NCBI RefSeq assembly: GCF_000189635.1
Contig: NW_002476422.1
Span: 451,125-515,124 of the forward strand
DNA from: Tetrahymena thermophila SB210
Lineage: Eukaryota; Ciliophora; Oligohymenophorea; Hymenostomatida; Tetrahymenidae
Length of the DNA: 64,000 bases
Direction: 5' to 3'
Made by a program: the position numbers and the translations under genes. The notes under the pieces were generated by a model. That model saw nothing but the letters and a program-made list of their open reading frames with translations. It was not told where the DNA came from and made no database searches. The first letter of the stretch is position 1; each line of letters opens with the position of its first letter. Positions 1 to 64,000 of the stretch are shown one piece after another.

Positions 1-2317
1 TAAGAAAAGCCAGAAAATTTTGAAATTAAAAATGAAACAGAATCAGATAAACCCTAAAATGAAACTATTAACAACGAGGAAAACTTAGATAAATTTAAGG
101 ATAATTAAGATGATTAACATTAATTTAGTCATAGAAGCAATATTAATTAAAACGATTCCTAAGTTATCATTGTAATATTTTTTAAATTTCAACTTTAAGC
201 AAAAACTTATTTAGAATAAATTCTTAAATATTATGAAAAAAAACTTACAGATAAAAATCAATTTTAAAATAAATATTTAAGAAGCTTTCTTTCTCATCTT
301 TAACTATTTATTTTTATACACGCCCCAACTTTTAATTTAGAAGGCTAAAGCTATGAATTGTTTTATGAGAAAATATTAAAAGTTTAAAATTATTTTGAAA
401 GATATACATAAATAAATAAATAAATAAATAAAAAGTGATTATAAAATATGAAAGGAAAAGTTAACATACATTTTAAATAATAAATCGATTTTAATATCTA
501 TTAAGAATTAGAAATTAAATATGATATTATTTATATATAGAACATAGGAAGAGAAAAGCTACCTGAAAATAATTAGGTATAAAAGTCTGATAATTAGATT
601 AAAAACGATAAGGCAGAAGATGTTAGGCTTATATTAAAAAAAGACAATCCACAAGAAGTTGCTCCTTACACTTTGTAAGATGCAGAGTCATACCAGCAAT
701 CTGTAGATAAAAAGAAGAAAAGCTTTAAAAAATTAAAGGACAGAAAGTAGGAAGAAAAGATTTTGAGAAGTGAAAAGGAAATTTTACAAGAAAAAAGTGA
801 AAAAATAAATTAATCAACTAACTCTAGCTCTATGAATGATCTTTATAAAATTATAATTTTTTCTGTTATTTTTTTATCAGTTTTCATAGCATTGTATCTG
901 ACTAACGAAAATAACATTTCGTAGTTGTATGATGTCTTTGATCACTACTATTACATATAGTAAACCAATCCTATGTTAAAGTAAAATGGATTTTTGATTC
1001 GACTTATACTTACTAATTTTTAATTCAAATAGATATGTGTAGGCCTATACTCTTGAAGAGATATGCACAGGTTAACCAAATGTAGAAAATGGATAAGATT
1101 TAAGAGAATATTATTCAGATTTGATTTTAGAATAGTAATAGCAAATATTTGATTCAGCAGGAAATAATTTCCCAAGCGAGTTTAATGATTATATGAACCT
1201 ATTCTCAAACTTAAATTTTAACAATACATGCTTTCCTTTCCTAACAACAGCTACGGATACTAACAATAACCTTACCTAGGCAGAATGTTAAACTGTTGCA
1301 AATTAAGTACTTCCATATGGACTAAAGTTAGGAATTCAAAGTTTTATTTTAAGTAAATATTTTTTTAATTAAAAAAAATAGGTTTTATATAAAATTTATC
1401 ATAAGAATAAAAAAATTTCTTTTGATCTCTTCAAAATTTTTCTTAAAAAAAAACATCTTATTAATTAATTACAAAATTAAAATGAATAATTGGCAAATGA
1501 ATTTTGAATTTTTAAAAAATAATAAAAGCTTTCAACGTTATTAAAATATAAAAATAAATAATTGATTCCAGTTTTAAAAACATTGAAAATAAAAAATTAC
1601 AATTGATCATTTAAAGAAAATTATAAATTAACTATCTATTTTTTAGTAAATATTTAATAATTCATTATAATGATCAAACATACATAATTTACTTTTATTG
1701 CAAGATAAAAATGTAAGCAATCACAAATAAAAAATATCAATTTTTTTTATTAAAACTAATTGATAAATTTTTAAGAAGAAATATTTTGATAATTTAAAAG
1801 TTTGATTTTATAATAATAAATTTTCAAAAAATTATTAAAACAATTAAATCTAAACTTTTTATATTAATAATAAAAATAATCATTTTTTGAAGTAATTTAA
1901 TTTGTTTTTAACTATTAATTTAAATTAGCTACAAGAAATATCATTCAATAGTATAGAATCGCTGCACCTAATTTGAGTCAAATTATTACTTTTATAAATG
2001 GAACTGATTTCATAAATGCAGACAGGCTATTATAATATTTAGTAGGTCCAAATGATGGCTTGAGAGATACTTTTTAAAATGATATATAGTCATATTTAAA
2101 TTATTATTAAACTGTCTGCGTAGCTTTATTCATTTCATTTGTTTGCTTCTCGTTTATCATAATATTATTATTCTGGATCCCTTTCAAAAGAAATCTCACC
2201 AAAAAAGTTTGGAGAGTAAAAGGAATGTTAAATATGATCCCTATGGAGATACTTGTAAATGATTAAAACGTTAAAGAAGCAATCTAAAACTAAAAAATAT
2301 TCTAAGTTGTAAATTGA
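1..2317 (+). CDS. Membrane protein, 5'-truncated by the window edge
   Basis: Reads in frame 1 from the first base with TAA/TAG as Gln. A charged Lys/Glu/Gln-rich cytoplasmic part (to about 830) is followed by a hydrophobic segment (about 840-900), an extracellular-like stretch with Cys and Asn, a second strong hydrophobic segment (about 2110-2175) and a basic tail that stops at TGA 2315-2317. Introns that restore the frame are 981-1032 and 1353-1928. An in-frame TGA at 436-438 is unresolved: it could lie in an intron I cannot place, or 1-438 could end one gene and ATG 448 start the next. The two membrane segments followed by a short conserved-looking motif (WRVKGMLNMIP) recall the region after the membrane spans in large ciliate PAS-domain membrane proteins, but this is a weak impression. 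Function unknown. Confidence 0.6.
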
Positions 2318-2939
2318 GTTTAAACAGAAAAATAATTATAAATCAATTAATTAATCAACTAAATTTTAATAATTTTTTTGTAATCTTTTATAACAAAATT
2401 CATTTAATGTTTGTAAAAATTTATTATAACTTCATCAAAAAATAAGTATTTTAATAATCAAATTTAATCAACAAAGAACAATGAAATTTTATTCTCATGA
2501 TATAATTTTTTTGAAAAAGACATTTTTAAAACAATTAGTTTAATAATAAAATTTTTAAAAATTCAGTCTTTCTAAATTTAAGTATATAAAATTATATAAC
2601 AAATTTTTGAGTTATTTATTTAGTGTAAATTTTTCAGATTAAAACATTTAAAAGACTAAAATGTAAATCATTTTTTATTTTAAAATATTTAAGTAAATAA
2701 CTAGATGATAAAAGCTAAATAAATAAATAACTTATTTTAATTTTTTTGTTTTAGTTAAAAAATATTAAATTAAAATGAAGAAATTGCTTAAATTATAAAA
2801 AATTGTTTAATTAAAATAATTAAATTGTATATTGTCAAAAGCACTATTTATATTATTAAATAATATAATTAAAGATGCAATATTATCATAGCAATTAGAC
2901 TTTTATTAAAAGTAGATTTATTTTTTGTAATTAATATAT
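2318..2939. other. AT-rich intergenic region
   Basis: Convergent intergenic region between the genes ending at 2317 (+) and 2940 (-). It has TAAA and TTAA runs and no frame with coding character. I see nothing else in it. Confidence 0.5.
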
Positions 2940-3852
2940 TCAATAGGCAGGATAACCAGGCTAGACGTTAAGTTACGGGTGTTGTTACTATATTTAATAA
3001 TGAGGTATTGCTTCTCCTGTAGGTATTGTGCATTAATACTACTAACTTGGGTGTTAGTTAGCTGAGATTTAACCAATATTACCACTGTATGGAATTTAAT
3101 TGTTAGCATAATAATTTTAATTTTAATATGCATGCTAATTATAATCTGGTACTGGATAGCCAATAGCAACTTATTAAGTTGCATTAGAGTTATTTGAAAT
3201 ATCATTTTGTGAGTTTAATTAAGCTTGAAGATGTTTTTATCTTATTTGTTCAATTCTCTATCTCTTTTTATATCTAATATAAAAACAAATAGCAAACCCA
3301 ACTACTACAACTGCTACTATTACGCAAATAATAATGATAAGAACTTTTGATGAAGTAGAATTGCATTCGCTATAAGTAGCACAGTTTCCATTTATTGAAC
3401 AATAATAGCAACTGTAGTATGCACATTATCCTTTGTAGTCAGGGCAATTTCCCTATATTATATTTAATTAAAATTTATACTTAGATATTTGCAACATTTT
3501 AAAAGACATATTAAATAAATAATGCTTTATTTCATTTTTGTATTTATTTCATTCATAACTTTAAAATATAAAAATATTTTCATAAAATCATAAAATCGAT
3601 TTATGCAAAATTATTTTGTTGATTAAATTATGTGGGAAGCTAAATATTAATAAGTTTGATACTATATAATCTAATATATTTTATATTATATTTAACCATT
3701 TTAATATTTTTTTTTGAAAAAAATGATATTTATTTTTAAAAATGAAATACATAATAATCACAGCAGCCATATAAGCAACTTGAACAACTAGCAGCTTTAG
3801 AAATCTTAAATAAAGCTGAAAAAAATATCAAAGCCTTAAGCAATATCTACAT
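2940..3852 (-). CDS. Small type I membrane protein with Cys-rich ectodomain
   Basis: Two exons, 3852-3751 and 3452-2940, joined across a 298-nt intron in phase 0; 204 residues. The first exon is a clean signal peptide (MQILLKALIFFSALF). The mature ectodomain is only about 55 residues and holds about ten cysteines, many next to Tyr. It is followed by one transmembrane helix rich in Ile and Val (about residues 77-98), a basic stop-transfer (RYKKRQR) and a cytoplasmic tail rich in Gln, Asn, Tyr and Pro that ends PGYPAY. The splice makes the Cys-rich part continuous, which supports the model. No family recognised. The layout suggests a surface receptor or adaptor. Pro-Tyr motifs in the tail could recruit cytosolic partners, but that is inference. 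Confidence 0.8.
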
Positions 3853-5294
3853 TATTTTATATTTTATTCTATTTCGAATTGATTTTCTTAAAAATTCAAT
3901 AAATTATTATATCTTCTCTATAAACTTACTACAAACAATTAGTTAATAATAAAGTATTATCTTGCATAAAAAGATGTGTGTTTGAGTTTTTATCAATTTT
4001 TTATCAGTATTTAAAATACTCACTAATTAAAGATGTAGACTTGACTAATTTTGATTTTAAATGCATATATTTGTTTATTAAAAAAATATAATACTAAAAA
4101 TATATCTAATAAAAAATTATGTTAGCTTATTCTAATTGCTTTTTTTTTACCACAAATTCTTATTCATTAAAATTTTCTTTACTATCCTTAAATGCAGAAA
4201 ATATTCATTTTAGTATCTTTCATAGATTCATTTTACACCATAAATATGAACTTTTATTTTGATTTTTACTTGATATATTGTTGTTATTAAACTCTTTATT
4301 TATATAAATAATTAATGATAAAATGAAATCATTAGAATAAGACTTTTAGAAATTAATTTGATTGTAATTAATTTTATAGTTTATAAATTATATGAAATTA
4401 AAAAGGTATTCAGTCAAAACTTATTTGATGAAATATATTTTTTTTGTGAAAAAATTATATATTTTAAATTTAGTTATTGCAAATAAATAGACTCTTTTAA
4501 TGAACAAAATAATTTAATTTTGATAGGTTGATAAATATTATTTAAATAAGCTATACGTTCTTCATAAATTTCAATTTTGTTTTTAATAAATGCATTTATA
4601 AAAATGATTAATTAATTTGATGTACTAATCAGCATATTTGATTAAATTATATTTTTACTAATTCATATTAAATATTAATAGGTTATTTTTAATATAAAAA
4701 TTATTTTTTAGTAAATTAATTCCAAAAAACTTAAATGATTTAAGATTTAATTAAAGTTTCATTAATGCTTTACTTAAGCTGATTAAGTTGATATTTTTAA
4801 TTTAAGATTATTTATATGTGCAATTAATAGATCTTGTATAATTTGATTTAAAAATTATTTTTAAATTCCATTGTTTCAATAATTATTAAATTAAAATTGA
4901 GAGAATTAGTAGTCAATTATCTATTTAAAATAAAATTATTTATTAAAATGGTTGTTTATAATTAGAAACGTTGGCTATAGCATTCATTCAAATTATTTAC
5001 TTTATTTGGATTATTTGACATCAAAAGATTTGAGCATTCATTAAATGCGAAAAATTTATTAGAAAATTTACATGCAAATAAACACATAAATTACTTATTA
5101 ATTTGTTAATTAAATGAATGATTGTATAGCTAATAATTATTATTCAAAGATTTATATCAATTAGTAAAAATAAATAAAATATCATAAAAGCCAGCATTTT
5201 TGAAAGTTTAGACTGACTGTTTTTTAAGGAAATAAAGGAGGAAATTTAAAGATCAATTATTATTTGAATTAAGAAGAATAGCAAAATTAAAGAG
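3853..5294. other. Intergenic region, no gene seen
   Basis: A divergent intergenic stretch of about 1.4 kb upstream of both the gene starting at 3852 (-) and BBS9 at 5295 (+). It is extremely AT-rich with scattered TGA in all frames. No RNA-like GC island and no coding frame was seen, so it should hold both promoters. Confidence 0.5.
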
Positions 5295-8200
5295 ATGTCA
5301 TTATTTCAAACAAAAGAATGGTGGAATACTAGAATATCAGGCAATGAAGAGTTTGATGATAAGCATTTACTAGTTGCAAATATTGATAATAATCCATAGC
5401 ATTAAGATAGGGTTGTAGTTGGTTCCTTTTAAGGATTTTTAAGAATATATGCACCTAAAAAAAGAGATTTCTAAATAGATGATATGATTTTTGAACAAAA
5501 TTTTAATGAACCTATTATCCAAGTAAAGAACAAAATTCCTTTCATTTCTTTATTATGAAACTACTACTCTATTGTTTGTTTTAAAATTCAAAAATTGATA
5601 ATATCAAAACTTAAGCAAACAACAAAAATCGATAATGATTTAACAAATAAAATTTTATAAATAAAGGTAGGATGTGGTTATTATTCTCCTAATGCAGGCT
5701 TGTTGCTTTTGTCAGTATTATTTTTTAAAAAACTTTGCATATTTGAGTGTGAAACAACTGCAGATTAAAGAATTAATTTAAAAAAGACATATGTCTGCAA
5801 CCTTCCTAGAAACGCATATAACATGGTAAGTAAAATAAATTTATAAAATATTAGATCCTATAGTAATAAAAAATAATAATTTAGTGTTAAGGAAATTTTG
5901 GAGGATCTTAAAAAGATCAAATATGTGTATAGAGTTGTGATGGTTTGCTTATGATTATAGAATCAGATTAGGTAACAGCTGGCGTTCAGCTGTAAGAATT
6001 TCTACTACCTTCTCCTATCTCTTACAATTCTGCAACAGATTAAATAGTCTTATAAAATTCATCATATGAAATTGAAGCTTACAAAATCTCTAACATTGGT
6101 GCTGCGAGCAATTCAAATGGAACAAAAGTAATCGAAATATACTTCTATTAATAAATATTTTAAGCAAGAAGCACATCTGATTAATTAATTTATTAAAAAA
6201 AGCAAAGATATTTACTAAAAATTATAAAAAAATAAATTAACAAATTAACATAATTTTTAATTTTAAATGAAGTTAATCTCTTTTTTAAATTTTTAATCAT
6301 TTTGAAATTTAGAAATTGCTTCCAGATTGGACTCTTAATATTGGCGAGTAGTGCCTCAAGCTGGAGTGTGTTTGTCGTGATCATAAAGTATTTGATTTTA
6401 TAGCTTTGACTGAGGAAGCCTTATTTGTGATTACATAAACAGGATAAATAAGAACATAAAAAAGATTCGATTATCCTGCTGCTAATTTTTATATTAATGA
6501 AATTCCAGAAAAACATGCTAAGGCTGTCTTAGATCCATTAAGCTAGCAGCCTCTGCGTGTTATTAGTTTAATAATCACTTCGTTTACTCACCACCTTATG
6601 ATTTATGAGGATTTCCAGCTTCTCTGGGCAACAAAGTAATTATTTTGATATTTAATTGAGTGATAAAATTAGTTAGGACTGCTTTAAATTGATTTAAAAA
6701 ATAAGCTTTCAAACAAAAAAAAGGGTTTACTGCTTTCTGGTTGAATTAAACTAGAAGTTTTAAAATTTTAAAACATAATTTAAAATAATATAAATGTTAT
6801 TTTAATTTAAATAAAGAAAGAATAGTTAATAATTTTTTTTCTTTTAATAAAGAACAGATCATGTTTGTCATGGTGTTGGAGTAGGAACATTTGATGGCTA
6901 GAGAGGTTTACTAGTTGGTTTAAATGATGAAGGCTGGTTGAATGTATCTTATTTGGGTACAGAACCACCACTCAATTAGATGGATAGCTTTGCTCCTCTT
7001 CCTGGATAAAACTTAACAATAAATTAAATCAGTGATATGTATGAAGTAGCATTTTAGAAAATCAATTAATTAGAAAGTAAATAGCCTGTTAAGAAGGCTG
7101 ATGCAAACGAAACTATGAATATAAATATTTAAGTAAATAAATAAATAAATAAATAAATTTCTTTTCTTTAATTAATATTTATTTTATTTTAAATTTATTT
7201 AGGTTTCAGCTCCTATTCCTGCTTATGACTATGTATAAGATGATGAAAAATATTATAAGTTTGAAAATGGATCAGTTAAATGCGTAAAAGTAAATGTGAA
7301 TCTTTAATATACTGGAATTAAAGCTTCTGATGTGATTATATCTCTTATCTTACCTCCAAATTTAGAAGTACCAGCAAATAAAATGCCTCATTCAGTACAA
7401 GAAATAGTTAATTCATATTAGTACGAGTTTCCAATATACGTACTCAAGTCTTTCAACCCGTCAGCCAGCTAAGTAGAAATTCTTGTTTCATACCACAACA
7501 GTGCTCCAGGAAGTATGTTAATTTGCATTTAATTGATTATTTAGTATTATTTAATCCAAATACAAAGTATCATTTTTATTTTAAATTATTAATATTAAAA
7601 GAGTAAGCTAATAGAGACCCAAGAAATTCAGTAGGTAGAATTGAATTACCTTGCGGTTTATAATGCCATTTAGCAGTACCTATAAAAAATGCAAATTACA
7701 AATTAAATTTCAATACAAGTTTACCATGCGAAAATGTAATTAATAAAGATAAAAATTTATATATAAATTTATTTTTTAATATTTTAGATTTCAGAAGTCT
7801 TTAAGGATGTAGTTGATAAATGCACAAATAAAGAAGAATGTCTTTAAGCACCTAATACTTATACCTTTGAATATTCAAATGGAAATTATGGAACTATTTT
7901 ATGCTCTAAGCAAGGAGATAAATATAGAATTTAAAGCTCTACTTTTGAGGGAATATATTTCATCATGCTTTATTTTTTCTAAAAGATAAAAAAATATTAA
8001 GAGTCAAGTAAATTTTTCAAACATTTTCTTTAGTAATTTATTAAAAAATATCAAATATATTTTAATAAGTAATAATAAAATTTGTTTTTTTTGAATTTAT
8101 GCATCGATTTTCTTTTAAATAATCAAGTTTTGCTGTATTTTGTTAAAACAAAATTAAATAATTCCAAAAAAAATCTGATATTTTTTAATCAAATTTAAAA

Positions 8201-8895
8201 AGAATAAATTATTAATGTATTTATAAACTAAATTAGAGAAAAATGTAGCTGACATAACATTCACCGAAGTTGTAACATTTTAAGATTTCTTTACAGTAGT
8301 AGATGCTCATTATCTACTTCGCCATAAATTATTGGATAGCAAAGACCTTTTAGAAAAAAAAGCTACTGAATTCCGTACTATTTAAAAAAGATTATTAACT
8401 AGATTTAAAGAAAAGAATCCTGCTCCTATAAATAACTTAGATATATTGATGCAAAAGGTAATAAATTATTATTAGATAAATTAATTTAAAATTAATTTTT
8501 TTTAAATATTTAAATTTAAAAAGAGTTTTGATGATTTAATACAATTGGGAAATAAATATGAGAAGATTTAAGAATAGCTAAATCAAGTTTCAAATAATTT
8601 ATCAATTACTGTCAAGCTTATTTTGTGGCTTTTTAAAATTAGATTTAATCTCTCATCTGAAACTATGTACCAGCTAGAAAATGCAATTAGTAGTGATATT
8701 ACAGGAGACGAAGAGGAAATAGGATGGGAAGAAATAACAAATGCTAATGTAATTTACTTACTTAAGGTAGTAATGAAGAAAGAAATGAAAGAAACTCACT
8801 TAAATATTTAAAAAATTGATGATTTTGCAAAATTCAAAAAGAATCTCACATTTGTTTTTGACAAAATCTCAAAAGGCTAACTAGAAAAATAATGA
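5295..8895 (+). CDS. BBS9: BBS9 / PTHB1, BBSome subunit
   Basis: Ten exons: 5295-5522, 5667-5825, 5885-6127, 6313-6635, 6853-7132, 7203-7512, 7602-7735, 7788-8007, 8237-8457, 8524-8895. They sum to 2490 nt, 829 residues, close to human BBS9 (887). The start MSLFQTKEWWNT matches the family start. Other recognisable stretches are the propeller motifs VVVGSFQGFLRIY and DQICVQSCDGLLM, then DWTLNIGEQ, HGVGVGTFDGQRG, the platform-region motif YRIQSSTFEG and, near the end, NPAPINNLD, EIGWEEITNA and FDKISKG. The protein has an N-terminal beta-propeller (about 1-390), then GAE/platform and helical C-terminal regions. The BBSome is the coat that moves membrane proteins in and out of cilia, which fits a ciliate. 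The C-terminal tail past the last helix is shorter than in animals. All splice phases agree, so identification is very secure. Confidence 0.95.
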
Positions 8896-9213
8896 GCATT
8901 TAGTTAATTAATCTGAAGGTTTTATTTCGATTAAAATTAACTTCAACAAAATAATCTAATTTCAAAATAGTTTTTATAAATTCTAAAATAATTTATGTTG
9001 GTTTTTATTTTGAACCTTAAAAAATTATGAAAAAAAAATAATTAAATAAATTATATATCTGTTTTATTTTTAATGAAGGAGCTATTTTAAAATGAAATTT
9101 AAAATTGTAAAAAAATTATGTTTTTATGATAAAAATACAATAATTGGTTTTAAAAGGAAAAATATTTATAATTAATCATAATTTATTTGAATAAATCTTT
9201 AATTTTAATATAT
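8896..9213. other. Intergenic region
   Basis: AT-rich stretch after BBS9. Nothing recognisable apart from the RNA-like island that starts at about 9214. Confidence 0.4.
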
Positions 9214-9356
9214 TTGGGTGGGATGGTTACTAAGTACGCTGAATCAGGACTGAAATGCTACGTGATACCTATCTTTATAAAATATTTTAAATAGTATTAG
9301 ATAATCTGAGGTTTACCACTTAGGAGCTGATTATAATTTAATTATTTTAACATTTT
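9214..9356 (+). ncRNA. Candidate structured RNA, possibly H/ACA-like
   Basis: An island of about 45% G+C in DNA that is otherwise above 80% A+T, with no open coding frame. Two hairpins can be drawn. The first joins GATGGT near 9222 with ACCTATC near 9268. The second joins ATAATC (9301-9306) with GATTAT (9329-9334), with inner pairing TGAG/CTTA. The hinge between them contains ATAAAA, which fits the H-box pattern ANANNA, and an ACA lies downstream near 9349. That layout resembles an H/ACA snoRNA, but pairing in the first hairpin is imperfect and no guide target was tested. The strand is assumed. It could also be another Pol II or Pol III small RNA, or chance. Confidence 0.35.
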
Positions 9357-9782
9357 TTAAAATTTTTTAATAAACTTGAAAAATAATTTATGTATGGATG
9401 TTTTGATTTTAAATCTTGAAAAACTAACATGAAAAATAATTAAATAAGTAAGTAAGTAAATAAAATACTTGTAAATTTCTTAATTATTAATAATTTTTAA
9501 ATACAATTTAAAATGTAAGCTATTATCTCATTAAATAATGTAAAATTAGAAGTAAATTAATTTATTTATTACAAACTTAAATTTATTTTATTATATGATT
9601 AAACAATAAAATACAATAATTTAGTTTTAAAAATAAGAGTGCTTCTAACTTATACAATATATATATTAGAATTTTTGAAAAAATAAATAATTTGTAACAT
9701 TTTGATTATTTAGTATTCTCATATTTTAGATAGATAGATATTTACATTTTTTTAATTTTGTAAAGCGAGAATAAAATTTACC

Positions 9783-10178
9783 ATGCTAACTAAAGAATAA
9801 AAATTCTTTGATTCATACAATATTAAAAGTAAATATCTTCCATACTTAATTAATGTTTACTTTTATCAAATTCTGCTAGGTACTAATATGGGAGAAGGAT
9901 ACCGATAGCTAGTTTTAAATATTTTGTTTAGAACCATCTTTCGAGCTAGAATGAATTTAATAGAAAGAAAAAATTTGATATAATAATAATTTGTAATAGC
10001 TACCTTACTTGGGAAAATCAATGCTTTGAAGAAGAAATTATTTGATGGTAACTATGAAAGGTAATTGTAGAGTTTCAAATAAGAGATTGAGTTACAAAAA
10101 TTTATAATTAATAACTAAATCAAACTAATGATTAGCTTATTCAAAAAATAAATATGTTTTGATAGAAAGTGTGGATGA
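9783..10178 (+). CDS. Hypothetical protein, 131 aa
   Basis: Uninterrupted ciliate-code frame from ATG 9783 to TGA 10176. The product is basic and helical-looking, with Leu/Ile/Gln-rich stretches (LPYLINVYFYQILLG, then a Lys-rich half) and Cys only near the end. No family recognised. Coding-like codons and the G+C rise around 9880-9960 argue against chance, but with TGA as the only stop a frame this long is not proof. A short intron or a continuation past 10178 is possible, because coding-like text in another frame follows to about 10240. Confidence 0.5.
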
Positions 10179-10644
10179 GTTTTACAGACAAAAAATTTAT
10201 GGCATTTAGAGAATAGTAATTTGACTGAATTAAAGAAGGTAAGTACTTAATAAAAAAGGACTTTTGATATGCTTGCATGTACACTCTACTATTTTAGTAA
10301 TAAATAACAAATAAATTAATAATTTCAGTAATTCAATAGATCTCAATTAATTACAACCTCTCATTAGATAAATAAAGACTTAAAAGTTCTTTTTGTAAAA
10401 AATATTTACTATTTATGTATTATCAAAATTAATTAATTTATTTATTTATCTAGTTAATAATTAATTAATTGTACATAAAATATTTCCATTTATTAAACAT
10501 ATTTGATTTTACATAAGATATAGATAGATACATAGAAATTAATAAGACAAAGCTTAGCTTATAATATACTTATTGATAGCCTTATTTACTTTACCTAGCA
10601 CATAAATTTGCTCAATTATAAATAAAAAATAGCTTCTGAAGACC

Positions 10645-11265
10645 ATGAATAATAATGATTTGAATGACTCTATTTCATCATATTCAGAAGGAACTCCCAT
10701 AGTCAACAAAATTGATTAAAACTTTGATGTAATGATTTAACCATTAATGATAATTAATTTTAAATGGTTCAATAAAGCACTTAAATAGACTGCATATTTA
10801 TAAATTTCTTAAATATTAAATAGTTATTGGGTTAATTCAATTTAAATTCAGTTGCTTCAAGTCATAAAATCGAAAGAAGATAGTCAAGTAAGAATTATTT
10901 TTACATAATTCTTTTTGTAATTTATAAACCAGTGAAGAATTGCAACTAAATTATTTGTTTATAATGAAGAGTTAGATAATGAAGTTTAGGCATTCCACAG
11001 CTAAAAAACTATCAAATATGAGAAGAAACAGACTTTGAAAATCGCAAACGAAGAAACCCTCATACTTCCCAACTCTTAAAAGCCAATCAGGCTCTATACA
11101 ATATTCGAATAAGACAGTAACATATTTTAGACAAATTATTTAATAAATATAATGCTCATAATCAATCAAATAAACAAAACACACACATCTATATATATAA
11201 TACAATATTTTGATATTTTATAAAATTGCTACGCTACCCAACAAAAAATAGATAGATTTAAATGA
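10645..11265 (+). CDS. Hypothetical protein, about 172 aa, two exons
   Basis: ATG 10645 opens an acidic, Ser-rich start (MNNNDLNDSISSYSEGT). Exon 1 (10645-10887) is joined to exon 2 (10990-11265) across a GTAAG...TTTAG intron in phase 0; without the intron a TGA interrupts the frame near 10932. The end of the intron is uncertain: the 40 nt before 10990 also read well, so the acceptor may lie nearer 10940. Exon 2 contains the best-looking sequence (KYEKKQTLKIANEETLILPN). No known domain, signal peptide or membrane span is visible. The last 35 codons are low-complexity and may overrun the true end. Confidence 0.45.
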
Positions 11266-11614
11266 AAAAATAAATTCTATTTTACAAAATTAAAAAATTA
11301 TTAATTAATTTACATAAATAAATAATAGAATTAATTAATACAAATTATCCAATTTGTCATAGCCAATTTAGATTATTATTTATAGTTTTTTAGTAGGATT
11401 AATATTATCATTTTCTATCGTCTCGAAATTTAGTTATTTGTTTATTATCTTATCAATTTAATGATTAATTTATCTACTTGCAATCCATTAAAAATAGAAG
11501 AAAGATTTTTACAATATTTATTATGACTGTGTATTAATTAGCTAATAATTTAAAAAAATACCAATAAATTTTTAATTATTTTTTCATAATAAATTAATAA
11601 TTTTAATTTACATT

Positions 11615-14242
11615 ATGACAAACAAATAACATAACTCACCTGCAAGCGAACCTTAAAGTCCAGATTAAATTAATTTGGAAAATGTCTTGCAACTTCTATT
11701 AAAAAATAATAAATCTAACAAAAGATATGATAGAAGTAATAGAATCTTAGATTTTAATAATAACAATAATAGTCAAATTGTTCAAAAGCAATCTAATATT
11801 GTTTGTATTGCAAGTAGAGCTATCAGTCAAGATATATAAAAAAAATTCAAATACTAAGACTATAAAAATTTTTTTGATGCAGACTAAAAAAAATAAATAC
11901 AATTTTATGACATTAATATAATAAACTAATATACCTAAAATAAAAATCAAGAAATAAAGAATACAGAATCTTAAGATTAGTCAATAGTCTTAAAGGAAAT
12001 AAATGAACTCAGGTTATCTAAATTTGCTAAATCTTAGATCAACGGATATGACTGCAATCACTAAATTGCTCTCCATCCTTCTTTATAATTGAACAAAGAC
12101 AAAAGAAGTTTTTCAGGTGATATAGTTAAATATAAATCCTTAATTTAAGATCTTGATGATAAGTACAGACAACAGCAATAGTAAGATCAAATGCCTACGA
12201 TTATGATTGCATAAGCAGTCTCTTAGCCAAATTTAAATGGATCTAATGCTCGTAGAAGTAGCCAAATAAACATTTTCCCTAGAAAAAAACAAAAAGAGAG
12301 TCTTTTGGCTTAAAAATTTATAGTTATGAGATAGCAGAGAAAGAAAAAAAAATAAGCAAAGAAATTAAGAAGAAAAAGTTGTACGTGCCATGAGTGTGGA
12401 GGTCCTGCTACTGCTTATCAAATAAAGCATAATGATATGGACATTCAATCAGCTATGGCAAGAAAAGTTTAACTCGCTAATATGGTCATTCAAAATTTTA
12501 AATCACAAGCAATCGATAGTAAAAATTTAAAGCTAAGGAAAGAAAAGTAGCTGAGTGTTTTAAAAGCAGGTATTTTTTTTATTTATTCCTCATTATACAA
12601 AACTTAATTTCTTATTTCTTCACTCATATAAAACAAAACAAACTCATTTAGAATTTCTAATTTTCAAACTTCATTTTTCTATAAATTAAAAATGCTAAAT
12701 TAATTTCAATTTAACCTTAAAATTATTTTTTTTATGGATTTTAAATTTTTAAAAAATATTTAATTAAATTTTAAAATGAAATTTATTTTTTTTGATAGTC
12801 TTTTTTATCATTTACTATTAAAATAACCTAAATTATTTTATAGGTTTAATTATTCTTTTTCATATGTTTATTAAATAAACTTTACTTTAGAATACTTTTG
12901 ATACAATTTTTTATTTAAACTACTTTAAATTATTTAGCTTTAGACAAAACATTCTTTGAATAATCAGACAATTAAGGATAAAACGAACTAAAATTATCTG
13001 ATTCGCTTTAGTAATTTTAATAAGAATAAGCTAAATATGAAAGACTAGAAAGAGGAAATTCAAAGGGAAGAACAAATATCAGAATGACATGCATTGGAGA
13101 CTGCTCACCTGATAAAAATACTCCTGCTAGCAAAATGACAGACTAAGATTACAAAGAAAGACTTACTTAAACTGATTTAGATAATTATAAGTTTAACAGA
13201 AATAAATCCAACTACTCTCGTCCATAAGAAAATATTAAAAAAATGAGATAAACAATGATACAATACAACATTATTGAGTAAATTAAAATCTTTTATCAAT
13301 TAAATTTTAATTAATTTTATTATTTTCAAGGCTTTTTTGTTAGAATAAATTTTAATTAATTTTTATCTTTTTTATGATGATTAAATATTTATTTAATGAA
13401 ATAATTTAGGTCACTAACCAATATTCATGATGAAAGCAGCCAATAAACAAATAGAAAATAAATGTTCAAAAATAATACTTTGTCGATGAGTCTTAAAAAT
13501 CTTACTATTCCAGAGAAATAGTATATTAATTTTAAATATTTTTTGAAAAATAAATTAAATATTTAAAAATATAATCCAGGTCTCCAGAAAAAAAACAGTT
13601 CCCTTATAAATTATAGCAAAGAAATTCATAAAACTCAATTTTAAAATAGCTACCACCTAAAATTATTTTAAGAAAAGACTTGCAAAATTTATTCTTTAAA
13701 TAATCAGTGCCTTTTGAAAAGTTAATTGATGGAATCGAATAAACAGCACATGAAGATACTTTAAAATCATAAAGATTTAACTTATAAGTAGGATTTTAAT
13801 TAGTTTATTTCAAAAGTAATTCAATTTTATTTTTAAAATTTAGGCTCACAGTAATAGAAATATTCCAAAGTCATCTATTGATTTAAGTTCAACAACTTAA
13901 TAATTCTTTTAAAGTGTTATTTTATAAAGATAAACAAAAACAAATACTCATTCTTAGTCTGATCTTACTCTTAAATCAGCTCTCACTTCTTCAAGCAGCA
14001 AATACAACACTAATATTCCTAGCCCTGCAAAATTAAAAAACACTCCTGTTAAATCTAACGAAAAAAATTTTTTCCATAATTAAAACGGTTTGGAACAGCA
14101 CAACCTTTTCTTTAATAAAGATCAACATACAAAGCCTTAAATGATAAATCCTTACACAAAAAATAGAATGACTCCATTGAGGAGCAGGAGTCCATAAGTT
14201 TTACCTTAATTATAATTTTTGAGTGTATCAACTCAAAAGTGA
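11615..14242 (+). CDS. Basic Q/N-rich protein with a Cys-rich motif, 670 aa
   Basis: Five exons: 11615-12569, 12938-13277, 13410-13520, 13580-13787, 13844-14242. The total of 2013 nt divides exactly into codons. The only structured-looking segment is a basic run followed by CTCHECGG (about residues 260-267), a compact CxCxxC pattern that could bind one zinc or be part of a larger zinc site. A helical stretch (about 275-315) follows. The rest is Lys, Ser, Asn and Gln-rich, and the tail is Pro/Ser-rich (TPLRSRSP). That composition suggests a disordered nuclear or cytoskeletal scaffold, but no family is recognised and the function is unknown. Confidence 0.75.
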
Positions 14243-15172
14243 AATGAATTGCATAAATTACCACATATTTATATTATTTATTTTTATTTTAAGTTAATTT
14301 TATATTTAGACTGTATCTTATTTTATAATATTTATTTTACCAAAACAAAACAAATACTTAACTTAATAAATAAAATTAACAAATTAAATATTTTTATAGA
14401 TATATTTTTTCATATCGGATTGATAAAATTTTTTAGATTAAATTAATTTAATTAAAAAATTATTATAGATGAATGAAATTTTCAGCTAGATAGCTACTAA
14501 GCTTAATAATTTACTAATACCATTTTTTTTAAGCTTATAATCTTTAAAATGATCAAAATTTTTTCTTTATAGTTTACTTTAATATAATTTTACCTAAATA
14601 AATTTAAAAATTTTGTTATTAATTATTAATCAGTCAGTCATATAATGTATAATTAATAAAATTTTTTATCTCAATATTAACAAATAATTAAAAATATTTG
14701 AAGTTATTCTAAAACTAATCAAATTCTATCTATAGGATATGATTAGTAAGATTTTCTATTTATTTATTTATTTATTTATTTTCTCTTTGAATTTTTTTGA
14801 TTGAAAAATATAATTTTATTTATTTTTAATTTGCTCAACATTTAAAATTAGTTTAGTTTGATTTAAAATAGAAACTATTTTTTAAAAACAATAAATAAAT
14901 AGAGTTAGTTAGATATTCTGATTTATTAAAAAATATTACTTTTTATTTCATTTAAAAGTAATTTTAATTTAAACTTCTACTATTGAGAGAGTTATTTAAT
15001 AATGGCAAACAAAATAAAGACATTTAAAATTATTTTTGGTTTTTATAGAAAAAAATTTTACTTAATATAAATTTACTGCTTGCTATCTTTTTAACAAATA
15101 TTCAACATAAATTAAATTTTCAAAAAAAAAAATTAAATATTATTTGAAAACTAAATTTATTTTTTTGATTTT
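14243..15172. other. Convergent intergenic region
   Basis: The AT-rich gap between two genes that end here. It contains a TTTA microsatellite (about 14760-14780) and low-complexity text. The open frame at 14249-14446 is low-complexity and has no coding character. Confidence 0.5.
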
Positions 15173-16702
15173 TCATTCTTGCTATTCTTCAACTTTTCTT
15201 GTTAACTCAGGTAAATCTACATATGTTGCATCTATTTTATCAGTTTAGCTTTCTATTTTACCATATCCAATTTAGCTATCATATACAAACCAATTAAGGG
15301 CAGGCATTTTATCCTCTTAAATTTATATATAAAATAGACATTAATTTTAAAAAATATTTCAAATTCAATAAATTATAAAACGAATCTTACTGGCAATAAC
15401 TTTGATAAATTCTTGGCTTGCTACACTTCCAATAACTGAGTATACTGGACAGTGTTCAATTCCATAGAATTTTGCAAAATTTGTATAGAATTCTCTATCT
15501 TCCTCATTTTTAATTTTTTCTTGAGCAAGCTCTACTATTTATTCTAAAACCTTTTAGTTTTCCTCACTGTGATTGTAAGGATCATATCTTAAATTTAAAT
15601 CTTCTGCTCTTTTCATCACTTAAATAAGTAGACACAATATATTTAATTATAATAATTTAAAGAAAAGTTGATTTACTTTGAATTGCATGGTATACTGGCT
15701 TTGATCCTCTGGGATTTGTTCCAAGGAAATTTTTTAATTTTTCTGATTTCAAGCTAACTTTATGGAAATACTCAAATAAAATAGGTTCTTTGACAAGTTT
15801 TCCTTAAACAATTTTTGTCTTTTATATCTTAGGTTTAGCTCTTTTATTTTTTTATTTATTTAAAGTTAGAATAAGATATATTATTTCTTTAATTTAAAAG
15901 CATATCTTTGATATTTAATTAAATAATTTATTTATTAATTGATTACTGTGTCAATTCGAATAGAGAGCCAAGAGAAACATAAAAGAAACCATAAAGACCA
16001 CAGCAAAGTTGGTTGTAATAAGGAATATTTAAAAAGTGACTTATTTCGTCATACAATTCCTTATTATTTAATTAATAACATTTTTAAATAAAATTTCGTT
16101 TTATATTTATTTAACTTACCATTTCTTTAAAGATTGGAGTTGAAGAAGTTATTATATTGAATTAATTGAAGAATTCTTTAGTAAAAGAACAATCAACATT
16201 GTTTTCAAGAATATATTTTTAGTAAAATGACTTAATATCAAATGTTTGATAAAGGTCTATTTTAACCATTGGATTCATATCTTATAGCTTAGCTTTAACA
16301 ACTTCACCTCTCTATTTTCAAAATAAATTTTCATAAGAAAAATTGCGCATTGATATTTCTTTTAATATTACTATTTTTCCTAAATCGTGAGGTGCAATAA
16401 GGAAATTTGTTTCAACATCATCCTAGTTGACAATCTCGTTATCAGCAATTGATATATTTGTACCGCAAAGAATTAAATTTTTTGCTAATTCTGTGTTAAC
16501 ACCATTTGCAGGAGTGATAAAAACTTTGGCGTTTAATAATCTTGATAAATTAGATAAATTACTTTTTTTAAATGATAATTTGCAAAGATTACCTTTTTTA
16601 TACTTCAACTCCTATGAACCTTTGTCTATCATAGACTTAAAGTTCTTCATTTGAAATTTCTTTTTAATTTTAAGACTATTCCTAAACTTATTCTACTTCC
16701 AT
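15173..16702 (-). CDS. SAE1: SUMO-activating enzyme subunit 1 (AOS1/SAE1)
   Basis: Six exons, 16702-16593, 16540-16120, 16059-15947, 15840-15677, 15618-15391 and 15315-15173; 1179 nt, 392 residues (human SAE1 is 346). It starts MEVEQVQEQ. The E1 signature begins YDRQRFIGVEVQKRL, where animals have YDRQIRLWG. The nucleotide-binding loop region reads PANGVNTELAKNL, followed by ADNEIV and TNFLIAPHDLGK. There is no catalytic Cys domain, as expected for the adenylation partner that pairs with UBA2. The C-terminus has CPVYSVIGSVASQEFIKVI and NWFVYDSQIGYGK, both typical of SAE1 rather than of the NEDD8 partner NAE1. The first intron hides the true start: a shorter in-frame ATG lies inside it. The protein activates SUMO in the nucleus and cytosol. 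Confidence 0.92.
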
Positions 16703-19700
16703 TTGATTTACTTTTTCAATATTAGATAGATCTTTAAATCTAATTGTTTGTTTTTTTTCAATATTCTATCTAAAATAAAAATGTGTTTCTAATTAAATGA
16801 ATAATAAATAAAAAATCAAATAAAAAAAAACATAAAAATAATTAATGAATATTAAAAATATATAAGAAGAGAGTCTTCTAAATATTTACTAACACATTGA
16901 ATTACAATAAAAACAAACAGATACTAGATACTCCATACATAAATCCTAATCTATATTTCATTTTTAAAATTATTTTATTTTAAAAAGATATTTTTAATTT
17001 AAATTTATTAATTATTATTCATTTAAAAATCATTTTTTCCAAACAATCACATTTTTACAAGCTGAAAGTTACTTTTTTCTTTATAAAATACTTAAAAAAA
17101 AGTACTTTCAATAACTAATATAACTTAAATATAACTGGATAGTTTTATTTTATAAATTGATAAAAAAAATATATTTGAATTAAATAAAATAATCTATTGA
17201 AAAATATTATTTTCATAAATAAATATATTTTAATTCCTCAGGTAGTTACTTTAATTTTCTATTTTGTTTAATTAAATATTTGAACATATACAAAAATAAA
17301 TGTTTAATAGTAGATTTTCTTCTAAAAATTCCTTAAGAAAGTGAACAAGTAATTTATTTAGCATAAATTAACAAATTTGAGATCATTAATACAAACTATA
17401 TAAAATAAGACATTAATTTCTGTTATTTTAGGATATTTAAATAAAATAGCTTTCTTTTTTAAAATTTAAAAAAACAATCAGAACATTAGCTATTATCATT
17501 ATTTTACATAATTTGATGTTTTATAAAGATAAATTTAAAAAATATTTAATCATTTTAATTGAAAATTAATCAAATTATATTTTGAAATTATTTCTGTACT
17601 CATTTAGAAATAATTGCAGATATTAATGGTTCATATATTAATGCCACCTTAATTTCCTTTAATACCTCACTAAACAAATTTATTTAAAGAATATTTTTAA
17701 ATTTTTATAAATTATAATTTTCTTTAAAGAAAGTTGATAGTGGATTTTTTTAATAAATGATGATTTTTGGTGTATAAATTGTTTTATGATTTTTAAAGAG
17801 TTTTTTAGTTTACATTTTAATAAATCTTTGTTTAGATTTTTCTTTAAGTAAATAGAATGAATAAAAAATTTTCCTACCAATAATATTCATTTACCACAAT
17901 ATTTAAAAGCATTAATTTCATAGCTCATACTCTTTAGGTTAATTATCCAAACATAAATAACAAAAATTTTTTATTATAAAAAAATATTTTTATAGGTTTA
18001 ATATGAGTATTGTAATGTGATTATTATATTTTTCTTATTATTATTAATAGTTGTTTTTTTTTAAATAATTATACCCATGAAGCAATGATCTGATTAAAAT
18101 TAATTAATTTTCAATTTTAATAAAAGTAAACCTAATATGTTAATTAAGAATAAAATGAGCATATTTTTATCCAATAAAAATTTTATTAATTAATTAATAA
18201 ATTTTTTTTATTTTGGATGAGTATTAATTGCAAATCATTTGATCTTGATTTTATATTTTACAATACTCTAACATCTTTAATTTGTAATTAATATTTTAAT
18301 TTTACAAATAAATACTTAGAATGTCAATTGAATTCACTATTTGCATTTGCGATTGTACTTATATCTATTTATTATTCTCTGCTTATTTAGATTTTTTTAG
18401 AATTAAAAAAATTTGATTACATCTATTTGAGACATAATTACATATAATTCATTTAATTAATATGCATAATTTGGCAAATATCAGTTAAAATAGATCATAA
18501 TATTCATTAAAATAAAATTTTATGATTACATAATCATGATACATAAAAGCTATTTATTATCCTTTTTTATTCTATAAGTGAGTCAGCAATAATCTTTTAT
18601 TTAAAAAAGCAAATCATATTTTAGATCTCATTCTAGGACATAAATCACAAAAAAGTCATTGATTTTAAGAAAAAAATGGACTATTTTTATTTTGCACTTG
18701 ACAAACAATATTTAAAATTAAAATTCTTTTTTACTTACAAAATTATTTTCAATAAATATTTCTTTAAAACAGCTACCAGTATTTCTAAACTAATTATTCC
18801 TTTTTTTACTTAATAAATAAAAGTATAATTTTTAAGATCAATCAAGAAATACCATAAAACATTTTTAAATATTATGAAAATAATGATATAAAAGCATTCA
18901 ATTAGCTGAAAAAAATTTTGAGAAGAATTAACTTACTAGATCAAAATCTTAAAGAAATTTTAATATACCTATTTTTTAACTTAAAGTGAATTCACTTAAA
19001 TTGATAACAAATGACGTATTTAATATATCCTCTGTAAACTAAAATATTGTAATTATAAGGTAATTTATTAAAATCGATTCTTAACTAACAATCACTAATT
19101 TACTAATTTGATAAATTAATGTAATTATCTATCATAACTATTCATTAATTTCCTATCAATAACTGCAATATTCATTTTCAGATTATCTGAAGAAAATAAA
19201 TCCAATCTTGTTTTTATTATCTTTGCCTATACCTCTCAAATATTTTGAGATAAATTTTTTCAATATTTCTAATACTTAAAAATGTTTAATATGAAGAGAT
19301 TAAACTACTATCAATTTTTTCATATTTCATGTTCACAAAAGCTAAATACTTTGGTTTTAACTTATTACAAATTAACTATTATTGAATTAATTGCAATTTT
19401 AAATCTATGGTAAAATGATGATTTTTTGCTGCTTTTAGATTGAATAGTACGAATTTTTTTATTTTGACGTAGATTCTGCTTTGTATGCAACTAATTTTTA
19501 AATATTAAATAATAATTTAATAATGAAAAGCTAATTAAATTCTTTCCAACAAACTATAAATTTCGTCAAATAGTAAGATAAAAAGCCTTTTAAATTTTTT
19601 TATACTTTATTTTACATAAATTAGATTTTTTTGAAAATTAGAAACTTAAACCTTTTCAGTAAATACTTTGGAAATATAGTGAAAAAACTAATAATATAAG

Positions 19701-19931
19701 CTAAAGTTATTTTACGTATGTTTGTTTTTAATAATAAATAAAGGTATATCAAATTTTATTTTACAATTAACTTATTATCATATAAACAATTATTAAAAAA
19801 ACATAATTCGTAAATTTCTAGGCATTAAAGACTGATTTTACTAAACAAGAAATTTTAAGAAAAATAATTAAAATCAATATAAACAAATAATAAAAATCAA
19901 AAAGTCAAAATAGCACACATATAACATAAAC
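16703..19931. other. Long gene-poor stretch
   Basis: About 3.2 kb of very AT-rich DNA upstream of SAE1 (-) and of the giant surface protein (+). A minus-strand open frame starts at ATG 16961 (MKYRLGFMYGV...) and reads hydrophobic for about 25 residues. It may be a lost exon or chance, because it runs into TGA before SAE1. The open frame at 17680-17880 (-) is Lys/Ile-rich noise. No RNA-like island and no repeats beyond TTAA runs. Confidence 0.5.
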
Positions 19932-22900
19932 ATGAAACTAAATTATTTAATCCTAAACTTATTAACAATATTATTTAATATCAGTTTTTAAAGTATAAAT
20001 TATTCATTTTGGATGATTTCTAATTTTTCATTTATTAAATAAAGAGGAGTATTTGGTTTCATCTGATTTTGTAAATCCTAATTCAAACTAAACTCCAGGA
20101 TGGTCTCTACCTACAACAACTTATTATTGCAGCAATACTCTTTTTTCTGACTGGAGCGGATAAAAATACTACACTGGAGTTCTTGTTAAAGGTTAAACTT
20201 AAACGAAAACAATAAGTTAATTGCCACCTCACTGGAGCCTTTCAGTGAGATTTGATCTTCTTTTGAGTGGTTGTGTTGATTCAACAAAAAATGATGTATT
20301 TAAAATATATATTGACAATAATTTGGTAGATTCATAAACAAAAAATCCCAATGATGGATTAAAAATTTGTATTTAAAACGCTGAATAAGGTACCTGCAAC
20401 GATGAATTAGTATTATATTAAAAAAATATTACTCATTCCTCAAGCTCAGTAACCTTTTCTGGTGTTTCTCAAACAATTTAAGATAGAAATGTAGAGGGAT
20501 TTTGCTTCAAAAACTTTTATTTATATATTGATACTTGTGATATTAGCTGCGCAACATGTAGTGGTCCTACTAGTGTAATTTATTTATATTTTATGAATTG
20601 CTCTCCATATTTATTTTTTCAAATTTAATTGTTTGGAATGTAATTATTTTAATTAATTTATCTTATTAGAATTAATGCCTTACTTGTCCTGCAAACTCAA
20701 CTTTATCCTCTAATACTTGCACTTGCAAGAGTGGGTATATTTAGCATTAATACTAGTGTGTTTCTACTTGTCCGACAGGCTATGTTAAAAGCAAGACAAG
20801 TAATATTTGTATTTAAGATTATAATTAAAATTGCGCCTCATCAGACGCATAAAGCTAAATGTGTACTTCATGCAGTACTGGTTATCTCTATTAAGGTTAT
20901 TGCGTAGCTTCTTGTCCATAAACTTCCACTTTAAGCAGTGGTGTTTGTGTAGATTTTACTGCTTCTTTAATAAGTAATTTTTTCTTTCTTACAATTTTTA
21001 ATTATTTTCTATTTAAAAAAATTGTGGTCAAAATTCAATTAGTCTACAAATTAAAATAAATTTGTAATTTATTCTTTCTACTTCTTTTATTTTACAATCA
21101 ATTTTATACTAATTTATACTTGCTTACTGATAATTTTTCTATTTTGATCCTAAAGATGGGTCATATCTCTTGAGTGGTCTTTTCAATAATTATTTTGGCT
21201 AAAGCGAAATACTTGGATTAGGTTTAATTATTACCAATTTTAAGGGACTTAAGTCTAGCTTTGGCTCAAGTGGAGCCTTAACAACAAATTGTGGAACTAA
21301 TCATATTTTGGGAGGATTTTGGTTATCTGGTAGTGGAGCCACTATTAGTAGATCTTGGACAGGATTGTAATTAATTTTTATTTATATTTCTTTATTTAAT
21401 ACATTTTTTATTGTAAAGAGCCCCTCATTGGTCGATAAGGATTGGGTATACACTCTGGAAAATAGATTAATGGAATAATCAAAATTTTATTCTTTCAGTA
21501 GACGGATCAGTTGTTTAACAAATTCCATATGGGTCAAATGTTGGAACTTCAGATTTATGTGGTTTTAATAATTAACTAGATTTATTTTAGAATTAAATTG
21601 CTAATTTTACTCATAGCTCAACTACACTAACTATAAATTTTAGCAATAGTTTATCAGGAAACGTAGGTACTTAATCGTTTGGCTTAAGTAATCTTTATGT
21701 GCTTGTCGATTATGTAATTTTCATTAAAAATACAAATTATAAAAATTTTATTTCATAAATATAAATTTAGTGTACCTCAAATTGCATTACCTGCGGAGCA
21801 TCTGGCTGTTTGGCTTGTTAATCTTCATATTTTTTATATAACAACGTTTGCGTAACTAGCTGTCCTTCTTCAACTTACTTCAGTAACCCTACTACTTGTG
21901 TTGATTGTAATTCTAACTGCAAAACCTGCAATTCTCCAGGTATACCATAAATGCACTCAAAATCAACATTATTTAGAAAATTTATCATAAAAAAATTAAA
22001 AAATTTTCTAAATGCTATTTATAATTTATTTTCTCAAACTCTTATCAAAAGCCAATCCTTTGTTTGTTAATTTTTAGTTATAATTACAGTTTATCAAATA
22101 CTTCTTTAGGATAAAATATTTATTTATGTAACTGGATTATTTTAAATAGTAAAAGAAATTTATAATTAATTTGAATTTTAAAGTAGAATATAATAAACTA
22201 CCTGCAATTTATTCTTTATTCATCATTTTATAATTTTTTATTAAAAAAATATTATTTTAAATTAGGCAATATTTGTACTTCCTGCTATTCGCCAAATTTT
22301 TTGAACCCAGGTAATGGTCTAACTTGCTTAGCTACTTGTCCTGTATCATATTGGCCAAGTACTAGTGATTAAATTTGTAAGACTTGTGATTAATCTTGCT
22401 ATACTTGCATTAGTCCAGGTAGAATTACAGATATTTATCTTTTTTAAACATTAATTTCTTTAATATTTTAGGAGGAGCAAATAATTGCACAAGTTGCAGT
22501 GGAAGTTTATATTTATATAATAGTTAATGCATTTCTTAATGCCCAATTGGTACTTATTCATCAACAGGTAATTAAATAATTATTCACTTCTTTTCTATTA
22601 AAAAATAAAAAATAATATTTAATAGTGACAAATAATAATTAATGCTTACCTTGTAATTCATCTTGCAAAACCTGTAGTGGACCTAATTCAACTGATTGTT
22701 TGAGTTGTTCATCTCCAAATTACTTATAACCATTATAGAATTCTTGTGTATCAAGCTGTAACTCTAATTAGTTTGCAGATAATACACTTCTTAAATGCAT
22801 TAACTGTGATATTACATGTACTAAATGCTCAGGTCCTAATAATAATTAATGCTTAAAATGTTCAGGCTCTTATTATTTTGATTCTACAGCTACCAAATGT

Positions 22901-25900
22901 GTTAAAACTTGCCCAGATGGTACTTACCCAAATTCATCGAATAATATTTGCTCTTCTTGCAATTCAAATTGTACTACTTGTTCTGGACCAGCCTCTAATA
23001 GTTGCTTGTCATGCTCAGGAACGCTTTACTTAGACTCAACAGCAAATACTTGTGTGTCTACTTGCCCAAATGGATATTACGCTAATTCTTAAGGAAATAT
23101 TTGCTCTAACTGTAATTCAAGCTGTACTACATGCTCAGGTCCAGCTGACAATAACTGCCTATCTTGTTCAGGAAAATTGTATTTTAATTCAGCTCTTAAG
23201 AATTGTGTTTCTACTTGTCCAAGTGGAACTTATTCAAATTCTATTGGAAACATATGCTCTCCATGTAATCCTCAATGCGCTACATGTTCGGGAGGAAATT
23301 CTAATAATTGTTTATCTTGCTAAGGTTCTCTTTTTTTTAATTCATAATCTAACTCTTGTGTTTCACCCTGCCCTGATGGATATTATGCTAATTCCACAGG
23401 AAACTTATGTTCGACTTGCGATCCAAAATGCAAAACTTGCTCTGGAAATACCCTAAATAATTGCTTATCATGTTCAGGATCTTTATACTTGTATGGAAAT
23501 ACTTGTGTTGCTGATTGTCCTTCAGGAAAGTATCAAAATACTAATAATAATACATGCTCTTCATGTAATTCAAGCTGCACTACATGTTCTGGCCCAGATC
23601 CAAATAATTGTCTGTCTTGCTCAAATTCTTTATATTTGAACTCTTCTAATAATACTTGTGTTTCAATTTGCCCGAATGGGACCTATTAAAATTCATCTGG
23701 AAATATTTGCTCTGCTTGTCATACTACCTGTGCTACTTGTTCTGGACCTCTAATAAATAATTGTCTTACTTGCTCTGGTTCCTTACAATTAAATCAAACA
23801 ACTCATACATGCACATCAAGTTGTCCGAGTGGGACTTATAGTTCCTCAGGAAGCTGTTCTAGCTGTAACCCGAATTGCTTCACTTGCTATGGGTCTTAGT
23901 CTAATAATTGCCTATCATGCACAGGAACATTATATTTCGATTCAAGCAGCAACTCTTGTACAAATAATTGCCCAATTAAAACATTTGCTGATATCTCCAA
24001 CAATACCTGCTCAGTCTGTGATTCTTCTTGCACGAAGTGTTCTGGCCCTAATCAGAATAATTGCTCTTTCTGTCAAGGCTCTCTTTACTTAAATTAAGCA
24101 AACAATACTTGTATTTCTGTATGTCCAATAGGAACGTATTCAAACATTTCAGTCACTTTAGGAAATATTTGCTCTGCATGTCATTCATCATGTACTTCTT
24201 GTTCAGGTCCAAATTCAAATAACTGTCTTTCATGTTCAGGCACTTTATATTTTGATTCATCAAATAATACTTGTACATCTATTTGCCCAGATGGTACATA
24301 TTAAGATTCTTCAAGTAATTGCTCATAATGTAATTCCACTTGTGCAACTTGTGAAGGATCTGCTTCATTTTGCAAAAGCTGTTCTGGGACTTTATTCCTA
24401 GATGAAAGTACAAATAGTTGTAATCCTACTTGTCCTCAAGGTACTTATTAAAATGCCATTGGAAATATTTGTACTGTATGTGATCCAACTTGTACAACTT
24501 GTTCTGGTCCAAATTCGAATGATTGCTTAAGTTGTTCAACAACTTTTTACTTTAATGCTAATTAAAAAACATGTGTTGAAAGTTGCCCACCACAAACATA
24601 TGCAAATGCTGCATCAAATATCTGCTCAAGTTGTAATTCAAGTTGCCTAGCATGCAACGGTCCAGCATCTAACAATTGCATACAATGCTCTAATTCTCTT
24701 TATTTAAACTAATCATCTAATTAATGTGTTTCAATTTGCCCATAGGGAACATTTCCTGATGGATCAACAAATATATGCTCTAAATGTGATTTATCTTGCT
24801 TTACATGTTCTGGACCTTCTTCTAGTAACTGTTTAAGTTGTTCTGGCAGTTTATTTTTAAGCACATCTGGAAATGAATGCAAAAACAGCTGCAAAACCAA
24901 TGAGTTTTAAAATAATGCAAATAATTAATGTACTCCTTGTGATTCAAGTTGCTTAACATGTAATGGAAATCTTAATACAAACTGTCTTTCCTGTTCAGAT
25001 CCCTTATTTTTATAGTAATCTTCTAGCACTTGCATATAGAAATGTGATTCAAATTAATATGGCTAAATTACTCCTTAGCGTACTTGCTTAGTTTGCGATT
25101 CAACTTGTGCAACCTGTTCTGGCCCAAATTAAAATAATTGCTTGTCTTGTAGTGGTTCTAAATATCTTGATTTATCAACAAATTAATGTGTCACTTAATG
25201 TCCAAGTGGAACTTTCAATGATAATTCAAATAATAAATGCAGTCCATGCAATACTGATTGTAAAACATGTAGTGGACCTAATAATAACTAGTGTTTAAGT
25301 TGTTCTCTTCCTAAATATTTTTAAAAATCAAATGGAATGTGTTTAGAAAATTGCAATTCGAACCAATTTAAAGACAATGGCTCATGTACTGACTGTGATG
25401 CTTCATGTGCAGCATGCTCAGGAGCTGATGCAAATAATTGCTTAAAATGTAGTGGTAGTCTATTTTTAAATTAAAATACCAATACTTGTGTTTCATCTTG
25501 TCCAGACTCATATTACTAAAATACCTCAAATAATACATGTTCGAAATGCGATATAACTTGTGCTACTTGTAATGGTGGAACAAGTAGTAACTGCTTAACA
25601 TGTAATTCACAGTTTATTTATTAAAAATCTACTTCTAAATGCATTAGTTCTTGTCCAAGTGGATAATATTTAAATACAAACACAAACAATTGTGAATAAT
25701 GTGATGCCACCTGCCTAAATTGTGTAGGAGGTTCTAAAAATTAATGTGTAGATTGCTAGTCTCCTAGATATTATTAAAAATCAACAACATCATGTGAATT
25801 ATAATGTTAACCAAATTACTATGGTAATTCCTATACAGCTTTATGTGAGTAATGTGATGCCTCTTGTGCAACCTGTTCAGGTCCAAATAATAACTAATGT

Positions 25901-28206
25901 TTATCTTGCAAAAATTCATTATTTTTACTATAAGCTAGTGGAACATGCGTCAGCAATTGTCCAAATGGTTATTCATAGAATAACCTCCTTAATTAATGTT
26001 AAAAATGTGATTCTAGTTGTAAAGAATGTTCAGGTACTTCAAATACATAATGTACTTCATGTATTTCATAACTAATTCTATTCAATAACCAGTGTTTAAG
26101 CTAATGTCCTTCTGGTTATTTTATTTCTTAATCTAGTAATTAGTGTGTTCCCTGCGATCAAAGCTGTGAAAGTTGCAGCGGACAATTAAGTAGCAACTGT
26201 CTTTCATGCAAACCAGGTTTAATATTATTAATTTAATTTAATAACACTTTAAATATAATTATTTATTTAAAAGGTACCTTTTTGATATCGAATTAATGCA
26301 TTAGTAAATGTCCAGATGGATATTTTTAAAATAACTAAGAATGCTCATAGTGTCATCCATCTTGTAAGACTTGTGTTGGACCTAATTCTAATTAAGTAAT
26401 TAAATTATTTAAATTAATATATCAAGTAAAAGCTACAAATTTTAAATTAGCAAAAAAAAAAATTTAAATATTCTATTCAATATTACTAAAGTTTAATGAG
26501 AATCAAAAATTAAAATAAAATAAGTTTAGATTAAATTTTAAATATTGAATTTCAATCTTTGATTGATAACAATTTAAAAAAATTTATATAAAGAATGTCA
26601 TTTTATTATTGGTTTGTAAGTAAATACATACTAACTTATAATATATTTTAAATAGCTAAATAATAAAGATAATTTTTTTCGAGTTTAGATTTATTTCTCA
26701 TGAATTTCTAATATTTCTAATTGAATAATTTATTTTAAAAAAAGTGTTAAACATGTTTTGATTTGCTAATAAAATACAATTCAAGCTGTATTGTCGAATG
26801 CCCTAAATAAATGTATATGACTTAGACTCCATACAAGTAATGCATTGAATGCAATTTTTATTGCAGTTCAGGTTGTAGTGGGCCAACAAAAGAAGATTGT
26901 AATGAAATTAAACCAATATACCAAATTATAGTTTACATTTTAATTTCCAAGTCTTTTATTTGGGTTATATCAATAATTGTAGGGTTTCTTAAGGATAATG
27001 CCTAACAAATTTTACCTTTACAAAAAGTTGCTCCTTTAAAGAATCTAAAGGAGAATGAATAGGATCATATAAATAATAATTAACTTAACTAAAAAGATAA
27101 AAACTTATCTTTAATTGAGTTTTAACAAAATGACCCTAACTTATCACCACATTCAAAAATAGAAGATTTTAATGCTGATTAAGGAAGTAAATCTCCAAAT
27201 ATTCCAATTAACTAGAGGGGTTCTATTATGGTTCTTCCATAAACAAATAACAATTTAATGTAAAGTAAAAATTACCTTACTTTCAACAATGAGCAAAATG
27301 AAGAAGACAAAAGTCCATAAGAAATAGGGCGAAAAAGAAGATCACGCAAGATTGATTTTATTTTAAGAGGTAGCATTTCAAATTCTCCTTAAAAAGGATA
27401 ATAAACTATATCTAACTTGAATAATATGAAATCTACAATCTTAGACAAAGACTAAAAATTCTTTCCTTAGGATTAAACAACAGCTAATAGGTCCTTAGTA
27501 TCAATATCACACTCTCCAACAAAAAGGAATTTATTTTCTCAATTAAATGATACAAACTAGAATAAATACTCAGCTAATGAAAAGCTAAAATACTCATTTG
27601 TAATATTTATTAATGAAATATGACTTAAGTATTTATTAATAAAAAAATTAGTTATGCAATGAATGGATCAATCTATTTATTTATTATGATAACACTTTCA
27701 GTAGAGTATTAAGAGGAACTCTAATTTATTTTAAATATCAAATATTTTTTTTGGTCTGCCAATATTTTAAAAACGTAAATATTAAATTTTCCATTTAAAA
27801 TGAGTTAAAATGTTAATAAATATTTTAGGAAAACTACTATTATTCATTAATTTGCTTAGCCTCTGGATTTTCATCTAAGTCTGTGCTGGAAACAATTTTG
27901 AAATACCTGCTTTAACATTTAAGATATGCTCATACTATTTTTTAGTTAATACTCTTTACATCTATAGGCTTATATTTTTGGCTATGGTTTATACCTTAAA
28001 TAAATTAGTTAAACTATAATAATGATAAATCTTGGAGTATCATATATTTAATCACTTTTTCAATTGACTTTCTGCTCTTAAATTAGTTTGCAGGCTTTAT
28101 TTCATATCTAAGCTCAATAAAATATTTAAACTTAGAAAATGCTAATAAAACCATTTATAAATTTTTCAAAAGCAATTTTATTCTAAAATAATTAAAAAAA
28201 TAATGA
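19932..28206 (+). CDS. Giant Cys-repeat surface membrane protein, ~2295 aa
   Basis: Thirteen exons: 19932-19992, 20045-20574, 20670-20973, 21156-21366, 21419-21713, 21771-21939, 22266-22418, 22472-22567, 22626-26216, 26274-26395, 26745-27599, 27652-27774, 27829-28206; 6888 nt, all phases agree. Order: signal peptide; a lectin-like beta domain (about residues 21-190); Cys-rich linker; a second beta domain with GSYLLSGLFNNYFG (about 300-470); then roughly 25-30 furin-like repeats of the form CxxCxGPxxNNCLxC, mostly in one 3.6-kb exon. A membrane span near 26930-26990 is followed by a Ser/Lys/Asn cytoplasmic region and further hydrophobic segments (27652 onward), ending FKSNFILKQLKKQ. This architecture belongs to a large ciliate surface-protein family with extracellular Cys repeats and a multi-pass C-terminus. 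Ligand and role are unknown; adhesion or sensing is inferred. It contains no TGA codon in frame in the parts checked. Confidence 0.88.
22626..26216 (+). repeat. Coding tandem furin-like Cys repeats
   Basis: One exon holds about 24 diverged repeats of roughly 48-50 codons. Each repeat has a Cys-x2-Cys pair, then Gly-Pro, Asn-Asn-Cys-Leu-x-Cys-Ser-Gly, Leu-Tyr, and an Asn-Thr-Cys-Val...Cys-Pro segment. Spacing is regular but the copies differ at many third positions, so this is an old array kept by selection on the protein. It is not a recent DNA amplification and not a CRISPR. Confidence 0.8.
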
Positions 28207-28228
28207 CAAGTAATAAAATATAAATTTA

Positions 28229-29424
28229 TCAAAAATAAATTTCATCTTCTATATTAATTAACTATTTAAATTTCCTAAAATAGCTTTATACAAACAATTA
28301 ATGTCGTAGATTTAAAACTTTATATTATTTATCTGAATATTTTTATGAATAGACATCAAGTATTATCTCTAATTTCTTAATAATTTAAAGTTATTATCTA
28401 TTTACTTTCTATAAAACAGGGAAAAAACATAAATCATTTTGGCCTAATAATATAAAAAAGTTGTCATTCACATCCTTAGCCAATTTTAATACAATATCTT
28501 ATTTCTATTTATTTCCTATAGCTGTAATTTAGACAAATAATTTTTGTTTTTTCCCAATATATTTTATCTCAAAAAAAATTGTAAAATTTTTCCAAAGAAA
28601 TTTTAAAAATTCAATATAAATGATTAAAAAATTACATGATTAATTATAAATTAAAATAGACAGTCAACATATTCAAAATATAAAAATATTTTTATATTTT
28701 AATTAATTTTCTGATCTCAAAAAGAAATTAATTTGATATTAATGAGAAAATTTTAATAATTGAGAGAACACTCTGTTTTACCTTAAAAAATAATAGGAAT
28801 TATAAATTTTTATAGTATTTTTAGATAAATGAGTAATAAATAAAGATGATAAAATTAAATATAATAATTTATTTATAAAAATGAATGAAAATATTTTGCT
28901 AATAAAGGAAATGTTTGAAAGCCCAATAATTCTGACAAGATTGGAGCCCAAATAGGTAAAAAATTCAAAAATTTGATTTTTTAAATCCTCATATTGCGCG
29001 AGAATGTGCTTATAAAAAATAAAAAAGTAACAATAAAAGGCAATTTTAGCTGGAATCATTAAAATTAATAATAAAAAAATGATAAAAACTAATTATATGC
29101 TCTTGATTCAATTTTTTGTTTAGCAAAAGATTCATTCATATATTTTTTAATAGAGTTTAGATATTTATTAACACTTAAATGCATCAAATAATACAGAGAT
29201 AATATTCATATAATAATTAAAATTATACTAACTAACAATAAGAAAAGCAAGCAAGCAATAACATAAATTCTAATTAAATTTTATACACTTTTTATATCAG
29301 ATATACAATAGCGCTCTAAAACGTCTACTTTTTGTTGAGTGACTTGGGAATTAATAGCACTGATCTTATAAACACTTTTTGATACAAGAAATAATAAATA
29401 TAGATTAGAAACTATTTGATTCAT
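28229..29424 (-). CDS. Multi-pass membrane protein, exon structure partly resolved
   Basis: The proposed start is ATG 29424 (MNQIVSNLYLLFLVS), a signal-like or first membrane helix. Further hydrophobic segments lie at about 29260-29210 and in the frame 29059-28778 (IPAKIAFYCYFFIFYK, then several helices). The last exon (from somewhere near 28690 down to TGA 28229) reads cleanly and holds a soluble tail with LKLAKDVNDNFFILLGQND and LEIILDVYSQKYSDK. Frame changes between these blocks mean at least two or three introns, whose ends I could not fix. No family recognised. Its stop lies 22 bp from the stop of the giant surface gene on the other strand, so the two transcripts almost certainly overlap at their 3' ends. 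Confidence 0.6.
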
Positions 29425-29454
29425 TTTGATATTATAAATATAGTCTTTGGCAAT

Positions 29455-31554
29455 ATGGAAAAATAAACATCAGCAGCATTCAGCCAAGAATTTAATTTTA
29501 AGGAAGCAGATGAAGCTCCAGATGACTAGTTCATTATGAAGGGGGTTTACTTTAATGCATTTGGCGCTCCTGAGCATCATACAAATAACCAAGCCAAAAA
29601 AAAACCAAAAAAGCGTGCTTTTGCTAATCGTATTAGAGATTAACTTGATTAAATTTCTAAATTAAAAGAATAAGAAATGAATGAGTAGATAAAAGCTAAC
29701 AACAAAAGCGACTGTGGTAATATTTCTAGCGGTAATAATAACAACGGTAATTCAGCTCAAAGAAATCCTCCTTAAAATAACTACACCAATAACTCTGAAA
29801 GCAGTGATGATGATTCAAAATTTATAACAACTAAAGTTAATCATCTTTAATAATCGCGCATATAAAATGGAGGGCAGTAAAATTTACAAATGTAAAATTC
29901 CTAAAGCCCTTATATTAAGCAAAAGTAGCAGCAACTAGTCAGTCAAACTCTAAATAGTCATCCTCAATTGAAAGCTAATGATTTCATTGAAACAAATAAT
30001 ATATCCACTAATTACAATACAAACTATTAAAATACTTATAGTAAAAACACCTTTAGCAATATAATCAATACACCTAATATCGTAAATAGAAATATAAATA
30101 TAAATGTTTCAAATGATAGTTCTTCTTCAGATTAAGAATTCTAAGAGAAGTACAAATAATAAAACAAATCTAAAATCTCTCCTATCCCAGAAAACCCTCA
30201 ACAAAAAGTAGCAGCGCAATAACCTTCAACTTAAATGCTACTGAAGAATTAACAAGTTGGGATGCAAACATAAAATAATAATAATAATGTGAATAAAAAT
30301 ACATAAAAATCTAGCTATTAGGTTGGGGCAACATGCGTGTAAAACAAAAAGAATAAAAAACGCAACAAAAGCAGAGTCCTAGGATCTTCGAATCAATCTT
30401 TATCTAGTAACTTATAAATTAATCTTTAGAAAAAAAACAAACCATTTTATAGTGTGAACAAATCCTCTTCTTCAAGCTAATAAGAATTAGATGACGACTT
30501 AGAGGATGAAAATGAAACTTTTACTTAGCAGTATATGAATCATTAAAATATTCAAAATAATAATTAAGTATATTAAAATAATCTTTATTAATTTTAATAG
30601 AGACCAAATTTGTATAATCAATTTAGACAATAATAATAACAATAATAGCGTAGTCAAGAATAAAACGATACTTCTGATCTTAGTCCTTGCATATAGCCAA
30701 AGAATTAAAACTAATAGAATATTAATAGTAATGAGTATAACTAATAACTTTTAGACTCATCCATTCAAAGTGTGTCTATTAAAAAAACTATCAAAAACAG
30801 CTCTCAATCTATGTCGGCTGAGTCAGATATCGAAGAAGAATAAAATAAAAACAAATTTTTTGAAAGAAAAATAAATCCATTCTTTAAAAGCATTTCAGCA
30901 TAAGATACAAATCAACAATCAAATGCAAGCTAACAAAACTTAATAAGAAACAATAATAAATTGTCCAACTTGAAAATAGGAGGACAAACTACAGATTTTC
31001 AAAATAAATTTACTAGCAACAATAGCTTACAGTATCACATAAATGCGGCTGCTAACTTTGGAAACAGCTTGTTAAATAATCAAGCTAATTTAAGTGACAG
31101 AAAATCAGTTGCTCAAAGCCCTTAAAAACAATTATTTGATAGCGGAATAAAGCGTAGTAGTTTGCCTGTCAACAACGTCTTTAATAGAAATTCAGACGTT
31201 TGTAATAATGGAAGTAATTACAAAAGTAATTCAAGAGAAGACTATTACCAAAAAGAAAAGTTTATAAAAAACATAGATGGTGAATAAAGCATCATTACAG
31301 TCAAGATTGAAAACGTGAGCTTGAAGCCTTTTCAGACAGTAATAGCTGAAATAGTTTCTGTAGAAAGAATAAATCCTTAATATATTTCTTATACACTGAA
31401 ACCTTCTTAGATGATACATGCTATTTTGAAATAATCATATTCCTTGCAACACAACACTCTCTAAGTAGGATAGCAATACATTTTTAAATTCCATACTTTA
31501 GAGAGTTCAGGTAGTTTTCCAATCATTAACGTTAATGAATATATACCAAGATGA
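29455..31554 (+). CDS. Q/N-rich protein with ordered ends, 699 aa
   Basis: A single uninterrupted exon of 700 codons from ATG 29455 to TGA 31552. The first 85 residues look ordered (EFNFKEADEAPDD, a KKKPKKR basic patch that could be a nuclear signal, then a coiled-coil-like helix). A long Asn/Gln/Ser-rich disordered middle follows, with acidic clusters (SESSDDD, ELDDDLEDE) and a second basic patch (KKNKKRNKSR). The final 100 residues are predicted beta-rich (IITVKIENVSLKPFQTVIAEIVS ... VGQQYIFKFH) and could be an OB-fold, judged only by the alternation of hydrophobic residues. It starts 30 bp from the divergent gene's start at 29424, so the two probably share a promoter. No family recognised. 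Confidence 0.8.
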
Positions 31555-32765
31555 AAACCTTACTAAGAAAAGATAAAATATCTTTATACAAAAAATAAAT
31601 TTACAATCATTCATTGATTAATTGATTCATAAAAAAAAAATAACAAAAAAAACCAACTAACTTACTCACTAAATAAAACAATCAATCTATTCTAATATCA
31701 ATAAAAATATAATATTTCTTTATCATATTAGGGAATTCATTTTTAACTATCTATCATTATTTATAGTAAACAATTATTCATTGTGCTCCTAAAAGAATTT
31801 ATTAAAAATAAAAATGCCTATTTATTGAATAATTCAAACAAAAATAATAAATAAATTTGTTTGTTTATTTATCTACATATTTCTTTTAAATTAATTTACT
31901 ATGCTTATTTTCTCACTAATTATACATAAACAATATTTTAATATCTTTGCTTAAAAGAAATTTCCAAAAAATTCTAATTAAGTTTTCTTTTGCAAAACCC
32001 TTTTTGCAAAATTTTACACTTTTAAGATTATAATAAAATTTTTTCAACAAAAAAGGCTTTCATACTAAATCTTTTAATTTTAAAATATATCATATATTAT
32101 ATGTTTTTTGACCTATTTAAGATATAAAAGCATCAATACAATTAAACATTTCTTGTACCTTGAGGGTCACTAATATTTTTTGTTGAATCAAATTGTATAA
32201 AAGGAGTTGAATATTTGTTGCTACACTACTAACTACTAGAAGAAGCTATTAAATATGAATATTGCTAATTGCAGATTTTTTTTTTTTTTGTAAAAGAGAT
32301 AAATAGTGATAGGTTACACCTATAACTATTTTTTTATATTTCTAATAGAAATTAATATAATATTAAATAAATTTATATAATAGTCTTTTATATATTTACA
32401 TGTAATTTGTATTTGGTTTTTAATAATTTAAATAAATTTTCAAAATTTTAGTACTCAATTATATGAATTTTTCAATCAATAGATAGCCATTTATGATTCT
32501 TACTATATTATTAAATATAAAATTTAACAAGTACTATCAAGATTTACTAAAGAATAGGTGGACCAAATTATTTGTTTTATCTTTTTCTAAAAGCTAGTTT
32601 TATGAATTGATATAATTATTTGTAATTTTTATTGAAATAAACTCTAAAAAAATTAAATAAATTTCTTAATATATTTAAAATTAATTAAATTTCCAATAAT
32701 TTACTTATCTATTTTGTAAGATAAAAAAATGATATAATAGAAAAAATAATATAGGAAAATAGAAG
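31555..32765. other. Intergenic or 5' region of the LRR gene
   Basis: No secure gene. An open frame at about 32460-32570 (TQLYEFFNQQ... or, one frame over, MNFSINRQ...) has some coding character and may be an early exon of the LRR gene that follows. Otherwise AT-rich. Confidence 0.35.
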
Positions 32766-35700
32766 ATGTATTTATTTATTTATCTATCAATATTTATAAA
32801 CTTCATTCTTACAAATAATAAAGTTTTTAAACTCTTCTCTTTAATCTCATACAGTTCTCCATATTCATCTTGAGTAAGTTAAATTTATTTTTATCGTTAT
32901 TAATCTTTTTTTTACTTAGTTTTAAAAATATTATTTTTCTAATAACTTTTCATCTCTAAATTCATTTTTATTAATGCAATATATTTTTATTAATTTTGAC
33001 TTTTTCTAATTTTTAAATTTTACTTTGATTGTTAATCTATTTTTTTAATTACTTTATATTTTTTCTTCTAATTTACCTTATAACTAACTAACTAATTAAT
33101 TAATTTTATTTTCTTCTATATTTAAAAAGTGAAAATTAAATTAGTGATGAAAGTGTATTAGGATTAGGTTCTGCTTTAAGAAAATGCACTAATCTCATAA
33201 ATTTGGAGCTTTATCTCTCGTAAAAAAACTCTTTTATTTTGGAAAATGATATTTGTTTTTTAAAAAAAAATGAAATTAAATCAAAAAAACAAACTCTTTA
33301 ATTTAGTTAGCTTTATTTTGATTGTGTTTTTTTCTTTCTTCCTTTCTTAATTTAATCCATTTTTCTTTTTCAACTTTTGATTTTATTATTAAATTATCTC
33401 ATGTTTTTTTCATTTTTTCCTATTAACTAACTAATTAATTTATTATATTTTCTTCCATATTTATAAAGTGGAAATTAAATTAGTACAATTGGTTTATATG
33501 GTTTAGGTTCTGGTTTAGGAAACTGCACTAATCTCTCAAATTTTTTAATTCTTCTAAAGTAAAATTTTTTAAAATCACTTACTGTAAAAATATCAGTTGA
33601 TAGTTTAAGGAACAAAAATTTATTAAATTCAATAAATAATTTTTGATATTGATGATTTTTTTTTTTTCAATCTATTAATTTTAAATTCATGTAGTAGTAA
33701 TTTAAGGAGAGATAAATATTTATAATATTTCTAAATATAATATTAAAATATATTAATTTAGTTGATTTTATTTAATCTCTTTTAGATTTTATAATTTTAA
33801 AAATATTCCCCCATCCCAAAATGTTGATTAATTAAATAAATAATAAACTAATTTATAAAATATTTTTTTTTCAATATTTAAATAGTGGAAATAAAATTGG
33901 TGATGAAGAAGCAATATGTTTTGGTTTGTTTTTAGTAAATTGCACTAGTCTCTCAAGTTTAACACTTGAATTTATGTAAAATCAGTTTATTTGTTTTGGA
34001 TTGTGGTATTTTTTTATTAAAAAATGAGTTTAAAACTATAAAATTTTTTAAATTTAATTATTAACTTTTGATTTGATTTATTTTGCTTTTTACCTTGATC
34101 ATGTTTTTTTTCTTCTAAATTTAACTCATTTTTTCTTTTTCAACTTTAATTTGATAATTCATTTATTATTATTTGACATTTTTTCTTCATTTTTTCCTTT
34201 AACAACCTAATCAATTATTTATATTTTCTTCAATATTTGAAAGGGACAATTAAATAAGTTAAAAAGGTGTATCTGGCATCAGTTCTGCTTTAGGAAATAT
34301 AATTAATCTCTCAAATTTAAAACTTGAATTCAGGTAAAAACATATTATTAGTTTAGGGTTGTTATTTTTTAAATAGAAAAATTAATTTTAAAAAAATAAG
34401 ATTCTTTAAATTTATTTATTTATTAGCTTTATATTAGATTAATTTTGGTTTTTTATTCTGTTTATTTTTTTCATCTTTCTTAATTTAATTTAATATATTT
34501 AATTTTTTTATTTTCAACTTTTGCTATGGTTATTAGTTAATTTCTGATTAATTCATATATTTTCTTCATTTTTTTCTTCAAAAAGCAAATTAATGAATTG
34601 TGTTTTCTTCAATATTTAAAAAGTTACAATTTAATTGGTACAAATGGGGCATCAGACTTAGGTTTTAATTTAGCAAAGTGCACTAATCTCACAAATTTGA
34701 CACTTAATCTTTGGTAAAAACACTTTTCATTTTGTATGTGATATTTTCTAATATAAGAATGAATTTAAAAAAATTAAAACTCTTTATATATATTTGCTTG
34801 CTATCTTTTTTATTTGATATATTTTGCTTTCTTTTTTATTATGATTGTTTATATTTTTTCTTTGCTAATTTAAGAAATTTTTTATTTTTCAATTTTTGCT
34901 TTTATTGTTAATTAATTTTTTACTATTTATTTCATTTTTTTGTGATTTTTTCCTATCAACTAACTAATTATATATATTTTTCTTCTTCTATATTCAAAAA
35001 GCTAGAATTATATTGGCGATGAAGGTGTATTAGGTTTAGGTTCTGGTTTAGGTAAGTGTGCTAATCTCTCAAATTTGATACTTGATATTTCGTAAAAACA
35101 TTTTATTTATTTTGGACAGTGATACTTTTTAATATAAAAATGTATTTAAAACAATAAAACTTCATAATTAATATATTAGTTGTTTATTTGATTTATTTTA
35201 CTTTTTTATTTTGATTTCATTTTTTTTTATATTTTAATATAAATAATTTTTTATTTTTAAACTTTTGCTTTGATTATTTACTCATTTCTTATAAAAACAT
35301 ATTTTTTCTTCATTTTCCCTTTTACTAACTAACTAATTAAATTTTTTTCCCCATATTTAAAAAGTACCAATTAAATTGGCGAAATTGGGGCATCAGGTTT
35401 TGGTACTGCCTTAGTAAACTGCACTAATATATCAAATATGGTACTTTATATCTAGTAAAAGCAGTTTATTTATTTTGGATTAATGTTATTTTTAATATAA
35501 GAATCAATTTAAAATAATAAAACCCTTTTAAATTAATTATTGATTAATTTATTTATTAACATCTTATTTTATTTATTCTAATTCTAATTTTGTTTTTTTC
35601 TTCTTAATTAATTTAAACTAGCTTTTTAATTTCTACTTTTGCTCTCATTATTAATTCATTTCTTATTATTTCTCTTTTTTTTCTTTAATTTTAATTCAAT

Positions 35701-36329
35701 ATTTAAAAAGTTCCAATAATATTGGTGATGTTGGTGTATCAGGCTTAGGTTTTGGTTTAGGAAAGTGCACTAACCTCTCAAATTTGATACTTAATATTAG
35801 GTAAAAATATATTATTTGCTTTGAATTGTGAAAATTTTAATTTAAAATTGAATTTAAAACAATCAAATTCCATTAATTTAATTATTTACTTTTAGTTTGA
35901 TTTTTTATTGTTGTGTATTTTTTTTTTCTTTCTTAATTTAAATAATTTTTATTTTAAATTTTTAGTTTAATAATTTATTCATTTCTATATTATTGTTTTA
36001 TATTTTTTCCTCATAATAACTAATTAATTATAGTTTCTTTAATATTTAAAAGTGGAAATAATATTAGTTATAAAGGAGCAGTAGACTTAAGTTCTGCTTT
36101 AGCAAAGTGCACTAATCTCAAAAATTTGGAAATTGATCTCTAGTAAAAACTGTTTATTTTTTTCGATTCTTATATTTTTTAATTTATCCTTATTATTCTA
36201 TTTAATTTTGATTTATAATTTACTTTCATTTATATTGATAGCTTTAACAAAATCAGTAGTTTCGAAAAATTCAAACTTAAAACCAAATATCTTAAACCAA
36301 AAAGATTAGTTGCCTATAAACATTTATGA
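32766..36329 (+). CDS. Leucine-rich-repeat protein, array 1, start unresolved
   Basis: After an LRR-like exon (32766-32873) come nine exons of exactly 90 nt: 33130-33219, 33469-33558, 33886-33975, 34244-34333, 34624-34713, 35002-35091, 35365-35454, 35711-35800 and 36053-36142. All are bounded by phase-2 introns, and a terminal exon 36242-36329 ends at TGA. Each 90-nt exon encodes one 30-residue repeat of the ribonuclease-inhibitor-like type, for example NQIGDEGVLGLG followed by CTNLSNLTLNL. The end (KPKRLVAYKHL) is basic. Such proteins form curved scaffolds for protein binding. Upstream exons, and thus the N-terminus, were not found. No kinase or F-box domain is visible. Expression is not implied by the sequence. 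Confidence 0.8.
33130..36142 (+). repeat. Exon-intron units repeated at ~340-420 bp
   Basis: The nine 90-nt LRR exons recur with start-to-start spacing of 339, 417, 358, 380, 378, 363, 346 and 342 bp. The introns are also alike: they open GTAAAA, carry a CTAACTAATTAATT-like stretch and end in a TTTAAAAAG-type acceptor. The unit that multiplied was therefore exon plus intron, not the exon alone. Confidence 0.8.
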
Positions 36330-37085
36330 TAATAAATAAATGATTAAAATAGGATTAATAAATATAAAAATATTTGAATATTAGAATATAAACTACATTA
36401 TTTTATTTATGTTTCATATCATAATATTTTGTAATAGAATAATTTAATCTAAAATATAAAGAGTTAGATTTATGATTATTTTTATATTATATCATAATTT
36501 TAGTAACTTAATTAAATAAGAAAAATTTTAGAAATAGAATTTCGTTAAATAAATAATTAATAAATTCCTATATGCTCAGCATTCGGTTTTCAACTATAAT
36601 AACCTAGGTTTTCAATAATAGCTAATAAAAACCAAGTGCTTTTTTAATTTACAGAAATTCGAAGCTTTAATATCATACATGCCTCTATTAAATGTATTAA
36701 TAATTGAAATTAATGTTTTATTTTAAATGAGGTTTTATTTTCCTAAAATTAAGGAATTTGTATAACCTCGATAATTTAATCAATTGTAAATTGGTTGGCC
36801 AGCCTTTTGTTTAGGGAGGGATTTCGATATATTTTTTGAGATTAATATTGATTAATAAAAAATGATATTGAAAGATTATTTGCAAAATTAGAATATTAAT
36901 TAAAATAATTATTGAAATATAGATAGGAATTACAAATAATTAGTTGTTGTTTATATAAATTATTTAATTTTTATTTATTTGTTTGTTTGTTTGGTTTAAC
37001 AAAAGTCAATGAAATAGTACATCTACTCCATCAACCAGAATAAGAATGAGAAAATTTATTAAAATCAGGATCAAAAATGTGTATT
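36330..37085. other. Convergent intergenic region
   Basis: Region between the ends of LRR array 1 (+) and INO1 (-). Text around 36580-36850 has slightly higher G+C (GGTTTTC, GGCCAGCC) but no frame or hairpin I can support. Confidence 0.4.
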
Positions 37086-38615
37086 TCACTCTTCAGTGAC
37101 GGGGCACTTGAATTCGAGGAGTAAGTTATCATCAGCGTGGAGACCAGCACAAGCCTTGAAGATGTTATCAAGAGCACTCTTTTATCTGTAAAGGGAATTG
37201 ACAAGAGGAGTGTTTTCATCAGTCAAGGGAGCCTTGCAGAGATAACCTAAAGTGGATAAGACTCTGTTGAATCTTTGGAAGGTTCTCATACCATCAACCT
37301 TGTATTCGATTCTTTCAAATAATTCAGTGATGAGGATTAAATCAAGAATAATGGGAGCAGCAAGGAGAGAATCTTCACAAACGTTGTAAAGAACGAGGGT
37401 GTGTTGACCACCAAGGAAGATTTCACTGAGGTATTCATCCATAGCCTTCTTAGAGTCACCAGTGTAAGGAACATACTTAATGACGATTTCGTGATCGATT
37501 TTATTGGTTTCAGGGTAGAGGATCTTGTTGGAACCGGTGATATCATCAACGCATGATTTCTTGGAGAGTTCCTTTGACTTGAATTACTTTTCAGAAGAAA
37601 GATTCTTACCATCATTGTTACCCAAGTGATTGTAGGAAACGATGGATTGGGGCTTGATACCAGCACTGACGAGGAAATCAACCAAAGAGGTCTTAATCTT
37701 GGTTTAACCAGACTTGAAGTCATCACCAACAATGAAGACATCCTTTTGCTTGGCAAGTTCAATAACACCAGGAACGAGAGTATTTTGAGGAGAACCATTA
37801 ATATAGCTGCATCCTTCTAAGATGGTGGCGACGGCATAAACAGTAGAAGCAGAGATTTCAGCTTCAGAGTTTTCAATAGCCTTAAGGACATTTTCAGCAG
37901 TGTCATGAACACCAGGAGTGAGTTAGCAGAAACGTTCAGTGTTAGCAGTCCAAAGAACAATAACCTTATCGCAGTTGTTGGCAGCCTTGAATTCACGGAT
38001 GTCCTTTCTGATGGTTTCCAAGTGTTCAAGCTTGTTGTGACCTTCTAAGATGTTGTCAGCTCTGGTCTTTTGGTTGGCAGCGATGAAATCTTCATAGTAG
38101 ATAGCCTTCTTGGGGACCATATCTCTCATATAGGGGTCTAACTTTTCAATGAGGTTGTATTCTAAGACTTAAGCTCTCTTCATGGCTTGAGATAAGTTTA
38201 AGGCAGAGATATCCCAACCACCAATGACGACATCATCAGGGTTAACAAGGGGGAGGACTTAGTTCATGGGAAGATAAACTTCTTCAGAACCAGAGCAACC
38301 AACCTTAATGGTAGAAGCTTAGGTGATAGAACCGTAGTAGTTGGCAGTTTATTCACCTCTCTTTGTGAACCAGGAGAGCTTCATCTTGTTGGCAAGGAGA
38401 CCAGCAGTGAAGGTAGTACCGTTATTACCACCCCAACCGACGAGCATGATACCTAATTTAGGAACCTTAGTGTTGGTCTTGAAGGTGTATTCAGTGGTCT
38501 TAGGAGTAACCTTCAAGGTACCATTTTCAAGCTTTTCAACATTGGAGGACTTGTATTAGTAGGAAGCTTGGATGAAGCCGTTTTCGTAGGTAACGTTATT
38601 GGAGTTGACTTGCAT
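37086..38615 (-). CDS. INO1: Inositol-3-phosphate synthase
   Basis: A single exon of 510 codons, 509 residues; the yeast enzyme has 533. It converts glucose 6-phosphate to 1D-myo-inositol 3-phosphate with NAD+, the first committed step of inositol and inositol-lipid synthesis in the cytosol. The NAD-binding motif [10 protein letters not shown] lies at about residues 60-69. Other family motifs are [62 protein letters not shown] and APIILDL. The C-terminus is [12 protein letters not shown]. Codon choice is strongly biased (AAG, ATC, GTC, GGT, GCC), G+C is far above its neighbours, and there is no intron, as in highly expressed ciliate genes. Gln is still written TAA in places. The adjacent upstream DNA carries unusual TGCGCA palindromes. 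Identity is certain. Confidence 0.98.
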
Positions 38616-38805
38616 TTTAAAGATTTTTTTTAATTTTTTTTTTAATTATGTTTAAGTTGTTGGTATTTAAAAATTTTTTTAATTTATTTAATTATGATAA
38701 GACTTATTCATCCTATTAGAGCTATTTTTAAAGCTGGTAATTAACCATCATAGTTTTAAAATTAAATGCGTTCAAAATAATGTTAAGATTATTAACCAAC
38801 GAATC

Positions 38806-38817
38806 AAGTGCGCACTT
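38806..38817. promoter_or_regulatory. TGCGCA palindrome 1 upstream of INO1
   Basis: AAGTGCGCACTT is a perfect 12-bp palindrome about 190 bp upstream of the INO1 start. The core TGCGCA should be rare in DNA this AT-rich, yet recurs at 38878 and 39401. A dimeric transcription factor site is inferred. Confidence 0.4.
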
Positions 38818-38875
38818 CTTTTGAAATCTTAATCAAAAATTTTAATTAATTAATTCCAAATTTGAAATAAATATT

Positions 38876-38885
38876 GATGCGCATC
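38876..38885. promoter_or_regulatory. TGCGCA palindrome 2 upstream of INO1
   Basis: GATGCGCATC is a perfect 10-bp palindrome about 260 bp upstream of INO1, with the same core as the element at 38806. The spacing between the two centres is about 69 bp. Confidence 0.4.
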
Positions 38886-39398
38886 CAAAATAATTTTGAT
38901 CATGCATATTTGTTATTTTCTTATTAGTCCAACAACGCAGCTAAATACAAATTTCTAATTTCATTAAATTCAAAACATTAATTACTACGCACATATAATT
39001 TCATCAACTCCACATGTTCTAACTTTAATTGCTACAAACTAAGCTATGTTTGCTAGTTTTTTACGTCAAATTTGAAAAATCAAATACTTTATATATATTT
39101 TTTAAACCTAAATAAAATTTTTTCTTAAATTTTAAAAGTTAAAGTATTCCATATTTGCTCTAATATCATTGAAGATATCTATAGTTTTTATCTCAATATT
39201 GGCTCTATTCATATATAGCTTTAGCTGAATCTTAATAAAAACCTTTTTAAAACAAATATAAATCATATAAAAGCCTATTATCCTCTTATATCGATTAATT
39301 CAAAACGTTTTTAAATTATATTAGTTTATTTTAGGCAAGTCATTATAATTAATAAAAAAAGCAATCATAATAGCTATCTAATCTGATTTTGCTTTCAC

Positions 39399-39407
39399 AA
39401 GTGCGCA
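39399..39407. promoter_or_regulatory. TGCGCA element 3 upstream of INO1
   Basis: AAGTGCGCA repeats the left nine bases of the first palindrome about 785 bp upstream of INO1. Only one arm is conserved, so it may be a weaker or half site. Confidence 0.3.
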
Positions 39408-40253
39408 TTTTTCAATTTTTAGATTGCAATCAGTCTTCGTATTAAATAAAGTAATCAACTTAGAAGACTCAATAGCCAAACTAAAGCAAGAAAGAAATAA
39501 CAACAAAGAATTAAGCGTACAAGTAAATCGTGAGAAATAGAATAAATAAATACTTAAAAATAGAAATATTTTAAAAAAAGAAAATAAAAATCCTAAATTG
39601 AATATCACCATATAGACATTTAAAATCTAAGTAGTACTATTTTTTAATTTCGTTGTTTTTAATTACTAACAAAGAAAGATATTTTTGGTGTTCAAAGTAA
39701 AATTAGAAAGTAAAGAAGATAAACAAAGCAAAATTAACTAAACAAAACCAAATACGCACGCACACGAGTTTAAATTAATAATTTTTGCATATTTAATTGA
39801 TATAAATAGGATTTATTATTTGCTTTTAAAACACATTAAAATTTCTTTTAATTTTTTTACTTACTTTTAATTCTGTACTTTAAAACTTGTGCTATTCTAA
39901 TCATTTCTAATAAGATTTCAATTTAGTACAAAATTAATTTTCATTTTCAACATGGTTTAAAACCTATGAAAAAATCTATAAATTAATTGCAAAAACAAAT
40001 TTATAATTTAATTTATTAATATTTCTGTAATGTTTATTTTTAATGCTTCATAACAAAAATAATGAATCTCTTCAATAATAAATTTCATTTCTGATGAATA
40101 TGAAATCTGTTATAGAGCATGTATTAATAATTAAGATATTTTAGATTTAAGAAATTTGTATTTATTTATTAACAAAATATAATAAAAATCAATATTTTTT
40201 ATTTAATATACAACATATCTTTATATATTTAATTAAGCTAAAGTATAAAGATA

Positions 40254-41441
40254 TCATCTTCCATGTCTTTACTTAAAATGTTTTCCTTCTAATTTTTTTA
40301 ACTTTATTGTAGATAAATCATAATAGCATATATTTCTTGGTGATATTAAGCTCAAATCCTCACAAAATGCTTCAATATTGAATTATGCGGTTTCTATAGG
40401 TTTTAATTCACTACATATTGCTCCTATTATAGTATTTTCGGAAGTATTTTGAAATAGCAGCGAAACATTTATCCATAAAAATTTTAAACCAAATTTTTAT
40501 TTGGTGTTATTCTTCAACCAAACAAATCAATCAGCAGAGAGCTCATTTTAATTTGAGTAATCCCTTTTATATTTGTTAAAAATAATTAAAAGCATATTAG
40601 CTGATGAATCTCCTACAAAATAGTTTAAAATTGTTATTTTACATAATATTCTCATTGATTATTTATGATTTCAAAAGGACTTATAAATTTTTCAACTCCT
40701 TATGCAACATCAAATGATGAGTAATTTTTAATATAGCTATTTATCGCCGATTTAAATTACACGTTAGGAACATTTTTTCATTTATTAAATTATTAATTTA
40801 TGATATGAAAGAAGTCAGCTTATCATAAGTTTGCAATAATATACATATTTTTTATACATTCTTATATAAATATGTTGTTGGAATGGCAATTTTTAAAAGA
40901 TTAATTCATGAATTTACAATTATTTTGGCAGCTTTTATGTAAATCAATAAAATTCTTTATGTAAATAAATATTAAGCTTTCTTGATTGATTGATTGGTAT
41001 TGTAATATCATTAGAAATTATTAATAAAAGGAATAGGTTTAATTGAGTCTATTTCAAAAGATTTAATATTTTAAATGAAATTTACACTTGGTAATATCAA
41101 AGAACTTTACCTTTTAACAAAGTCTACTACTTTATCACCTTCAACTTTTATTAAAGAAATGGATAGAAAAATGTAATTTATTTTGCATAAATTATTTCAA
41201 ATTATTTATAAATAAGGCTGCCTATTTATTACGTTCTATGAACTGGATTCTATGTAGTTTTGTTAAAAAAGCTTTAAGTAATATTATTCGAAGTTTTTTA
41301 GTAACTAAAAGGTCTTATCAATAGCTCCACTCGCTCCTCTAAGTTAATAAGATTCAATATTTATTTCTCTACACATTTTTTTAGTTTTCCTAAACCACCA
41401 CAACCAATAGAAGCTTGATCAAAAGAACACTCTTCTTACAT
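40254..41441 (-). CDS. Unrecognised gene or pseudogene, structure unresolved
   Basis: Coding-like blocks on the minus strand change frame several times. The likely start is ATG 41441 (MQEECSFDQASIGCGGLGKLKK), with a Cys-poor zinc-box-like opening and a helical stretch (TFQLLKNFEQYYLKLFQQ). Later blocks include GDKVVDFVK (about 41140), a frame with VGDSSANMLLIIFNKY (about 40600) and a final block ending ISPRNICYYDLST before TGA 40254. Several short introns would be needed, and one TGA between the last two blocks is hard to remove with a GT...AG intron. It may be a decayed gene. Resemblance of VGDSS to a small-GTPase loop is superficial, since the GKT/S is missing. Confidence 0.4.
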
Positions 41442-42415
41442 ATTCACATTAATATTTAGTATCTTTACCAATAAAAAACTTATCTTTAATTAGGTGTTGA
41501 TAGTCTTTATTCAGTTATTTTTAAATAGATCTTTTTTCTAATAATTTTTTTGTCATATTAATTTTATTATTTAAAATGTTACATGCTCCTTTTGATAGTA
41601 TATTAACTACTATTTTTGCAACTTTTACTAAAGTTTTTACATTTCTTACTACAAACTTTGTCTTTATTTAATCTCTTTTTAAAAAATTATTAAATTAATA
41701 AAACTTTTAAGAAATAAAATAATTTGATATGTATTCAGTTTTTTATATTATTAAAGTAATAGTTTATTTTTCTTTGGAACGAAAATATTTAATTCTAATA
41801 AATAGTATTTTTAATTAATTTTCAATATCTTTAAAATTTGATTGAAAATCAATTAAAATATTTAATATGAGTTCTTCATGGAAATAAAAATTGTTCAAAC
41901 AAAACTGATTAATATACATAGGTCGATGATATGATTACAATTAATAAAAGAATAATTCATTTTAATTGCACATTATTTTAATTCTAAATTAAATATGAAA
42001 ATAAATCATTTTTATACATACATTTTCTTTTTTTTGGCTTTAAGTTACAAGAAATAAAATATACAAATAAGATTTTCTAATTTAATTAATAAATTTTTTA
42101 ACAAATTTATGACTTACAAAAATAAATTTTGTTTAATAAGTTTTTAATCAATCAAAAAAATAAAATAATTTCATCAATTTTATTATCAAATTTAGAATAG
42201 TGAAGGTCAGAATAGGCTAAATTTAAGATTTCTGATCAGCCATTTATCAAGATTAAATTCAACTAAAAGAGGGAAAATAAAAAAGTAATAGGAATTCTTA
42301 TCATTTTTTATAAAAGATTTATGATCAGAAACCTATATTAACTATTAAATATCCAGACTTAAGAAATGTTTATTTAATAATTTATTTTAAATTATTTACT
42401 TTAAAAATAAAATTT
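41442..42415. other. Divergent intergenic region
   Basis: AT-rich region between the starts of the unresolved minus-strand gene and the secreted protein at 42416. Nothing recognised. Confidence 0.4.
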
Positions 42416-43366
42416 ATGGCAAAATAAGTGATTTACATCATTACCTTAACTCTGCTTTTAGCGATTTAATGTCTTGCTTTTGTTAACATCAGAGGTTTTA
42501 ACTAATTTGAGGATGTTTCATAATGCAAATTACATTGCTCAGATATTATTGATTAAGTCATACCTGGTGCTATTTTAGGTATAAACTATAAATATGGTGG
42601 TTTAAACTATAAAGAATTACAAAATTGGTTTTTGACATACAATATTAACTATTGCTGTGAATAATAGAAAACATACGATTTCCTAAATGGAATGATAGTA
42701 CCTGACTTCATTGAGGTGGAAAAAGCTAATTTTGCCGATTTGGAAAAAATTACTTCAAATATAACCCCTAATCTTAAAAACGAGAAGTAATATAAATACT
42801 AAATAAATATTGTTCATGAATTCTAAAGAAGAGCTCTTAATATTTATGTTGATAAGAGTTAATTCCGCGTTAATATGACAACAATAGAGTAAATAGTTCC
42901 TGATTTAAACAAATGTGACACAAGCTATAATCTAGATAATAAATGCTGGTTATCAGCTGTTAGTAGCATAGGATAATATGCCTTTGATAAATTAACATTA
43001 GGTAGCTATCAAAAGGTTAATTTAACCATATAAACAAATTCAAAATATGATTAAGAAGAAGCTATTTAAATTTACAAATCATATATTGCTAAAAATGGTC
43101 TTAAGCAAATTAATCAGGCATTTAAAAGCAGTGAAAATCCTTCAGTCACAATTAATTATTATGGATGTATCGATTTATTATCAAGCAAAAATTGGAATGA
43201 CTTCATCAATAATCTCAGTGCTAAGTATTATATTTATGGAATAGATTCGATTTCTCAAGAAAGTAAATTACAATCAAGTGTTATAGATTCATATCATCTT
43301 TTTGATAAAGAATCTCCAGAAATATATTAATGTGCTGAAAAGGTATATTAAATTGTTTATAAATGA
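42416..43366 (+). CDS. Secreted protein of unknown family, 316 aa
   Basis: A single exon from ATG 42416 to TGA 43364. It begins with a textbook signal peptide (MAKQVIYIITLTLLLAIQC). The mature chain has six or more cysteines in its first two thirds (including CKLHC, YCCEQ and NKCWLS), several N-glycosylation sequons (NIT, NMT, NLT) and no membrane span. It ends CAEKVYQIVYK. The TAA/TAG codons all fall where Gln is plausible. No domain is recognised. An extracellular, granule-stored or lysosomal protein is inferred from the leader alone. Confidence 0.82.
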
Positions 43367-44105
43367 ACATATAGTTCTTCCAAGAACTAAATTCATAAAT
43401 AAGCAATAAACAAATTTAATTTGAAGGCTATATTCTTCTTTTATGATTTGTTGAAAAAATGATATTTTAAAAATGTATTTTTTATATTTTATATAGATTT
43501 TAAATGTTAAACATTTTATAAATAAAAGCATATATTCTTAAAAAAACTAAAAATTGGTTAACATTTTTATATTTATAAAAATTTTTTTAAATATAAAAAT
43601 AAATTGATATGCTTAATAGAATAAATTAAAAAGTTTTTTTATTAGGAATCTAAGAATTTAAAAAAATTATCAATATGCATAATTTATACCACAATAGAGA
43701 GGGTTGATAGATAAATTGCATTATTTATATATAATAAATTTTAATTTCTATAAATTTAAATTTCTACAGAAATAGCTTGAGAATAATAAAAAACATGAAA
43801 TGTTTTAAAAGAATAATAATAAAAAGCAATTATTTATCGGATCTATCTCTAAAATGAAATATTTGTATATTATATTTAATTTATTTATAGATATTATCTT
43901 TTACTCATTTCTCATCTGATTTAAAGTTTTTAAATCAAGTATTTATTGATGAATAAGAAAAAAGATACTTCAACTAAAGGGTTTATAATATATTTGATTT
44001 GAAATATATATTTTACATTAAATAACTTAAATAGTATTTAGAATTACTAAATAATTTAAATTAATTTGCAATTTAGTGTTTTAATTAAAGGAGAAGCAAA
44101 AAATA
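43367..44105. other. Intergenic region
   Basis: AT-rich, with TATA-like and poly-A runs. It should contain the promoter of the Q/N-rich gene at 44106. No other feature was seen. Confidence 0.4.
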
Positions 44106-46523
44106 ATGATTAAATCTTAAGAGCTAGGATTTTATTGCCAGAAGCATAAATAGAATGATATAGTATACATAAAAATAAACAACATTCAAGATGATGAAGA
44201 CATTTTTTATTGTCGCTAGTGCCCACTTTCCAATACAAATATTAGCATGTTGGATTGTGCAGATATAAAACAAATTATTGATTGGAGTCAAGAATGCTAT
44301 ATTATCAATTTCTTCCCTTTTAATAATGATGCCAACTTTTTAAAATAAGTTAAAAAAACTCTGAGTTAAAATGCAAATAGATCTTTAGGAAAAAAAATTG
44401 ATCAATTTTATGATTAGCTACAAAGAATTTTAGTCGGAATAGTTACAGATGCAAAGAAAAAAGCACACAATTTAGCTGAAAAATTAAGAAGTTTAGAGAA
44501 TAAATCAGCAAATATCTATAGTGAAATTGTTTAAATAAAAGAGATAAAAAATGTAGTGTTAAATCAAAATATTAATTAAAATCAAAAAGAAAAGAAAATG
44601 AGGGACTTATTAAAGTAAATAAATTAAAATAAGCAAAAAAATACTGAGAAATTCTCTTGTATTATTGAAGAGTAATAATAGCTACAAACAGAATTATAAC
44701 AAACCTAATTATCTGTATATACTAATTAACTATAAAATCTTATTAACAACTAAAATAGCTTTCAAAAGGAATATCAAGAATTATTTCCTCCTAGTTATAT
44801 TGATTTGATTCCTAATTTAGAATTTGAAAGAATTCCATAATAAATACATAATTTACCTTTTTTGGATTAAAACCAAGTTATGAATAGATCAAATAACTAA
44901 ATTGAATTTATCATCTTGAATCAATCTTAGCTATAGTAGTTCTAAATGAAAAGGATTCTTAACAAAAAAAGTTAATATTTCCTCAAATTTAAATTAAGAA
45001 ACAATCCTTATTTTTTAATAAGCAACGTACATAGTAATATTTAAACAAATTATACTTAACATATCAACCCTTAAGATTTCTACATTAATAATTTTTTGAT
45101 TGAATTATTTAGCAATAATAATGAAAATGACTTATTCAGTTTAAATTGTAATTTAACAGGTTGCTTTTAAAATTCTTAAAACCAAATCAATCTAAACCCA
45201 CAACCTATTAATTAGTAAAATTTGAATTTTAACCCAATCATTTAAAATAATAACTTATAAATTAAAAACCTTAACTAAGTTCCAGATCATCTAAATGGTC
45301 AATATTTTTAAAATTATGATTATAACTTATAATATTAAAATTTTTAAGAGCAAAATACTGCATAATTACCAGATCAAGGCTAAAATAATTTCTAGAATAA
45401 TATGCAAAATTAAAATGTTAATAATTTTAATCAACAATAGCAAAATATTACTTATTAACCTAATCTAAACTAATAAAATAATATAAGTAATATCCAAAAT
45501 TAAAATTTTAATAACTTAAGCAACTATCAGCAAATTTTTTCACAAATTCCTAACCAACACTTAAATGATTATTCTAATAATTTATAAAATTAATATATAA
45601 ATAATAATTAGCAATACAAAAATTCTACATATTTACCTAGTTTAAACGAAAATAATTAAGTAAATAATATCCAAAACAATAACCACTAACAACAAAGTGT
45701 TGCACCATTAAATTAGCTTAACTAAAATAATTATTAAAATCAGTTTTAAAATTTCAATTTTAATAATTTAAATTAACAACAAACCAATGTTCTATAATAA
45801 CATAATAATTAATAAAATAATAATAAGAATGATACACAAAATTTAAATTTCAATAATTGTAACTTTTAAAACTAAAATGATGCATCATATCTTAACCAAT
45901 ACTAAAATAATTATTTATAATAAAATATTGAATCATAAATTTAACAAGAATAACAGACTTTAGATGATAATATAATAAAATTAAATTCTCTTAATTTCGA
46001 AAAAGAAATTAATTAGCAATAGCCATATCAAGGCTTATATAATTATGAAAATAATGTGCAAAATTAATAAGTATCAATTAACGTCCCATAAAAAAATAAT
46101 AAAAATAATGATTAATAATTAACATTTAATTTAATGAAAATAAATGAAAATTCTAATGCAGTAGATAATAATAAAGTCATTAACGATAATAATTTATTTA
46201 AATATAATTAAGAAAATATTGCTTAAAATTAATAAAATTTCATTTAGTAAAAGAAATTAAATCTTCCTCAAAAATACTAACCAGCTTGCAACAATAATAA
46301 TTAATCATAAAAAGAGATAGAAATAATAGTTTAAATATAGATTTCTGAAGGAATATTTCAAGCAAGCTATTTTACAGATTAAAAACAACTCATTTAATTG
46401 CCATAAAAGCTTTTAAAAAATTTAGCTTAAAGCTAAAATCTCTAATTAAAAATAACTTTGAATGGCCAATAGTAATTAATACTTTCATAAGCAATTGAAT
46501 AAGTAGACTCATAAAATATTTGA
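44106..46523 (+). CDS. Q/N-rich protein, tandem paralogue A, 805 aa
   Basis: A single exon of 806 codons. The N-terminus has a Cys/His pair pattern, FYCQKHKQND then FYCRQCPLS and LDCADIK, resembling a B-box-like zinc site. A long amphipathic coiled-coil-like region follows (about 95-220). The middle is an extreme Asn/Gln tract with Phe and Tyr (about 330-690), which is prion-like in composition. The C-terminal 85 residues are an ordered module (IQISEGIFQASYFTDQ, then LQLKITLNGQQQLILSQAIE). The same two ends, with a much shorter middle, occur in the paralogue at 48510. Function unknown; RNP-granule-type assembly is possible from composition only. Confidence 0.85.
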
Positions 46524-47420
46524 TATTATTTATTTTATTTATATAAAACAAGTATAATTAATTATATTTAGCATATTTATGAATGCAAGTCTTAAACTAA
46601 TTCTTTAATATAACAAAATTAAAGTAATTTTAAAATATTTTTATTTCCACTTAAGTTTAGCAAAATTTAATTTACAGTAATTGCTCATTAATTAAGACCA
46701 TCGTCATCAATACCATCTGCCTAAAATTTTATCAATATTTATTCAGAAAATATGGTGAAAATTTATGTTTGCTGGTGAGAATTTGTGAGGATTTAAGGTT
46801 TAAGCACATTCATAAAAATATAATTTTTGATTTTAGTGAAAGCTCCCATAATATGTATTTTTGAAAAAGTTCTCAACTAAAAATAATTGTAGGTTATTTT
46901 TTAAATTTAATTTTTATTATAAATTCTTTTATATCTGTTCCAATTTTATTGATTTAAGCAAATTTTGAAAATTTATTACTTTATTAAAATCAGATTATGC
47001 TTTCGGTTCCACAGACTCTTTAATTATCAAAATCAAAAAGAATTTGTATTTTGCTTCCAAAATTTATATTTTTTATATTTTTAACTTTAAATAAAACATT
47101 CTAAGAAAAATAAGAATGTTTTTGATTTCATTCACTTTTATATGAATAATTATTTTTTTATTTCAATTTATTCTTTTTTTCAATATAAAAATTTTAATTA
47201 AAATTTGACTTTTAAAGAAAATGTTGGCATATAAATACTTAAAAATCTGATAAAATCTCAAATCCTCTCGCTAAAAATAAATAAATAAATTCATAAATAA
47301 AAGATTTTTTTAAAGTTGCATGCAAAATTAAAATTTTAATAACCTTTTAACGCCAAGCACTAATTTCTAAAAAAATTAAGTAGAAAAAAAATTAGATGGA
47401 AAGGAAAAAAAATTAATTAA
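46524..47420. other. Spacer after paralogue A
   Basis: AT-rich 3' flank. The first 200 bp have a recognisable second copy at about 47750-47950, so this flank was part of the duplicated segment. No gene seen. Confidence 0.5.
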
Positions 47421-47950
47421 GCCTTAAAAATCTATTTATGGTAATGATTAATAATTAACATCTAATTTAAATAGAGTAAATTAAAATTATAACCCAGAAG
47501 ATAGAAATAATAATTAATCATTAAAAGAGATAAAAATATAAGTTCAAATAAAGATTTCGTAAGGAATATTTCAAGCAAGCTATTTTACAGATCAGAAATA
47601 ACTTATTAAATTACCATATGAAAAATTAAAAAAATTAGCTTAAAGTTAAAATGTTTATTTGAAAATAACTTTGAATGGTCAATAGTAATTAATACTTTCA
47701 TTAGCAATTGAATTTGTAGACTCATAAGATATTTGATATTTTTTATTTTATTATAAAATAGCAAGTGTATTTATATTTAGCATATATATGAATGTAAGTC
47801 TTAAACTAATTCTTTAATATTATAAAATTAAAATAATTTTAAATTATTTTTATTTCTGCTTAGCTTTATCAAAATTTGATATAATTTACAGTAGTTCCTC
47901 AATAATTAATACCAACTCCAACAAAAACCACTTCCCTAAAATTTGTACTA
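47421..47950 (+). pseudogene. Decayed copy of the 3' end of paralogue A
   Basis: This stretch matches 46105-46740 with many substitutions and small gaps. It begins at the ATTAATAATTAACATtTAATTT part of gene A, and keeps the C-terminal module (GIFQASYFTDQ, ITLNGQ) and the first 200 bp of 3' flank. The large Q/N region and N-terminus are absent, so it is a partial tandem duplicate with no start codon context. Differences include internal deletions in the stretch before the module. Confidence 0.75.
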
Positions 47951-48210
47951 TAAATCAGTTTTATATTAAAAAATAATTCTAAACTAAAAAAATGATTATG
48001 AATTTTTATAGTATAACTGTTTTAGTTAGTTAAAAATAATATAAAATTAAAAAATTAATATTTAAAAATTACTAAATATATTATTGAAAATCAATCAAAA
48101 AAATATTTGATATATTTTGTAAGTAAAGTGGATATTTTTCTATTAAAATCCTATTTATTTATTTTTCTATCTAATTTTGAGCTATTTTGGTAAAATTTTC
48201 GAAACATATG

Positions 48211-48475
48211 ATGAAACAAGTAAAAGATATCATATCAAAAATTGTATTTAAAAAAATGAGATTTATATTAGAATATTTTGTTTTTTTATTTGTTATTAGA
48301 ATATCAAATAATATAAATTAAATAATTATTAGTAATGAAAAAAGTAAAAGATGTCATATCAACAATTTTATTTAAAAAAGTAAGATTTATATTAGAATAT
48401 TTTGTTTGTCCATAATTTTAAATTGATATTAGAATAACAAAAAAAGTTTAATTAAATAATTATTAGTTATTTAGA
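48211..48475. repeat. Two-copy tandem repeat, period ~124 bp
   Basis: The block starting ATGAAACAAGTAAAAGATATCAT at 48211 recurs at 48335 as ATGAAAAAAGTAAAAGATGTCAT. It is followed in both copies by a TTTATATTAGAATATTTTG segment and an AAATAATTATTAGT segment. It lies in the promoter-proximal spacer of paralogue B. Confidence 0.6.
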
Positions 48476-48509
48476 AAATTAAATTAAAATCCAATTAAAC
48501 AAACAAAGA

Positions 48510-50486
48510 ATGATTAGATAACAGTAACTAGGATTATAGTGCAAAAGACATTCTTAAAATGATATCCTGTATGTAAAGGTAAATAATATTAAAGATGGCG
48601 AAGATATTTTCTTTTGCGAAGAATGCCCATTTACACAATCAAATTTTTGCATAGAAGATTGTGCAATGATAAAATAAATTTTTACTTGGAATCATGATAG
48701 TATTATTAAGAATTTCTTTCCTTTTATTAATGAAGCCAGTTTTTTTAAAAAATTTAAAAATGTTTTCAACTAAAATAATTCTATGCTAAACTAAATTAAC
48801 CTATTCTATGAAGAATTGGAAAAAAGATTGATACAAATAGTAGCAAATGCTAAAAAATCAGCCTATAATTTGGCTGAATAGATGTAAAATTTATCAACAA
48901 ATGCAGTAGAGGTCTACAGCTAGATTCTTAAAATTTCAGAAATAAAAAATATGCTATCTGATTTGAATATTAATTAAGATCAAAAAGAATCAAATTTGAG
49001 AAGCTTATTTCAGTAAATAATTTTAGACGCTCAATAAAATACTTAAAAATTCTCAAATATATTAGACAAATATCAATAATTATAAACTGATTTTTATCTT
49101 ACCCAATCTTCTCTTTTAAATAGTTAGTTAATTAATGTGATTAATTAAAATGAATATACTAACAAATTTTAGCTATTGTTCCCTCCTAAAATAATTGATT
49201 TGCTTGATTAATTAGAATTTGATAATATCACATCTATTAACGATAACTAATAAATTGGAAGATTAGATATTATTAAAAATAATAATCAAGTTAATCGAGT
49301 TGTAAAAGGAGATAATAAATATATTCAATTTGTAATGCCAAAAGAACAAAACTTTACTCAATTTTGCTCAAAAACTACACTTAATAAAAGTAGTGAATAT
49401 TCTTTGAAATTTAAAATAAAAGACTTTAAAAACTGTATAAAAAAATTGTTTTCAATTGAATTGTTTAGCTACAAAAATCCACATAATTCATTTGTTTTAA
49501 ACTGCAATTTAGATAATTAGGAAGAAAATGAATTTAACTCTAATAATAAAATTGATATGAAGTTAAATTAAAGATTTTCAGAAGAGCAACTAGATAAATT
49601 TGAACTGAAACCTTAGCCAAAAGATAATAACGATAGTGATTCAATTTTAAAATCAATAAGAATGTAAAATTAATATTTAAATTAAGAAAATAATTAAAAT
49701 TATATGAACAAAGCCTTAATAAGGTAAAATAATCCAATATAAATTAATTAGACCATATTGAATACATTAAATAATGAAATACTTGATTATAAATCTAAAT
49801 TAAAGAGCTAAGTTTTTATTGAATAAAGTTAAATATCTTCAATAGAGCCTAACAATAATACAAATCTAAATTGTATTTTTTTCGAATAAAATCCCTTAAA
49901 CAGTATGAACCAAGCATCTATCAAAGTTATTCCATAGAAAATTAATTAAGCTGTAAAGAATGCATAAATGAGTAAGAGAATAGATCCTTAATCTAACTCA
50001 AATAACAAAATGCTTATGGAACAATATTCTTTATATGTAGAAGAACTTGAATCTTTTAATAATAATGTAATGGATTATAGCATGTATGATGAAAGTTTTT
50101 AAAATTGTATGACCCAATCATCAATAAAGATTATTCCATAATTAATTAATTAGGAATAATAAATTAATAACTAAAAAAATTACTAACATGATAGTTAAAT
50201 GCTTTATGAATCATACATATCCTATTTTATTAATGATGACGATAATGATGCCAACATGGCTTAAAATAGTTAATAATAAAAAGAAATTGAAATCTAAGTT
50301 TTAATCTAGATTAGTGAAGGAATATTTTAAGCAACTTATTTTACAAACTAGAATAATTTATTGACTCTATCAAAATAAGAATAAAGAGATTTAATTAATA
50401 GCTAAGATCTCTAAATAAAAATATCTTTTAACGGAGATAAGGACTCAGAGCTAATTCTTACTGAAGCTGTAGAAAAAATTATTTGA
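48510..50486 (+). CDS. Q/N-rich protein, tandem paralogue B, 658 aa
   Basis: A single exon of 659 codons. The first 190 residues align by eye with paralogue A: CKRHSQNDILYVKVNNI against CQKHKQNDIVYIKINNI, FFCEECPF against FYCRQCPL, and a shared NLAE coiled-coil stretch. The C-terminus carries the same module (IQISEGIFQATYFTNQ, LQIKISFNG). The middle differs completely from A: it is acidic and mixed (SSIKIIPQ appears twice as an internal repeat, near residues 470 and 535) and much less Q/N-rich. This suggests that selection holds the two ends while the linker drifts. Function unknown. Confidence 0.85.
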
Positions 50487-50898
50487 TAGTAATAAATTAT
50501 TTTATCATTCTACATAAGTTACTTACATGTTTATATATATGTTTTGAATTATAAGCACTTTTAATAGATAGTTTTTATTATGAACCTATACCAAATTTTA
50601 ATTTTTTTAGGAATTCATTTCTTTTTTAATGTTAATTAATTAATTGACTACCAATTAAATTATTTCTTTAAAATGAGAAAATTTGATATTTTTGATATAT
50701 ATTTTCGTTTATATTAATTCCTTTAATGTTATTTTATAACATTCTTCATTAAATATCTTAAAAAAGCTAATCATAATAGTGATGAAATTATAATAGCTAT
50801 TTTAAAAATTTTTTAAATTTGATTTTAATATTGAAATAATTATTAAAACTATATCAGTCAGTAAATAATATTATCAAATAAAAATAACAATTAAAAAG

Positions 50899-53800
50899 AT
50901 GATTTTTGGTTCAAATTAAAATAAAAAAAACGAAATTGTTATAGATAATGCAGTTGAAGAGAATTAATAGGTAAATATTAATTGAAGTAAAGAAATTAAA
51001 CTATATTTTCATTTTTTTAAATTAAGCTTAACATGTCTGCAAATGCCTTTGATGAGGAGGTCTAGCTTAGATTTTAGTAAAATTTTAAAAATTATTTTTA
51101 ATATTTATTTTTTTTTTATTATGAAGTAAAGTTTCTGAAGATTTTGATAATTATTCAAATATCCACTTCAAAAAGTTTGATTAAAACAAAGATTAACGAG
51201 ACATAGCTTGCTACTTAAAGTATATTATTATAAATTAAATAATGCAATAATCATTCTTTTTAAAATAGTAATAAAAACATAAAAGTTTTATAAGTAGCTC
51301 AAATAGCAAAAGGAATATCTCTCTGTAAGAATCTTTAATAACTAAAGCTAGATTTATCGTAATTATAAATAATATTAATTTAATTATTAAAAAACATATG
51401 GGTTTTAAATTTTAGATAAAATTAAATTCAGTCGTAAGGAGCTTTTCTTTTAGGTGAAGGAATTTCAGATTGTAGAAACTTAAAATCTCTTACAATTTTG
51501 CTAAAGTGAATATTTATTCAACTTAAGATCAATAATTTAATTTTCTTTCTTTTTATAGAAATAATTATATTTTTGTTGAAGGAGCACAAAGTATCTTAGA
51601 AAAAATAAGTACCTGTTCTGATATTCAATATTTATCTATTGATATGAGGTAGTTCATTTATTATAGAAATCTATTTTATATCCAATTAATTATTTTTAAA
51701 TTAATTAGCTCAAATTCAATTAAAGATAAAAAGGAATTTAAACTCAAAATGTGTTGCTTTAAGATATCATTATATCGTAAGTATTTTTAATAATGCTATA
51801 TTAATTGATTTTTAAGAGAAATTTAGTTTGAGCTAAAATATTGGAAACTTAAGTAATCTAAGAAGCTTGAAAATGATTTTGAGGTATCAATTAATTGTTT
51901 GAGTCAATACAAATAAAATAAAAAAACTAAATTAAAGCTAAAATTATATTGGGAATTATGGAATTTCTTAATTGGGTCTTGGAATCAGTAAGTGCAATCA
52001 ACTAGAAATTCTAAATTTGAACTTTTAGTATCTAATTTATTTAATAAATTGAATGACATTAAAGAAAAATTTGTAGGGAAAATTTAATACAAGATAATGG
52101 AGTTAAAGACTTTGCGTGCAGCATTAGAAAATGTTAAAAATTAAAGCAGCTTACTTTGAATTTCAAGTAAAAATTATCAATAATTTTTAAGAAATTTAAT
52201 AATTTATTTTGTAAAATAAAGCAATAATAATATAAAAGACTCTGGGATAGAAGAATTAGGATTAAGCATCAAAAGTTGTTCTTAACTAAACTTTATTCAC
52301 TTTAGCTTAGAGTAATAATTTCAATTTGAAAAAATAAATTCTTTGATTTAAAATGAATAATTTTGGAATTTCTTCTTTGATTTCATTTTTTTAGCAATAA
52401 TTAAATAGGTAAAAAGGGATTTTATTAGCTTGGATTAGGAATAGGAAAATGTAAATAATTAAAATAACTTTATCTTTCTACTGTGTAAAATATTTATTTT
52501 AAAGTTTATTTCTTAGTTATTTATATAAATTATAGAAATTATTCTTATCTTCCTATCGGTAAATGTGTCAATCTCATTGATATTTCTATTGTTTTCTAAA
52601 AAAAGTAGCAAAAATATTTTTTTAAAAGAGCGTTCTAAATAATTTTTAATTTAATTTAGCCAAATTTAAAGAGTTTCAGATTTCTCCAAAATGAGTGCTC
52701 AAATAGGAAACTTAATAAATTTAACTTCAATAAATCTCTTTCTTAAGTAGTTTAAATATTTTTTTAATTTATTAACTATTTAATTATATTATAGAACACA
52801 TAGGATAGGTACAAAAGGAGCTTAAATGTTAGGCTTAGCAATTAGTAAATGTATAAAATTGACTTCATTAAACTTAAATTTAAGGTAAATTAATTTGTTG
52901 TAAAATAGATTTAATTTAATGTATTTATCAAGCAAAAACGATATCAATGCAGAAGGAGGTAACTGTTTAGGCTAAGGTATTGGAAACTGCTCATAATTGA
53001 AAACTTTGAAGATTTATTTAAAGTTATTTTTTAAATTAATAAATTAAAATAATTGATAAAATTATGATAATTAGTAAAAATAAATTGGGAGCTTCTAACA
53101 TTATTTAAGGAATTTCTAAATGTACTCTTATTTCAACATTCTTGATAGAAATAGAGTAAAATTCGATTTATTTTCAAGATAAATAATAATTTATTTATTT
53201 ATTTATGGGAAATAGGTCAAATTTTATAAACTGCAAGCAAGCTTCCACATTTGCTATAGGAATAAATAAATTAGTTAATTTGAATTAATTTGATTTTAGC
53301 ATAAGGTAGATTATAAATTTATTTTGTTTTTGATAATTTTTTTAATTTATTTTATTAAAGCCAAAATGAAATATAATGCACAGGTTTGTATAAAATAACA
53401 ATTGATTTAGGAGTTTGCTCAAAATTAACTCAACTTAGCTTAGATTTTTAGTAACTTATTTAATATTTATTTTAATGAAAATTTATTAAATTTATTTTAT
53501 TGAAAAATAAAATTATAACAATTTATTTAATTGCTATATTTTAGTCTATTTTATTTATCTAGACTCTATCTTGAAAAATAATTAATAATTTTACATAGTT
53601 CCGCATATATTTGTAGTTTAAATTCAAACTTAACCTGAATCATTAAAAATGTGATTTTATTAAATTAAAATTTTAGCTTATCATCATATCTAAAATTTGT
53701 TTTACAAATAGTAGAATAACTTTTATTCAAAGTTAACGCTTGTATTATATTAAACTTAAGTAATAAACAAACAAATGATCATTTGAAATAAATTTATTTT

Positions 53801-54764
53801 ATTCAAGTTAATTTTTTATAAAAACATAGAGTTATTTATAACTTTGAATCTAATAAATCTCAATTTTATAAAATTACTTAAAGGATTAAATTAACTGTTA
53901 TTTACTTCTTTGAAAATTATTAATTATTTGGCAAATAAATACATCTTGATAATTTTTAATAAAAATTTAATTGGATAATTAATTTGCTTAAAATATAAAT
54001 TTTAAAATACATAAACAAGAAATAAAGTGAAAGGATTGATTTTTATAACAAAATGATAAATGCCTTTTAAATTTTAAAAATTATATAAACATAAATTTAA
54101 TTAATAGGGCAAATTATATTAGAGATTATGGTGTAATAGACCTAGGTTTATCGATTAGCTCACTGTTTAACTTGCAGAAATTAAAATTAAATTTATCGTA
54201 TTTTTTTTATATCTATTTTTATTATTTTTATGAAGAAATTAATTTAAAATTACGAAAAGAAATAATTTTATAGGAGATACTGGTATTTCTGGGTTAGCTA
54301 ATGGTATTGCAAGCTGTCATAAAATAGCTATTTTATATCTAAATTTACAGTATTTTTATTATTTACAAAAATCGATTATTTATTTTTAATATCTTAATTA
54401 TAAAAAGGTTTAATTACATAAAAGATTAAGGAATGATAGAACTTGCAACGGGAATTACAAAAATGAAAAAATTAACTTAAACTTCTATAAAATTAAATTA
54501 GTAATATTATTTAACAAAAATTAGTAATTTATTTTTGTGTAAAATAAGAGGATAGAATTAAAGTTTAAACTAGCTTTTTACCACTCAGATATTAAAATGC
54601 CATTAACTAAGTTTGATTTTCATCGAGTAACTTTTTTATTAAATTTCAATCAAATTAATTCAAATTTTATTAGCATATGTTAAGATTAAATTAATTGGCA
54701 AAAATTAATGAAGAGAAAATTAATAAGACTTGTTGATACTAAGAAATTAAACTAGACTTTTTGA
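50899..54764 (+). CDS. Leucine-rich-repeat protein, array 2, complete, 672 aa
   Basis: Twenty-four exons, 2019 nt in total: 50899-50970, 51027-51076, 51127-51219, 51269-51358, 51416-51505, 51559-51648, 51709-51776, 51817-51883, 51938-52027, 52077-52166, 52222-52311, 52395-52484, 52536-52604, 52660-52746, 52795-52884, 52933-53022, 53075-53155, 53216-53305, 53361-53450, 54108-54197, 54260-54349, 54408-54500, 54549-54626, 54674-54764. Fourteen exons are exactly 90 nt and nearly all are separated by phase-2 introns. The N-terminus (MIFGSNQNKKNEIVI) has no signal peptide. Each repeat follows the form N-x-I-(8-10)-LG-x-(4)-C-x-x-L-x-x-L-x-L-x-(L/F). The end is LMKRKLIRLVDTKKLNQTF. It is a soluble ribonuclease-inhibitor-like scaffold with unknown partner. 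One long intron, 53451-54107, interrupts an otherwise even array. Confidence 0.9.
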
Positions 54765-55633
54765 CTGATCTGAGTTTTTAAAAAATACTTATCAAGATAT
54801 TTCTTTAATAGTGGCTAAGTTTATTGTTAAAAAACAATAAATAAGATTAAAAATTGTTTCTTAAATGAAAATATTTATATTTAGTTTATTTTTTAAGTAT
54901 TGATAAAATTTACTAATTATCGTAAAGGATTAATAATTAATTATTTATTATTTAATTTCTGGCAATAGGTTTTAAATTATTTTGTTAAAATATTTGGCTT
55001 AACCTGAGGTTTTGACATTCTAAAAATGTGTTTCTTATAGAAAATTTGTCCCTCTTTAATATTTTATATAAAGTTTTTAAGAGGTCTAAATACTTTAAAA
55101 ATTATAAATTGGTTTCCTGATTAAATAAATTCGCTATATATAAATGTATTTTATTTGACTAAACTCCTTACTAATTATATTGCTTGATTATTTTTTATAT
55201 AGCTTATATCGAATACATAATAATATTTAAATAGAAATCTTAATTTAATTTTTAATAGTTTTTTAATAATTAAATTAGTAATAAAAAGAAGTTTTGAATT
55301 TTTTTAAAAGCTATATTTGAATGAGATAAGTTTTCTTTTATCTATTACGCTACTTACAACTTGAATATAATATTTTAACAAAAATCATAATTAATTAATT
55401 AATTATGTATTCTTCTGGGTGTCTTCTTTTATTAGCAATCTTTTATTTAGTTAAGGTTTATTTCTTTAAATAATTTATAATATTTAAAAAACTATTGATT
55501 TTATAATTTTAATACAAAAAAACCATAAATTGATATTATTACTAAGTTTTTTATCCATAAATTAATGCCTCTACTTTTATAAACACTCGCTCCTCAAGCA
55601 AATGCTTATTGTAATTTGAAAAATAATTGAATT
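54765..55633. other. Intergenic region before the tRNA
   Basis: AT-rich, with no coding frame supported. It carries the upstream flank of the tRNA gene. Confidence 0.4.
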
Positions 55634-55706
55634 GCCCGCCTAGCTCAGTCGGTAGAGCGCAAGACTCTTAATCTTGTGGTCGTGGGTTCGAGCCCCACGG
55701 CGGGCT
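55634..55706 (+). tRNA. tRNA-Lys (anticodon CUU)
   Basis: A complete cloverleaf of 73 nt without intron: acceptor GCCCGCC/GGCGGGC, D arm GCTC/GAGC, anticodon stem CAAGA/TCTTG with loop CTCTTAA (anticodon CTT), five-base variable loop TGGTC, and T arm GTGGG/CCCAC with loop TTCGAGC. It decodes AAG lysine. Internal promoters are intact: A box TAGCTCAGTCGG at 55641-55652 and B box GGTTCGAGCCC at 55685-55695. The base after the acceptor stem (position 73) is T. Confidence 0.97.
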
Positions 55707-55712
55707 ATCTTC

Positions 55713-55717
55713 TTTTT
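55713..55717 (+). terminator. Pol III terminator T5
   Basis: A run of five T starts seven bases after the mature tRNA 3' end, the usual Pol III stop on the RNA-like strand. Confidence 0.85.
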
Positions 55718-56300
55718 ATTTATAATTAAATAATTTAAAAAAATTTTTATTCTTCTACAAAAATAACAATCTTAAATATTAAAAATTTTCCTAGAAATTG
55801 TAATTGAAATTGAAAATTATTTCGTTATTTCTGAAATTTATTTTATATTTATTTGATTTTAGTAATTTATTTAATTTACATATAAAAAATTTTACCTTTA
55901 CCTTAAATTCTCTTTGAAACCTTTATATGATAATAAAATGAATGTTTATTTTAGAAAAAAATATTATGATAATTAATAGCGCCTAATAGTTAGTAATTTT
56001 TAACTTGGAAAGATTTAATAAGAAATAAAATAAAAATTAAAAATTTATATTTCTAATTTCCATATTAATTTATTACTTTTTTTATTTGTTCTTCAAGAAA
56101 ACAATGAAGAAGTGATTACTAACCAAATTAAATAAATAATTATTAAAATAAAAAATATTCTTAAAGAAATTATTTAAAAAAGAAGACTTCAAAAATGACT
56201 TAATAAATTAAAAAATTTCACAGTGTTGAGGATGTATACACAATTTTATTAGCAAATAAACTACTTATAAATGTTTATTTTCTTCTCTTAAGTTTGTAAA
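55718..56300. other. Intergenic region or leading part of LRR array 3
   Basis: Mostly non-coding. A short frame at about 56095-56200 reads Lys/Ile/Asn-rich with Glu-Glu-Val and may be an early exon of the damaged LRR array that follows, but no start codon can be tied to it. Confidence 0.3.
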
Positions 56301-56367
56301 TTCTAGCATTTAAGAGAACATCAACTTACGTCTATCAATAATATTAATGCGCGATTTATGGATTGAG

Positions 56368-57860
56368 ACTCCAATCAATAAAGTTAATGCAATTAGTTCT
56401 AAACTGTCTAATTTATCTAAAGGAACAAATATCACCAATTTTTTACTTCAAATGTAAATTTATAAATAAAATTCACATTATTCTGCTCACATTTATTTTA
56501 ATTCTATAATATTTTTATCTTATAATTTATTTATATCAATATTAATGTAATCTAATATTTAATTAAATTAGAGGGATAAGCTCGAGCCCTGCTAATTTAT
56601 TCTCCAGTTTATAAAATTGCAAAAATATTGAATAGTTAAATCTCCTAATACGGTAATTCTTAAATAAACTCTTTATTAAATAAATTTTTTAGTATGATTT
56701 TAAAAATAATTTTGATTTATTTATTATTTAAATTATTAATTATTTTCAAATAAAATGAAATAGTTTGCCAGATAATTATGAAGAATTATCTGATTTAGCT
56801 ACTGTTATTGCAACATATTAAAAGATATCAGTACTTTCTCTTAATCTAAGGTTATAAAATTTATAAATTAAAAAATGTTTTTTCAAATAATTATTTTTTA
56901 ACATATTAAAAACTAAAAATGTTTCTTTATTTTTTCAATAAGATTAATAAAACTTTATATATAGTTATAATAATATAAGTGACCAATTAATTTCTTCAAT
57001 ATCTTCAAGCATACAATAATGCAAAATTCTTTCTGAGCTAAATCTCAATTTAATGTAAAAAATTTCTTTTTAGTTATCTTTATTACTCTTTATCATTTAA
57101 ATTTGTAAAAACTCCTAACTGATTCCATTCATTTTATAAAATGTAAAAATAAATAATTTTTAGAGGTTATTTTATTATTTTTATTAAGATATAATCATAA
57201 TTAAAAAATAAATATTTTTTCATTATATCTATAAAAAGTTAAATATTTTTTGAATTAATAATGAAAAGGAAAGTTTAAGATCTGACTGAAAAAGGCTTAG
57301 CACTTTTTTGTTCTTCTTTAATAAATTACCCAAACCTCTAGACTTTCAAGCTTGAAACGTAAAAAAAAATATTTAAAACCTAGAGTTAATAAAAATATCT
57401 CTCAAGATGATTTAAAAAAATTTTTTTATCTAATTAATTAACTATTTATAAAACAATATCTAAAATAAAAGTTTTTTAAAATAAAACAATATCTAAAATA
57501 AAAGTTTTTCAAAAATAAAACAATAAACATGTTTAAGAATTAAATCAAAAGTTTAAGAATTATAGAAATTTAATTAAAATATTATTGAAAAAAAATTGTT
57601 AAATAAAACAAAACTCTATTTAATGTTAAAAAAGATCTGTCAAATTAGGTAAAAAACAATTTGTTTGTATAGGTTCTGCTTTGGCATAGTGCAAAAATCT
57701 CTAGACTTTAAGTATTATACTGAGGTAAACTTTATCAAATTAAATCAAAATTTACTTTCAATCCTAAAAGCTAAGTTAAGGTTAAGGCTTAAGACGCATA
57801 AGGATTAGTTTCTTCTTTAAGAAATAGTGTAAGTCTCTAATAGTTATCACTAGATTTTAA
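56368..57860 (+). pseudogene. LRR array 3, probably decayed
   Basis: Eight LRR-like exons: about 56368-56453, 56572-56652, 56764-56850, 56965-57054 (90 nt), 57074-57142, 57269-57358 (90 nt), 57635-57724 (90 nt), 57771-57860 (90 nt). Most keep the phase-2 borders seen in the other arrays. Repeats are weaker (CKNIEQLNLLI, CKILSELNLNL, CKNLQTLSIIL). In 57074-57142 the splice-consistent frame hits TGA at 57120, whereas the best LRR reading (CKNSQLIPFIL) is in another frame, suggesting a frameshift. No start exon and no basic terminal exon was found. A living gene with exons I missed is possible; a dying copy is more likely. Confidence 0.6.
57472..57527. repeat. Short direct repeat, two copies
   Basis: AAACAATATCTAAAATAAAAG with a following T-run occurs twice in a row inside an intron-like gap of LRR array 3. 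It is simple-sequence duplication. Confidence 0.5.
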
Positions 57861-58100
57861 GTAAAAAAATGTTAGATATTTAAATTTAAATATTTTATTA
57901 AACAGTACCTCAATCCACAACAACTTTTCCCCATAAATAGCAAAAAAGATTAAAAAACAGCAAAAAAAACATTTATATTTCTAAAGCTCAAAACATAAAA
58001 ATATAAAAAATAAATTAAAAATTTTTTTACACTTATTAAATTTCATTTTTTATTTATTATTATGATATTCCTTAAAATTTATTTATTAATCATCTAATTA

Positions 58101-58227
58101 ATTTTCGGTTAACTTGAATAATATATTATTTGATACTCAGGCAGAGTATTTTCTATTTTAAAAATAAAAAATTGGTCAAATAAATAAAGAAAATATTTCT
58201 TATTCTGCCTGATAATTAACCAAAAAT
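58101..58227. repeat. Imperfect inverted repeat, possible MITE or hairpin
   Basis: ATTTTCGGTTAA (58101-58112) pairs with TTAACCAAAAAT (58216-58227, one mismatch). Inside it TCAGGCAGA (58137-58145) pairs exactly with TCTGCCTGA (58204-58212), and TATTTTCT pairs with AGAAAATA further in. The arms are separated by loops of unequal length. It could be the footprint of a small transposon, a paired terminal repeat or an RNA hairpin. No target-site duplication is clear. Confidence 0.5.
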
Positions 58228-58232
58228 ATATT

Positions 58233-58446
58233 TTTATTTAAATAAAAATAGCTTTCACTAAATTTGATAAGTAAAACTAAGACTCGGGCATACCTTACGG
58301 TGTTATCTATTATTTGGAAAATAAATCAGAGTGGAAAAAGTTTGATCTTAATTTTGACTTTCGAAGTAGTTAATTTTCTAAGAACCATATCACAGAAGAA
58401 GAGGAAGAAATTCTATTTTATGGATTAAATCAGGAGACGTTCTGAT
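58233..58446 (+). pseudogene. Orphan coding fragment
   Basis: A short frame of clear coding quality (SGIPYGVIYYLENKSEWKKF, then ITEEEEEILFYGLNQETF) ends at TGA 58444. It has G+C above its surroundings but no ATG. It begins right after the inverted repeat. The family was not recognised. It is most likely a broken exon of a gene otherwise lost here. Confidence 0.45.
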
Positions 58447-58556
58447 CACAATCACTTGATAGATTGGTATAGCTAGGATTTTAAATAAAAAATATTCTTT
58501 TTAAATAATTTTATAATAGAATTTATAAAATTTTAATTAAAAAATTATTAATGTTT

Positions 58557-59468
58557 TCAATAATGTTTATTACATTTTTTTTAATTTAAAAAAAAAATAA
58601 AAAATTACATCCAAAATTTAAGATAGATTTAGGGATTATTTATTTATTTATTGAAAATAGAAAAAAAATTTCTTAAATTAAATTTATTTTCATTTAATCT
58701 TGTATTAATCGATCGATCCTATTGCTTTTCAAAATTTGGATTGTTTATAATACCTTACATAATAATCTCTTAATATTTCAATGCATTTAATGGTGTTTCA
58801 TACCATTCAATCAATATATTAGGAGTCATTTATTAATTTTGCTTCAAAAACTTAAACTTTTAATCCATCATTCTATTTAGACTCTTTTTTTAAATACTTT
58901 TTTTCATTTTTTTAATTATTTTTATGAATTTATCTTTAATCTCATAAATTTGATTCATCATAAACCGTACTGATTGCCAAATTTTGTTTGTTCTATGTGT
59001 AAACTTAAACCTTCTTTTAATTTAATTAATCATCAAAAATTATGAATTTTCTAGCCTTGAGACTATTTTCATATCCTCTATATCTAATAGATTTTTTTAT
59101 TGTTTAATGATGAAGATTGTTTGGATATATTGTTAATCTTCTGATATCATTCTAAGTGATCTTTCAGGATTCTTCTCAACAGCCTCTACTATTCAGTTTT
59201 ATTAATCTGCTGAGTATTTAAATTGTTTTTCTTTTGTGTGAATAATTGGCTCAAATACACGATCAAGATCTTTTATTTGCTTTACATAATATTAAATAAT
59301 GGTTTAATCATAAAAATAATCCGTATTTTTCATATATTCTTGAATTAATCTAAGAGAATAACCATTTTTTGCTAAAAGACATATCCTCCCTTATTTAAAA
59401 ACTGATTTATTTATTCTATGAATCAGATAAAGTTCATTCTCTCTCTATTGAATACCTTAATTTATTAT
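58557..59468 (-). pseudogene. Broken transposase-like ORF (Tc1/mariner-type start?)
   Basis: A minus-strand frame of about 300 codons with one in-frame TGA at 59195-59193 and no ATG near its start. The first part resembles the helix-turn-helix region of Tc1/mariner transposases: FKQGRICLLAKNGYSLRLI, then TIIQYYVKQIKD, a basic linker, and IVEAVEKNPERSLRMISED after the TGA. The second part (KIWQSVRFMMNQIYEI, later TPNILIEWYETPLNAL) does not show a clear DDE/D catalytic motif. The nonsense codon and lost start mark it as dead. The family call rests on pattern only. Transposons are normally removed from the ciliate macronucleus, so a retained remnant in subtelomeric DNA is notable. Confidence 0.45.
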
Positions 59469-59895
59469 TTAAATTATTAATTAGTGATCTTAACTTCAAT
59501 AAAATTTAATATTTTTTAATTATTAATTGAAAATAAATGATATTGTATTTGTAATAAACTTTTCAATCTTATTTAGAAATAAAAATTAATATTTAAGTTG
59601 TTAACTTTATTTCATAAAAAAAATCACAAATGTTAATATTTATTAGGCTTATATTGAATCATTCAAAAGTAAAAATTAGATACGATTACATAATTCAGCT
59701 TTGGCTCTTTCATAAAACACTATTAAACGAGTAATAAATTCTTAATTTTTGTAAAAAATCAAGTGTCCTGTTTTAAATTTTACAGTCTTTATCTTAAATT
59801 ATCAAAAGGAAAGAAAGTATTAAAAAAGCATGCTTAGATTAGAATAAATGAATTGAGGTAAAAAAATATATAATATTAGTATATACTCAAATATC

Positions 59896-60228
59896 ATGAA
59901 TTCAAAGGGGAGAATGTATGAATGGATATTCCCTAGTATGAAATTTTAAGAACAGGAAAAAATAAATTTGTAGTGCATTGATGGAATAGAACACTCTCTC
60001 CTTATATAAAAATATTTTAGTAAACCTTTAAGATAAATAAAACTTATGGCTCTCAAAACCACCGAATTAACTCAATTTCCTCTTTCTTTACATACTGAAT
60101 TTTCATTAAGAGTAAAGAGAAAGTAAGCTGATGTATTTGAAAATGATTTATTGAAAAATAAATAATTTTATAATAGAATTTAATTTATAATATTAATAAT
60201 TTTAATTTATATCAATCTTTATGATTGA
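59896..60228 (+). CDS. Hypothetical ORF, 110 aa, possibly first exon of array 4
   Basis: Uninterrupted frame from ATG 59896 to TGA 60226. The first 75 residues look coding (MYEWIFPSMKFQEQEK, CIDGIEHSLLIQKY, ELTQFPLSLHTEFSLR). A GTAAAG follows at about 60112, so the frame may splice there and serve as an N-terminal exon for the LRR array that starts at 60405. The part after that point is Lys/Ile-rich and intron-like. No family recognised. Confidence 0.4.
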
Positions 60229-60404
60229 TTTTTCTATTAAATTTTTAAATTTAGCCTTTTTAAAAATTTTTCTTCAAATTAAAAAATTATCAATAATATT
60301 TGGGTGATTTTGAAGAATCAGAGGTTATTTATTGGACAATAATCAATCAAAAATTTGTGTTGAAAAATTATTAATTCTTATTTAACTTTTAATAAACATA
60401 AAAG

Positions 60405-62534
60405 TAACCATAATTTTGGTGAAAAAGGAACATAAGCTGTTAGCTCTGCATTAAAAAAATTGACAAATCTTCTGTATTTAAATTTAAATCTAAAGTAAAA
60501 ATATCTATCTATTTTAATTAAAGGTATTTCACAGAATAAAATAATTTTATTAAATATAGAAATAATAATATTGGCTAATTAGGCTTTTCAAGCTTAATTT
60601 CTAACTTGCAATGCTTAGAAAACTTAAAGACTCTCATTTTAAAAATTAGGTAAAAATAATTTACATATATAAAAATAAATAAATAAATAAATAATCCTGA
60701 CTATAAATATTTTGTTTTTAAGCAAATTTAAATTAACTTAAATATTTTAAACTCTCATTCCGATTTATTGCTTTTAACAATTTAATTTATTTTAAGGATA
60801 AAAATATTAATTATTTTAAATATACTTTTTAATAATATTTTATAAATAAATTTGTTTTAAGTATTTATATTATAAAAAAGTCGCGATTCAATATCCAAAA
60901 AAATTGAAAGTTTATCTTTTCTTTCTAGCTTAAAGAACTTATAAACTCTCTAAATAAGTCTTCCGTAATAGATATTTTTATTATTTTTAGCTTTTGCTAG
61001 TGAATGAAAATTTTTAATTTCAAATGAATCAATTTATATAGTTATATCATTTATAAAAAAAGATCGAATGACTTAGATGATAATTGTGCTGCTTATTTAA
61101 GTCCTGCTTTGAAATCTCTAACATAATTAACTAATTTATCTTTAAAATTAGGGTAAAGATAATTGACTGATATATATTTTATCAAATTGATAATGATTAT
61201 AAATCATTAAATTAAATATTTTTCATTTATTTAATAGATCTAATTAAATCGGAGACAATGGATTAAAAGCGCTAAATCTTACTTTCAAAGACTGCACTAA
61301 TCTTTAGAGTTTGTCTCTAGATATTAAGTATAAAAAAAATAATTAAACTAAAAATTTATTTTGAATAAGTTTTTATTAATTACCTTCTTTCCAATTTTAA
61401 TTATTAATAGATTTTAAATTTAAAATATTTAAAAAGGCTTGATATTTTATTTTAATTAATTATTTTAAAAATTCTCATAACAAATATTAAATAAACCTAA
61501 TCTTTAATTAATTTTTATTTTTATTTTTAATTTTTGCTAAAAACAATAAAAAGATCACATTTGATAGGTTCGTAGGGTTTTGCATCATTTTCATTTTTAA
61601 AAGACTGTTCAAGTCTCTCTTCCTTGAAACTTAAATTAGAGTAAAGAAAAATGCATAGTAAAATTAAAAAAATAAATATTCCTTATTTAAAGTATTAATG
61701 AAGATGATAATAATGCAACTTTTAGATTAGGAAGAGACCTTACCTCAATTAAAAATTTAAAGAGTTTATCACTTTAAATGAACGAGTAAAAAAATTTAGT
61801 TAAATTCATTTGTTTTATTTCTCTTTTAACTAATAAAGTTTATTAATAAAAATAATAAATTTATTTTTCTCTCTTGTAATGAATACTTAGTTTCATGGAT
61901 ATTGATCAAAAAAGCTAAATAGATTTTTTTTCTCATATAGCTGGTAGCCAAAGTCTTATAATTCTATCGCTCGATATTATGTTAAATATTAGTTGCTATT
62001 AAACTTAATAAAAAAATAGAAAACCTTTTTAAAAAGACAACTTTGCATATAAAAGATGGATCTAGAAAATAAAAAGATTAGTTCATTACTAACTAAAATG
62101 AATTAGGGTTTTACTGATACAAAAGATTTAATATGTTAAATACTGATGTTGCAAGTATTAACCAATTTAAATATATGATTATAAAGTATCATAAATTTAT
62201 ATATATTTTGAACAGAGTTTTTGTAATTTTTATTAATTTTTTTGAATTTAAAGGTTGTCTAAATATGCTTCGAATTTAAGCCGAATTGGTTAAGTTTCCA
62301 AGTTTTTACGGTATTTATTTATTCTATTTACGAATAGCATTAAGCTTAATAAATTGAGTTTAACACAAATCTGATTTTCACTTAAAATTTTAATATAAAA
62401 CTCTAAACCTCCTTTTCTAAACATGTCTTCATCAATTGTATACTTAACTTAAAGGTAGGTTTAGAAAGAAGAAAGCAATTAATTCATTATTTAGTTTAAA
62501 AAATCTTTATCTTAGTATTTAATGTTTACTAAAG
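60405..62534 (+). CDS. LRR array 4, ends unresolved
   Basis: Exons with matching phase-2 borders: 60405-60494, 60560-60649, 60881-60964, 61063-61152, 61238-61327, 61554-61640, 61693-61785, 61891-61980, of which five are exactly 90 nt. A weaker one is 62465-62534. The repeats include a well-kept copy (NQIGDNGLKALNLTFKDCTNLQSLSLDI at 61238, split here only for reading) and diverged ones such as NNNIGQLGFSSL and NLKTLILKI. Further LRR-like text lies at about 62280-62370 and 62890-62960. No secure first or last exon. It may be the 3' half of the same ancestral gene as array 3, separated from it by the transposase-like insert, or an independent gene. Confidence 0.6.
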
Positions 62535-63075
62535 GTAGAAACAAATTTTAAAGAAAGCCATTAATAATTTTGATTAAAAAAAAATAAAAAAATGAGAATA
62601 TAAACAACAATAATGAATCAAATAATATGAAATTATCTTATTAATTTTTTTTAGTTATCCTTTTATAGTGATCATATTTATATTACTAAATAACAACTAT
62701 CTTTCTAAATATATAATTTAAAATATATTTTCTTAAAAAAGGCTATCTTGGCTTTAAATTTCAAGCATTTATATGATAAAAAACATTTTTAACTTTATTT
62801 TAGTTATTCGAAAATTAAACACTATTTTAAAAGATAAAAATAGAACAAAAAGGTAAAAAATTTATTTAATAGATTTAGAAGAGTGAAAATATATTGATTA
62901 ATTTAAACGCTCTACATGATAAATATGATTTTATATATTTAGAAAAACTGAATTTACACTAATATAATAAAAATAATTGTTTATAAAGATATTTATTTTA
63001 ATATATTTTAGATTTGTATTGTAATTATGCTAATAATAAATAAATAAGATTTTGATATTCATTCTATTAATTCAT
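62535..63075. other. Intergenic region near the telomere
   Basis: AT-rich. It may hold the 3' end of LRR array 4 (an LRR-like stretch near 62890-62960) and the 3' flank of the gene at 63076. Nothing else supported. Confidence 0.35.
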
Positions 63076-63657
63076 TCATATACAACTTTTGATATCACTG
63101 ATTTATTATTCTAAATTAAAGTAGTTTTTTATTTATTATTGAATAGTATTTTAGTTCTTGGTTATAAACTACATACATTAACTACAATGAAAGGTATGCC
63201 AATCTTTATAAATAATCGATTTAGATTGAAGGAATTAGAAAAAGTTAATTGCTTCTTGCAAATCTTTAAATTTATTTTTATTATGCTACTTGAACATATG
63301 CATACTAAAATCATCTATCTCAAATATATCTAAAATAGATTTTTTTCTCATTTCTAATTCTTTTTCTAATTAACCTATCTCTCTGTTTGACTATATCTTT
63401 TTTTAAAATGTTATTTCCAAAAATTCAATTTAGTCCTGAAGCTCAACATTTCTATCTATTATTTTACATTAATCTGTTTTTATATCATTTTGATCTTTTC
63501 TAATATTATTTATAATTTATATAAAATCTTAAGATATTCCTTCATCTGGCTCTACTTATTCAAAACTATCATCATAATCTATTTCATTTTCTTCTTAACC
63601 TTCTATTTTTATCTGGGACTGCTTTATAGAATCAGGCATTTAATTGTTTTTTTCCAT
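63076..63657 (-). CDS. Subtelomeric coiled-coil protein, 193 aa
   Basis: A single exon from ATG 63657 to TGA 63078-63076 (194 codons). It starts MEKNNQMPDSIKQSQIKIEG, then has an acidic patch (EIDYDDSFEQVEPDEG) and a strong heptad region (about 55-115: IINNIRKDQNDIKTD..., QIEFLEITFQKK, QLEKELEMRKK). The C-terminal third contains several Cys and His (WHTFHCSQC) and ends SDIKSCI. No catalytic motif or membrane span. Transcription runs away from the telomere, and the start codon is only about 135 bp from the first telomeric repeat, so its promoter is squeezed into that gap or into the repeats. Function unknown. Confidence 0.75.
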
Positions 63658-63792
63658 TTATTTGATATTTTTAGCAATTTTATATTGATATTTCTAAAAG
63701 ATCTAATTTCTTTTAAAAAAATACTTTACTCGATAAAAAACAATGTAAAAAATAAATATACATTGACTCTCTTTAATAATCAATATTCTTAT

Positions 63793-64000
63793 GGGGTTGG
63801 GGTTGGGGTTGGGGTTGGGGTTGGGGTTGGGGTTGGGGTTGGGGTTGGGGTTGGGGTTGGGGTTGGGGTTGGGGTTGGGGTTGGGGTTGGGGTTGGGGTT
63901 GGGGTTGGGGTTGGGGTTGGGGTTGGGGTTGGGGTTGGGGTTGGGGTTGGGGTTGGGGTTGGGGTTGGGGTTGGGGTTGGGGTTGGGGTTGGGGTTGGGG
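63793..64000. repeat. Telomere, GGGGTT repeats
   Basis: Thirty-four perfect GGGGTT units plus a final GGGG, with no variant repeat. The G-rich strand runs 5' to 3' off the right edge, as expected for a right-hand chromosome end. Perfect homogeneity from the first unit indicates telomerase addition directly onto unique sequence, as happens when macronuclear chromosomes are healed after programmed breakage. The true length may exceed what the window shows. Confidence 0.98.

Follow-up and report, generated by a model that had tools for sequence, protein, structure and literature searches.

Leucine-rich repeat (LRR) genes built from tandem exons of exactly 90 bp have been reported in their thousands in Tetrahymena (Xiong et al. 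2019, PMC6564038; the account given here follows the available part of that paper). In T. thermophila, 1,874 LRR genes were counted, 1,500 of them with at least one 90-bp exon, the class being marked by one or more exons of exactly this length, usually in a run of three or more. Over 98% of the introns that precede 90-bp exons are in phase 2, and the leucine codons are centred at exon nucleotides 36, 48, 66, 75, 81 and 87 (PMC6564038). The LRR genes were further grouped by age, with the genes devoid of 90-bp exons forming the oldest group; members of group II have introns of ~56 bp, show no intragenic repeats at the nucleotide level and are left unmasked by any of eight consensus repeat sequences. 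Change in repeat number was ascribed to germline recombination plus exon shuffling, the mechanism being ectopic recombination in the germline nucleus, perhaps helped by a non-LTR retrotransposon, and a recognition role for the encoded proteins was put forward as the authors' proposal (PMC6564038). The 90-nt-exon LRR pattern is thus an already published, genome-wide property of T. thermophila.

A second published observation concerns splicing. In a comparison by Grau-Bove et al. 2018, as given in the available part of the paper, T. thermophila was the one species outside the animals whose skipped exons showed an animal-like bias towards lengths in multiples of three (3n; p = 2.18e-5), the reads having been mapped without multiple alignments (PMC6142364). 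Here, one LRR gene of T. thermophila (gene B), its neighbouring arrays and their relatives in the genome are compared with these descriptions. What may be new is that T. thermophila also carries this repeat in arrays without introns, and that its repeat exons may be linked to frame-preserving exon skipping.

A 90-nt-exon LRR gene near a telomere

The window, that is, the whole stretch of 64,000 nt analysed, is the last part of a 515,124-base contig (bases 451125-515124; assembly of 445 contigs and 101 Mb). It ends in 209 bases of TTGGGG repeats, the telomere repeat of T. thermophila, and is the telomeric end of a macronuclear chromosome. The species is borne out by a telomerase reverse transcriptase (TERT) gene of the assembly, which over the aligned core matches the T. 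thermophila PDB chain 6d6v_A without a difference, except in unspliced stretches and at the first aligned residues. Gene B lies ~9 kb from the telomere (Table 1). The ciliate code was used throughout, with TAA and TAG encoding Gln and TGA as the sole stop. A bacterial reading of the stretch at 37-39 kb, which carries unusual residues, was ruled out: the stretch lies antisense to a myo-inositol-1-phosphate synthase gene read in the ciliate code, and a search with part of it translated in the standard code gave no match.

Given a free start, the splice-aware gene-structure search settled on the ATG at 50899 (score 341), with the TGA at 54766-54768. The preferred model consists of 21 exons (1758 nt), among which 13 are exactly 90 nt, while a lower intron cost yields 23 exons (1893 nt) by adding a 68-nt and a 67-nt exon that are joined by a phase-1 intron. 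An early gene search lacking a bonus for 90-nt exons had started at 51121 and split the repeats into small exons, and was superseded by the bonus model. The intron before each of the 13 90-nt exons is in phase 2. Among the 20 introns of the 21-exon model, 19 are in phase 2 and the first is in phase 0, and the longest run of consecutive 90-nt exons is seven in this model and four in the 23-exon one. The introns have a median length of 55.5 nt (n=20; three of them are of 213-657 nt) and a G+C content of 0.146, compared with 0.255 in the exons. The borders of the exons that are not of 90 nt (72, 50, 93, 69, 75, 81, 93 and 55 nt, plus the possible 68+67 pair) and the content of the 657-nt gap are uncertain in the model.

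The first-pass annotation gave the right kind of anatomy but counted the exons slightly wrongly. It had proposed 24 exons with a sum of 2019 nt, 14 of them being 90 nt, and a gene end at 54764, figures that the searches here did not reproduce. A 14th AG-90-GT window (52660-52749) scores −27.6 against the repeat profile, and an exon of 75 nt is modelled there. Its rule that introns are in phase 2 stands for all but the phase-0 first intron and the phase-1 intron that the 23-exon model adds.

Table 1. Positions of the features in the 64,000-nt window
Feature	Position	Strand	Basis or remark
Array A: 9 exons exactly 90 nt, introns 249-327 nt	33130..36142	+	nucleotide-level repeat
Gene B, ATG to TGA, 21 exons in preferred model	50899..54768	+	splice-aware search, free start
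Exon 1, 72 nt, non-repeat N-terminus, then phase-0 intron	50899..50970	+	gene model
Exon 2, 50 nt	51027..51076	+	gene model
Exon 3, 93 nt	51127..51219	+	gene model
LRR exon, 90 nt	51269..51358	+	AG-90-GT scan, 30-exon profile, gene model
LRR exon, 90 nt	51416..51505	+	scan, 30-exon profile, gene model, array-A profile
LRR exon, 90 nt	51559..51648	+	scan, 30-exon profile, gene model
Possible half exon, 68 nt, uncertain	51709..51776	+	23-exon model only
Possible half exon, 67 nt, uncertain	51817..51883	+	23-exon model only
LRR exon, 90 nt	51938..52027	+	scan, 30-exon profile, gene model, array-A profile
LRR exon, 90 nt	52077..52166	+	scan, 30-exon profile, gene model, array-A profile
LRR exon, 90 nt	52222..52311	+	scan, 30-exon profile, gene model
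LRR exon, 90 nt	52395..52484	+	scan, 30-exon profile, gene model, array-A profile
Degenerate LRR exon, 69 nt	52536..52604	+	gene model
Degenerate LRR exon, 75 nt (90 nt with alternative borders 52660-52749)	52672..52746	+	profile, gene model
LRR exon, 90 nt	52795..52884	+	scan, 30-exon profile, gene model, array-A profile
LRR exon, 90 nt	52933..53022	+	scan, 30-exon profile, gene model, array-A profile
LRR exon, 81 nt	53075..53155	+	gene model
LRR exon, 90 nt	53216..53305	+	scan, 30-exon profile, gene model
LRR exon, 90 nt	53361..53450	+	scan, 30-exon profile, gene model
657-nt gap, a single intron in the model, possibly with concealed degenerate LRR exons	53451..54107	+	gene model
LRR exon, 90 nt	54108..54197	+	scan, 30-exon profile, gene model, array-A profile
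LRR exon, 90 nt	54260..54349	+	scan, 30-exon profile, gene model, array-A profile
LRR exon, 93 nt	54408..54500	+	profile, gene model
Last exon, 55 nt, ending in TGA	54714..54768	+	gene model
Array C: 3 degenerate 90-nt exons with low scores	56965..57860	+	scan, profile, model
Array D: five 90-nt exons plus exons of 84, 87 and 93 nt, each with a phase-2 entry	60405..61980	+	scan, profile, model
Macronuclear telomere, (TTGGGG)n	63792..64000	+	repeat at window end

The modelled frame of gene B starts at the ATG and stays open for 585 codons up to the TGA; were introns retained, five of the 20 would keep the frame stop-free and eight would add an in-frame TGA. Degenerate repeats (the exons of 69, 75 and 81 nt and the 657-nt gap), together with the low score of array C, are what a decaying pseudogene might show. 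That reading is very improbable in view of the open frame and of the identity among the 13 exons of 90 nt, which at codon positions 1 and 2 (0.46 and 0.62) exceeds that at position 3 (0.38), as expected if the protein sequence is conserved. An open frame is nevertheless weak evidence where TGA is the sole stop, and the initial description of this copy as functional in design went too far.

Each 90-nt exon codes for one 30-residue LRR, as had been supposed, with one residue per repeat split 2+1 across the intron. The gene B consensus carries Leu at exon nucleotides 36, 66, 75, 81 and 87 and Ile at 48. The modelled protein matches PF13516 (E 4.5e-12, 45.5 bits; cut-off 23.4), and its distant PDB matches include a 'Ribonuclease inhibitor-like protein' (9y6s_4e, E 1.3e-7). 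LRRs of the ribonuclease-inhibitor type alternate between 28 and 29 residues, whereas the gene B repeat has 30; the likeness is one of sequence only. From its repeat family, the product is predicted to be an LRR solenoid that would bind other molecules.

Recovery of the repeat exons by an independent profile

A scan of the whole window for AG, 90 bases and GT with an open phase-2 frame picked out 78 plus-strand and 61 minus-strand windows; the splice pattern by itself thus means little, and it is the sequence content that discriminates. An independent profile of 29 residues was trained solely on the nine exons at 33-36 kb (array A) and used at a threshold of 15. Beyond 40 kb it detected 11 places, eight in gene B and three in arrays C and D, and AG and GT were found at the exact borders in all 11. 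Eight of gene B's 13 90-nt exons are recovered in this way, the other five being below threshold. No place was detected on the window's minus strand or within bases 1-33000, and 300 dinucleotide shuffles of 50600-55200 likewise gave nothing. Under a profile derived from all 30 training exons, the 13 exons, which span 51269-54349 and each lie between AG and GT with phase 2 open, score 22-40.

In a near-identical gene search (with a codon table free of TERT codons), arrays A, C and D scored 375.6, 63.4 and 136.9, respectively, and four control stretches 1.0-2.5 with no 90-nt exon; as the gene searches reward 90-nt LRR exons and were partly trained on exons of the window, these scores are not independent evidence, while the array-A profile is.

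Neighbouring arrays and published groups

That the same rule holds in three neighbouring arrays was borne out, with nine, three and five exons of 90 nt in A, C and D, respectively. The 5′ end of the array D model, where a 1-nt 'exon' appears, is not to be trusted.

Array A consists of a 160-nt unit in nine copies, with a repeat identity of 68.5% at the nucleotide level, and a DNA search of the genome with it, in which 28 of 978 candidates were scored, gave at least 114 matches besides array A itself at E 0.001 or better; the longer of these are 65-76% identical. The first-pass annotation had also suggested a search of the genome for arrays of 90-nt phase-2 LRR exons. Of the 254 unique repeats in 30 fetched loci related to array A, among them A itself and some loci that overlap, 245 have the exact AG-90-GT form, the remainder comprising eight without AG and one without GT. 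In gene B, direct repeats of at least 40 nt are limited to one pair, of 54 nt and within introns, and the DNA search of the genome gave 14 matches beyond gene B itself, 42-104 nt long.

Gene B has in common with the published group II its runs of 90-nt exons, phase-2 introns of ~56 nt, the LRR, the species and the absence of an exon-intron repeat at the nucleotide level. No difference of substance was found, the placement resting on intron length and repeat absence. Array A shares with group III its 9 x 90 nt, introns of 249-327 nt, an exon-intron repeat at the nucleotide level and many relatives, whereas gene B differs from that group by its short introns and the absence of such a repeat unit. 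As judged by these sequence features, gene B is like a member of group II and array A like one of group III.

Intron-free arrays of the same repeat

The genome was searched at the protein level with 12 joined exon cores of gene B as query, and at least 89 matches were obtained, 113 of 227 candidates having been scored; 11 of the matches are pieces of gene B. Among 30 loci cut out from this search, one is gene B and 29 have adjoining repeats with no introns between them (for example G000:C54:83618, C258:185709 and C209:313449); as joined cores favour uninterrupted, B-like frames, these counts give no estimate of abundance and the likeness to gene B is biased. The intron-free T. thermophila arrays agree with gene B in repeat length, consensus and register, and differ in that introns between neighbouring repeats are absent.

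The 29 loci (some overlapping) hold 223 unique repeats, which are flanked by AG plus GT in one case, AG only in 38, GT only in three and neither in 181. For the 27 intron-free arrays of at least three repeats, the 191 spacings include 128 of 90 nt and 32 of 93 nt, and all but two (189) are divisible by three. Column frequencies of the intron-free and interrupted consensus correlate at 0.85, a value that falls to between −0.04 and 0.24 once they are shifted by 1-5 columns; this agreement in register is partly built in by the single profile that selected and aligned both forms. Ser is the commonest border residue in both, found at 31 of 128 intron-free borders (AGT in 16) and at 55 of 218 interrupted ones outside gene B (AGT in 42); at 12.5% and 19%, respectively, AGT is the commonest border codon but not a rule. 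Mean nucleotide identity between repeats is 0.40-0.56 in 25 of the 27 intron-free arrays and 0.67 (three repeats) and 0.70 in the others, the value for gene B being 0.48. The array at C54:83618 has 11 intron-free repeats that, like those of array A, are close to one another in nucleotide sequence (70% identical).

Two further comparisons were set aside. Gene B appeared closer to the intron-free (0.83) than to the interrupted arrays (0.68), yet the two sets of loci had been found with B and A, respectively. A bias towards contig ends was dropped, as 16 of 22 array-A-like places (11.7 expected) and six of 21 intron-free ones (5.6 expected) lie <50 kb from an end; the places were hand-picked from the 115 array-A and 89 gene-B matches, with hardly any contig supplying more than one, and some contigs are less than a full chromosome.

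The order of events might in principle be that 90-nt exon arrays came first and the intron-free arrays are retrocopies in which all introns were lost at once. The shared repeat and register and the near absence of introns within the intron-free arrays would agree with this, and the 70% identity at C54:83618 implies that some arrays are recent. On the other hand, the repeats of 25 of the 27 arrays are as divergent as those of gene B, so that most are not young, and 93-nt spacings are common. In the available part of the published survey, a single possible fusion of two 90-bp exons, and no more, is reported, and genes without 90-bp exons are held to be the oldest (PMC6564038); the terms 'intronless' and 'intron gain' are absent from that part of the text. 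Retrocopying is an unlikely origin for the intron-free form.

The reading preferred here, with a probability of roughly 0.85, is that gene B is a 90-bp-exon LRR gene of the older group II type, whose intron would have been gained at AG|T and then amplified. The length of 90 nt would be that of a pre-existing 30-codon protein repeat. An intron would have been gained at an AG|T site of the uninterrupted repeat, and amplification of the resulting exon-intron unit would then have spread the intron, which would account for both the exact length and the phase.

Frame safety of exon joins and possible exon skipping

The 90-nt exons were expected to be joinable without loss of frame, and in forward order they are, almost without a stop. 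A TGA junction codon arises in none of 78 pairings in gene B, in none of 36 in array A and in two of 1150 within the arrays of the 30 array-A-related loci (A included). Exon ends in TG number 11 against 28.4 expected (245 exons). Selection for skip-safe junctions was considered and dropped, as TGN codes only for Cys, Trp or stop, and the two TGA pairings in 1150 are not clearly below the number given by composition (~5 expected, an estimate). The stop-free joins follow largely from composition. With array borders in phase 2, moreover, gain or loss of an exon together with its intron leaves the frame intact.

From the same anatomy it had been proposed that the gene is a combinatorial scaffold, in which regulated skipping of 90-nt exons would yield varied repeat numbers from one gene. 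The stop-free joins speak for this, albeit with the compositional origin just given, and the 3n bias in skipped exons of T. thermophila (PMC6142364) lends circumstantial support. A precedent is human NLRP3, where, according to the available part of that report, LRR exons are 171 bp long and exon 5 is skipped (PMC6642158). Gene B resembles NLRP3 in having exon borders at one fixed place of the repeat, uniform exon lengths, exons whose skipping would keep the frame and a ribonuclease-inhibitor-like LRR; by the measure of uniform, frame-safe exons that marks a modular LRR gene, 13 of its 21 exons are uniform and its 78 joins are free of TGA. It differs in that each 171-bp exon of NLRP3 encodes two repeats of 28/29 residues, and in that its skipping was shown by RNA (PMC6642158), whereas skipping in gene B would be a prediction.

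Regulated skipping as the source of varied repeat number is nonetheless quite improbable. The available text of PMC6142364 does not name LRR genes, with no occurrence of 'leucine', 'lrr' or 'repeat', and that of PMC6564038 has none of 'alternative splicing' or 'isoform'. Introns of ~55 nt suggest that splice sites are paired across the intron, in which case failure would lead to retention and not to skipping. In Paramecium bursaria, a related short-intron ciliate, intron retention and alternative 3′ sites are most often regulated, as reported in the available part of PMC12862383. Under the preferred reading of an older gene with an amplified intron, the introns would be removed constitutively and the number of exons would set the number of repeats. 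Repeat number would then shift mainly over generations, as units of exon plus intron recombined unequally in the germline nucleus; the phase-2 borders would keep such exchanges in frame.

Discussion

The link between the 3n skipping bias of Tetrahymena and LRR exons was not found in a literature search of titles and abstract openings. That the 3n excess stems from the many 90-nt phase-2 LRR exons of T. thermophila is rather doubtful, yet the two published observations can be joined, and the connection is testable with existing RNA-seq. If it were true, a single-celled organism would have two routes to a changed repeat number in putative recognition proteins, germline recombination and skipping within one cell, and its LRR exon skipping would be convergent with that of human NLRP3. 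The presence of the same 30-codon repeat with and without border introns in one genome, for its part, opens the origin of a one-exon-one-repeat family to a tree-based test.

Genes around the LRR arrays

The myo-inositol-1-phosphate synthase gene, in which the ciliate code is used, is flanked by the neighbouring LRR array A and gene B (the LRR gene with 90-nt phase-2 exons). For the Asn- and Gln-rich frame, a Pfam search returned no match at E 0.001. Judged from its sequence, the product of the cysteine-rich frame is probably a surface protein; further cysteine-rich stretches lie upstream of this frame, starting at ~20 kb.

Features annotated in the window and on contig G000:C54 of the same genome
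Feature	Location	Strand	Remarks
Cysteine-rich open frame, 1457 residues	window 22175-26545	plus	Pfam PF14843, PF03302 (VSP), PF15913, PF00757
Asn- and Gln-rich open frame, 723 residues	window 29383-31551	plus	
Myo-inositol-1-phosphate synthase gene	window 37089-38747	minus	Pfam PF07994 (E 1.8e-139), PF01658 (E 4.7e-34)
tRNA-Lys, anticodon CTT	window 55634-55706	plus	a short way downstream of gene B
Intron-free LRR array (L007, L023)	G000:C54:82091-86116		repeats 70% identical at nucleotide level
Group III-like 90-nt-exon array (L049)	G000:C54:104694-109440		

LRR arrays elsewhere in the genome

Both array forms, the intron-free (L007, L023) and the group III-like (L049), are found on contig G000:C54, ~22 kb apart. 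In some intron-free arrays (L014, L027, L029, L030 and L033), a spacing of 93 nt, corresponding to a repeat of 31 residues, takes the place of the 90-nt spacing in about half of the cases or more.
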